From positions 15,989 to 58,810 of the forward strand of contig SUTQ01000012.1 in assembly GCA_015062805.1 (NCBI GenBank): a stretch of 42,822 bases of DNA, written 5' to 3'. Source of the stretch: Methanosphaera stadtmanae (GTDB lineage: Archaea > Methanobacteriota > Methanobacteria > Methanobacteriales > Methanobacteriaceae). This document shows positions 1 through 42,822 of the stretch, piece by piece. Both the position numbers and the translations under genes were made by a program. Below the pieces are notes generated by a model. The model was not told where the DNA came from, did not search any database, and saw only the letters and a program-made list of their open reading frames with translations. Numbering within the stretch: position 1 is the stretch's first letter; every line of letters begins with the position of its first letter.

Positions 1-359
1 AGGTTGACTGCTGTTTTGGTTAGTGTGAATGGTGTTAGTGGTTATGCTAGGACGGATGCTAATGGTGTGTTTAGTTATTCTGGTAAGGCTAATCGTGTTG
101 GTGTGAATAATGTGGTTGTGTCTTATGGTGGTAATGATAGGTATGCTGCTTCTAGTTCTAGTTGTTCTTTTAATGCTGTTCGTAAGGCTACTGTGATTAG
201 TGTTGGTCGTATTGGTGATGTGAGTTATAGTGATAGTGTTGTGATTGGTGGTAGTTTTAAGGATAGTAGTGGTAATCCTTTGAGGTTGACTGCTGTTTTG
301 GTTAGTGTGAATGGTGTTAGTGGTTATGCTAGGACGGATGCTAATGGTGTGTTTAGTTA
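1..359 (+). repeat. Direct repeat, 77 bp identical, period 282 bp
   Basis: Bases 1-77 are identical to 283-359, and the match ends at position 78/360. The offset of 282 bp is 94 codons, one Ig-like repeat unit. Exact identity in an otherwise diverged protein repeat indicates recent duplication or gene conversion. Copy 1 may extend upstream of the window. Confidence 0.9.
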
Positions 360-750
360 CTCTTATAAAACAAATACTGTTGGGGTAAATAATGTAAGTG
401 TTTCATATGAGGGAAATACTAATTATGCTAATGCTGCGGTAAAAACAACATTTAAAGTTACAACTAAACCTACATTGATTACAATAAATAAAATCAATCA
501 AGTAAAAAAAGGCAATGCTGTAAACATATCCGGTAAATTCACAGATAATTCAGGAAAACCATTAAAATATACTACACTTACATTAAAGGTTAATGGTGTA
601 AATTATTATTCTAAAACAGATGAAAGTGGATTATACAGTTTTTCATACAAGACAACCACTATCGGTACAAATAAAGTTGTAGTTTCATATGGCGGTAATT
701 TACGTTATGGATCTAACAGTACTCAACAATCTTTTATTGTGATAAGATAA
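1..750 (+). CDS. Adhesin-like protein, C-terminal part (5' end outside window)
   Basis: The frame is open from the first base, so the true start lies upstream. The visible 249 residues form about 2.5 Ig-like repeats of roughly 94 residues, each ending in a pattern like NNVVVSYGGNDRYA and restarting with a segment like SGNPLRLTAVLVSVNG. Such repeats usually form extracellular stalks in methanogen adhesin-like proteins. No C-terminal membrane anchor or sorting signal is visible. The first 360 bases use G/T-rich codons (GGT, GTG, AGT, GAT), while the remainder uses ordinary AT-rich codons (AAA, ACA, ATA). The switch falls within the second repeat and suggests repeat exchange or recent amplification. 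The family assignment is firm; the ligand is unknown. Confidence 0.85.
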   Translation, partial: RLTAVLVSVNGVSGYARTDANGVFSYSGKANRVGVNNVVVSYGGNDRYAASSSSCSFNAVRKATVISVGRIGDVSYSDSVVIGGSFKDSSGNPLRLTAVLVSVNGVSGYARTDANGVFSYSYKTNTVGVNNVSVSYEGNTNYANAAVKTTFKVTTKPTLITINKINQVKKGNAVNISGKFTDNSGKPLKYTTLTLKVNGVNYYSKTDESGLYSFSYKTTTIGTNKVVVSYGGNLRYGSNSTQQSFIVIR

Positions 751-1172
751 TCACAAGTTTTCTTTTTTTTTAATTTTTGTTTTCTGAAATATCCAAATGG
801 GTTAATTGAAAAGAATGAATATTATAAAAATGCAATATATTCTAAATATTATAATTTATTATAGATTATTATCTATTTCAGAACTAGTAATAAATTAATA
901 AAATAATAAGTTTTATAAAGAATAAAATCAAATACTTAACTGTACATTCTGTATATTATTTAATACCCCAAAATTATTGGATGAATGATGAAAAACTGAT
1001 TTAAAATTAGTTAAAAATTTTTCAACAAAAATTAAAAAAACTAAAAAATCAATTTTTATGAATTGTTTTTCAAGTATATTATAGTCTTGAAGGGTAACAA
1101 TATATATACCTAAAAGGGCTATACTAATAACTATGTGGGTATAAATTTAAACAATTCAAGTGGTGAAATTAT
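751..1172. other. Gene-free stretch upstream of mtaB
   Basis: This is very AT-rich DNA with no credible coding frame. It holds the end of the upstream adhesin gene's transcript and, in its last 100 bases, the mtaB promoter and leader. No RNA gene was recognised. Confidence 0.6.
1098..1172 (+). promoter_or_regulatory. Probable mtaB promoter and leader
   Basis: A TATATATA element at 1101-1108 is preceded by a purine-rich AGGGTAACAA, a plausible BRE. Archaeal initiation about 25 bases downstream would give a leader of roughly 40 bases. GGTGA at 1162-1166 lies 6 bases before the ATG at 1173 and is the ribosome-binding site. The position is inferred from motif spacing only. Confidence 0.5.
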
Positions 1173-2558
1173 ATGGCACAAAAAGCATTTACTAAAATGG
1201 AAACAAAAAACGTAGATGATATGTTATTTGGGGAAACATTACACCCTGTAAAATTAGGATTAGGCCAAGAAGCTGGTAACGGTATGGTATATCCAAACAT
1301 TAAAGTAGCACCAGCAGAAGGTTCAGAAGAAAGTATTGATGGATTAGAAGCAACTTCTAAAAACATTGCATTCGCAGCATGTCAAAGAGTAGCTGACATT
1401 GGATTACCATCAATTCAAATAGAAACAGAACACGTACAACAACAATCTATCAGCAGAGAAGCATCCGAAAGATGTACAGCTGTAACTTGGGAACAACTCG
1501 AAGAATTACACGACAAATTCGGTACAAGAGTTTCCTTAATGTCAACTGTTGCTGATATGAGAGAAGAAGAAAACGGTTTAAGAGGATCTGAATTCGACAT
1601 TGCTATGGACGAATCATTTGAAGCATGTGCACAAAACGGAGCATCCATGTTATGTATCGAAACCGTTGGTGGTAAAGTAGTATCTGACTACGGTATTTCA
1701 AGAGGAGACGCAAGAGCTATCCTTTACGGTATCGGTGTATTAGGTTCAAACGATATGGAATACATGTGGACAAAAATTGTCGACGTTGCAAAAAAATACA
1801 ACATTACTCCTGGAGGAGACACAGACTGTGCACAAGCTAACACTGCTATGTTCTTAGCTGGTGGATTCATGAGTAAAAACGTATCACACACAATCGCAGC
1901 AGTAGCAAGAGCAATTGCAGGAGCAAGATCCTTAGTAGCTATTGAATGTGGTGCAACCGGACCTACAAAAGACTGTGGTTACGAAAACCCTATTGTAAAA
2001 TCAATTGCATCTGTACCTATTTGTGCAGAAGGTAAAAACGCAACCTGTGCTCACGCAGACCTTATGGGTAACTTAACCGCTGGTGTATGTGATGTATGGA
2101 GTAACGAATCTGTATATAACAGAGAAGAAATGGGTGGACCAACCCCTGGTGTATGGTTACAATCCTTAGGTTACGAATGTGCATTAATGAACACAGCAAA
2201 ACAAATCGGAACTGCAAAAGAATTAAGAGACTCATACGTATTAGCAGATAAATACCGAGACCCTCAAGGTGTAATCTTAGCATACGACAATGCTTACAGA
2301 ATTGGTGAAGCAATCGTAGCTGACGGTGAAGACAACTACCTCAGAGCACGTGCAGCAGCACTCAAAGCTATGGACTGTATTAACGAAGCTGTAGATCAAG
2401 GTAGAATCTTATTAACCAGATTCGAAAGAGATACCCTTGACTCAACATACAAAACTTACGAACAATTACCTGATGACTCAGATAAATTCTTAAAAACTTG
2501 TATTAAACGTTACAGCAGAAAAGTTAAAGAACACGACATTAAACAATACGATTTATAA
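1173..2558 (+). CDS. mtaB: Methanol--corrinoid protein methyltransferase MtaB
   Basis: MtaB (461 aa) cleaves the C-O bond of methanol and transfers the methyl group to the Co(I) corrinoid of MtaC, the first step of methanol-dependent methanogenesis in the cytoplasm. Length and sequence fit the family over the whole protein. Residues E163, C219 (TPGGDTDCAQ) and C268 (TKDCGYENP) fall one position from the zinc ligands Glu164, Cys220 and Cys269 known for the Methanosarcina barkeri enzyme, so the active site appears intact. The ATG start is supported by GGTGA 6 bases upstream. mtaC follows 48 bases downstream and the pair is probably one operon. Codons such as AAC, GAC and TAC are frequent, as expected for a highly expressed catabolic gene. 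M. stadtmanae is known to carry several mtaBC copies; which copy this is cannot be told here. Confidence 0.97.
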   Translation: MAQKAFTKMETKNVDDMLFGETLHPVKLGLGQEAGNGMVYPNIKVAPAEGSEESIDGLEATSKNIAFAACQRVADIGLPSIQIETEHVQQQSISREASERCTAVTWEQLEELHDKFGTRVSLMSTVADMREEENGLRGSEFDIAMDESFEACAQNGASMLCIETVGGKVVSDYGISRGDARAILYGIGVLGSNDMEYMWTKIVDVAKKYNITPGGDTDCAQANTAMFLAGGFMSKNVSHTIAAVARAIAGARSLVAIECGATGPTKDCGYENPIVKSIASVPICAEGKNATCAHADLMGNLTAGVCDVWSNESVYNREEMGGPTPGVWLQSLGYECALMNTAKQIGTAKELRDSYVLADKYRDPQGVILAYDNAYRIGEAIVADGEDNYLRARAAALKAMDCINEAVDQGRILLTRFERDTLDSTYKTYEQLPDDSDKFLKTCIKRYSRKVKEHDIKQYDL

Positions 2559-2606
2559 GCGTGTAAATAATTAAATTAAAATTATTAAAATAGGATGTGT
2601 GTACAA

Positions 2607-3440
2607 ATGGCAAGCCCTTTAGAAAAATATTATGAAAAATTTGAAGATTACGAAAAAATCGCAATAAGATACAACGTAAAAATCGAAGGTCCAGCTCTCA
2701 AACCTGAAGACGACCCAGAAGTAGTTGAAATCTTAGCTGCAGCTGAAGGAGACAAAAAAACCTTAGCATTAGATGTATTATACGGTGACAAAGATAAAAC
2801 TGATTCTGATGTAGCAGAAGCATTAGACGCAGGTAACGATCCAATCGACCTCATTAACAATGCTTTAATGAAAGGTATGGATGCAGTATCCGCTTTATAC
2901 ACAAAAGGTGAATATTTCTTACCTGATTTAATGTTAGCAGGGGATGCAATGATGTCCGGTGTTGCACTTTGTGAAGCAAAACTCGGACACAAAGCAGATT
3001 CCAAAGCAAAAGTAGTATGTTGTGCTGTACAAGGTGACCCTCACGACATCGGTAAAAACTTAATCGTTATGTTCTTAAACGCAAACGGTTACGAACCTAT
3101 CGACCTCGGTCGTGACGTACCTCACGAAACTGTAGTAGCAGCATTAAAAGAAAATGAACCAGCAATGGCAACAGCAACTGCATTAATGACAACAACAATG
3201 ACTGGATTCGGTAAAATTGCAGCATTAATGGAAGAAGAAGGATTAGACATCCCTATTGGATGTGGTGGAGGAGCAGTACGTCGTGACTTCGTAGAAGAAA
3301 CTCCACACTGTTTCTACGGTGTAGAAGCATACCACACACCTAAATTAGCAGATGCTATTGTAGATGATGGTAAAACTTGGGAAGACATCAGAAAAGAATA
3401 TGCAGCAATCGTTGGAGAATACGTAGCAGCATACTCCTAG
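2607..3440 (+). CDS. mtaC: Methanol-specific corrinoid protein MtaC
   Basis: This 277-aa protein carries the corrinoid cofactor that accepts the methyl group from MtaB and presents it to MtaA. A helical cap domain occupies about residues 40-130. The B12-binding Rossmann-like domain follows, with the signature GDPHDIG at residues 143-149; H146 is the predicted lower axial cobalt ligand. The downstream GGGAVRRDF segment fits the corrinoid pocket. An in-frame ATG exists at 2595, but AGGATG at 2592-2597 works better as a ribosome-binding site for the ATG at 2607, so the shorter form is chosen; the longer start would add four residues. It is cotranscribed with mtaB and ends at a strong terminator. 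Identification is secure. Confidence 0.96.
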   Translation: MASPLEKYYEKFEDYEKIAIRYNVKIEGPALKPEDDPEVVEILAAAEGDKKTLALDVLYGDKDKTDSDVAEALDAGNDPIDLINNALMKGMDAVSALYTKGEYFLPDLMLAGDAMMSGVALCEAKLGHKADSKAKVVCCAVQGDPHDIGKNLIVMFLNANGYEPIDLGRDVPHETVVAALKENEPAMATATALMTTTMTGFGKIAALMEEEGLDIPIGCGGGAVRRDFVEETPHCFYGVEAYHTPKLADAIVDDGKTWEDIRKEYAAIVGEYVAAYS

Positions 3441-3451
3441 GTTCACTACTT

Positions 3452-3485
3452 AATGTAAGATAATTCCTATCTTACATTTTTTTTA
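3452..3485 (+). terminator. Hairpin/T-tract terminator of mtaBC
   Basis: A perfect 11-bp stem (3452-3462 with 3468-3478) and a 5-base loop run directly into a T tract ending near 3485, 12 bases after the mtaC stop. This resembles an intrinsic terminator. Confidence 0.8.
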
Positions 3486-3572
3486 ATTATTATATAAATA
3501 TCAATATCTTATACACAATATTGTTGAGTTTTTAGCGTGTTCTCAACTTTATTATTTTAAACATATTCGGAA

Positions 3573-3612
3573 ATAACTAGGTTTCCACTATGCCTAGTTA
3601 TCTTATTTTTTT
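3573..3612 (+). terminator. Second hairpin with T tract
   Basis: A perfect 9-bp stem (3573-3581 with 3593-3601), an 11-base loop, then CTTATTTTTTT. It lies about 130 bases after the mtaC stop. It may be a backup terminator or the 3' end of a short transcript starting after mtaC. A weak 6-bp hairpin also occurs at 3523-3547. Confidence 0.5.
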
Positions 3613-3692
3613 AAAACATTATATAACATTGTTATATTATGACTTGTTTTTTTATAACTTAAAATTTTTAAAATAAAAAAAAGGTAGAAAAA

Positions 3693-4151
3693 TTAGTTTG
3701 GAGAGTAGTTTGCAGGAATAACGAGAACAGGGACAGGTGCTTCTCTAATGATTTTTTCGGTAACACTTCCTAAAAGGAATCTGTCCACTTTGTTTTTACC
3801 ACTGTTACTCATTACAATCATGTCAATGTTTTCTTTTTTACAAACTTTGATAATTACATCACAAGGTCTACCCTGAAGTGCTAATTTTCTAATTTTGACT
3901 TTATATTGTTCTTCTTTTTCATCTTCAAGATCTTGAATAACTTTTTCAAAATGGTTTAAAACTTGATCGGTATAGTCCTTAAAGTTCGTTTCACCAATTG
4001 CATCTTCATGGATATTACTTAAGTGTTTATTATCAACTACATGTAAAACAATAACCTCTGCACCTTCATCTGAAGCAATTTGTAGGGCATGTTCAATTGC
4101 AAATTCAGAATTTTTTGATCCATCACTTGTAAGTAAAATTCTATTATACAT
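3693..4151 (-). CDS. Universal stress protein (UspA family)
   Basis: A 152-aa single-domain Usp fold, cytoplasmic. The N-terminal strand YNRILLTSDGS is followed by an amphipathic helix (AIEHALQIASDEGAEVIVLHV), and the C-terminal part contains SNSGKNKVDRFLLGSVTEKI, close to the nucleotide-binding pattern GxxGx9GS. The first glycine of that pattern is replaced by serine, so ATP binding is likely but not certain. An upstream in-frame ATG at 4163 would add four residues, but AGGAG lies within that stretch, 4 bases before the ATG ending at 4151, so the shorter start is chosen. The role is presumably stress or growth-arrest tolerance; the partner is unknown. The gene is convergent with mtaBC and is preceded by an AT-rich promoter region. 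Confidence 0.9.
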   Translation of the reverse strand: MYNRILLTSDGSKNSEFAIEHALQIASDEGAEVIVLHVVDNKHLSNIHEDAIGETNFKDYTDQVLNHFEKVIQDLEDEKEEQYKVKIRKLALQGRPCDVIIKVCKKENIDMIVMSNSGKNKVDRFLLGSVTEKIIREAPVPVLVIPANYSPN

Positions 4152-4266
4152 AAAACTCCTCATAGATAATTTTGTAATTAATTAAATATATGTTAAATTA
4201 ATGTATTAAATATTTGTAAGGATTATAAACAATTAAAATTTAGATATTATTATTTTTGTAATATCT

Positions 4267-4578
4267 TTATTCAAATTCTATCCTATGAGTAATACATTTA
4301 AACTTATTTCCAAAATTATCATCAATTGTCTGGTCTTTAATGAGATTGAAATATTTTAAGGTAGAGTTTGATAACTTTTGTCTTGATTCATAATTTATTA
4401 TATGAGAATTTATCTTATCTTCAATCAGTACATCGTAAATATCTTTTTTTGCAAAATAAGAAATACTGTAAATAAGATTATCAGATTCTAAAATAGTATG
4501 TTCAAAAAAAACTTTATTATCTTCATATAATTTTTTAATAAAGTTGGAATTTTCATTATTTTTTTCTATTTTTTTCAT
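4267..4578 (-). CDS. Small uncharacterised protein, paralogue of the gene at 6108-6452
   Basis: This 103-aa acidic/basic mixed protein has no signal peptide or membrane segment and no recognised domain. Its core aligns closely with the protein at 6108-6452: VFFEHTILESDNL against VLFEHTLLKTGEL, ISYFAKKDIYDVLIED against ICYFAPSNVYDIIIED, and INYESRQKL against ITYESKTEL, followed by a shared KYFNL/KLFNL segment and a KFKCITH/KYKCMSH ending. The alternating pattern of hydrophobic residues suggests a compact alpha/beta fold. The N-terminus is asparagine/lysine-rich and poorly conserved. No strong ribosome-binding site is seen before the ATG. The existence of a diverged paralogue 1.5 kb away supports it being a real gene. 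Confidence 0.75.
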   Translation of the reverse strand: MKKIEKNNENSNFIKKLYEDNKVFFEHTILESDNLIYSISYFAKKDIYDVLIEDKINSHIINYESRQKLSNSTLKYFNLIKDQTIDDNFGNKFKCITHRIEFE

Positions 4579-4728
4579 AAAATCATTTTTATTTCTTTTA
4601 CTTATGTTATATTCTTTAAAATATATAAAAATTATATTTAATTGGAATTTTTAGATAATGAGGCTTAACTAAAAAAAATATATTTTATATATTTACATTC
4701 AAATAAATTTAATTAATTAGGTGATAAA

Positions 4729-5586
4729 ATGATTCATTCAAATAAATGTATTAAATCATTAAATGAATTGTTAACTTATGAAAATTTAATTCTTATTGAA
4801 AATGCAAAATTCAATGTTAACGATTATCAGGAGATTTTGGCTGAGATACTTGCTGAAAGTTTGGAAAATCTTGTTTTGGATGAAAACATATCACCTTTAG
4901 AAAATGTCAAAAGAATTGCATTACAACACGTTAATATTTATTATGCTGAAAAAGAGATATCCTCTGGATACTATATTTACAATAAAATATATCTTAACAA
5001 CAATCTGCCTGAAGCATTGCAAATAGTTACATTGATTCATGAATTAACTCACCATATATATGCAGAAATATTTGAAAAATGGTTGTATAAATTATTTAAC
5101 ATACAAGGATGCAATATTGTTGAATCCGTGGTGATGTTCATGTTAAATAATTCCATTGAAAATAGGGTTGCAGATGAATATTTGTCTTACATTGTTGAAG
5201 GACGTTTTACACCACCAGAATGTCAAAATTATTTATCCTTCATTCAATTATTGCTTGAGTTGGGAATAGATGTTGAAACTTCCAAAGGATTTTTTATTTT
5301 TGCACATGAAATTAGTCATGATATTGATGATCTTCTAAAACCAATCATCAATAAACAACTACGATATAGTATATATGAACAATTTGTTAAGGATGATATT
5401 GCTAAGTTAAATCAAAAATTAACCTTTGATTATCGTGATGAAAGATTTAATAATATTGAAAAAGTTGAGATAATGCAGGAAATGCTTTACTTTATTTTTG
5501 ATTATTTTATTAATGGTGAAGGAAATCTAGAAGATCTGGAAAATTATATATCCGGATTTGATGAACAAATGTGTTTTACAGATTAA
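4729..5586 (+). CDS. Putative zinc metallopeptidase-like protein with two HExxH motifs
   Basis: A 285-aa cytoplasmic-looking protein with no signal peptide. Residues 101-110 read TLIHELTHHI, a classic HExxH zincin helix (H104, E105, H108). ENRVADEY at 144-151 could supply the third metal ligand, as in gluzincin-type enzymes. A second HExxH, AHEISHD, is at 192-198. The surrounding sequence is mostly helical and acidic. AGGTGAT upstream supports the ATG at 4729. I do not recognise the family; similar HExxH proteins act in toxin-antitoxin or phage-related regulation (for example ImmA/IrrE), but no helix-turn-helix partner is adjacent, so no role is assigned. The gene stands alone between the stress protein group and a tiny basic ORF. 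Confidence 0.8.
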   Translation: MIHSNKCIKSLNELLTYENLILIENAKFNVNDYQEILAEILAESLENLVLDENISPLENVKRIALQHVNIYYAEKEISSGYYIYNKIYLNNNLPEALQIVTLIHELTHHIYAEIFEKWLYKLFNIQGCNIVESVVMFMLNNSIENRVADEYLSYIVEGRFTPPECQNYLSFIQLLLELGIDVETSKGFFIFAHEISHDIDDLLKPIINKQLRYSIYEQFVKDDIAKLNQKLTFDYRDERFNNIEKVEIMQEMLYFIFDYFINGEGNLEDLENYISGFDEQMCFTD

Positions 5587-5762
5587 TTTGAAAAATTCAT
5601 TTTTTTTAGAAATTTTTCATTATATATCTAATTTTTTAACTATTTTTTAATAATTTCATAGATATATTTTTATTAATAAACAATGTTTAATTATATATTA
5701 TTAAAAACTTTAAATATATCTTATTACATATTATAATGTATCTAATGTTTAATGGTGTAATA

Positions 5763-5858
5763 ATGGCTAAGAAACAGGTTTTGAAAAGAAGATTTATTAA
5801 AAAAATGTTATTGACTAAATTCCATAAAAATGTTATTGAATTTGTTAAAAAAAAATAA
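5763..5858 (+). CDS. Small highly basic peptide, 31 aa
   Basis: The ATG at 5763 follows GGTG with good spacing (GGTGTAATAATG) and a TATA-like AT-rich stretch. The product starts MAKKQVLKRRFIKKMLLTKF and ends in KKK: about 40 percent lysine/arginine with hydrophobic residues between, predicted to form one amphipathic basic helix. It is too short for default gene callers. It could be a nucleic-acid-binding peptide or a membrane-active peptide; no family is recognised. Evidence is the ribosome-binding site, the start and the coherent composition, so it remains a candidate. Confidence 0.45.
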   Translation: MAKKQVLKRRFIKKMLLTKFHKNVIEFVKKK

Positions 5859-5900
5859 TACTAAAAAACTATTATTATTAAATTACATATAAACAGATAT

Positions 5901-5911
5901 CTTTATATATC
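5901..5911 (+). promoter_or_regulatory. TATA element of tRNA-Asn
   Basis: CTTTATATATC lies about 35 bases before the mature tRNA 5' end, consistent with an archaeal TATA box and a short 5' leader. Confidence 0.45.
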
Positions 5912-5942
5912 ATTAAATATAAATAAATTATTATACTTTAAT

Positions 5943-6015
<73 letters not shown>

Positions 6016-6107
6016 TAAAATCTTTTTTTTTAATTTTATCTATATAATATTATTTCTATTTTTTAAAAGTTTATTTACCCATTTTTTAAGATATTTCAGT
6101 GATAAAT

Positions 6108-6452
6108 ATGTTATATGAAGGAATTAAAGAGACACAAAATACTAGAATAGAAAAGGATGATGATACAAAATCCGAAATTGAAATGTTATATTCTTTCGGC
6201 GTAGTACTTTTTGAACATACTCTACTAAAAACGGGAGAATTAACAGTTAGTATCTGTTACTTTGCTCCTTCAAATGTTTATGATATAATAATTGAGGACA
6301 ACGTCAATCATAAGTTAATAACGTATGAATCCAAAACAGAGTTGGATGAAGAGTATATTAAATTATTTAATTTAACTAAAAATGAGGAAATAATTGATAA
6401 AAATAATCTGAAATATAAATGTATGAGTCATAGTGTAGAATATACATTGTAA
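6108..6452 (+). CDS. Small uncharacterised protein, paralogue of the gene at 4267-4578
   Basis: A 114-aa protein without signal peptide or membrane segment. Its central part matches the protein at 4267-4578 nearly residue for residue in the blocks VLFEHTLL, ICYFAPSNVYDIIIED, ITYESKTEL, KLFNLTK and KYKCMSH. The N-terminal 30 residues are charged and divergent. A GTG nine bases upstream is also in frame, but GTGAT reads better as the ribosome-binding site for the ATG at 6108, as elsewhere in this window. Function is unknown. It ends 26 bases from the stop of the convergent secreted-protein gene. Confidence 0.8.
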   Translation: MLYEGIKETQNTRIEKDDDTKSEIEMLYSFGVVLFEHTLLKTGELTVSICYFAPSNVYDIIIEDNVNHKLITYESKTELDEEYIKLFNLTKNEEIIDKNNLKYKCMSHSVEYTL

Positions 6453-6478
6453 AGAAGGTTATGGGGGAGAAAATCTCC

Positions 6479-8215
6479 TTAAATAATTTTTGCAATAACC
6501 GCATTAGAATTCTGACTGTTATATCTATAGTTACCACTGTAAGTTGCTGTAATTTTTGTATTTTTCATATATGATTCTGCAAGCAATTCAATTTTTGCTA
6601 TACCATTTACTACGCTAATTTTTAACGGATCTTTATTACTTAATTTCTTATCTATTCTGATGGTTTTACCATTTATTTTAAAGACAAGATTTCCCCTACT
6701 GATTAACCTATTGTTTTCATCTTTTAGTGTTGCCTGCAAAATTATTTTTTTACCAACTTGGGATACGATAGGACTAATTGTTATTATAGGAGTACTTTTT
6801 TTAAGAGTAACAGTCTTTTTAATAGTATTTAACAGTTTTCCATCATAATAATATATGGTATAAGTATCCTGATTTAAGGTAGGTACATTGAAATATGTCC
6901 AGCCCCAACCGTTTGTTTTTAATTTATATGTTTGGCCTTTGCTATCTTTAACAATTACATCTTTGTATTTTTCATATTGATTACTATTATTTTTAATTAT
7001 TATTTCAATACGACTAGAACCAATTTTATCTCCTACCTGTTTAAGATAAAATGTCACATTTTTAGGTATTTTCACATTAAAAACAGCACTGCTGGATTTG
7101 TGAGGTAAATTTTCCAGGTATTTTACTTTGAAAGATTGTAATCCTCCATTATTTGCATTAAATGTTGTACTAAACGAACCAGAGTATACTTTAACATTAC
7201 TTTTAAGTATCTTGTTGGAACTATCCACTATGTTTATTATTCCGTTGATGTTTTTTGCATAAGGACTTGTAACTGTTCCATAAACTGTAACCATATTATT
7301 ATTTACCGTGTATTTGCTAACTTTACAAACTGTGTCATGATTAAAAAGTTTCATAAATTCATTAACTGTTTTTGTACCTGTATAATCTGCGGATGATTTG
7401 TGGTTTTTTCTGTCACTGCTTGTACAAATGTATCTTATGTTGTTGTTGTCCATGTATTGTTTTGGATATGACATTGATTTTCCGGTTTCACTTCCTCTTA
7501 CGTATTTGTAACAGGTACCACCAGGATGTACACAATCACTGGCATCGTAGAACCAGGCAAGAACCACATCGTTTCCACGACTACGTACTATACGACCTCT
7601 GTTATCATTTCCGTTTTTTGCTACTTCACGTATATTTGACGGGTCTACTCCATTAAATAAGTGGAATAAAATTGCATTTTTTATTTTGTGATTATAAACA
7701 TATAACATATTGTTATACATTGAACTAGGACCAATGGAATACCTTGCAACTTTAAAACCATTTTTTTTCAACGTATTTACAATATTGTTACATATTGTTT
7801 TGTCTTTGTTACTGGTATGATCCATTGCAAAATAGATTGGTCTACTTTTGTCTAGTGGAATATCCATGGATAATGTGGCTGTTTTAGTATTTGAGTTATC
7901 TTTAGTAATTGTATTTTTTGTAATACTTTTGTTAGTAGTATTTTGTCTGCTAGTATTTTGTGTATCTTTTAAATCATTCGATTTTTCTTTTGTTAAATTA
8001 TTATTTGAATTAATATTTGCTTTGTTCTCATTTATGTTTTCAACATTTTTTGAGGTTTTTACATTTTGAACATCCGAGGGATAAGAAGTATCCTTATTGT
8101 TGGATGTTGTTGAATAGTTAGTAGTTATATTACTAGCACTAATGGTTGTAAAAGTAACTAATAATATTGTAAATGTAATAAACAAGAAAAAGACTTTTAA
8201 ATTATTCTTTTTCAT
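6479..8215 (-). CDS. Secreted protein: unassigned surface domain plus Ig-like domains
   Basis: 578 aa. Residues 1-28 form a signal peptide (KKNNLKVFFLFITF...TISAS). Residues 30-120 are a low-complexity Asn/Thr/Ser/Lys linker. Residues about 125-290 form a domain also found in the neighbour at 8636-9397, with conserved blocks RPIYFAMDH, ILFHLFNGVDPS, GNDNRGRIVR, GNDVVLAWFYD and CTSSD. The rest contains beta-rich, Ig-like modules; the last starts near TPIITISPIVSQVGKKI and ends ATYSGNYRYNSQ, like the adhesin repeats. The shared domain vaguely resembles the surface domain seen with pseudomurein-binding repeats in other methanogens, an inference from memory. It is probably wall-associated. Enzymatic activity cannot be assigned. 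Confidence 0.85.
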   Translation of the reverse strand: MKKNNLKVFFLFITFTILLVTFTTISASNITTNYSTTSNNKDTSYPSDVQNVKTSKNVENINENKANINSNNNLTKEKSNDLKDTQNTSRQNTTNKSITKNTITKDNSNTKTATLSMDIPLDKSRPIYFAMDHTSNKDKTICNNIVNTLKKNGFKVARYSIGPSSMYNNMLYVYNHKIKNAILFHLFNGVDPSNIREVAKNGNDNRGRIVRSRGNDVVLAWFYDASDCVHPGGTCYKYVRGSETGKSMSYPKQYMDNNNIRYICTSSDRKNHKSSADYTGTKTVNEFMKLFNHDTVCKVSKYTVNNNMVTVYGTVTSPYAKNINGIINIVDSSNKILKSNVKVYSGSFSTTFNANNGGLQSFKVKYLENLPHKSSSAVFNVKIPKNVTFYLKQVGDKIGSSRIEIIIKNNSNQYEKYKDVIVKDSKGQTYKLKTNGWGWTYFNVPTLNQDTYTIYYYDGKLLNTIKKTVTLKKSTPIITISPIVSQVGKKIILQATLKDENNRLISRGNLVFKINGKTIRIDKKLSNKDPLKISVVNGIAKIELLAESYMKNTKITATYSGNYRYNSQNSNAVIAKII

Positions 8216-8635
8216 AATTCACCTTTATTTTTTAATTTAAGACATTAATAACATTAGTTTTTACTAATATTTAAATTATTCCTTTTAAAATTGAAAAATA
8301 CCTATTTATAAAAGAAAAAAATCTTATTTTAATCATTTCGTTTTAAATATAAATTGTTAAAATTTAATGAAAATAATCATTATAATTTTTCTTCACTTTA
8401 GAAAAGATTAGACTTTCAATGTTAGAGATAGAAATTTGTTGAATTTCTAGTTGAAAGTTACTATGGAAATACTTTAAGTATTTTCAAAAATATTCAAAAT
8501 AAACTTCTTTAATTATTAAAGTTTTTTTATAAAAATATCATTACTTGTGTTTTATTTTTTAACGAGTGAATGTATGTTGATAAGTAAATATATTATATGG
8601 ATTTTTAAAAATAATAAAAATAAGGGGGGTTATTC
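8216..8635. other. Gene-free stretch between two paralogous secreted-protein genes
   Basis: No coding frame is apparent. It contains a structured segment at 8412-8458 and a small hairpin at 8467-8483; otherwise it is featureless AT-rich DNA that must also contain the promoter of the 578-aa gene near 8220-8290. Confidence 0.5.
8412..8458. other. Nested inverted repeat (possible structured RNA)
   Basis: ACTTTCAA (8412-8419) pairs with TTGAAAGT (8451-8458), enclosing AGAAATT/AATTTCT (8430-8436 with 8442-8448) with a 5-base loop. A further 7-bp hairpin follows at 8467-8483. No T tract follows directly on either strand, so this is not a clear terminator. Confidence 0.35.
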
Positions 8636-9397
8636 TCATTCATTGAATAATTCCATGAATTTTTCGACCGTTTTTTCTCCTGTGTAATCTGCTTCTTCCT
8701 TATGTTTTCCCATATCACTACTGGTACATATTGCTATAATACCATTTTCTTCCATATACTCTTTTGGATTTTCTAAACTTGGACCAGTTTCACTGCCATA
8801 TACGTGTGTTATACCAGAACCATTTTCGTTTACACAATCGACTGAATCGTAAAACCATGCTAAAACTACATCGTTTCCATTATTTCGAACTATACGTCCA
8901 CGGTTATCGTTTCCATTCGTTGCCAGTTCCCTGATTGTTGATGGATCTACACCATTGAACAGATGGAATATTATGGCATTTGATATGTTTTGTTCGTATA
9001 GATAATGTGTGTTCTGTGACATTTTATTAGGACCGATTTCTGCACTTACAACATTAAATCCTTCTTCTTTAAGTCTTTTTGTTATAGTGTCACATATTTC
9101 CTGATCATCAGCGTTTACGTGATCCATTGCAAAGTATATTGGCCTGGACTTATTTAGTTTTGATGAGTTATATTCTATATTATCTGTTCTTTCATCTTGG
9201 AATGAAAATAACGTTAAATTATTATCGTTATTTTTATATTTTGAATAGTTTTCTAATAGTGTATTAACAGTATTATTATATTGATGTTCTTGGTATGGTT
9301 CATTAAGATTATCATTGATTACTACTGAATTAATGCAGGGTAATGAAAATATCAAGAAAGTACAAGATAACATGAATATTATCTTTTTTGTATTCAT
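8636..9397 (-). CDS. Secreted protein with the same unassigned domain as the 578-aa neighbour
   Basis: 253 aa with an N-terminal signal peptide (MNTKKIIFMLSCTFLIFSLP), a spacer of about 60 residues, and one copy of the domain shared with the gene at 6479-8215. Conserved blocks are RPIYFAMDH, AIIFHLFNGVDPS, GNDNRGRIVR, GNDVVLAWFYD, YGSETGPS and CTSSD. It has no Ig-like tail, so the shared domain can stand alone. The two genes lie in tandem on the same strand, 420 bases apart, and presumably arose by duplication followed by gain or loss of the stalk. Several invariant Asp, His, Asn and Arg residues suggest a binding or catalytic site, but I do not recognise a named enzyme family. Confidence 0.85.
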   Translation of the reverse strand: MNTKKIIFMLSCTFLIFSLPCINSVVINDNLNEPYQEHQYNNTVNTLLENYSKYKNNDNNLTLFSFQDERTDNIEYNSSKLNKSRPIYFAMDHVNADDQEICDTITKRLKEEGFNVVSAEIGPNKMSQNTHYLYEQNISNAIIFHLFNGVDPSTIRELATNGNDNRGRIVRNNGNDVVLAWFYDSVDCVNENGSGITHVYGSETGPSLENPKEYMEENGIIAICTSSDMGKHKEEADYTGEKTVEKFMELFNE

Positions 9398-10115
9398 ATA
9401 AATAACCTAAATATTCGTTAGTAGTAATTTATTTAATTTAATTATTAAATCTTTTGTGTTTAAAAAAAGTAAAAGGAAGTGAAATGAATATTATTGAAGG
9501 ATAATTTTCTTTTAGGCATTTAACCAATTATATCTAAGTTTTTTTATGGGGATAATGATACGACTTAGAATAATTTATATATATTATAGGAATACATTTA
9601 ATATTATTAATTTGGAGATAGTAAAATTTCAAATTTATTGCTTTGATAAATTTGTTTTTAAATTAACTGGCTAACATATAATTCTTTAATTTTGGACTAA
9701 ATTATGGCTCTTGAATTATTATGTATGGAGAGTTCTTCTTTTTAAGGAAATTGAATAGGATAGTGTAGTATATTGTTTACCTATTATTCAGTCTAATGTT
9801 TTTCTATTCTATTATTGTTAAGCTTTTCCTGATTTATCCTTCAATATATTCATAGTTATTTATTAATAGTTAATAGGTAATTAGGATTTAAAGTGATTTA
9901 ATCTGTATTATAAAAACACAAATGTACATATAATGTACATATTAACGATTATATCTCATAGTATATAAATATATGTACAAAAAATAAACAAATTTGATTT
10001 GTTTATAATGTTGGTTTTCGGTAAAATGATTATGGTTGGTTAAAAATTCCAATGTAAAAATTTTAAAAAAATATTCAGAAATAAAAATTAGAAATTTGGG
10101 AGATTGAATATATAA
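9398..10115. other. Gene-free stretch with three TGTACA motifs
   Basis: No credible coding frame. TGTACA palindromes occur at 9923-9928, 9934-9939 and 9974-9979, the first two as ATGTACATATAATGTACAT. They resemble operator half-sites, but no intact gene is positioned to use them. The region borders two decayed genes and is probably degenerating DNA. Confidence 0.45.
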
Positions 10116-10567
10116 TCAATCATTTTCATAATTTAAAACTTTTATAACTAAATCAGTTATATCAACTACATTGTTGATGTTGTCTAAAACAAAATTTTTA
10201 AAATTTCCAAATTCAATTGGTACAGGGACAGTCCCCTTTTCCATAATACAACCATATAACCTTCGTCATTTCCTTTTTCGTTTTGATTTCACTTTAGTCA
10301 AGATCTTCATGGATTACATTTAAAGAATCTTCAAGAAGATTTTCAACATAATAAGGATTTATTTCTACGTTATCTGATAAGATTTCGTCACGACAAATAA
10401 TGTAATTCTTCTATATCTTGATGTGAATAATCCATTGACACCATTCTTCTCTTTAGTTTTTTTACTTTCAAAATATTCAACTACAAGATTTGTTCTGCCA
10501 TCAAACTTTAAAGTTTCGTATGGCATGTCTCCAATAAACCATCAAAACTAGGATTATTATTAACCAT
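10116..10567 (-). pseudogene. Decayed paralogue of the gene at 23361-23840
   Basis: The ATG ending at 10567 follows a good GTGAT site, but the frame breaks after about 12 residues and at least twice more. Pieces in different frames line up with the intact protein at 23361-23840: GDMPYETLKFDGRTNLVVEY (intact: FDNGSHAVIEY), LFTSRYRRITL (RFTAKFRKVTL), ILSDNVEINPYYV (VLSERIDLNPFYD), NVIHEDL (EVIHEGL), GYMVVLWKRG (SYLVVIWKKG) and VPVPIEFG (APLPVDLG). The order is preserved and the terminal TGA is at 10116-10118. It is a clear remnant of a second copy of that uncharacterised family. Confidence 0.75.
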
Positions 10568-10721
10568 AATATCACTTAAAAAAAATTTAAAAAAATAAAG
10601 TGGTGAGTAACATTAAAAAATGTTACTTTTGGGTAAGAATATCCGTCTATTTGAACTTTTTGGGAGACTATTGTATTTTAGATTATTTGGCGTTTAGTTT
10701 GACTGAAATTGTTTAATTTAT

Positions 10722-11859
10722 TTATGTTCTTGACCGTTTCTTAATGGTTGTCATATTATGTATATTAGCAACAGGAAGTATTATTTCATTATAGTCAGGT
10801 TTCCATGATAGGTCTGATTCGTTTTTTTCACGTTTATAGTCCATACCTTTTTCATAATATTCATCTCTGGTTTTTACCATGCATTCCATAGCCTTTAAAG
10901 GAGTTCCTGGTGGTACACAACATGATGAACCTAATATATCAATACCATTGTCCAGTGCTTTGAAGGTTTCTTCTCGGATACTGTCCATTTTAGCTTGGAA
11001 TAAGGAGTCTGTTGCAACATTACCAACTAATTGGGTATCGCTGTTAAAACCATATTTGATTTTATTTGCTTCCTTAACATTTACAGAATCTTCGAATGAA
11101 AAACCGTTATATCCTAAATTTAAGGTATGCTCTAAAATTGGAGTTGTATCTCCACATACATGTAACACCATATGAAATCTGCTGCTTTTGCAATTCTTTC
11201 CAATGGTGCTGTTACGAAATCATCAAACATTTCAGGAGGTAATAAATCTGCAGCAATTGATGGTTCGTACATACAATCTCCCTGAATATCTAATGTATTA
11301 TATGCTTTAACAACTTCTATTACTGCATCAGCACATAGTTCTACACCTTTTTTTACGTCTTCAGGGTTTGTAGCTAAACATCTCATTAAGTATTCAATTC
11401 CTACAATTTGTCCTAGTAAAGTGAAAGGACCAATCTGACCGGCTACCATGGGTACATCAGGATATTTTTCTCTACCTAATGCTATAGCTTCAGCTACTAC
11501 AGGTATACGACCGTTACTCAAGAAATCATCACAGAGATCCACACTTTCGATATCATCGAAAAAGGGGGATGCTATAATTTCTGGAATGTGTTCATTTGCG
11601 TCTCTAAGATCAACTTCACTCCCATTGCCTCAGCTTCTATAGCTAGATCAAATGGTAAATTAATACTTCCTACACCAGCATATTTGTGTGCACTTTCACC
11701 TAGTTCTAACATTTTTTCAGCATTAGTGTGTGATTCAGGAAAACCAGCACCTGTTATTTCCATACCTTCAACTAATGCAACTGAAACTATACTTGCTGCA
11801 GGGACTTTTTCAACTTCTTTTCCTGCAAATGCATTTTCCAAGTTTTCAATTAAATCCAT
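10722..11859 (-). pseudogene. mtaA-family (methylcobalamin:CoM methyltransferase) pseudogene, two frameshifts
   Basis: Three consecutive frames rebuild one protein of about 379 aa of the uroporphyrinogen-decarboxylase-like MtaA/MtbA family. Frame 1 (from the ATG ending at 11859) reads MDLIENLENAFAGKEVEKVP... up to AEAMGVK. A one-base loss near 11624 shifts to a frame reading EVDLRDANEHIPEIIASPF...GRIPVVAEAI, and a second near 11170 shifts to MVLHVCGDTTPILEH. The zinc-binding H-x-C and the later Cys (SSCCVPPGTPL) are still present. The breaks are not in homopolymers, so sequencing error is less likely. A C-terminal tail of about 37 residues is not found in the intact mtaA at 14281. It is more divergent than a recent copy and may have had a different methyl donor. 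Confidence 0.85.
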
Positions 11860-12280
11860 TTTAATTACCTTCTACAAATTTATATTGAATTTAACTGATT
11901 GGTTGCTATATTTTAATCTGCTATAATTAATCATGATATATAATATTTAATATTTTATAAAATTACCAGTTAAATTCAATTAATTAATTTATTTGATGCA
12001 GTATATAAAGGAATACTATTTTTAAAGGATAATTAATAATTTTTAAGTTAATTAAGAATTAAAATGATATTAATATTGAAAAAAGAGAAAAATATTAATG
12101 TTTTATAATATTTTGATTCAAAAATAATAATTCTAGTTTTTGTACAGGTCTTAATATGTTGAAATTATTGGTAATGTTTATTCATATTATAATCCATTAA
12201 AAAAATTATTTTATTTAGATGATATTTTATAATGGTGATAATTATTTATTGTATTTGTAATTTTTCAAAACAAAGATATA
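11860..12280. other. Gene-free stretch
   Basis: AT-rich DNA with no recognisable coding segment. I looked here for the missing N-terminal winged helix of the regulator domain at 12281 and found an in-frame stop at 12239-12241 and nothing resembling it. Confidence 0.5.
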
Positions 12281-12796
12281 ATGAATATATTACATAATTG
12301 GGATACAATATCCAAATATTCTAGATGCATAAATTATCATTCATTTAAAAAATTTCCATTAGAATTTGCAAGATATATGTTTATGCTTGATGAAAGTGAA
12401 AGAATTGAATCTCCAAGTACTGATATGTATAAAACAAGAAAATTATATGGTAAACAACTAAAAGAAGCAACAAATTTAAAGATTATATTGCCAATTTATT
12501 CACAACAGTATTTAAAGTACATTATTGCAACAGTTAAGGAAAATAATTCAAAAATTCAGATAATAACATCCAGAAACATTTATGAAGCTATTAAGGAATC
12601 AACTTTGGGCAATGACATAAAAAAATATCGTAATAATGGTAATATCAGAATATTTGTCACCGAAGAAGATGTTCATGAGATTTTCTTAACCATTACTGAT
12701 AAAGGTTCTTCAATATCCTTTTTCTATAAGGATGATACGTATGATGATACAACGTTTTTCTGGAAAGAAAAATTCAAATCTAAAAAAAAATGTTAA
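12281..12796 (+). CDS. FilR1-type regulator domain lacking the DNA-binding part (possible pseudogene)
   Basis: 171 aa resembling the C-terminal sensor half (FilR1/DUF1724-like) of methanogen transcription regulators. The segments NLKIILPIYSQQYLKYI, KIQIITSRNIYEAI, IRIFVTEEDVHEIF and SISFFYKDDTYDD follow the order and spacing of that domain. Full-length family members are around 260 residues with an N-terminal winged helix, which is absent. The reading frame is closed upstream at 12239-12241 and there is no ribosome-binding site before the ATG at 12281; a GGTGAT at 12234 is out of register with any in-frame start. Either the gene has lost its N-terminus or this is a remnant. The assignment is from memory of the family and is moderate. 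Confidence 0.5.
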   Translation: MNILHNWDTISKYSRCINYHSFKKFPLEFARYMFMLDESERIESPSTDMYKTRKLYGKQLKEATNLKIILPIYSQQYLKYIIATVKENNSKIQIITSRNIYEAIKESTLGNDIKKYRNNGNIRIFVTEEDVHEIFLTITDKGSSISFFYKDDTYDDTTFFWKEKFKSKKKC

Positions 12797-13194
12797 ATCA
12801 TTTCTTTGAAGCATACAAATATAAAATGTTATCAAAAGAAGTAATATAATTTTCATTTTTATTCATTTATTTTTTTTATTTTTTAATTAATTATATAATC
12901 AATAATTTAATAAGATTAGAATCTATATCCAAAATAATAAATCATTATTTCTAATTTTATTTAAGTTCATTTATTAATTATTTTTTTACAACTATGTTAT
13001 ATAGATGTGGTTTATTATATTTCTTAAAAATGTGTAAAATACATTAGTACAACAAAATTTATCATTAAAAGTATACAAATAACTAAAAAGGAAAAAGCAT
13101 AAGAGTTAATTAAAGTAAAATGATAATAAGTATGCTAAATTAATTTATGAGCTTTGATTAGTAAAATACATTAAAAAAAGAGAGATAATAAAAA
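12797..13194. other. Gene-free stretch
   Basis: Very AT-rich; nothing beyond short A/T tracts is seen. It lies between the 3' ends of two convergent genes. Confidence 0.5.
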
Positions 13195-13665
13195 TTAATC
13201 TAATTCATAAATTTTTTCTTTATAATCTTCTACAAAATATCTGATATTTTTTCTGCCTTTAAAAATAAAGGTATGTCCTTCTTTTTCAAGCATTTGTTTT
13301 TGGTACTCAATTCCTAATGGATATTTTGGATTTAATTCGCCCTCTGTTTTAAGAGTTCTCCAGAAGGGAATCTTATTGTTTTCTCTTTCATGGCTTGCCT
13401 GTGCAGCCAGATTGATGAATATTCCTGCCGTTAAGGGACATGTGAAGTCTGCACCATGCTTGTCTGCCAGGTATTCTCTTATTTGTTTAGTAGTGATAAT
13501 CTTTCCTTCAGGTACATTTGACATAATTTCATTATATTCCAATGGGGGTGCTATCAACATTTCACTGCCACCATATCGCGATATGCTTTTTTCATCTTTT
13601 ACGCATATGATTTTTGGCATATCCTTTGAATCGTTAAGTTTTTCATTGAATATTTTTCGAGCCAT
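13195..13665 (-). CDS. MGMT-like (alkyltransferase-like) DNA-binding protein
   Basis: 156 aa with the helix-turn-helix fold of the O6-methylguanine-DNA methyltransferase DNA-binding domain: NVPEGKIITTKQIREYLADK (50-69) and KIPFWRTLKTEGELN. In true MGMT the active site is PCHR; here the equivalent place reads FTCPLTAG with C76, so the protein is not a standard alkyltransferase. It matches a subgroup of 'MGMT family' proteins in anaerobes with the ADFTCPLT motif. It may recognise alkylated DNA and recruit repair, by analogy with ATL proteins; this is inference. The start is ATG with a TGAT-containing leader. It is single-domain and monocistronic. Confidence 0.8.
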   Translation of the reverse strand: MARKIFNEKLNDSKDMPKIICVKDEKSISRYGGSEMLIAPPLEYNEIMSNVPEGKIITTKQIREYLADKHGADFTCPLTAGIFINLAAQASHERENNKIPFWRTLKTEGELNPKYPLGIEYQKQMLEKEGHTFIFKGRKNIRYFVEDYKEKIYELD

Positions 13666-14280
13666 TATATCACTCCTAAAATCTTTATATTGTAATATAA
13701 TTTTAATTCCATAGTATTTATATGATTGTCCATATTATCAATTTAAACTTATATTTATAGCATGAATTTTGAAAATTTTAAATTTGAGTGATTATTAATT
13801 AACAGTTAATTTCAATTCATTAAATTTCTCTTATAATAATTTATTTGGTGTATTTATTTTAAGAGAACAACATGTTGTTGGTTTTTAACAAAAATAGTTA
13901 TTTTATATAGATTAATATATATGTATCTATTCATATAAATATCTTTCTAATTTTATTATTTTTATAACGGAGTTATAAATTTTATTTAATTAACTTTAAA
14001 TTTATTTTAAAGAAGTTTTACTTATTTTAATAATATATATTTAGGAATCAATGAATATTATTCATTTAAACAGCTTTTTCTTATATAATGATTAAAATGT
14101 TTTTAAATTAACTAAAATATTAATTAATTTAATAATTTTTAGTTAAACATAACATAATTTTAGTAAATAATTTTTTTAAAAATATAAAAAGAGTATATTT
14201 ATATATTTGTCATATAAAGCTTTAATTGTAGAAAAAAAAATTAACAATTCAATTTTGTTTTTTTTAAGTGGCGTATTAAA
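13666..14280. other. Gene-free stretch upstream of mtaA
   Basis: This 615-base intergenic region is strongly AT-rich. It holds the promoter of the MGMT-like gene at its left end and the mtaA promoter at its right end. No RNA gene or further ORF is recognised. Confidence 0.5.
14190..14206 (+). promoter_or_regulatory. Probable TATA element of mtaA
   Basis: AGAGTATATTTATATAT about 75 bases before the mtaA ATG fits an archaeal TATA box and would give a leader of about 50 bases. Motif-based only. Confidence 0.4.
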
Positions 14281-15303
14281 ATGGAGATAAATTATAAAGA
14301 AAATTTAGAAAATGTATTAAATGGAAAAAATGTAGATATCACACCGGTTATAACAGTTACCCAATCAGGTATATTGGACGCAATGGAGATAACAGGAACA
14401 TCCTGGCCAAGAGCACATGAAGATCCTGAACAAATGGCAACCTTAGGTGCATCACTTCATGAGTTGGCAGGATTGGAAGATGCAAAAATACCATTTTGTT
14501 TAGCAGTAGAAGCTGAATCTATGGGATGTGAAGTAGATTTAGGTTCTGGAGGAAGAACTCCTGAAGTTGTAAAATCACCATTCGATGATCCTAGGGAAAT
14601 AGAAATCCCAGACAATTTTGAAACATCTGGAAGGATACCAGTAATATGTGAAGCAGTAGAAATACTTCATGAAAGATATGACAATTTGCCAGTATGTGTA
14701 GGTATAACAGGACCATTTACTGTTGCAGGACATATGATTGGAGTAGAGAGAATACTTAAAATGATAAACCTTGACTATTATGGGGTGGAAGCAGCAGTAG
14801 ATGTAGCAGCAGAAGCGGTAATGGCATATATTAAAGAATTGAATGAGGTTAAACCGGATATAATATGTGTTGCTGATCCGACCAGCAGTGGAGATTTATT
14901 AAGTCCACTTGACTTCCAACAAATATCAAGACCACCATTAGAGGATATTCAAGAGGAAATGAAATCACAAAACGTATTACACATATGTGGTCACACAGGA
15001 AACATGCTAAAGGATATGCTTTCATGTGGATACAATGGTATAAGTATTGAAGAAGCAGTGGATATGAGATTTGCACAGGAAGTAAAGGCAAGTTTAGGAG
15101 ACAAATGTCAGGTATGTGGAAACATATCCACCAGCAGAACATTGTTCAGAGGAACGCCTGAAGAAGTTAGAACAGAAGTATTGGAAGCATTAGAAAAAGG
15201 TGTGGATGTATTGGCTCCTAGCTGTGGTATTGCAGCAAGCAGTCCTTTAAAAAATATTCAAGCAATGGTTAATGCTCGTAACGAATTTTTCGGTATTGAA
15301 TAA
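14281..15303 (+). CDS. mtaA: Methylcobamide:CoM methyltransferase MtaA
   Basis: 340 aa, the usual length. MtaA takes the methyl group from methyl-MtaC and transfers it to coenzyme M, giving methyl-CoM for methanogenesis. It belongs to the uroporphyrinogen-decarboxylase-like TIM-barrel family. The zinc site that activates the CoM thiol is visible as H234-x-C236 (VLHICGHTGN) and C315 (LAPSCGIAAS). The N-terminal block MEITGTSWPRAHEDPEQM and the GPFTVAGHMIG segment are typical. The gene is complete, in contrast to the broken family member at 10722-11859. It is transcribed alone, 11 kb from mtaBC. Distinguishing MtaA (methanol) from MtbA (methylamines) by sequence alone is not fully certain; the methanol context favours MtaA. 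Confidence 0.88.
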   Translation: MEINYKENLENVLNGKNVDITPVITVTQSGILDAMEITGTSWPRAHEDPEQMATLGASLHELAGLEDAKIPFCLAVEAESMGCEVDLGSGGRTPEVVKSPFDDPREIEIPDNFETSGRIPVICEAVEILHERYDNLPVCVGITGPFTVAGHMIGVERILKMINLDYYGVEAAVDVAAEAVMAYIKELNEVKPDIICVADPTSSGDLLSPLDFQQISRPPLEDIQEEMKSQNVLHICGHTGNMLKDMLSCGYNGISIEEAVDMRFAQEVKASLGDKCQVCGNISTSRTLFRGTPEEVRTEVLEALEKGVDVLAPSCGIAASSPLKNIQAMVNARNEFFGIE

Positions 15304-15317
15304 TTAATTTCAATACC

Positions 15318-15337
15318 TTTTTTTTTTAAAAAAAAAA
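15318..15337. terminator. T10A10 bidirectional terminator
   Basis: Ten T residues immediately followed by ten A residues lie between the convergent mtaA gene and the TMEM175-like gene. The tract gives a U-run on either strand and probably ends transcription from both sides. Confidence 0.55.
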
Positions 15338-15360
15338 TAATAAATATTTATTTTAAATAT

Positions 15361-15936
15361 TTAATAAACACTATTTTTAATATAATTCCAGGTAAGGTTT
15401 ACAATCAAAGCTAAGATACTACCTATCATTATGACTGGTGGGAATACAAAATATCCTATGATCATACCCATAATCTGAATTATTGTTGTTGTGATGGTAA
15501 GATTTTTTCTATCCCTTAAAGCGAATCTAAGGGCTATGTTTGCTTTATCAATTCTAATAAGTAATATATCAGTTATATAGAAAGTTAAATCAGTTAACAA
15601 AAGTACCAATCCAAACATAAATTGTGCAATGAACGAATAGAAATCAGTAGACACCATCATCGTAACATGAGGAAGTAGTCCGACAATCATAATGCCCATT
15701 GCGTTAGCCCAGGTAACGGAACTGTTCAGCTTGTTAACTATACTAAACAGGTTATGATGATAATTCCAAAAGTTAAAACATATGACGAAACTAAGTGTAT
15801 ATGAAATGAATTGAGGATATAATTCAATCAATGAGTAAATGCTGGTTGTTTCAGGTAATGGAATTTCCATAACGATTATTGTAATAATAATGGCCAAAAT
15901 TGCGTCAATTAACGCTTCAAATCTTCCAGTTTCCAT
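15361..15936 (-). CDS. TMEM175-like (DUF1211) integral membrane protein, copy 2
   Basis: 191 aa with about six hydrophobic segments. The N-terminal signature METGRFEALIDAILAIIITI corresponds to the RxxxFSD...FAI motif of TMEM175-type cation (potassium) channels, with the FSD core changed to LID. Prokaryotic TMEM175 proteins form tetramers with helix 1 lining the pore. The gene is only 2 bases after the stop of its paralogue at 15939-16517, and its ribosome-binding site GGTGAG lies within the end of that gene, so the two are translationally linked and may form a heteromeric channel. Ion selectivity is not predictable because the FS residues are missing. Confidence 0.8.
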   Translation of the reverse strand: METGRFEALIDAILAIIITIIVMEIPLPETTSIYSLIELYPQFISYTLSFVICFNFWNYHHNLFSIVNKLNSSVTWANAMGIMIVGLLPHVTMMVSTDFYSFIAQFMFGLVLLLTDLTFYITDILLIRIDKANIALRFALRDRKNLTITTTIIQIMGMIIGYFVFPPVIMIGSILALIVNLTWNYIKNSVY

Positions 15937-15938
15937 AA

Positions 15939-16517
15939 TTACTCACCTATCACATATGTTTTTTGAATATGAGGTATGGCATTCCATGTTATCACAGTTA
16001 AAAGACACATTATCAATAAGGCAATAGGGTAACCTAAAATACCGATTACTGCACCAACAATGAATAGGGATATGTTAATCAACAGTAATTCCCTAAAGCT
16101 CACTCCATTAACCTCTTCATTATTAACATCATTTTTTATGGCAACCTTCGTACACAATACGTAGATAATGTTTACTAAAAAGAATATCAATCCAAACATC
16201 AATTCAGGCACTAATGCAAAGGGTTCATGTGCAACCCATGCAGTAAAATAGGGAACCAATGTTATCAAAAATATCAAAATTGAATACATCCATATGACAG
16301 TGTTGTTAATATCTTCAAGAATATTAAAGAGTTTTCTGTGATGATCCCATATGCTAAAGAGTACTATGAAACTGATTATGTAGGCAAAATACATCACCCT
16401 TAAGTCCCATATTCCAGTTAATGTCATTGTTTCAGGCTGTGGAATTTTCAATACCATTACAGTCAGCATAATTGCTATTATTGCATCAATAAATGTTTCA
16501 AAACGTCCCGAATCCAA
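15939..16517 (-). CDS. TMEM175-like (DUF1211) integral membrane protein, copy 1
   Basis: 192 aa, six predicted membrane segments, starting MDSGRFETFIDAIIAIMLTV. This is again the TMEM175 helix-1 signature with FSD replaced by FID. Later segments (FSIWDHHRKLFNILEDINN, RFELLLINI-like FRELLLINISLF) align with the downstream copy, so the pair is a tandem duplication that has diverged. AGGTGAC upstream of the ATG is a good ribosome-binding site. Predicted role is potassium or proton leak across the membrane, inferred from the family. Confidence 0.8.
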   Translation of the reverse strand: MDSGRFETFIDAIIAIMLTVMVLKIPQPETMTLTGIWDLRVMYFAYIISFIVLFSIWDHHRKLFNILEDINNTVIWMYSILIFLITLVPYFTAWVAHEPFALVPELMFGLIFFLVNIIYVLCTKVAIKNDVNNEEVNGVSFRELLLINISLFIVGAVIGILGYPIALLIMCLLTVITWNAIPHIQKTYVIGE

Positions 16518-16595
16518 AATGTCACCTCATTATATATTTGATTTCTATTCATATCTTTGTTATAACTTGTTAAAAATTTTTCTTGATATTAAAAA

Positions 16596-17174
16596 TCAAT
16601 AAAGTACTCCCATAAGCAATGATAAATTTTCTGGAAGTTTACCCTTTTTAATATCAATCCATTTGATTTCTTCATTGAAAACTCCACTTAAAGTATCACC
16701 AACCAATCCTCCAATGGATTCAATGCTATTATGACACTTGTCCGGGTATTTGCAGGGTTTCCCGTCTATTCTACTACATCTTTCACAGTATCCACAAAAT
16801 CCTGCAGATAAACATTTGCCGTTTAATTCAGCTTCCTTTTCTTCAAGGCTTTTAATCAATTTGTTTCTTTCTCTGAACAATGAATTTTCTACAATAATCA
16901 TTAAGTCATCTTCATTGTATGAATTATTCAATGCTTCTTTTGTAAAAATAATTTTTGTAAGTGTCAGTTCAATATTATCATATTTGTCCCAATATTCAAG
17001 AACATCCTCTTTGAATTCTGGACATGCCCAGTTTTTTGAAAAATTAGGACATTCCATGCAGGCAGCCATGGTGGTCTCTAAATTAATGTATTTTTCTTTA
17101 TATTCTATTGTAGGTATTGTTTGAATAAACTGTTTTGTTGTATATAAAAGAGGCACATCTTCAATTTTAATCAT
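16596..17174 (-). CDS. DUF2284-type cysteine-rich metal-binding protein
   Basis: 192 aa, cytoplasmic. It contains CMECPNFSKNWACPEF near residues 39-54 and a C-terminal cluster CLSAGFCGYCERC...GKPCKYPDKC near 119-147. This is the cysteine arrangement of DUF2284 'predicted metal-binding' proteins common in anaerobes and methanogens. These cysteines probably hold iron-sulfur clusters or zinc; no reaction is established for the family. The gene is on the same strand and directly upstream of the two TMEM175-like genes, about 80 bases away, so cotranscription is possible but no functional link is known. Confidence 0.85.
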   Translation of the reverse strand: MIKIEDVPLLYTTKQFIQTIPTIEYKEKYINLETTMAACMECPNFSKNWACPEFKEDVLEYWDKYDNIELTLTKIIFTKEALNNSYNEDDLMIIVENSLFRERNKLIKSLEEKEAELNGKCLSAGFCGYCERCSRIDGKPCKYPDKCHNSIESIGGLVGDTLSGVFNEEIKWIDIKKGKLPENLSLLMGVLY

Positions 17175-17256
17175 CTATTATCACTATATTTAATTAGATA
17201 ATTAATGTTTGTATGAAGATTGTATTAAATTTTAAAAATTTTATAATTTTGTAAAA

Positions 17257-17290
17257 AAAGTAAGAAAATGAATAGGTTAACAACCTATTC
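17257..17290 (-). terminator. Terminator of the large adhesin-like gene
   Basis: A perfect 9-bp stem (17270-17278 with 17282-17290) with a 3-base loop lies just after the stop of the minus-strand gene. On the minus strand it is followed by ATTTTCTTACTTTTTTT. Confidence 0.7.
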
Positions 17291-17312
17291 CTATTTTCAA
17301 TGTTAGTTAAAT

Positions 17313-20300
17313 TTAAGCTTTAGCTACTGTAAAAGTTGAATTTGCAGTAGTACCCATATAGTTTGCATTTCCTTTATAAAGCACAGTAATATTGTTAATA
17401 CCTGATACTGTTGGAGTGTATGTTAAAGTGAATATACCCTTATTATCTGTTAATAAGTGAGTTTCCACTCCATTAACTTTTACATATACATTAGCATTTT
17501 TGAGTTTTGTGCCTTGGAAATCATTTAATTTACCTGTAATGGTTATTTCACTATTTACTTTTGCATTTTTAATTGGATTAATGGTTATTTGGGTTTCTCT
17601 TTTCATTACTTCAAATGTATTGGTAATTTTTGCTTTGTTGTAGTTCTTGTTTCCTTTGTATGTTATGACTAATTTATTAGTTCCGGTTTTGTTTGCTTTG
17701 AAGTTGAATGTAAATGTACCGTTTTCATCTGTCATTAAGTGTTGTTCTTCTCCGTTTAAAGTAATAAATATATTTGCGTTTTTAAATTTGGTGTTGTCTT
17801 TGTCAGTTAATTTACCTATTATTGTAATGTTATCTCTGTAGTATACTTGGGTAAGTTCATCAACTATAATTTGAATATCCCTTTTATTTGCTGTGAATGT
17901 TGTTGTTGTACTAGCTCCGATAATAGTTTCATTTCCTACAAATGTAACGGTAACTTCATTAATTCCAACCGTTGTAACTTTTGCTGTTGTGGTAAATACT
18001 CCTTCATCATCTGTTTTAACTTGTTGATCTTTATCATTGAATGAAACAGTAATATCAGTATTGGCAACGACTTCACCAGTATTTGTTGTAACTTTACCTG
18101 AAATTGTTATAGTATCTCTGTAATCTACATCTGTTATATCATCTATGATGATGACTGCTTCAGGAGTAACTTTTTTAACTGTGAATGTTACTGTTGCATT
18201 TTGGAAGTCGGTATTATCACTAAGATAATCAATCACTATGTTGTTTTCATCCTGTAAATCATCTATTTTTAAAGTAACTATTGCTTTACCATCGGCAATT
18301 GTTTCAGTAGAATATTCTTTACCATTTACTTTAACAACTATGTTTCCACTATTTACAGTACAGTTGTATACTTCCTTAGCATTTACATTTACATCAAATG
18401 TGTAATCTGAACTAATATCTTTATCGGATACACCATCAATAGTTGTTTCAAGCATGTTAGCTTCGTATTTATTGTTACTTGCTGTGTTGGTTCCTGTTTC
18501 ACTCATGAGGATATCGTTTCCGTCAGTGTTATTAGTGAAATTGTTACCAGTTGAAGTAAATTTATTGGTATTGTAGATAATTTTACTTGATGGGTTGGAT
18601 ACAATGTTGTTACTTACATTGTTGTCGGTAAATATTACTTCACCGGTAGAGTATAATACAGCTCCTTGACCTGCAACATTGTCCTCAATAGTGTTGCCTG
18701 TTACAGTTAATGGTTGGTTTGCAGTATTGTAGATTGCTCCACCATTGGTTTCTGCAACACTGTCAATAATATAGTTATTTATTACATTGTTTGTGTTGGC
18801 ACCAATGAAATATAGTGTTCCACCTTGACGTGCTTTGTTACCGAAGAATATGTTATCGATTAAATCGATGTCTGAACTTGCAGTATATACTGCTCCACCG
18901 TTGGTTATAGCGGTATTGTTGAAAATCAAGTTATCTTCAAATGTTGCATGTGCACCGTTAGCATTGTAAATAACGGAACCACCGAATTTACCTACGGTTG
19001 AGTTAAATATATAGTTTGAGGTAAATGTTGCTTCTGAATCGTCATTGAATATTATTCCACCATAATTCCAGGCATAATTGTTTCTAAACTCGTTGTTTTC
19101 AGCAATTAATGTTGATTTGAAGTAATTATAGAATACTCCACCTTCATCTTCTATTGCCTGGTTGTGTCTGAATGTGTTGTTTTTAACTGTGAGTTTTGCG
19201 TAGTATCTGTTGTAGATTGCTCCTGCATAATCTAAACAAACGTTTTCTTCAAATAATGAATTTTCAACAGTAAGTGTTGCTTGGTCGTTATCTATTGCTC
19301 CACCGTTGTTTGCAGTGTTTGCTGTGAAAGTACAATTATCAATTATCATTGTGGATTGATGTTCGTTGTAGATTGCTCCAGCCATTGTCACTGCACTGTT
19401 TTCTTGGAATATTGTATTGTATATTCCTGCTGATGCATAGTTGGTGTTTGCTAATGCTCCACCATTACTTGCGAAGTTGTTTATAAATAATGAATCCTGG
19501 ATTGAAATAAGGTGGTGACTTACAATTGCTCCACCAAAGTTTGCTTTGTTATCTTTAAATGTAACATTAATTAAATTAAGACATCCATCATTTATGATTG
19601 CTCCACCATCTTCATTACTTTCACAACCTGATACTGTCATGTCATAAAGATCAACATTGTAATCTTCATCAATAATCATGAAGTTTTTACCGTTTCCTTT
19701 AATTTCCTGGCCATTACCGTTTATTGTTAATGTTTTAGCGTTTACGCTATCTGTCCATTCAATAGGCGTGGTTACTTCATAAGATCCTTCTCCTAAATTG
19801 ATAATAAATTCATCAAAGGTTGTGTCTTGTTTGATATTTTCTATTGTATTGTATAATGATTCATAGTCTGTTACTGTAATTTCATTGCTTGATTTCATGT
19901 TGAATTTCATTGTTGAAGCTTGGAAATCATCATTGATTGGAGTATATTCAACTTCAACTAGATTTTCATCCTGTAAATCATCTAATTTAATTGTTACTAT
20001 GCTACTATCAGCAATTGCTCCACTGTAATAATCTGCTCCATTAAGTTTAACAAGGATGTTACCACTATCGACAGTTGTATTATAAACGTCTTTAGGTGAT
20101 ACGTTTATTCTAAGGTCAAAGTCAGCTAGAGGTTGATCTGGTACTTGTTTTATGGTAGTTTCTAATTTGTTGGCCGTGTATGTGTTGTCACTTACGGTGT
20201 TTGTACCGGTCTCACTCATTAACATATCTGTACCGTCGGTATTGTTGGTAAATACGTTGTTGGTTGAAACCAAGGTACCAGTATTTGACACGACTTTCTT

Positions 20301-21797
20301 ACCTGCGGTTGTTGCTACATTGTTTGAAACAATGTTAGAGTCAAATAATACGTTTCCACCAGTACTGAATAATGCTGCACCATCTGCTGCTTTGTTATCG
20401 GAAATTGTGTTACCGATTATGTTCATTAAAATTAAACTGTTGGTATATATTGCTCCACCATTTGTGGATGCGGTATTGTTTCTGAATACGTTGTCAGTTA
20501 CGTTTACAGTACAGTATTGGATAAGATGTAATGCTCCGGATTGACGTGCAACGTTGTTTTCCACGATGTTACCTACAAATTCCAGTTTACTTGCTGAAAC
20601 ATAAACTACTCCACCGTTGGTTTTTGCAATGTTGTTTGCAAAGTGGTTGTTAAAGAAATGTCCGAATCCTGAATTGGTATTGTATACAGCTCCTCCACCA
20701 TATGTAATAACTTCATTGTTGCTTATCTCGTTTTCTGTGAAAATCAATTCAGATTCATCGTTGTAGATAGCAGCACCATACATCAATGCTTTGTTATTGG
20801 TAATAATGTTGTTGTTTCCAATGAACGTTGAGTTGAAGTAGTTGTAGATTGCTCCACCATCATCACCTGCATAGTTATTGGTGAGATTGGAGTTATTCAT
20901 GGTTACATTTGCAAATAGTCTGGCATATATAGCACCTGCATACTCTGTTGCATTGTTTTCATCGAAACGGTTTTCTATGAGTATGAGTGTAGCCTGGTTA
21001 TCATCTATTGCTCCACCGTTTACTGCACTATTGTATCTAAATGTGGTATTGTATATTGCCATATTAGAGTAGTGTTCATTTTCTATTGCTCCACCAAGAT
21101 TCTCTGCAGTGTTTGATTCAAAGATTGTATCATATATCTGTGCATTAGCATAATTGGTGTTTGTTAATGCCCCACCGTTTACTGCGGAGTTGTTAATGAA
21201 TTTTGAATCTGTTATAGCAAGGTCTTTAGTATTGTAAATTGCTCCACCAAAGTTAGCTTTGTTGTTTTCTAAGGTTACTGTGTCAAGGTTTAATGTTCCT
21301 TTGTTGATGATTGCTCCACCGTCTTTCGTGTTTTCACAACCTGTAATAACAATGTTGTTTAAGTTTAATGTGTAACCTTTACTGACTGTTATAAATTGGT
21401 TTGAATTACCTTTGATTATTTGGTTGTTTCCGTTAATCGTTAAGGTTTTTACTTTTTTTGTACTTCCCCATGTTATTGGAGCAGTAACTTCATAGTTTCC
21501 GTCTTCCAATTCTATGGTATATTCATCATTTTCCGTATCTTCTTTTATTTGGTTTATCTTATCTGATAAACTTGCATAATCAGATACTGAACTTGATGAA
21601 TCTTCTTTTTGTGCGTGTTTTTCAGTTGTTTTTATTATATTATTATCACCAATGGAATCATCTGCAATATCTGCACTTTCTGTGATGTCACTTGAAATTT
21701 TTGTGTCATCCTGAATATTTTCAGCAGATACTGCTGATAAACCTATTATAATGAAAAATAACAATAAAAACAACATGACTTTATTATTAATTTTCAT
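17313..21797 (-). CDS. Large adhesin-like protein with duplicated beta-helix and three Ig-like repeats
   Basis: 1494 aa. The ATG ending at 21797 is preceded by GGTGAAACC and gives a clean signal peptide (MKINNKVMLFLLLFFIIIGL... ending SAVSA). An upstream TTG in the same frame has no such site. Two modules of about 590 residues follow, each with a leader like TLTINGNNQIIKGN and then many short repeats of the type NNxAxxGGAIYN. These form right-handed beta-helices as in polymorphic membrane proteins. The second module repeats the first in the same order (INQIKEDTENDEYTIEL against IENIKQDTTFDEFIINL), an internal duplication. The C-terminal 290 residues are three Ig-like repeats (IIIDDITDVDYRD, IIVDELTQVYYRD, ITINPIKNAKVNSE). 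No membrane anchor is seen. It is a surface adhesin by family, ligand unknown. Confidence 0.92.
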   Translation of the reverse strand: MKINNKVMLFLLLFFIIIGLSAVSAENIQDDTKISSDITESADIADDSIGDNNIIKTTEKHAQKEDSSSSVSDYASLSDKINQIKEDTENDEYTIELEDGNYEVTAPITWGSTKKVKTLTINGNNQIIKGNSNQFITVSKGYTLNLNNIVITGCENTKDGGAIINKGTLNLDTVTLENNKANFGGAIYNTKDLAITDSKFINNSAVNGGALTNTNYANAQIYDTIFESNTAENLGGAIENEHYSNMAIYNTTFRYNSAVNGGAIDDNQATLILIENRFDENNATEYAGAIYARLFANVTMNNSNLTNNYAGDDGGAIYNYFNSTFIGNNNIITNNKALMYGAAIYNDESELIFTENEISNNEVITYGGGAVYNTNSGFGHFFNNHFANNIAKTNGGVVYVSASKLEFVGNIVENNVARQSGALHLIQYCTVNVTDNVFRNNTASTNGGAIYTNSLILMNIIGNTISDNKAADGAALFSTGGNVLFDSNIVSNNVATTAGKKVVSNTGTLVSTNNVFTNNTDGTDMLMSETGTNTVSDNTYTANKLETTIKQVPDQPLADFDLRINVSPKDVYNTTVDSGNILVKLNGADYYSGAIADSSIVTIKLDDLQDENLVEVEYTPINDDFQASTMKFNMKSSNEITVTDYESLYNTIENIKQDTTFDEFIINLGEGSYEVTTPIEWTDSVNAKTLTINGNGQEIKGNGKNFMIIDEDYNVDLYDMTVSGCESNEDGGAIINDGCLNLINVTFKDNKANFGGAIVSHHLISIQDSLFINNFASNGGALANTNYASAGIYNTIFQENSAVTMAGAIYNEHQSTMIIDNCTFTANTANNGGAIDNDQATLTVENSLFEENVCLDYAGAIYNRYYAKLTVKNNTFRHNQAIEDEGGVFYNYFKSTLIAENNEFRNNYAWNYGGIIFNDDSEATFTSNYIFNSTVGKFGGSVIYNANGAHATFEDNLIFNNTAITNGGAVYTASSDIDLIDNIFFGNKARQGGTLYFIGANTNNVINNYIIDSVAETNGGAIYNTANQPLTVTGNTIEDNVAGQGAVLYSTGEVIFTDNNVSNNIVSNPSSKIIYNTNKFTSTGNNFTNNTDGNDILMSETGTNTASNNKYEANMLETTIDGVSDKDISSDYTFDVNVNAKEVYNCTVNSGNIVVKVNGKEYSTETIADGKAIVTLKIDDLQDENNIVIDYLSDNTDFQNATVTFTVKKVTPEAVIIIDDITDVDYRDTITISGKVTTNTGEVVANTDITVSFNDKDQQVKTDDEGVFTTTAKVTTVGINEVTVTFVGNETIIGASTTTTFTANKRDIQIIVDELTQVYYRDNITIIGKLTDKDNTKFKNANIFITLNGEEQHLMTDENGTFTFNFKANKTGTNKLVITYKGNKNYNKAKITNTFEVMKRETQITINPIKNAKVNSEITITGKLNDFQGTKLKNANVYVKVNGVETHLLTDNKGIFTLTYTPTVSGINNITVLYKGNANYMGTTANSTFTVAKA

Positions 21798-22179
21798 GGT
21801 TTCACCATTTTTCAATAATCTTATTGTTAAATTTTTTTATACTTATCTAACAATTTTTTTAATTCAATAATATTTGAATATTAAATTGAATTTAATTAAC
21901 TTTAAAAGTTAATTGATATAGTATTGTTATTTTAGATATATATAATTATTTAATAACATTTTTGTATATAAAACGACAAAATGGGGAAAATTAAAATCTT
22001 TTTAGAAAATTATAAAAAAAATAAACATTGATTATCATTTTAAAATAATAAATCAAACTGAAAATAGAAACAAGGATTAAAAAATTAAAGAAATCTTGAA
22101 AAAAAACTATAATTAAAACATATATCAAAAAAAAAGAAAAAGTCAATTAAAATTCATAAAAAAATTACCCAATTTAACA
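21798..22179. other. Gene-free stretch upstream of the large adhesin gene
   Basis: AT-rich, with long A runs and a TATATATA-type element near 21937-21945 that may be the promoter of the minus-strand adhesin gene. No ORF or RNA gene is recognised. Confidence 0.45.
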
Positions 22180-22752
22180 TTAAGGAGTATAAATCAATCC
22201 ACTACCACCGGTACCAACATAGTAACTGAACCCGGAATTATCTTTATGTTTATTTCCGTAACTGTATCCCTCATACATATTCTCGGCAGCAAACTCTTCC
22301 TGCTGAGCCAGGTAATCAGACCTCTGCTGATAGTAATCATCAAAGTATGACCTCTGTTCCTTCGTCAAATCAGTGTTTTCAATATCAAGAATAGGAATTA
22401 CAGTACCATTCTTAAATTTCATGGTCAGTAGGATATACCTGCCATCATCACGTTGAATGCTACGGGTAATGATAATAGGTTCATTAAATTTAAAGTTACC
22501 CTTAGTCGCATAGGCAATACTACGAACACGCTCGGTGGGAACTATAAATGTAGTATTATCCAAAATATTATTTACATGAGCATAAATCAGACCGATATCA
22601 CCCTCATAATTGGTGGTGTTGTGATCATTATACTCAAAAATGAAAGTATCAGGCATAAACTCATGCTCAACATTCCACTCCTCAACAGCAAAACTGCAAG
22701 GAGAAATAACTAACATAACTCCTATCAGTAATATAAGAATAAATTTTTTCAT
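22180..22752 (-). CDS. Secreted protein, tandem paralogue (downstream copy)
   Basis: 190 aa with an N-terminal signal peptide (MKKFILILLIGVMLVISPCS). The mature part shares its whole length with the neighbour at 22784-23356: EFMPDTFIFEYNDHNTT, FIVPTERVRSIAYATKG, FKFNEPI, FKNGTVIP and LTKEQRSYFDDYYQQRSDYL, ending in a glycine-rich YVGTGGSGLIYTP. A ribosome-binding site GGTGATGG precedes the ATG. No family is recognised. It is the last gene of a four-gene minus-strand cluster and is 31 bases from its paralogue. It probably acts outside the membrane or at the wall. The cysteine at position 19 is within the signal peptide region and could be a lipid-attachment residue, but that is uncertain. Confidence 0.8.
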   Translation of the reverse strand: MKKFILILLIGVMLVISPCSFAVEEWNVEHEFMPDTFIFEYNDHNTTNYEGDIGLIYAHVNNILDNTTFIVPTERVRSIAYATKGNFKFNEPIIITRSIQRDDGRYILLTMKFKNGTVIPILDIENTDLTKEQRSYFDDYYQQRSDYLAQQEEFAAENMYEGYSYGNKHKDNSGFSYYVGTGGSGLIYTP

Positions 22753-22783
22753 AAACCATCACCAACAGATTGAATAAATCAAA

Positions 22784-23356
22784 TCACCAATAAGTGTTTC
22801 TTGGAGTATAAATAACTCCACTACCACCACGTCCATAATAATAACTAAACCGAGGTCTATGACTGTCCCTGATACTTTCATAGTCATACAAGTCTTCAAC
22901 GGCATCTTCCTGTTGTTGCATAAGATATTCGGAACGCTGAGAATTATAATCATCAAAATATTTTTTCTGTTCATTTGTTAAATCATTCTTCTCAATACCT
23001 AAGTAAGGTATAATAGTACCATTCCGGAACTTAAACTTAGTGGCTACATACATGCCATCCCACTCTCTTAAGGGGCCATGACTAAACAAAATAGGCTCAT
23101 TAAACTTAAAAGTACCCTTAGTGGCATAAGCAATGCCACGAACATACTCAGTAGGAACAAAATATGAATTATTATCAAATTCATTATTAACAACAGCAAC
23201 TTTTAAACCACTATCACCCTCATAAGTAGTACTGTTATGATCATTATACTCAAAAACGAAATTTACGGGCATAAACTCCTCATAAACATCATCAACAGCA
23301 CAAACACAGGGAACAATCATCAAAGATAATAATAGAACCAACATGATTTTATGCAT
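22784..23356 (-). CDS. Secreted protein, tandem paralogue (upstream copy)
   Basis: 190 aa with signal peptide MHKIMLVLLLSLMIVPCVCA. It shares with the downstream copy EFMPVNFVFEYNDHNSTTYE, YFVPTEYVRGIAYATKG, FKFNEPI, FRNGTIIPYLGIE and LTNEQKKYFDDYNSQRSEYL, and ends YYGRGGSGVIYTPRNTYW. The ATG is four bases after the stop of the upstream gene (TGATTTTATG), and GGGATGA overlapping that stop serves as ribosome-binding site, so translation is coupled. Function unknown. Tandem conservation of both copies suggests they work as a pair or bind variable partners. Confidence 0.8.
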   Translation of the reverse strand: MHKIMLVLLLSLMIVPCVCAVDDVYEEFMPVNFVFEYNDHNSTTYEGDSGLKVAVVNNEFDNNSYFVPTEYVRGIAYATKGTFKFNEPILFSHGPLREWDGMYVATKFKFRNGTIIPYLGIEKNDLTNEQKKYFDDYNSQRSEYLMQQQEDAVEDLYDYESIRDSHRPRFSYYYGRGGSGVIYTPRNTYW

Positions 23357-23360
23357 AAAA

Positions 23361-23840
23361 TCATCCCTTCATGCTACGAACAATATTAATAACATTAAAT
23401 GTCAAGGCTTCAACAGTATTGGCATTATCTATTAAAGACAAAGTAACCTTCCTGTGATAACCTAAATCAACAGGTAAAGGAGCACGACCCTTCTTCCAGA
23501 TAACAACCAAATAAGATTCGTTATTTTCAATTCTTTTTTTAATCTCATCCAAAGACAAACCCTCATGAATGACCTCCAAAGAATACTCTTTCTGCCATTT
23601 GCCGTTAAGTTTGTCGGCATCCCTGTCATAAAAAGGATTTAAGTCAATTCTCTCGGATAACACACCAAGCTTACCGTGTAATGTAACTTTTCTAAATTTA
23701 GCAGTAAACCTCCCAAACTCATCTGAAACCTCAGAATCACGAGTTTCCAAATATTCGATAACAGCATGACTGCCATTATCAAAGGGAATAACCTCACGAG
23801 AGACATCACCCTTGACTAGTGATTTAGCATTATCTGACAA
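23361..23840 (-). CDS. Uncharacterised protein; intact relative of the 10.1-10.6 kb pseudogene
   Basis: About 159 aa, soluble, no signal peptide. Motifs include FDNGSHAVIEYLETRDSEVS, FTAKFRKVTLHGKLGVLSER and SYLVVIWKKGRAPLPVDLGY. A GTG at 23849 is in frame, but TAGGTGATCTATTTG reads as ribosome-binding site plus TTG start at 23840, so that start is chosen; the longer form adds three residues. It lies between an 82-aa gene upstream and the two secreted paralogues downstream, with only a few bases between stops and starts, so it belongs to one operon. A broken copy exists at 10116-10567, so the family has occurred at least twice on this chromosome. I do not recognise it. Confidence 0.78.
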   Translation of the reverse strand: MSDNAKSLVKGDVSREVIPFDNGSHAVIEYLETRDSEVSDEFGRFTAKFRKVTLHGKLGVLSERIDLNPFYDRDADKLNGKWQKEYSLEVIHEGLSLDEIKKRIENNESYLVVIWKKGRAPLPVDLGYHRKVTLSLIDNANTVEALTFNVINIVRSMKG

Positions 23841-23849
23841 ATAGATCAC

Positions 23850-24098
23850 CTACAATATTTTTTTCAAATCATCTATGTTTTTCTTTGCATCAGGAAAATT
23901 AAAATTATCAATATTGTCAGTTAGAATATCCAGTCTTCTAACAATATCATCATCAAAACCATCATTATTTCTTAAAACAATATCCATCAACTTTTTGAAA
24001 AAAGTATAAAGGTCAGATGCCTCAAAAGTTCTACGAAAATCGTTGTCCATACAATATTCCATATCTTCTAAAAATTCTTTAAGTTCTGATTCGTTCAT
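23850..24098 (-). CDS. Small acidic helical protein, first gene of the secreted-paralogue cluster
   Basis: 82 aa, strongly acidic (MNESELKEFLEDMEYCMDND...) and predicted helical throughout, no signal peptide. CGTGAT precedes the ATG ending at 24098. Its stop TAG overlaps or abuts the start of the next gene, so they are translationally coupled. No family recognised. Four genes follow in order: this acidic protein, a soluble 159-aa protein, and two secreted proteins. The pattern could be a small cytosolic partner set for an exported pair, which is inference only. Confidence 0.7.
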   Translation of the reverse strand: MNESELKEFLEDMEYCMDNDFRRTFEASDLYTFFKKLMDIVLRNNDGFDDDIVRRLDILTDNIDNFNFPDAKKNIDDLKKIL

Positions 24099-24322
24099 GT
24101 TATCACGTAATATATTTAAAAATTTTTATTTTATATATCTTATTATATATAGTACTAAATATATGTCTAAATTATTTATAGTACATGGATATTAAAAGTT
24201 TTATAAATATTTTTATTAATATAATTTAGAATATAAAAAAATAAGTATATGATTTTAAATATAAAAAAATTTAAAATTTTAACTTTTTATAAAAAAATAT
24301 AGTATTTAGTATTTTACAGTTA

Positions 24323-24766
24323 TTATTTATCATTTTTGTAAAAATTATTGATAATTGTGAGTAACTCTACATTAAAATCAATATTTTTATCATTATACCA
24401 TTTAAATAATTGTTTTATTCCTGTTCTAGCATATTCTTCACAAATTTTAAACATTTCGTCATGGTCAATTAATATATTTATATCATCAACTTCCATGATT
24501 GCTAAAGCTTTTAAGATTTGCATTTCATCTGTAGACGCATTATCAGCATATCGAAAATAAGTGTTTTGTTTTTCGATAGGTTTCCTTTCTTTAATAATAA
24601 ATTTTCCAATTAATGCTGCAATTGTAAACAAATGAATATTATTCTTAAAATAATTTGTATTAGTAGTTAAAGATTGATAATACTCATTAAATTCACTTTC
24701 ATCAACATTTATGGTAGTTCTATGGCTTTTTTTATAAATATTTATATCAGAATTTTTATTTAACAT
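24323..24766 (-). CDS. Small helical protein resembling Dnd system-associated protein 4
   Basis: 147 aa. The central part (NYFKNNIHLFTIAALIGKFI, ILKALAIMEVDDINIL, MFKICEEYARTGIKQL) resembles from memory the small proteins encoded beside DndD-like ATPases in DNA phosphorothioation clusters ('Dnd system-associated protein 4'). That family has a similar 'mlAa-lG...iAi...-EEYA-gGi--L' layout. The ATG overlaps the last codons of the DndD-like gene (AAATGTTAA), so the two are translationally coupled. It is the last gene of the minus-strand operon that begins at 28958. No enzymatic motif is visible, and it probably partners the ATPase. The similarity needs a profile search, so confidence in the family name is limited. 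Confidence 0.65.
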   Translation of the reverse strand: MLNKNSDINIYKKSHRTTINVDESEFNEYYQSLTTNTNYFKNNIHLFTIAALIGKFIIKERKPIEKQNTYFRYADNASTDEMQILKALAIMEVDDINILIDHDEMFKICEEYARTGIKQLFKWYNDKNIDFNVELLTIINNFYKNDK

Positions 24767-26718
24767 TTAATAACCCTCGTTTCACCATCATTTTCAGGAT
24801 CAACATCCAAAGTATATTTGTATCCTACATATTGATCAATTTTTTCCTTGAATTTACCATCATATTCACGATCAGTTACTAAAAATGTAATTTGTTTATT
24901 CTCTAAATAATCGGGTAAAATTTCAGCTAATTTTTCACCCATAGTTAAATCGGTTCTACCTATTGGAGAATCAATAATTAAAGGTAATTTAAATCCAGAT
25001 AACGAATTTAAAGCTATAACAAATGATAAAGCTAATACAAGTCGGGATGCTGCTGAAGGATCCGTGGCTGAAACAATTGAACCATCTGCTTTTAATAATG
25101 AAACATCAAAATCATCATCTATCTTAATTTCTTCATATGATTTTCTCCAATGAATTTTTTTAAATTCTTCAGAAGTTAAATGTTGTAATTGATCATGAAT
25201 GGAGTTTGCTAATTCAGTATATAAATCATCACAATGATTATATACTTCTGTACAGAAATCAATTTGTTTTCCAACGCGTGTTTTTTCTTCTTCTTTTTCT
25301 TCTTCCTCTTTAATTTGATTTTTTAAAGAATTAATTTTTGAAGGAATGTTTTTAATTCTATCTTTATATTTTCCATTTTCTTCAATTGCATTTCTAATTA
25401 ATATTTTATTTTCGTTGATTTTAGCATTATTGTCATTAATTAAATCTACATCCATACCTTCTAATTTAAGTTCAATTTCATTTAATTCAGCTTTGGAATA
25501 ATCAATTTTTGATTCTAATTTAACCATATTTGTTTCATAAGTTGAAACAACATTTCTAAATTTTTTTGGATATCTTTTTATAATATTTCTTGTAGTGGAT
25601 AACATTTGATTAACATCTTCAGAAATATTTGTTACCTTATCTGTTTTTTGAATTAATTCAACAATGTTATTATAACATTCAGAATTTTCTTTTAATTTAG
25701 TTCCACAAATACATTTGTTATCTTTTAATAAATATTCTAAAAATTCTTTTTTATAATCAGATGGGATATAACCTTTTTGTTCTAATTCAGAGCATAAATT
25801 ATTTAATTCAACTAGTAAAGGATTACCAACTATATAAGGAAACTTATTTACAATTTCTTTAGTATAATTATTTTTCTGTTCTTTCAAGTCATATTCTAAT
25901 TTTTCAATTTCATTTTCTATATTAATTTGTTTTTCAATTAATACTTTTGAATCATCACTATCATTTTTAATTTCATCAAATAGCCTTTCATTTTGTTCTT
26001 CGAGTTTAGATATAAATTTATTATTTTCTTCTATTTTTAAAGTTAAAGATTTTTTTAAATCTGTGTATCTGTTTAAATTTTCTTGATATTCACCTAATTT
26101 AGGATTTATATTTTTTTGTTCTGCTAATAAGTCTGCTAAAAATTTCTGTAAATGTAATTTCATATTTTCGATTAAATTTAATTGAGATAATTTAAATACG
26201 GCCTTTTTAACAGAATTAGAATCTTTTTTAAAAAATCCAACTAATTCTTCTCCATCAAAAAGGAAATGTTCACGAAGTTGTTTGGGTAAATGAGTATCTA
26301 GATAATCCATAGGATGAGAAACTTGTTTATCATTTAAGCCATCATCAATGAATATCTTAAAATCATCATGGCTTTCAGCAAATTCATTTTCATCTTTCTT
26401 TTGAAATTTTTGTTTTCTTATAAATCGAACGTCGTGATTATTATTATCAACCATTATTATTTCTACAGAAACTTCTAATGTATCATTAATACTTAATTCT
26501 TTCATTGCATTTTTATTACATTTCTTTTCTTTTCCTTTACTATCTTTATAGGTTTCTTCACCATATAAACACCAAGTAAAAGCATTCAATAGACTGGTTT
26601 TACCCACATCATTTTCACCAAGTATAATGGTAACATTATCTTTTCCATATGCAAAATCAAAATGAACATTATCTCGATAAGGTCTATAATTATTTAGATT
26701 TATAGATTTTAAAATCAT
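24760..26718 (-). CDS. DndD/SMC-like ATPase with CxC hook
   Basis: 652 aa, similar in layout to DndD and to Rad50/SMC-type repair ATPases. Residues 1-50 hold LKSINLNNYRPYRDNVHF and the Walker A GENDVGKT (34-41). A long charged coiled coil runs from about 185 to 500, interrupted near 336-339 by KCICGTKL, a CxCG turn that could dimerise via zinc. The ABC-type signature region DPSAASRLVLALSF is at about 552-565, and Walker B is LPLIIDSPIGRTD (577-589), close to the DndD pattern IDTPLGRLD. A CGTGAT site precedes the ATG. It sits in an operon with a PLD-helicase upstream and a small partner downstream. dndC and the other modification genes are absent here, so it may serve restriction rather than modification. 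Confidence 0.82.
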   Translation of the reverse strand: MILKSINLNNYRPYRDNVHFDFAYGKDNVTIILGENDVGKTSLLNAFTWCLYGEETYKDSKGKEKKCNKNAMKELSINDTLEVSVEIIMVDNNNHDVRFIRKQKFQKKDENEFAESHDDFKIFIDDGLNDKQVSHPMDYLDTHLPKQLREHFLFDGEELVGFFKKDSNSVKKAVFKLSQLNLIENMKLHLQKFLADLLAEQKNINPKLGEYQENLNRYTDLKKSLTLKIEENNKFISKLEEQNERLFDEIKNDSDDSKVLIEKQINIENEIEKLEYDLKEQKNNYTKEIVNKFPYIVGNPLLVELNNLCSELEQKGYIPSDYKKEFLEYLLKDNKCICGTKLKENSECYNNIVELIQKTDKVTNISEDVNQMLSTTRNIIKRYPKKFRNVVSTYETNMVKLESKIDYSKAELNEIELKLEGMDVDLINDNNAKINENKILIRNAIEENGKYKDRIKNIPSKINSLKNQIKEEEEKEEEKTRVGKQIDFCTEVYNHCDDLYTELANSIHDQLQHLTSEEFKKIHWRKSYEEIKIDDDFDVSLLKADGSIVSATDPSAASRLVLALSFVIALNSLSGFKLPLIIDSPIGRTDLTMGEKLAEILPDYLENKQITFLVTDREYDGKFKEKIDQYVGYKYTLDVDPENDGETRVIKC

Positions 26719-26727
26719 AATATCACG

Positions 26728-26898
26728 TTATATGTATTTGTTTACTAATTCTCTATATTTTGTCGAAAATTTTGGTTTAGATTGATTTCCAATTTGATAT
26801 TCAAAGTCTAAAACTTCCTTAACAAATTCCTTTTTATTTTCTTCAATGTCCATATTTTTAAGATGTTCCAAAATTTTATTGTTGATATTATCGTTCAA
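26728..26898 (-). CDS. 56-aa helical protein between the helicase and the DndD-like ATPase
   Basis: The frame starts at a TTG that overlaps the helicase stop (ATTGA), with GGTG seven bases upstream inside the helicase's last codons. It ends with TAA nine bases before the ATPase ATG. The product reads MNDNINNKILEHLKNMDIEE... and ends KFSTKYRELVNKYI, charged and helical. Its snug fit between two genes, with overlapping stop/start and a ribosome-binding site on each side, argues that it is real. It is short enough to be missed by gene callers. It is probably a small subunit of the complex; no family name can be given with confidence. Confidence 0.65.
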   Translation of the reverse strand: MNDNINNKILEHLKNMDIEENKKEFVKEVLDFEYQIGNQSKPKFSTKYRELVNKYI

Positions 26899-28958
26899 TC
26901 ATATACACCCCATTTTTCTAATTTTTTTATACAATCATATTTATTACTAGCATTTGAAATAAAATCATATAATCGTTTTATTTCATTTTTTATTAATCTA
27001 TTGAATTTTTCTTCTTTATTTGAAGGCAAAACTGTAAGATCATAAATTTTTGCTATTTTTTTGGATGGATGTCTACGTAAAACTCGTCCTCTTCTTTGTA
27101 TATATTCAATAGGATTGGTTGTACTAGACATAATAATTACTTTATCTGCCGAAGGTACATCAACTCCTTCATTTATACATTTTATTCCAACTAATGCTTT
27201 ATAATTTCCTTTATCGAACTCATTAAGTATTACTTCTCGTTCTGATAAACCATTATACTTTTTACTCGGTGTTGCATTTTCTTTTTGTGTTAATCTATGC
27301 CTTGGAGAAAAACCATTTGCTGATAGAATTTTTAAAACTTTATTTAACTGTTGAGGTGAACAAAAAACAATTAAATGTTCTTTATCTTCTATTTCATTTA
27401 ATATATTAATAAAAATAGAAAATTTATTTTTTGCATTATTAATTATATTTTGTCGTTGCCTTTTGAATTTATCTGCTTTGATGTGATCTTCTTCTTTTTT
27501 AGAATTCATATACATACCAATTAATTGTGTAAGGTATGAATAATCTTCAATTTCATCTTTTGTTAAATGAACATTATATGGAAAATATTCATATGGAGTT
27601 AAAAAGGGTTCATTTGTAATTGGATTAATAGTATTTAAAGCATCAAATATATTGAATTTAAAAATATTGTTATTGAAATATGATAATAATAATTCTGTAC
27701 CTTCATAATCCATAAATCTAGAAGGTGTGGCACTTAATCCTAATCGATAATTATATTCATCTAATAATCCGTTTCTTTGATTTTCAGAACCAATATGATG
27801 CATTTCATCTATAATACATAATTTTTTTATATTAGCTTTTTTTATTTCATTAATAAATTTTTCATTTGCAAATGTTGAATGTGTTGTGAAAATAACATTA
27901 GGTTTATTAAAAGGAATATTATAATTTATTCTAATTATCAATTTTTTCAAATCATTATACCATTTTTTATTAGCACTACTAAATATTAAATACGATTTTC
28001 CAATTCCCATTTCTTTAAAATCTTTTTCCCATTGTAAAGAAATATGTGCTTGAGGTGTAGCAATGATAGTTAAAACGTCTTCTTCATTTACTAATTTTTC
28101 CATACTTTTCAAGGCAGTAAATGTTTTACCAGTTCCTGTTGCCATTTCAAAAATACCTATTTTTGAATTATTAAACCAGAAATTTATTGCATCTTTTTGA
28201 TGTTGAAATAAAATCCTTTGTTCTTTTTTAGTATCTGTTTTTATTTTTTTAAGTATTAATTTATCTAAATCATCGAATTTTTCAGGTGCTTTTTTAATTA
28301 ATTGTTTTTTGGATGCTTCAGGAATTTCAAATACTTCTAATTTATCATTTTTACCCTCCCAATAATTTTCAAAATCAGTTAAATCTTCTACCATAAATTT
28401 ATAATCTTTCCAACTTTTAAAAACTTTTAAAGATTCGATATTATTCTTCCATCCACCCGCTGTTTCATTTACAGAACCATCAAATGTAATTATTTGACCT
28501 TCATCATCGTACATTATTCCTATTTTTGAATGTAATATACCAGAATTGGAATAACCATTTTTAGTCTTTTTAACACCAATTTTAATTTCTAGTAGTTCAT
28601 TAGCAACCATCCAACCTAATAATTTTACGTGATTATCAATAATTTCATTTTTAATATTTTCTAAATCTATTAAAAATTTTTTATTAATAAAATCTTTTAA
28701 TTCATTAGAATTTTTTATTGCATTTAAATCTTCTTCATTAAAACTAGTTCCACATAAAAGACGCATTTTTCCATTATTTTTAATGAAATTTAAAATTCCA
28801 CTAGCAGCAATTGCTAAACTAGTAGAATTAAAGTAACCTGTAATGCGATCATAATAAGTAGAATGTGATAACACAATATTATAAAAATCTTCAACAAGGT
28901 CTTCATTTGTTGATTTATAAGTAGATTTTATAGAATTATCAATATTTCTAAAGGACAT
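26895..28958 (-). CDS. PLD-family nuclease fused to SF2 helicase
   Basis: 687 aa. The N-terminal 210 residues are a phospholipase-D-like nuclease domain: GYFNSTSLAIAASGI near 41-55, HSKIGIMYDD at 143-152 (the HxK catalytic pair) and GSVNET at 161-166. With only one HxK motif it would work as a dimer. Residues 245-640 are a superfamily 2 helicase: FQHQKDAI (Q-like), EMATGTGKT Walker A (271-279), DEMHH (384-388), LSATPSR (409-415), EGVDVPSAD and the arginine-finger motif QRRGRVLRR (621-629). GGGGAG precedes the ATG. The same domain order is annotated in other genomes as 'DNA phosphorothioation system restriction enzyme'. It is the first gene of a compact four-gene operon and most likely degrades foreign DNA in an ATP-driven way. 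Confidence 0.88.
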   Translation of the reverse strand: MSFRNIDNSIKSTYKSTNEDLVEDFYNIVLSHSTYYDRITGYFNSTSLAIAASGILNFIKNNGKMRLLCGTSFNEEDLNAIKNSNELKDFINKKFLIDLENIKNEIIDNHVKLLGWMVANELLEIKIGVKKTKNGYSNSGILHSKIGIMYDDEGQIITFDGSVNETAGGWKNNIESLKVFKSWKDYKFMVEDLTDFENYWEGKNDKLEVFEIPEASKKQLIKKAPEKFDDLDKLILKKIKTDTKKEQRILFQHQKDAINFWFNNSKIGIFEMATGTGKTFTALKSMEKLVNEEDVLTIIATPQAHISLQWEKDFKEMGIGKSYLIFSSANKKWYNDLKKLIIRINYNIPFNKPNVIFTTHSTFANEKFINEIKKANIKKLCIIDEMHHIGSENQRNGLLDEYNYRLGLSATPSRFMDYEGTELLLSYFNNNIFKFNIFDALNTINPITNEPFLTPYEYFPYNVHLTKDEIEDYSYLTQLIGMYMNSKKEEDHIKADKFKRQRQNIINNAKNKFSIFINILNEIEDKEHLIVFCSPQQLNKVLKILSANGFSPRHRLTQKENATPSKKYNGLSEREVILNEFDKGNYKALVGIKCINEGVDVPSADKVIIMSSTTNPIEYIQRRGRVLRRHPSKKIAKIYDLTVLPSNKEEKFNRLIKNEIKRLYDFISNASNKYDCIKKLEKWGVYD

Positions 28959-29504
28959 TAATTACTCCCCGAATATTTTAATTAATTTTAGATCTAATTA
29001 TTATAAGATATATATATTACTAACTAGGTAATTTAAGAATTGGGCATATGTTTTTAAAAAAATATACTAAGTAATATAATAAATAAAATGTTAAATGAAA
29101 AATAAACAATTTTTTATCAGAATTAAAAAGATTTTTATAATATAAAATTTTGAAAATATGAAAAAAAATAGTATTATCTATAATTATAGAATTAAATAAG
29201 TGAAAATACTTTTAAGAATTTTTTATGAATTTCTATAGTATGAAGATAAAAAGGATCTAAAATAATATTTAAGAACTAAAAAATTTTTTGAAATAATAAA
29301 TTTTCAACTAGGTATTTATATTATAATCTAATTATATATAATATGTGAATTAAATAATATATATTTATTTTAATGATCATTTATAAACAATATTTAATAA
29401 TATTATTTATCAATATTATTTTTTATAGATATCTAGAAAATTATTACTTATATTAATAATAAAATAATGAATTATAATTATTAATAATATTTTGAGGAAT
29501 ATAA
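28959..29504. other. Intergenic region between divergent operons
   Basis: 546 bases of extremely AT-rich DNA with many TATA-like stretches. It must carry the promoters of the PLD-helicase operon (leftward) and the radical SAM gene (rightward). No ORF, RNA gene or clear repeat is seen. Confidence 0.45.
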
Positions 29505-30770
29505 ATGAGATTTATGGATTGGATAACTAGTGATATACATAAAGTATTGCTAGTTGAACCTAATTTTCCTATACCTATTAAGAGTAGAAATCATTCAAAT
29601 TTTTTACCTATAGGTCTTTTAAAAATAGCTGCTTATTTACGTAGTAAATCCATTGAAGTAAAATTAATTAGACATGATAGTTTAGATATTCATCAACAAA
29701 CATTAGATAATTCATTAGATAATTCAATTGATTTTATTCCGGACTTAATATGTGTTACATCAATATTTACATATTGGTCTATCTATGTAAAAGATGCGGT
29801 AACTTATTATAAAAAATTATTTCCAAATACTCCAATAATTGTAGGTGGGGTGTATGCATCTTTATTACCTCAACATTGTTTAGAATATACAAAATGTGAT
29901 GATGTAATTACAGGAATATTACCTGAAGCAGAAAAACTAAAACCTGCATATGATTTGGTTGATGTTGATTATCAAATTTTACATACAACTCGTGGTTGCA
30001 TTCGTAAATGTGGTTTTTGTGGAGTTTATGTTGTTGAACCAGATTGGTTATATAAGAAAACCATTAAGGATGAAATTTTTAAAAAGAAGATTGTTTTTTA
30101 TGATAATAATCTATTGGCTAATCCTGCTATTGATAATATATTAGATGAATTAATCGAGTTAAAAAAAGAAAAAACAATTACATACGTTGAATCTCAAAGT
30201 GGTTTTGATGGACGATTATTAATTAATAATCCAGAATATGCTAAAAAGATGAAAGAAGCTGGTTTTAAAAATCCTAAAATTGCTTGGGATCATCACTATT
30301 CTGATGCAGATTTTATCCATGAACAATTAAATATTTTATTTGATGTTGGTTTTAAACCTAGGGAAATCTCTGTTTTCATGATTTATAATTTCGATATTGA
30401 TTATAATGAAATGGAGGATAAACGTGTTAAATGTTTTGAATGGGGAGTTCAAATAACTGATTGTAGGTTTAGACCTTTAGATAAAACTGATGATGGTTAT
30501 AATCCTAGAAAACGAAAACAATCTAAAAAAGAATATCATATTAATCCTAATTGGACTGATGAAGAAGTTCGTGCATTTAGGCGTAATGTTCGTAGACATA
30601 ATATTTGTATAAGGATGGATGCAGATTATCATAGTTCTAAATTAGAAAGAAAACAAATTCCTCAAGATAAAGCTAAAGAGTATAGGTATATGAACTATGA
30701 AGAAGTAAAAGATCTTTTAGATGATGTTTGGACTCCAAAGATTCCACATTATATAAAAAAAGAAATTTAG
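29505..30770 (+). CDS. B12-binding-type radical SAM protein
   Basis: 421 aa. Residues 10-150 form a cobalamin-binding-like Rossmann domain (KVLLVEPNFP, PIGLLKIAAYLRSK, DLICVTSIFTYWS, PIIVGGVYASLLP). The usual DxHxxG is not evident, so cobalamin may bind base-off or not at all. The radical SAM core follows with TRGCIRKCGFCG giving C165, C169 and C172 for the 4Fe-4S cluster and SAM. The glycine-rich and SAM-contact strands that follow (VFYDNNLLANP, PKIAWDH) fit the fold. The last 80 residues are basic. The substrate is unknown; B12-type radical SAM enzymes often methylate unreactive carbons or modify tRNA, lipids or natural products. It is divergent from the Dnd-like operon, so a link is only suggested by position. 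GAGG precedes the ATG. Confidence 0.82.
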   Translation: MRFMDWITSDIHKVLLVEPNFPIPIKSRNHSNFLPIGLLKIAAYLRSKSIEVKLIRHDSLDIHQQTLDNSLDNSIDFIPDLICVTSIFTYWSIYVKDAVTYYKKLFPNTPIIVGGVYASLLPQHCLEYTKCDDVITGILPEAEKLKPAYDLVDVDYQILHTTRGCIRKCGFCGVYVVEPDWLYKKTIKDEIFKKKIVFYDNNLLANPAIDNILDELIELKKEKTITYVESQSGFDGRLLINNPEYAKKMKEAGFKNPKIAWDHHYSDADFIHEQLNILFDVGFKPREISVFMIYNFDIDYNEMEDKRVKCFEWGVQITDCRFRPLDKTDDGYNPRKRKQSKKEYHINPNWTDEEVRAFRRNVRRHNICIRMDADYHSSKLERKQIPQDKAKEYRYMNYEEVKDLLDDVWTPKIPHYIKKEI

Positions 30771-30782
30771 AGATTATATTCA

Positions 30783-31265
30783 TCAATCAATAAGTATATT
30801 CAAATCTTCCAAATAGGTCTGTGTAAATTTATTTATCAGTTCATTTTTAATGATTTCTTTTGATATTCCCGTTTTTTCTTCTTTTTCTTGGAAATATTCG
30901 TTTCGTATTGGTTCTGGTTTTACACCGTGATAGTGCATGATTTGTTCTCTTGGTATTATTTCGTCTTCCGTTATTTGTTTAATTATTTCTTGTATTTTGT
31001 AGTATTCGCTTGTGTAGTTTACCTTATCTATTTTATCGTTTAACTTTTTTAAGGATTCTTGTAGTTTGATAATTTCAGTTATAGTTTCTTTTTCTTTTTG
31101 TTTATTCATAAGTAATGTTTCGAAATTTTTTGAGTCTTCCAATAGTATTATTCCCATTGTTATTATTTCATTCTTGCTGTATCCGTATCTTTTGTATTTA
31201 TCAAGTTTTTCTTTAATGTTTTCGTCTATTTTTATTGTTGTTTTAATTTTTTTAGTGTTTTTCAT
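30783..31265 (-). CDS. Ribbon-helix-helix-type DNA-binding protein with helical tail
   Basis: 160 aa. Residues 5-45 (KIKTTIKIDENIKEKLDKYKR followed by a second helix starting SKNEIITMGIILL) look like a ribbon-helix-helix DNA-binding domain. The remainder is a charged coiled coil (60-110) and a variable C-terminal part. It may regulate the adjacent small genes on the same strand. Such RHH proteins also occur in plasmid partition and toxin-antitoxin modules, but no toxin is recognised beside it. GGAAG precedes the ATG. It overlaps nothing and is 12 bases from the convergent radical SAM stop. Confidence 0.65.
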   Translation of the reverse strand: MKNTKKIKTTIKIDENIKEKLDKYKRYGYSKNEIITMGIILLEDSKNFETLLMNKQKEKETITEIIKLQESLKKLNDKIDKVNYTSEYYKIQEIIKQITEDEIIPREQIMHYHGVKPEPIRNEYFQEKEEKTGISKEIIKNELINKFTQTYLEDLNILID

Positions 31266-31375
31266 AATTTTTTTCTTCCATTTTTTGATATATTTTTATT
31301 TGTCGGAAGTATCAAAATTAGTCTAAAATGTTTGATATGATATATTAAAAAAATTAAAAGTGATAGAAAAATTAA

Positions 31376-31882
31376 TTATTTTATTCGGCTGTCTATTTTT
31401 TCATCGTATACAAGCGTGTAGAACTCGTTTTGTAAGTTAAATAGTTTATTTGTGTATTGTGTGTTTAACTGTTGGTATTCTTCATCGTTTAGTTTATCTG
31501 TTGACTTTTCGTATTTTGTGTTCATGATTTTATGTAGTATTTTTAGTATTTTAATTGAAAAATTCAGTAGTTCAGTCATTTTGTTGTAATCATATTCCTT
31601 GGTTTCTTCCAATATTAGTACCAGGTCACTTTCTATTACTGAAAACAGGTCCAGTATCATTGATTCAGCGCTTGTATAATTGAAGAATATGTCTGAATAT
31701 TCTTTATTTCCGGTTATATATGAGGATAGTTCTGGGAAATATTGTGTTCTGGAGTAATTTATTATTCCATATAAATTTATTTTTTGATTAAAATTTGTTT
31801 CATTTATTTGCAGGTTATTTTCTAGGATTTCAATGATGTTGGTTAATGTAATTATTTGGTGTAAGTTTCTTTTTTCTTCCAT
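31376..31882 (-). CDS. Uncharacterised helical protein, 168 aa
   Basis: Predicted all-helical, cytoplasmic, with heptad-like hydrophobic spacing (LTNIIEILENNLQI, ILKILHKIMNTKYE). No motif or membrane segment is seen and no ribosome-binding site of note. It lies on the same strand as the RHH gene downstream and the coiled-coil gene upstream, with gaps of about 110 bases, so they are neighbours but not tightly coupled. Codon usage is ordinary for this genome. I do not recognise the family. Confidence 0.6.
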   Translation of the reverse strand: MEEKRNLHQIITLTNIIEILENNLQINETNFNQKINLYGIINYSRTQYFPELSSYITGNKEYSDIFFNYTSAESMILDLFSVIESDLVLILEETKEYDYNKMTELLNFSIKILKILHKIMNTKYEKSTDKLNDEEYQQLNTQYTNKLFNLQNEFYTLVYDEKIDSRIK

Positions 31883-31998
31883 ATATCTGTTTATATTCTT
31901 TTAGGATATTAAATTATTTAATTTTAAAATTATGGTAGAAATAAAATAAGTTGGAAAAGGAGGTGATTGTGTAAATTGCCTGTTGTGATTTCGAAAAA

Positions 31999-32436
31999 CT
32001 ATTCATCGTCTTCTTCTTGGTTTAAATCATGTAGTATTGTCATATTTTTATCCAATGAGATTAAACTGTTTTGCATTGCTTCGTATAATTTTTCGTCTAT
32101 TTTGAATTGTTTCATAAAGTCTACATAGGAATATAGTTCTTGCATATTGTATTTGATTAGTGTTTCATATTTTTCTATTTTTGCTTCTTTTGTTGCATAT
32201 TTTTCTCTGAAGTATGCTAATCTTTTAGTGATTCTTTCAACTTCTTCAAAACAGAATCCATATTCAAGTGCTACTGATTCATTGTTTGGATCTTCTATCA
32301 TTTTATCTCTTAACACCAGTAGTCTTTTGTTTAGTGTTTCTCTTACTTTAACAAGATCATCTTCTTCCGTGTATTTATATTCAAATTCAGCTCTTCTTTC
32401 CTGTAGTTTCTCTATTAAATGGTGGAGTTCATACAT
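31999..32436 (-). CDS. Coiled-coil protein, 145 aa
   Basis: Nearly the whole protein (MYELHHLIEKLQERRAEFEY... to the acidic tail QEEDDE) is predicted coiled coil, with regular leucine/isoleucine spacing and high Glu/Lys/Arg content. No enzyme motif. GTGATGTAG precedes the ATG. Downstream of its stop, on the plus strand at 31946-31975, is a sequence related to the shared element found after the 78-aa-type genes. It is one of four small helical proteins encoded in a row; function unknown. Confidence 0.65.
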   Translation of the reverse strand: MYELHHLIEKLQERRAEFEYKYTEEDDLVKVRETLNKRLLVLRDKMIEDPNNESVALEYGFCFEEVERITKRLAYFREKYATKEAKIEKYETLIKYNMQELYSYVDFMKQFKIDEKLYEAMQNSLISLDKNMTILHDLNQEEDDE

Positions 32437-32542
32437 CTACATCACTATTGCTATTTATTCAGTAGAATTATTTTTGTTTTAATTATTATTTAGTTTTAAC
32501 TTTATTTAATATTATTAATTAAAAAATAAGTGATTTTTATTA

Positions 32543-32578
32543 AAAAAAAATAAGTTGGAGGTTAAGGTGTACATATTT
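32543..32578. repeat. Conserved 3'-flank element, copy 1
   Basis: The sequence around AATAAGTTGGAGGTTAAGG, just beyond the stop of the small minus-strand gene, recurs at 42560-42595 beyond its paralogue. A shorter related form is at 31946-31965. Read on the minus strand it ends in a T tract, which suggests a conserved 3' UTR or terminator. Confidence 0.6.
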
Positions 32579-32592
32579 TATTAGTTTTGTTT

Positions 32593-32820
32593 TTATATTT
32601 TTAAGGTGATGTTTTCACTTATAATTTTTATAATTTGTGAACCGATTTCTGATAGCCATTCAATTTTGAGATATCCCATTTTTTCTAAATATTCAAGGTA
32701 TGATACTAGATCATTTACCCATATTTGTAATAGATTTTTAGTTTCTGTTGTTAAAATTGTTCCTATTTTTTCATCTGCTAATATAGAGTTTAATATTGTT
32801 TTTATTGTATCTGTTATCAT
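32593..32820 (-). CDS. Small helical protein with a paralogue at the window edge
   Basis: 75 aa from the chosen start. The first in-frame ATG (ending 32829) directly abuts AAGGA, leaving no spacing, so the ATG three codons later is preferred; the longer form would be 78 aa. The protein (MITDTIKTILNSILADEKIG...) is amphipathic and helical, with a tryptophan-containing middle (LLQIWVNDLVSYLEYLEK). It is paralogous to the truncated gene at 42611-42822. The 3' flanking DNA (32543-32592) is also conserved between the two copies. No family recognised. Confidence 0.7.
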   Translation of the reverse strand: MITDTIKTILNSILADEKIGTILTTETKNLLQIWVNDLVSYLEYLEKMGYLKIEWLSEIGSQIIKIISENITLKI

Positions 32821-33030
32821 TTTTATCATTCCTTAATTTTTTCATGTTTTATGTTTTATTTTTTTGTTTTATTTTTTTTCTTACTTTTGGTAATAATAGC
32901 TATTATTTGTTAAAGTATATAAAGGTTACTAAAAAAAATTATTTAAAAATTATTATTTTTCTGTTCAATTTTTATTAAAAAATGATTTTTTAACCCTAAA
33001 CTAATTAATAATAATTTATAAAATTCGTAA

Positions 33031-33063
33031 ACTATATATAAGAATGTCTTTATAAGATATTAC
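33031..33063 (+). promoter_or_regulatory. Promoter of the methyltransferase gene; probable leaderless mRNA
   Basis: CTATATATAAG at about 33032-33042 is a strong archaeal TATA match only 22-30 bases before the ATG at 33064. Initiation at the usual distance would start the transcript at or next to the start codon. No ribosome-binding site is present, which fits leaderless translation. Confidence 0.6.
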
Positions 33064-33681
33064 ATGGAAAATAAAGATTATTGGGCAGGATATTATAAGA
33101 AACATCCTAATCCAGTAGAACCATCAACATTTGCCCAATTTTGTACTGAATATATTCAAGAAGGAAAAAAACTAATTGAATTGGGATGTGGAAATGGTAG
33201 GGATAGTGTATACTTCAGAAAAAAAAATTTAAATGTTACAGCTATCGATCAGGTGGATGAAGAAGTTGCTTATTTAAATGAGAAATATGGCGATAAATGT
33301 TTGGAATTTATAGCTAAGGATTTTAGCAATCTTAGAACAGATAAGTTTTATGATTATATATATTCAAGATTCACATTACATTCTATAGATCAAGAAGCAG
33401 AAAAACGTGTTTTCAAATGGATAAGCCATCAGTTAAATTCTGAAGGATACTTTTTCTTGGAAGTTAGAAGTTTAAATGATCCTATGTTTAAAAAAGGAGA
33501 ACAGATAAGTGATACTGAAAATATAACAACACATTATAGAAGATATCTGGATTTTGAGGATACTGTTAAAAAACTAGAAGAGCTTGGATTAAATGTTGTT
33601 TATAAAATTGAAAGTCAGGGATTAGCTGTTTATAAAGATGATGATCCAATGTTAATTAGAATAATAGCAAAAAAAGAATAA
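33064..33681 (+). CDS. Class I SAM-dependent methyltransferase
   Basis: 205 aa. Motif I is LIELGCGNGRDS (about residues 37-48), followed by NVTAIDQVDEE as the acidic strand-2 end binding the SAM ribose, AKDFSNL as motif III-like, and DYIYSRFTLHSI as motif IV. It resembles the TehB/thiopurine-like small-molecule methyltransferase group, but the substrate cannot be deduced. The N-terminal DYWAGYYKKHPNPVEPSTFA is typical of this group. It appears to be transcribed alone from the strong TATA box immediately upstream. Confidence 0.85.
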   Translation: MENKDYWAGYYKKHPNPVEPSTFAQFCTEYIQEGKKLIELGCGNGRDSVYFRKKNLNVTAIDQVDEEVAYLNEKYGDKCLEFIAKDFSNLRTDKFYDYIYSRFTLHSIDQEAEKRVFKWISHQLNSEGYFFLEVRSLNDPMFKKGEQISDTENITTHYRRYLDFEDTVKKLEELGLNVVYKIESQGLAVYKDDDPMLIRIIAKKE

Positions 33682-33905
33682 CTAACTATTTTTATAATGA
33701 TATTAGATTCAATTCTAATATTTTTTCTAATACTTTTTTAATTAATTTTTTCAATTTAGCATATAATTTTAACTTTATTATCCTCATTTTTTGTTATTGA
33801 TTGTAAAGTATTTAAAGAAGTTCTAACAAACCTTTTGATGAAATACTGAATAAAATATTAAATATTAATAGATTATTAAAATAATGAAATATGGGAGGTT
33901 AATAT

Positions 33906-34592
33906 ATGGATTCAAGAAAATTTAAGAAAGCAGATAATAACACTCCTAAACATAAAAAAAGAAAAATTAAACATAAAAACAATTATAATATAAAACAAAA
34001 CAAGAGTCTACACAAAAAACATCAGAATAAGATTAAAAGGTTTAAACAAGAGGAAATATACGCCAGACCTGAAAGTAAACACAAAAAAGAAAAAAAAGTC
34101 AATTATAAAAACATTTTAATCTTAGCTTCCATCATTTTGACATTAATAGTAATGGTAATATTTGGAACTTCATTAATACAAAAATCCAACATTCCTCAAG
34201 ATGCAGAGTTAATTAAGCCAGTAGGTTTTAACCTAACACCATATGGATATGAATGGAATAAAGATTTATATGGAAAGGCAATTGTGACAGATGAAAAGGG
34301 TACCAATTCAACATATTACTTTACCCTAACGCAAATGGCAGCTTTAGCAAGTCATAGTGACAATAGCTTTAATTATAGTGATGGTATATATGTTACTTAC
34401 AATACAAATAATTCAGATAACGTAAAAATAGTTGAGAATATCTATACAACCAATGGAATAAAAATTATTAAACCAAAAAACTATGACGAATACGAATTCA
34501 TATCAAATGCAAGGTTTTCAGGACGTGAAAGTCCATATTGTTTTGATGGATTCGGATTTACAGAAGAAGAATATAAAAATAGTATCTTTTAG
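33906..34592 (+). CDS. Single-pass membrane protein with lysine-rich cytoplasmic tail
   Basis: 228 aa. Residues 1-65 are extremely rich in lysine, asparagine and histidine (for example KHKKRKIKHKNNYNIKQNK) and should be cytoplasmic. A membrane helix follows at about 69-90 (ILILASIILTLIVMVIFGTS). The remaining 135 residues are predicted outside the membrane, with mixed beta content. GGGAGG precedes the ATG. No family is recognised. The basic tail could bind nucleic acid, wall precursors or phospholipid head groups. The gene converges on the one at 34610 with 17 bases between stops. Confidence 0.75.
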   Translation: MDSRKFKKADNNTPKHKKRKIKHKNNYNIKQNKSLHKKHQNKIKRFKQEEIYARPESKHKKEKKVNYKNILILASIILTLIVMVIFGTSLIQKSNIPQDAELIKPVGFNLTPYGYEWNKDLYGKAIVTDEKGTNSTYYFTLTQMAALASHSDNSFNYSDGIYVTYNTNNSDNVKIVENIYTTNGIKIIKPKNYDEYEFISNARFSGRESPYCFDGFGFTEEEYKNSIF

Positions 34593-34609
34593 GTTAAATT
34601 CCTAAAAAA

Positions 34610-35275
34610 CTATTTTTCCAGATATAACTTTTCACCACTATACTCGTTTTCCTCAGTATATATTCTAATTAAAGTGTCAACAGTATCATCATACATTAAT
34701 CTATATCCTATGCATCCACCATTTTCACTTTTTACATTGTTTAATGAAAGGTTGCTACCTTCACTACTGTTATTTATAATGTACCACATACCATGGGGCG
34801 TATAAATGAATAATGAACCTGTACCCTCATTTTTACCCTCCTTGAAACTATCATCTGGGTCATATATTTTGGTTGAATGTAGTGCCAATCTGCTGAGAGT
34901 CTGTTCCGGATGTGTACCACCCTTATTAAAGAGGGTTTCCAGCCAGGTTATTGCTTGATCTTTCAATTTTCTTTTTTCTTCAGGATCCTTAAATGCTTCA
35001 TCTATTTTTGCTCTTCTTTTTGCCAGTGTATTGGTTATACCAAGTATCTCTTCAACTTTTGGGACATCCTCTTCAAGACACCTGTACCCTTCAGGTCTTC
35101 CTGTTACTTTGATGATACCATCCATAAAATCTTTTCTTCTAAAATCTCTCATATATGGTTTAATTTTTTCAAATTCTTCGTCTGATATTTTCTGGTTCAA
35201 TCCATAAAGATAACCATATTGTAGTGCATCATAACATTTTGTTTCCATTCTCAATTCTTTTTCTGTGTTCATCAT
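34610..35275 (-). CDS. Uncharacterised soluble protein, 221 aa
   Basis: No signal peptide or membrane segment. The N-terminal half is helical and charged (KCYDALQYGYLYGLNQKISD, KVEEILGITNTLAKRRAKID); the C-terminal half appears beta-rich (GSLFIYTPHGMWYIINNSS, GGCIGYRLMYDDTVDTLIRI). GGAG precedes the ATG ending at 35275. I do not recognise a family. The upstream 280 bases are AT-rich and hold its promoter and that of the divergent secreted protein. Confidence 0.7.
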   Translation of the reverse strand: MMNTEKELRMETKCYDALQYGYLYGLNQKISDEEFEKIKPYMRDFRRKDFMDGIIKVTGRPEGYRCLEEDVPKVEEILGITNTLAKRRAKIDEAFKDPEEKRKLKDQAITWLETLFNKGGTHPEQTLSRLALHSTKIYDPDDSFKEGKNEGTGSLFIYTPHGMWYIINNSSEGSNLSLNNVKSENGGCIGYRLMYDDTVDTLIRIYTEENEYSGEKLYLEK

Positions 35276-35558
35276 AATATCTCCATATATATAAATATTT
35301 TATAAAAAAGTATATATATAATTTTGTAAATGAAAGAAAAATATTTAAAAAAATAATCTACACTTTTAGATATATTCACACATATTAAACTTTATTTTAA
35401 TAATATCTAAAAATCAATAATTGAAAAAATAATATAACTTCTTTCAATAGTTTATTTTAATAAAATAGAATTATTAAGGCATTTAAAACATTTTTAAATA
35501 TAAATATATTTATATATAAATTAAAGTAATATCATATAATAATATTAAAGTGATTATT

Positions 35559-36029
35559 ATGAAATTAAATAAAATTTTGGTAGCACTCCTCATAGTAGGA
35601 ATGCTATCCTGTGGATTATCAGCAGTATTTGCTGAAGAAGGAACATTATCTGATGGAACAAAAGTAACAATTCCTGATGGATTCAGTGTTTTGGATACCG
35701 GTAGTGGAATATTTACATTAGTTACAGAAGATCAGCAAAATGTTATCACTGTTATGGATGAAGACGTAACCACTGATGCAGAAAAAGCTAAACAAGATCA
35801 GGTAGAAAACGGTGCAGAATTCATTGACGATAAGACAGTTACCATTGGAGATACCGAAGTAATTGCACAACACTTCACTAAAAGCGGTTTCAATTTCTAC
35901 GGTTACCTGTTCAAAGCTGGTGACAAAGACTACATAGTTACATACACAAGTCCTGATGAAATTGATGTTGAAGATGCATCAACGCCTGTAAATCAAATCA
36001 TTTCCAGTTTGGTAGGCACTACCGAATAG
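35559..36029 (+). CDS. Small secreted protein, 156 aa
   Basis: Signal peptide MKLNKILVALLIVGMLSCGL...VFA, cleaved near residue 25. The mature part is acidic and beta-rich (SDGTKVTIPDGFSVLDTGSG, NFYGYLFKAGDKDYIVTYTS) and resembles the short single-domain secreted proteins common in Methanobrevibacter and Methanosphaera. A GTG three codons upstream is in frame, but GTGAT is the ribosome-binding site for the ATG at 35559. Codons AAC, GAC and TAC are relatively frequent, suggesting good expression. Function unknown. Confidence 0.82.
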   Translation: MKLNKILVALLIVGMLSCGLSAVFAEEGTLSDGTKVTIPDGFSVLDTGSGIFTLVTEDQQNVITVMDEDVTTDAEKAKQDQVENGAEFIDDKTVTIGDTEVIAQHFTKSGFNFYGYLFKAGDKDYIVTYTSPDEIDVEDASTPVNQIISSLVGTTE

Positions 36030-36152
36030 GAGAAAAATCCTCACCCAATATTCTTTTTTTAATTATTTGACTCTTTTAATAAAAAAAATATGCTTTGAAA
36101 TCTTTAATAAATTCTAATTCTCGATAAAAAAGTAGAAAAAGGGGTTAAGGTT

Positions 36153-38471
36153 TTATTGAACTGTAATGGTTGATTCAGTTCTTGTTTCAAGATAATTTGA
36201 ATTACCCTTATACACGAAGGTGACATTGTATGTGCCCTGATCTTTATAACCGAAATTGATTAAAAATGTACCTTCAAAATCGGTTATCAGATGTTCTGTT
36301 ACCCCATCCAGTGTAATGTAAAGATGTGCATTTTTCATTTTAGTATTGGACTGGTCAACAAATGATCCTGAGACAAGGCAACTTTCTCCAGGATAGATTG
36401 GAATTCTGTTCATGATTATTGTCGTGTTTCTTTTTTGTGTCGTGAAATTCTTAGTCCATTTCAGGTTGTTGCACGTTATTTCCAGTATGTTGTTTCCAGC
36501 CTTTTTGGATTTGCACGTATAGTCAAGAACACCATTTTCATCCGTACTTACGGCAATCGTTTCACCATTTATCGTCAGGTTCACTTCGGTGTTTTTAAGC
36601 ACTTCATCGTTGTCTTTCAGAAGGGCTTTTATCGTAACGTTGTCCCTGTAGTATGATGACTTTACATCTATCTCATCGTTAACTTCGAAGGTCGTTGTTA
36701 TGTTTGTTTCCCGGTAGTTTTTGTTTCCATTGTATTGTATTGTTATGTTGTTAGTTCCTAACTTTGTAGGGGTATAGTCAAGTGTGAAAGTGGCTTTTGA
36801 ATCCGTTAACACATGATACTCTTCTTCGTTAATTGTAATGTATATGTTCGCATTTTTTAGTTTCGTGTTAGTTTTGTCTTTTAAATTACCGTTTATTGTA
36901 ATTTCATTGTTGATGATTGCATCATTTATGTTTGCATTGATTGTGGTGTTTCTTTTTGAAACGTTGAACGTTGTTGTAGCATTGCTTGCTGAATATGGAT
37001 CACTACCTTTAAACACGGCTTTTATAGTCCATTTGCCGGTCTTATTCAACTGAATCACGGTAGAGAATTTGCCGTCGTAATTTGTTTTAAGGTTTATTTT
37101 AACTTTATTTACAGTTAAGTAAAAGATAAAGTAACTGTTTGAAATGCTTTTGCCGTCTTCTTTTGTTATTTTACCGGAAATAGTTAAATTGTCCCTGTAA
37201 TCACTTTCAGGAATTTTGCTAAAGATTATTTTGGTTTTTATTGAATAATTGCATATGTCATTTCCTTCAAGAGCTTCATTTGATATGAATGTAACATTAT
37301 TCAGATCAAGTTTGGAGCTTTTGTTATATATTGCACCACCCTGATTTGTTGCGGTGTTGTTTGCAATTATCGAATTTGTAATATGGGTAGTGGAATTAAT
37401 GTCCGAGTAGAGTGCACCACCGTTTTGCAAAGCATTATTGTTTGTAAGGTTTGAATTTTGAACGCTAATGTTACAGAGGTACCTATAGTACATGACGCTG
37501 CCGTTTTTTGCGGTGTTGTTTGAAAATGTCGAATCTATGACGGTACAGCTGGCATTATAAGCGTCTATTGCACCACCCTGACGTTTTGCCCTGTTGTTCG
37601 TCAGCCTTGAATTAATGATGTTACACATGCTGTGTTGCAATAGGATTGCACCACCATCATTTGACGCACTGTTGTTTGTAATCCTTGAATCTTGAATATT
37701 ACAATTGCTGTGACCATATATGGCCAGTGCAGCACCATTATTTTTTACGGTGTTGTTGGATAGTGTGGAATTTACGATAATGCATTTGGAATTGTAATCC
37801 ATATGAATTGAACCACCAAACCATGCATAATTGTTTGCAAAGCTTGTATTGGTTATGTTACAGTTGGAATATTGCATATAGATAGAACCACCATATCTTG
37901 CCGTGTTGCCGGTAAAGTTTGAGTTAATTACACTTAGATTTCCTTTGGAGACATTTTATATTCCCCTACCGTTTACAACCGTTTCGAAATTGCTTAGGGT
38001 GATATCCCTTAGTTCCAATGAGCATTGACTTATTTCCATAAAGGTGTGCTTGTTTTGTCCATTCAATTCAATATTGTTTCCATTTATTATTAACTTGTAG
38101 TTTATTCCATTATTCTGTTTCAGGGTCATGTTTGCAGTTGCATTGTAGTCTCCCGGTTTTAGGTTGATTGTGAATTCTTTTTCGCTTCCCTGTTGGATAT
38201 TGTTAACTTGGCTTACCATCTCATCGTAGTTGTTTACGTCTATCTGTGTTGTTGACTCTTTCTTAACATCTTGTTTATTGCTTTTGGTTATTACTTTGGT
38301 ATCAGTAGGGGTCATTTCTTTTTGAACTGTTAGTGTACTTTCAATAGAGGATTGTTGTGTTATTGTGTCTGTTGTCCGGTTGTTGTCTGTGTCTGCTGCA
38401 CATGCTGTGTTTATGCTTAATATGAATGTGAGAAAGATTAACGTTAACAGGATTTTACTGTTTTTATTCAC
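36153..38471 (-). pseudogene. Adhesin-like protein gene interrupted by one in-frame TAA
   Basis: One continuous frame of 773 codons runs from the GTG ending at 38471 (GGAGG nine bases upstream) to 36153, broken only by TAA at 37956-37958. Before it come the signal peptide (ending ACAADTDN) and the beta-helix leader up to ETVVNGRGI; after it the frame continues NVSKGNLSVINSNFTGNTAR and then about 10 NNTAxxGGAIY repeats and four Ig-like repeats. The arrangement and sequence match the intact 855-aa neighbour. Translated as it stands it would give only a 171-aa secreted N-terminal piece. It is either a recent nonsense mutation or an on/off variant; readthrough by pyrrolysine is not expected because the codon is TAA, not TAG. 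Confidence 0.88.
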
Positions 38472-38659
38472 TTTTTCGTACCTCCAAAATTATTCTTATA
38501 TATAAAATGTATATTATTATTTTTGTATTCATTAATATATTAGTTGTTGTTGGTTCAATATTTAAAAAGAGTTTTAATGGAATTTGAGAGTATAATCCGA
38601 TGTTTAAATATATTGATTTTAAAAAAAGATGAAGGGGGTTATGTTAAATATATTAAGGA

Positions 38660-41227
38660 TTAGGATACTTTAAGTGTTCTTGTTGTGTTAGTTGACTGGT
38701 AGTTTTTGTTTCCCTTGTATGTTATTGTAATGTTGTATGTTCCTGTTGTTGTTGGTGTGTAGTTTAATGTGTATGTTCCGTTTGCGTCTGTTAGTATGTG
38801 GTATTTTTCTTTGTTGATTGTGATGTATATGTTTGCGTTTCTTAGTTTTGTGTTGGATTGATCCGTTAGGTTTCCTTTTATTGATATTTGTTTGTTTATT
38901 GTTGTTGTTTTTGGCGAGGTTGCTGTTATTGTGGTGTTTCTTTTTTGTGTTGTGAATGTTTGTGTGGTTGTTTTGTTGTTGTATGTTATTTTTAATGTGT
39001 TTGTTCCTGCTGTCGTTGATTTGGTGGTGTATTCTATTATTCCGTTTTCATCCGTTTTTAATGTTGTTGTTTCGTTGTTTATTGTTAGTTTTACATCCTT
39101 GTTTTTTTGTGGCTTGTTGTTTTCTGTTATCAGTGCTTTTATCGTTATGTTGTCTCTGTAGTACGATGATTTTATTATCAGATCTTTGTCTACTTCGAAT
39201 GTTGTTGTTATGTTGGTTGCCTCGTAATTTTTGTTTCCTTTGTATTGTATTGTGATGTTGTTTGTTCCTTTTATTGTTGGTGTGTAGTTTAGTGTGTATG
39301 TTCCGTTTGCGTCTGTTAGTATGTGGTATTTTTCTTTGTTGATTGTGATGTATATGTTTGCGTTTCTTAGTTTTGTGTTGGATTTGTCCGTCAGGTTTCC
39401 GGTAATAGTTACTGGTTTGTTCAGGAATGCATCTTCTACTTTTGTTTTTATTGTGGTGTTTCTTTTGGTAACATTGAATGATATTGTTGCATTGCTTGGT
39501 AAGTATTGATCTTTTCCATTAAAAATGGCTTTTATGATATATTTACCAGTACTGTTTAATTGAATTTTTGTTGAAAATTTACCGTTATATGCTGTTGTAA
39601 GATTTATTTTTTCATCATTAATTAATATAGAAATGTTTAATTTCTGATCCATTGATCTGTTATCATTTACTCTAATTTGACCTTGAATAGTAATCAAATC
39701 TCTATAATTTTTTTCACTTATCTTATTCAAATAAATTGTTGTTTTTCCTATTTGATTGTAGATATTGTTTTCTTCATCTGCTTTATTATTTTTGAAAATG
39801 GAATTTTGTATAATTAAACAGGAAGTAGCATTATAAATTGCTCCTCCATATTTTGCTGTGTTGTTGGTTAGGTTTGTGTTTGTTATGGTACAGTTACTAC
39901 CGGAGGTGTATATTGCTCCTCCATAGGTTGCTGTGTTGTTGTTTAGTGTGGATTGTGTTAGGGTACAGTTACTATTGTCCTCTATGTATATTGCTCCTCC
40001 ATATTTTGCTGTGTTGTTGGTTAGGTTTGTGTTTGTTATGGTACACTTAATATAATAGGTTATGTATATTGCTCCTCCTTCATATTCTGCAGTGTTGTTT
40101 GTCAGTGTGGATTGTGTTATGGTACACTTTTTATGTTTGTATGTGTATATTGCTCCTCCATTTGTGGTTGCGTTGTTGTTGTTTAGTGAGGTGTGTTTGA
40201 TGTTTAATGTTCCATAGTTTAGTATTGCTCCTCCCCTGAAATTTGCTTTGTTGTTGTTTAGTGTGGATTGTGTTATGGTACAGTTACTAGTGTCCTTTAT
40301 GTTTATTGCTCCTCCATCATTGTTTGCGTTGTTGTTGTTTAGTGTGGATTGTGTTATGGTACAGTTACTTAACGAATCTGTGTATATTGCTCCTCCATTA
40401 TGTGCGTTGTTGTTGTTTAGTGTGGATTGTGTTATGGTACAGTTACTATAGTAGTCTGTGTATATTGCTCCTCCATCATGTTTTGCAGTGTTGTTTTGTA
40501 GTGTGGATTGTGTTATGGTACAGTTACTATAGTAGTATGTGAATATTGCTCCTCCATTCGTGGTTGCGTTGTTGTTGTTTAGTGTGGATTGTGTTATGGT
40601 ACAAGTACTATTGTATGTGGATATTGCTCCTCCACCATAGTAACTATAATCTTTAGATGTTCTGCTGTTGTTTGAAATGTTTGAGTTAGAAATTTTTAAA
40701 GTTCCATTTTTAATCGTAATAGTGGCATCATCTTCTGATTTAAAATTTTTTAATGTAATATTTTTTAGTTCTAAAGAGCATTTATTTACATATATAAATG
40801 CGTATTCTTTTTGTCCGTCAAGTGTTATGTTGTTTCCGTTGATTGTTAGTTTGTAGTTTATTCCATTTTTTTGTTCCAGTGTCATTTCTGTTGTTGCGTT
40901 GTAGTTTCCTGGTTTTAGGTTGATTGTGTATTCCTTTTGTGTACCTTGTTGGATTTTGTTTACTTGGCTAGCCAATTCATCGTAGTTGTTTACATCTACT
41001 CGTGTTCCTGCTTCCTTAACATCTTGTTTATTGCTTTTGGTAATTTCTTTGGTATATGTTTCAGGTATGTCGTTTTGGACTGGTTCTGTGTTTTCGATTG
41101 TGGCCTCTTCTGTGATTGTGTCTGTTGTCTGGTTGTTGTCTGTGTCTGCAGCACTTGCCATGCTGATGCTTAGTATGAAAGTGATGAGTAGTAGTAGTGT
41201 TAAGATAGTCATTTTCTTCTTATTCAT
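38660..41227 (-). CDS. Adhesin-like protein, 855 aa, beta-helix plus four Ig-like repeats
   Basis: Signal peptide MNKKKMTILTLLLLITFILS...ASA, then a Thr/Asn-rich linker and the conserved leader NLKPGNYNATTEMTLEQKNG and LTINGNNITLDGQ. Residues about 165-480 are repeats of 26-27 residues of the type NCTITQSTLNNNNATTNGGA, predicted as a right-handed beta-helix. The last 360 residues are four Ig-like repeats (KISEKNYRDLITI, AFLNKPVTITGNL, SYYRDNITIKALI, TTTINKQISIKGN). GGAGGT precedes the ATG. It lies in tandem with the interrupted homologue downstream. The coding strand is markedly A/C-rich, mirroring the G/T-rich plus strand at 1-360. Surface adhesin by family; ligand unknown. Confidence 0.93.
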   Translation of the reverse strand: MNKKKMTILTLLLLITFILSISMASAADTDNNQTTDTITEEATIENTEPVQNDIPETYTKEITKSNKQDVKEAGTRVDVNNYDELASQVNKIQQGTQKEYTINLKPGNYNATTEMTLEQKNGINYKLTINGNNITLDGQKEYAFIYVNKCSLELKNITLKNFKSEDDATITIKNGTLKISNSNISNNSRTSKDYSYYGGGAISTYNSTCTITQSTLNNNNATTNGGAIFTYYYSNCTITQSTLQNNTAKHDGGAIYTDYYSNCTITQSTLNNNNAHNGGAIYTDSLSNCTITQSTLNNNNANNDGGAINIKDTSNCTITQSTLNNNKANFRGGAILNYGTLNIKHTSLNNNNATTNGGAIYTYKHKKCTITQSTLTNNTAEYEGGAIYITYYIKCTITNTNLTNNTAKYGGAIYIEDNSNCTLTQSTLNNNTATYGGAIYTSGSNCTITNTNLTNNTAKYGGAIYNATSCLIIQNSIFKNNKADEENNIYNQIGKTTIYLNKISEKNYRDLITIQGQIRVNDNRSMDQKLNISILINDEKINLTTAYNGKFSTKIQLNSTGKYIIKAIFNGKDQYLPSNATISFNVTKRNTTIKTKVEDAFLNKPVTITGNLTDKSNTKLRNANIYITINKEKYHILTDANGTYTLNYTPTIKGTNNITIQYKGNKNYEATNITTTFEVDKDLIIKSSYYRDNITIKALITENNKPQKNKDVKLTINNETTTLKTDENGIIEYTTKSTTAGTNTLKITYNNKTTTQTFTTQKRNTTITATSPKTTTINKQISIKGNLTDQSNTKLRNANIYITINKEKYHILTDANGTYTLNYTPTTTGTYNITITYKGNKNYQSTNTTRTLKVS
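38751..39384 (-). repeat. 109-bp direct repeat within the adhesin Ig-like region
   Basis: Positions 38751-38859 and 39276-39384 are identical except for one base, 525 bp apart. They encode the same part of two non-adjacent Ig-like repeats (KLRNANIYITINKEKYHILT). Such near-identity suggests gene conversion and offers a site for deletion of the intervening repeats. Confidence 0.85.
39880..40620 (-). repeat. Tandem beta-helix repeats, about 78-81 bp
   Basis: Near-identical blocks containing TTTAGTGTGGATTGTGTTATGG followed by ATTGCTCCTCCA recur about every 80 bp in the plus strand. They encode the CTITQSTLNNNNA...GGAIY repeats. Units differ by single codons and in spacer length. Confidence 0.85.
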
Positions 41228-41512
41228 TTTTAACCTCCATATTTTTGTGTTTGATGTTTATTTTGTTTTCTTTTTATAAGTGATTTTTTTCTGCTTTAAA
41301 AGAAATAAACATGATATTAGTTATTTAATTTCTATATATATATATATATATATTGTTTAAATTAATTGAGGTATTGTATGGGTTTTTGGAAGTATTGGGG
41401 TTTTTATGATTGATTTTTTTTGATATTAATAAGTATAGTTAATCAACGTTGTATGATTATTATCATTTCGAAAAATTATTAAATTGGATCAATAATGTAT
41501 TGTGGTTAACGA

Positions 41513-41735
41513 TATGGGGACATTTTTTTAAAAATTATTGGAAAATGAGGAAATGTCTTGGGATGAATTAATTAATAAAATTTCATATTCTAAAAGCACA
41601 ATAATTAAATATGTTGATATATTGAATAATAGAGGAATTATCAATCATTATTATAATAAGTATGTTATATCCGATGAAATGTTGAAAACATGGTTAACTT
41701 ATAAAAAGGAAATGGATGGGCATTATCCTTATTAG
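41513..41735 (+). pseudogene. Remnant of an archaeal ATPase C-terminal winged helix
   Basis: The frame from the TTG at 41538 encodes 65 residues (ENEEMSWDELINKISYSKST, KYVDILNNRGIINHYYNKYV, ISDEMLKTWL) matching the winged-helix tail of archaeal AAA ATPases of the type that ends 'ylkeLe..Gii...y.i.D.ml..Wl'. Its own frame is closed just upstream, but the neighbouring frame reads GDIFLKII directly before it, the usual continuation, so a frameshift separates the pieces. The ATPase domain itself is absent. Considered a decayed fragment. Confidence 0.5.
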
Positions 41736-41943
41736 ATAAATATTATTAAAACAATATAAGTATAATCATTTATACTTAGTAAAATTTTTTTTATAATTTT
41801 TATTTTTAAAAATATTTAGACTAGTACTAATTAAGTAGACTTAAAGTATAATCAATAGAAAAATTTGTTAATATAGAATAAACAGCTTACATAAAAAATT
41901 TAGTTTTCAAATCTATAAAAATAAAAAATAGGATATTGTTTAT

Positions 41944-42195
41944 TTATTCCAGTTCAAACTGTGTTAAGAATAATGGAATTGCTATGTTATTGTTGATTGC
42001 TTTGTTACATATATATGTATCATATAATACGTAAATAAACCATATGAATACCAATATAACACATAATGATGATACAAAGTAATATAAATAATTCAAGATA
42101 AGTTCAACAGCTAATTCTACTACTCCACGTTTGACAAATCCATTATATGCATTTCCCAAATAGAAGAATAAGCTTATGAGTAATGTGAAAATCAT
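41944..42195 (-). CDS. Small membrane protein, 83 aa
   Basis: Two or three hydrophobic segments: MIFTLLISLFFYLGNAYNGF and LNYLYYFVSSLCVILVFIWF plus an adjacent IYVLYDTYICN. The remaining residues are polar. The strong site AAGGAGG lies 25-30 bases upstream and instead fits a short ORF starting ATGGCACAAAAA that ends after five codons, so translation start is uncertain. No family is recognised. Confidence 0.5.
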   Translation of the reverse strand: MIFTLLISLFFYLGNAYNGFVKRGVVELAVELILNYLYYFVSSLCVILVFIWFIYVLYDTYICNKAINNNIAIPLFLTQFELE

Positions 42196-42610
42196 ATTTT
42201 TTGTGCCATTTAATGCCTCCTTATGGGTGGTATATTTTCATAAGTAGAAATAATTTACGGCTCTATAGAAATCCCTATTTTTGTACAATCTGAATTAATA
42301 TAGAAATATTTTAGAATACATTTTTAACTTTTACATAAATTTTATTTTATTTCAAATGAAATACTTTTTTTTATCTTTTATTGCTTTTATTTTTTATTAT
42401 TCTTTAAAGTTAATTTATACTTTTAATAATTGTATTTAAGTATTTTTATTAAAGATTACTCAAATTGTTAAAAAAAAATCGATTTTCATATAATTTCTTT
42501 GTGAAATATCTGGAAAATGTAGGTTTTCTACAAAGTATTAATTAAAAGGTAAAAATTTTTAAAAAAATAAGTTGGAGGTTAGGGGTGTACATTTTTTTTT
42601 AGTTTTGTTT
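42196..42610. other. Gene-free stretch
   Basis: AT-rich DNA with long T tracts. It ends in the second copy of the conserved 3'-flank element (42560-42595). Nothing else is recognised. Confidence 0.5.
42560..42595. repeat. Conserved 3'-flank element, copy 2
   Basis: AATAAGTTGGAGGTTAGGGG and the following GTGTACATTTT closely match 32543-32578. Like copy 1, it lies directly beyond the stop of the small helical-protein gene. Confidence 0.6.
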
Positions 42611-42822
42611 TTATATTTTTGAGGCGACAGCTTCATTTATGCTTTTTATTATTTCTATTGCAAGATCTGTTAGCCATTCAATTTCAAGATATCCATTTTT
42701 TTCTAATTCTGCAAGGTAAGATACCAGTTCATCTATCCATATTTCGATTTGTTTTTTAGTTTCAGATGTTATAATTGTTTCTATTCTTTCATCTTCTAAT
42801 ATTGAGTTTAATATTGTTTTTA
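42611..42822 (-). CDS. Paralogue of the small helical protein at 32593-32820 (5' end outside window)
   Basis: The minus-strand frame ending at TAA 42611-42613 encodes about 70 residues aligned without gaps to the protein at 32593-32820: KTILNSILEDERIETIITSE against KTILNSILADEKIGTILTTE, then IWIDELVSYLAELEKNGYLE against IWVNDLVSYLEYLEKMGYLK. The first dozen residues lie beyond the window edge. Substitutions are conservative, so both copies appear under selection. Function unknown. Confidence 0.75.
   Translation of the reverse strand, partial: KTILNSILEDERIETIITSETKKQIEIWIDELVSYLAELEKNGYLEIEWLTDLAIEIIKSINEAVASKI

What the first reader, a model, noticed from the sequence alone, without database searches (positions are those of the whole stretch)
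24323..28958. Compact four-gene Dnd-like defence operon without the modification genes
A PLD-nuclease/SF2-helicase fusion, a 56-aa TTG-started protein, a DndD/SMC-like ATPase and a small Dnd-associated-like protein are encoded with overlapping or near-touching stops and starts. This is the set normally found beside dndB-C-D-E phosphorothioation genes, but no sulfur-modification gene is present in 42.8 kb. The operon may be a stand-alone system that recognises foreign DNA in another way, or may rely on a modification locus elsewhere. Operon structure and motifs are seen directly; the Dnd comparison is family knowledge from memory; defence is inferred.
Basis: partly seen in the sequence, partly recalled or inferred. 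Interest (0 to 1): 0.72.

Follow-up and report, generated by a model that had tools for sequence, protein, structure and literature searches.

The report
Pbe antiviral operon with radical-SAM partner
The four genes are a known archaeal antiviral operon (PbeABCD); next to it lies a B12-dependent radical-SAM enzyme gene that occupies the place of the usual DNA-marking enzyme in many such operons, so it may be an unrecognised way of marking self DNA.

Summary
In detail: 24323-28958 (-) encodes four tightly packed genes. They are not an unnamed Dnd variant but PbeABCD (PbeA HKD-nuclease/SF2 helicase, PbeB small protein, PbeC CxC ABC ATPase, PbeD DndE-like), known since 2019. The genome has no DndC or DndB and no D12 DNA methyltransferase, so it is indeed not phosphorothioate-linked. 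But "no modification gene" is probably wrong. A divergent gene 547 bp away (29505-30770, +) encodes a B12-binding radical-SAM protein. The genome has only two copies, and both sit at Pbe loci; the second locus holds two more complete pbeABCD sets. In 139 family genomes, 25 of 28 rSAM genes lie within 1.8 kb of Pbe genes. Complete Pbe loci carry either this rSAM or a D12 N6-adenine DNA methyltransferase, rarely both, and the partner has switched at least three times on the PbeC tree. Bacteria and distant archaea have pbeABCD-rSAM in one row. Relatives outside Pbe sit beside DISARM, GHKL-ATPase/REase-like, ParB and DndB genes, usually with no other methyltransferase near. The fold matches TsrM/TokK-type cobalamin-rSAM methylases. 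Best reading: a radical-SAM DNA-modification enzyme partnering Pbe, a candidate missing partner of "solitary" PbeABCD. The chemistry is untested.

The parts
26895..28958 (-). pbeA: HKD/PLD-type nuclease domain fused to SF2 helicase, 687 aa
   Evidence: PADLOC PbeA 2e-210; ResIII, Helicase_C, weak PLDc_2; HxK..GSxN, DExH and QxxGRxxR motifs conserved in relatives
26728..26898 (-). pbeB: 56-aa small protein, TTG start
   Evidence: conserved small ORF between pbeA and pbeC in nearly all relatives; characterised PbeB is 66 aa (PMC6459918)
24760..26718 (-). pbeC: CxC-type ABC ATPase, 652 aa
   Evidence: PADLOC PbeC 2.2e-140; Walker A GENDVGKT and CxC motif KCICG
24323..24766 (-). pbeD: DndE-like, 147 aa
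   Evidence: TIGR04062 1.8e-10, below cut-off; AF2 model pLDDT 88.5, two strand-helix-helix units; top Foldseek hits are DndE 4lrv/7x4e/5wtu, E 0.7 and worse
28959..29504 (.). AT-rich intergenic region between the two divergent units; probably holds both promoters (inference)
   Evidence: read; the sigma-70-type scan is no better than shuffles and does not model archaeal promoters
29505..30770 (+). B12-binding/radical-SAM protein, 421 aa: candidate DNA-modification enzyme paired with PbeABCD
   Evidence: PF02310 E 6.8e-12, PF04055 E 8.6e-6; CxxxCxxC in 49/49 relatives; adjacent to Pbe in 25/28 family cases; fold like TsrM/CysS/TokK

Best explanation
The four genes are a PbeABCD antiviral module. 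Together with the divergent B12/radical-SAM gene they form a restriction-modification-like system. Inferred mechanism: the radical-SAM protein, using a [4Fe-4S] cluster, SAM and a corrinoid, places a mark (most likely a methyl group on an unreactive position) on host DNA. The PbeC-PbeD pair (ABC ATPase plus DndE-like protein) scans DNA and, with PbeB, licenses the PbeA helicase/HKD protein to block unmarked invading DNA, as haloarchaeal PbeABCD does with DNA lacking the DndCDEA mark. Shown here: gene content, identity of the families, linkage, near-complementary distribution with a DNA N6-adenine methyltransferase, invariance of the radical-SAM cysteines, and predicted fold. Not shown: expression, the mark itself, its site, antiviral activity.
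For: PbeA/PbeC identity and CxC motif. Genome lacks DndC, DndB and an above-cut-off D12 MTase. Both genomic copies of the rSAM, out of only four above-cut-off B12-binding genes in the genome, lie at Pbe loci. In 139 family genomes 23 of 25 rSAM genomes also have PbeA (Fisher p 1.3e-14) and 25 of 28 rSAM genes lie within 1.8 kb of Pbe genes. pbeABCD-rSAM is contiguous in Stahlbacteria, Phycisphaerae, another bacterium, Nanoarchaeota and a Lokiarchaeota MAG. Pbe loci without rSAM mostly carry a D12 N6-adenine DNA MTase; hand-classified complete loci: rSAM only 15, D12 only 10, both 2, neither 2 (p 3e-4); at least 3 partner switches on the PbeC tree, with D12 clades nested among rSAM ones. rSAM relatives outside Pbe sit with DISARM DrmE/C/B/A, GHKL-ATPase/type II REase-like, ParB_N and DndB proteins, usually with no other MTase-like gene within 8 kb. 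AF2 model pLDDT 91 matches cobalamin radical-SAM methylases TsrM, CysS and TokK. Characterised PbeABCD is inactive without its modification partner (PMC6459918), so a partner is expected.
Against: No biochemical evidence that any member acts on DNA; the structural relatives act on small molecules. Gene proximity in defence islands can arise by hitchhiking. Loci with both rSAM and D12 exist (L083, L105 and probably G056), and two complete loci have neither. rSAM and PbeC divergence correlate only weakly (Mantel r 0.21). Loci are not phylogenetically independent. In the window the rSAM is divergent, not in the operon.
Confidence: 0.7

Rival explanations
1. Stand-alone PbeABCD: the quartet works without any modification partner and recognises foreign DNA directly, or is inactive.
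For: No dnd modification genes in the genome; 165 of 553 PbeAC in the literature were called solitary.
Against: Nearly every complete Pbe locus in the family has rSAM or a D12 methyltransferase beside it; characterised PbeABCD needs modification to act.
Confidence: 0.08
2. The rSAM makes an antiviral small molecule or modified nucleotide (viperin-like) or modifies a Pbe protein, rather than DNA.
For: Structural relatives modify small molecules; viperins are radical-SAM defence enzymes (own knowledge).
Against: Partner swapping with a DNA methyltransferase in Pbe loci and presence next to DISARM and R-M-like modules with no methyltransferase nearby fit a DNA mark better; viperins lack the B12-binding domain (own knowledge).
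Confidence: 0.12
3. Defence-island passenger: the rSAM is an unrelated defence or metabolic gene that travels with restriction modules.
For: It also occurs beside DISARM, GHKL, ParB and DndB genes, and Pbe loci hold other defence-like genes.
Against: Contiguity directly after pbeD in several distant phyla, near-complementarity with D12, invariant active site, only two copies in the genome, both at Pbe loci.
Confidence: 0.08
4. The quartet uses phosphorothioate marks made elsewhere in the genome.
For: A cysteine desulfurase is present.
Against: No DndC match in the genome, and only 1 of 139 family genomes has a DndC over the cut-off; that genome is not among the 37 with PbeA at 1e-60.
Confidence: 0.02

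Closest known systems
DndCDEA-PbeABCD of Haloterrigena jeotgali A29 (Xiong et al. 2019, PMC6459918)
   Same: Same four gene families, order and sizes (66-aa PbeB, 152-aa PbeD there), PLD-ResIII-helicase PbeA
   Different: No DndCDEA here; a B12/radical-SAM gene lies beside the operon instead
CxC ABC ATPase-DndE systems with cytosine methylases (Rakesh et al. 2024, PMC10853773)
   Same: HKD+SF2 helicase, small protein, CxC ATPase with Cys-x-Cys motif, cognate DndE; non-phosphorothioate partners already inferred
   Different: Their partners are cytosine-5/N4 methylases; a B12/radical-SAM partner is not mentioned in that paper
Cobalamin-dependent radical-SAM methylases TsrM, CysS, TokK
   Same: Predicted fold: N-terminal B12-binding domain plus radical-SAM barrel with CxxxCxxC
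   Different: 11-14% identity; known substrates are small molecules; no sequence-profile match to any PDB chain
DISARM class 2 (DrmMII-DrmE-DrmA-DrmB-DrmC)
   Same: Relatives of the rSAM sit next to DrmE/DrmC/DrmB/DrmA where a DrmM methylase would be expected (L131, L134)
   Different: The window itself is Pbe, not DISARM

Membership tests
PbeABCD | PbeA: PLD/HKD + ResIII + Helicase_C protein | tested here: met
PbeABCD | PbeC: CxC/DndD-like ABC ATPase | tested here: met
PbeABCD | Small PbeB and DndE-like PbeD in order A-B-C-D, tightly packed | tested here: met
   (the PbeD fold match to DndE is weak by E-value, but DndE entries fill the top six ranks)
PbeABCD | Linked DndCDEA phosphorothioation genes (as in the founding system; 42% of PbeAC in PMC6459918) | tested here: not met
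   DndA only below cut-off. Not required for the family: solitary PbeAC already described
PbeABCD | Antiviral activity dependent on a host DNA modification | not testable with these tools
   -
Cobalamin-dependent radical-SAM methylase (gene 29505-30770) | B12-binding domain + CxxxCxxC radical-SAM core | tested here: met
   (Radical_SAM Pfam score for the window copy slightly below cut-off, above it for the L006 copy)
Cobalamin-dependent radical-SAM methylase (gene 29505-30770) | Methyl transfer activity | not testable with these tools
   -
DndABCDE phosphorothioation | DndC PP-loop sulfurtransferase | tested here: not met

The most novel reading that the evidence does not exclude
A family of cobalamin-dependent radical-SAM enzymes is a new class of self-marking DNA modification enzyme, interchangeable with DNA methyltransferases or Dnd across several restriction modules (PbeABCD, DISARM, GHKL-ATPase R-M-like, ParB/DndB cassettes), laying down a DNA mark not yet chemically known.
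Probability: 0.55. Interest if true: 0.93.

Novelty: new variant of a known kind. Interest (0 to 1): 0.8.

Why it matters
Xiong et al. 2019 left 165 of 553 PbeAC loci without a known modification partner and asked whether they are inactive or use another mark. The radical-SAM gene gives a concrete, testable partner, and its recurrence beside DISARM and other restriction-like modules would make it a general DNA-modification enzyme working by radical chemistry, with a mark that routine methylation surveys might miss.

Tried and rejected
Search for dnd genes in the genome: DndC and DndB none, DndA only below cut-off. Phosphorothioation elsewhere in the family: only 1 of 139 genomes has DndC over the cut-off. 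PDB search by sequence profile of the rSAM: no match. Viral-contig scan with the rSAM: none. Phylum-wide scan added 13 genomes and no new rSAM. Plasmid and phage tblastn gave only distant relatives. Literature: no paper found linking radical SAM or B12 to Pbe or DISARM; the 2020 ABC-ATPase classification paper is not held, so an earlier mention there or in other unheld papers cannot be excluded. Promoter/terminator scan uninformative. Beyond DrmA in L131 the contig was not read.

Full report
Observation. The four ORFs exist as stated on the - strand, with 4-nt and 7-nt overlaps and one 9-nt gap. PADLOC identifies the large proteins as PbeA (E 2e-210) and PbeC (E 2e-140); Pfam shows ResIII, Helicase_C and a weak PLDc_2 match in the first and AAA_23 in the third; NCBIfam gives dnd_restrict_1, DndD and dnd_assoc_4 below their cut-offs. 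PbeC has the CxC motif (KCICG) that defines the CxC ABC-ATPase clade (PMC10853773). PbeD is modelled with two strand-helix-helix units, and DndE structures fill the top six Foldseek ranks, at poor E-values. The operon is therefore PbeABCD, a system shown to block a haloarchaeal virus together with DndCDEA (PMC6459918).

Genome context. The window lies on contig C37 of a 2.1-Mb, 99.9% complete assembly; relatives found in the named collection are mostly Methanobrevibacter and other Methanobacteriaceae, plus distant archaea and bacteria. No DndC or DndB was found, only a DndA-family desulfurase below the cut-off, and no D12 DNA methyltransferase above the cut-off. A second locus (L006, contig C13) carries two more complete pbeABCD sets in tandem with a radical-SAM gene between them. 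That gene is 58% identical to the window gene at 29505-30770, which lies divergently 547 bp from pbeA. These are the only two copies in the genome, which has only four B12-binding genes above the cut-off.

Linkage. Of 139 genomes in the family, 37 have PbeA and 25 the rSAM; 23 have both (Fisher p 1.3e-14). 25 of 28 rSAM genes lie within 1.8 kb of a Pbe gene; of the other three, L077 lies at a contig end in a genome whose Pbe genes reach another contig end, L093 lies at a contig end beside a D12 gene, and L094 lies at a DISARM-type locus. DndC over the cut-off occurs in only one of the 139 genomes. A scan of 84,980 species found 39 rSAM loci; pbeABCD followed directly by rSAM occurs in Stahlbacteria (L135), an unclassified bacterium (L142), Phycisphaerae (L148), Nanoarchaeota (L152) and a Lokiarchaeota MAG (L154, truncated).

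Complementarity. Pbe loci without rSAM usually carry a ~315-aa gene beside pbeA or pbeD, which proved to be a D12-class N6-adenine DNA methyltransferase (PF02086, E 1.6e-60). I classified complete loci by hand, counting a partner only when close to the quartet: rSAM only 15, D12 only 10, both 2 (L083; L105, which has two PbeCD sets), neither 2 (L089, L091); p 3e-4. In L078 and L115 a D12 gene lies 4-6 kb away and was not counted. On a PbeC tree the D12/rSAM label needs three changes, with D12 clades separately nested: the partner has been swapped repeatedly. rSAM is much more conserved than PbeC across pairs (58% against 29% mean identity), with weak correlation of divergence (r 0.21, 15 of 5000 permutations), as expected for a modular enzyme.

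Outside Pbe. Other rSAM loci carry DISARM-like DrmE, DrmC, DrmB and DrmA (L131, L134; L094), a GHKL-type ATPase related to type II restriction enzymes plus a ~330-aa protein (nine loci), ParB_N proteins (five) or DndB-like proteins (L155, L156). With a motif search, few of the non-family loci have another DNA methyltransferase-like gene within 8 kb (L137, L140 just beside it; L135, L142 over 6 kb away). In L152 the GHKL pair and pbeABCD-rSAM stand in one row.

The enzyme. CxxxCxxC is present in 49 of 49 relatives, together with an invariant extra cysteine (C320) and many charged residues. The AF2 model (pLDDT 91) matches the cobalamin radical-SAM methylases TsrM, CysS and TokK (E 5e-12 to 4e-8); no PDB chain matches by sequence profile.

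Interpretation. Characterised PbeABCD is silent without its modification, and its authors proposed that solitary copies pair with other DNA marks; later work found cytosine methylases as partners. The simplest account of linkage, complementarity with a DNA methyltransferase and reuse by other restriction modules is that this rSAM protein is the modification enzyme. Because its nearest folds are methylases, a methyl group at a chemically unreactive position is the likeliest mark, but this step is inference. No held paper connects radical-SAM enzymes with Pbe or DISARM; unheld papers were not checked.

Noticed in passing
L006 (G000:C13) 2284-6941, 8743-13330: Two further complete pbeABCD quartets in tandem in the same genome, with the second radical-SAM copy between them; the PbeC ABC signature is canonical in the first (LSDGEK) and degenerate in the second and in the window (PSSGAQ, DPSAAS).
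   Followed up: partly
L131, L134 (and L094): DISARM-like DrmE/C/B/A loci with the radical-SAM gene and no DrmM-type methylase in the stretch read (L094 additionally has a C5 methylase with a MutH-like nuclease).
   Followed up: partly
L094 + L186 (G100 contig C24): Next to the L094 DISARM-like genes and rSAM, L186 has ORFs that look like PbeC (7866-9848) and PbeD (7390-7869): a possible hybrid DISARM/Pbe locus.
   Followed up: no
L137, L138, L140, L141, L145, L147, L149, L151, L153: Recurrent three-gene cassette: GHKL ATPase related to type II restriction enzymes, ~330-aa protein of unknown family, radical-SAM gene.
   Followed up: partly
L160, L162, L159 (rhizobial, Novosphingobium, Roseomonas plasmids): Distant relatives (23-25% identity) of the radical-SAM protein in DGQHR-domain / radical-SAM / ATP-binding-protein cassettes; a 32% identical homologue in Marinitoga camini virus 1 (L161, 5992-7074).
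   Followed up: partly
L006:753-2123, L104:2167-3927, L117:12578-17146 and others: A highly variable protein cluster (c0) in 28 loci, often beside the Pbe genes; the longest member has DpnI_C, DUF7226 and TFIIB-repeat matches. Possible extra recognition or regulatory factor.
   Followed up: no
L074, L079, L081, L083, L085, L105, L106, L108, L113: A second ~960-990-aa PLD-helicase gene, with DUF3427 in the one scanned (L105), near Pbe, often next to a small gene of a cluster whose scanned member (L107) is NUDIX.
   Followed up: no
L076, L101, L103, L105, L107: Pbe loci with an extra pbeBCD set lacking pbeA beside a full pbeABCD set, recalling paired modification and restriction ATPase modules.
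   Followed up: no
L114 7728-11550: pbeA split into two pieces by a 486-aa opposite-strand ORF, probably a mobile element insertion.
   Followed up: no
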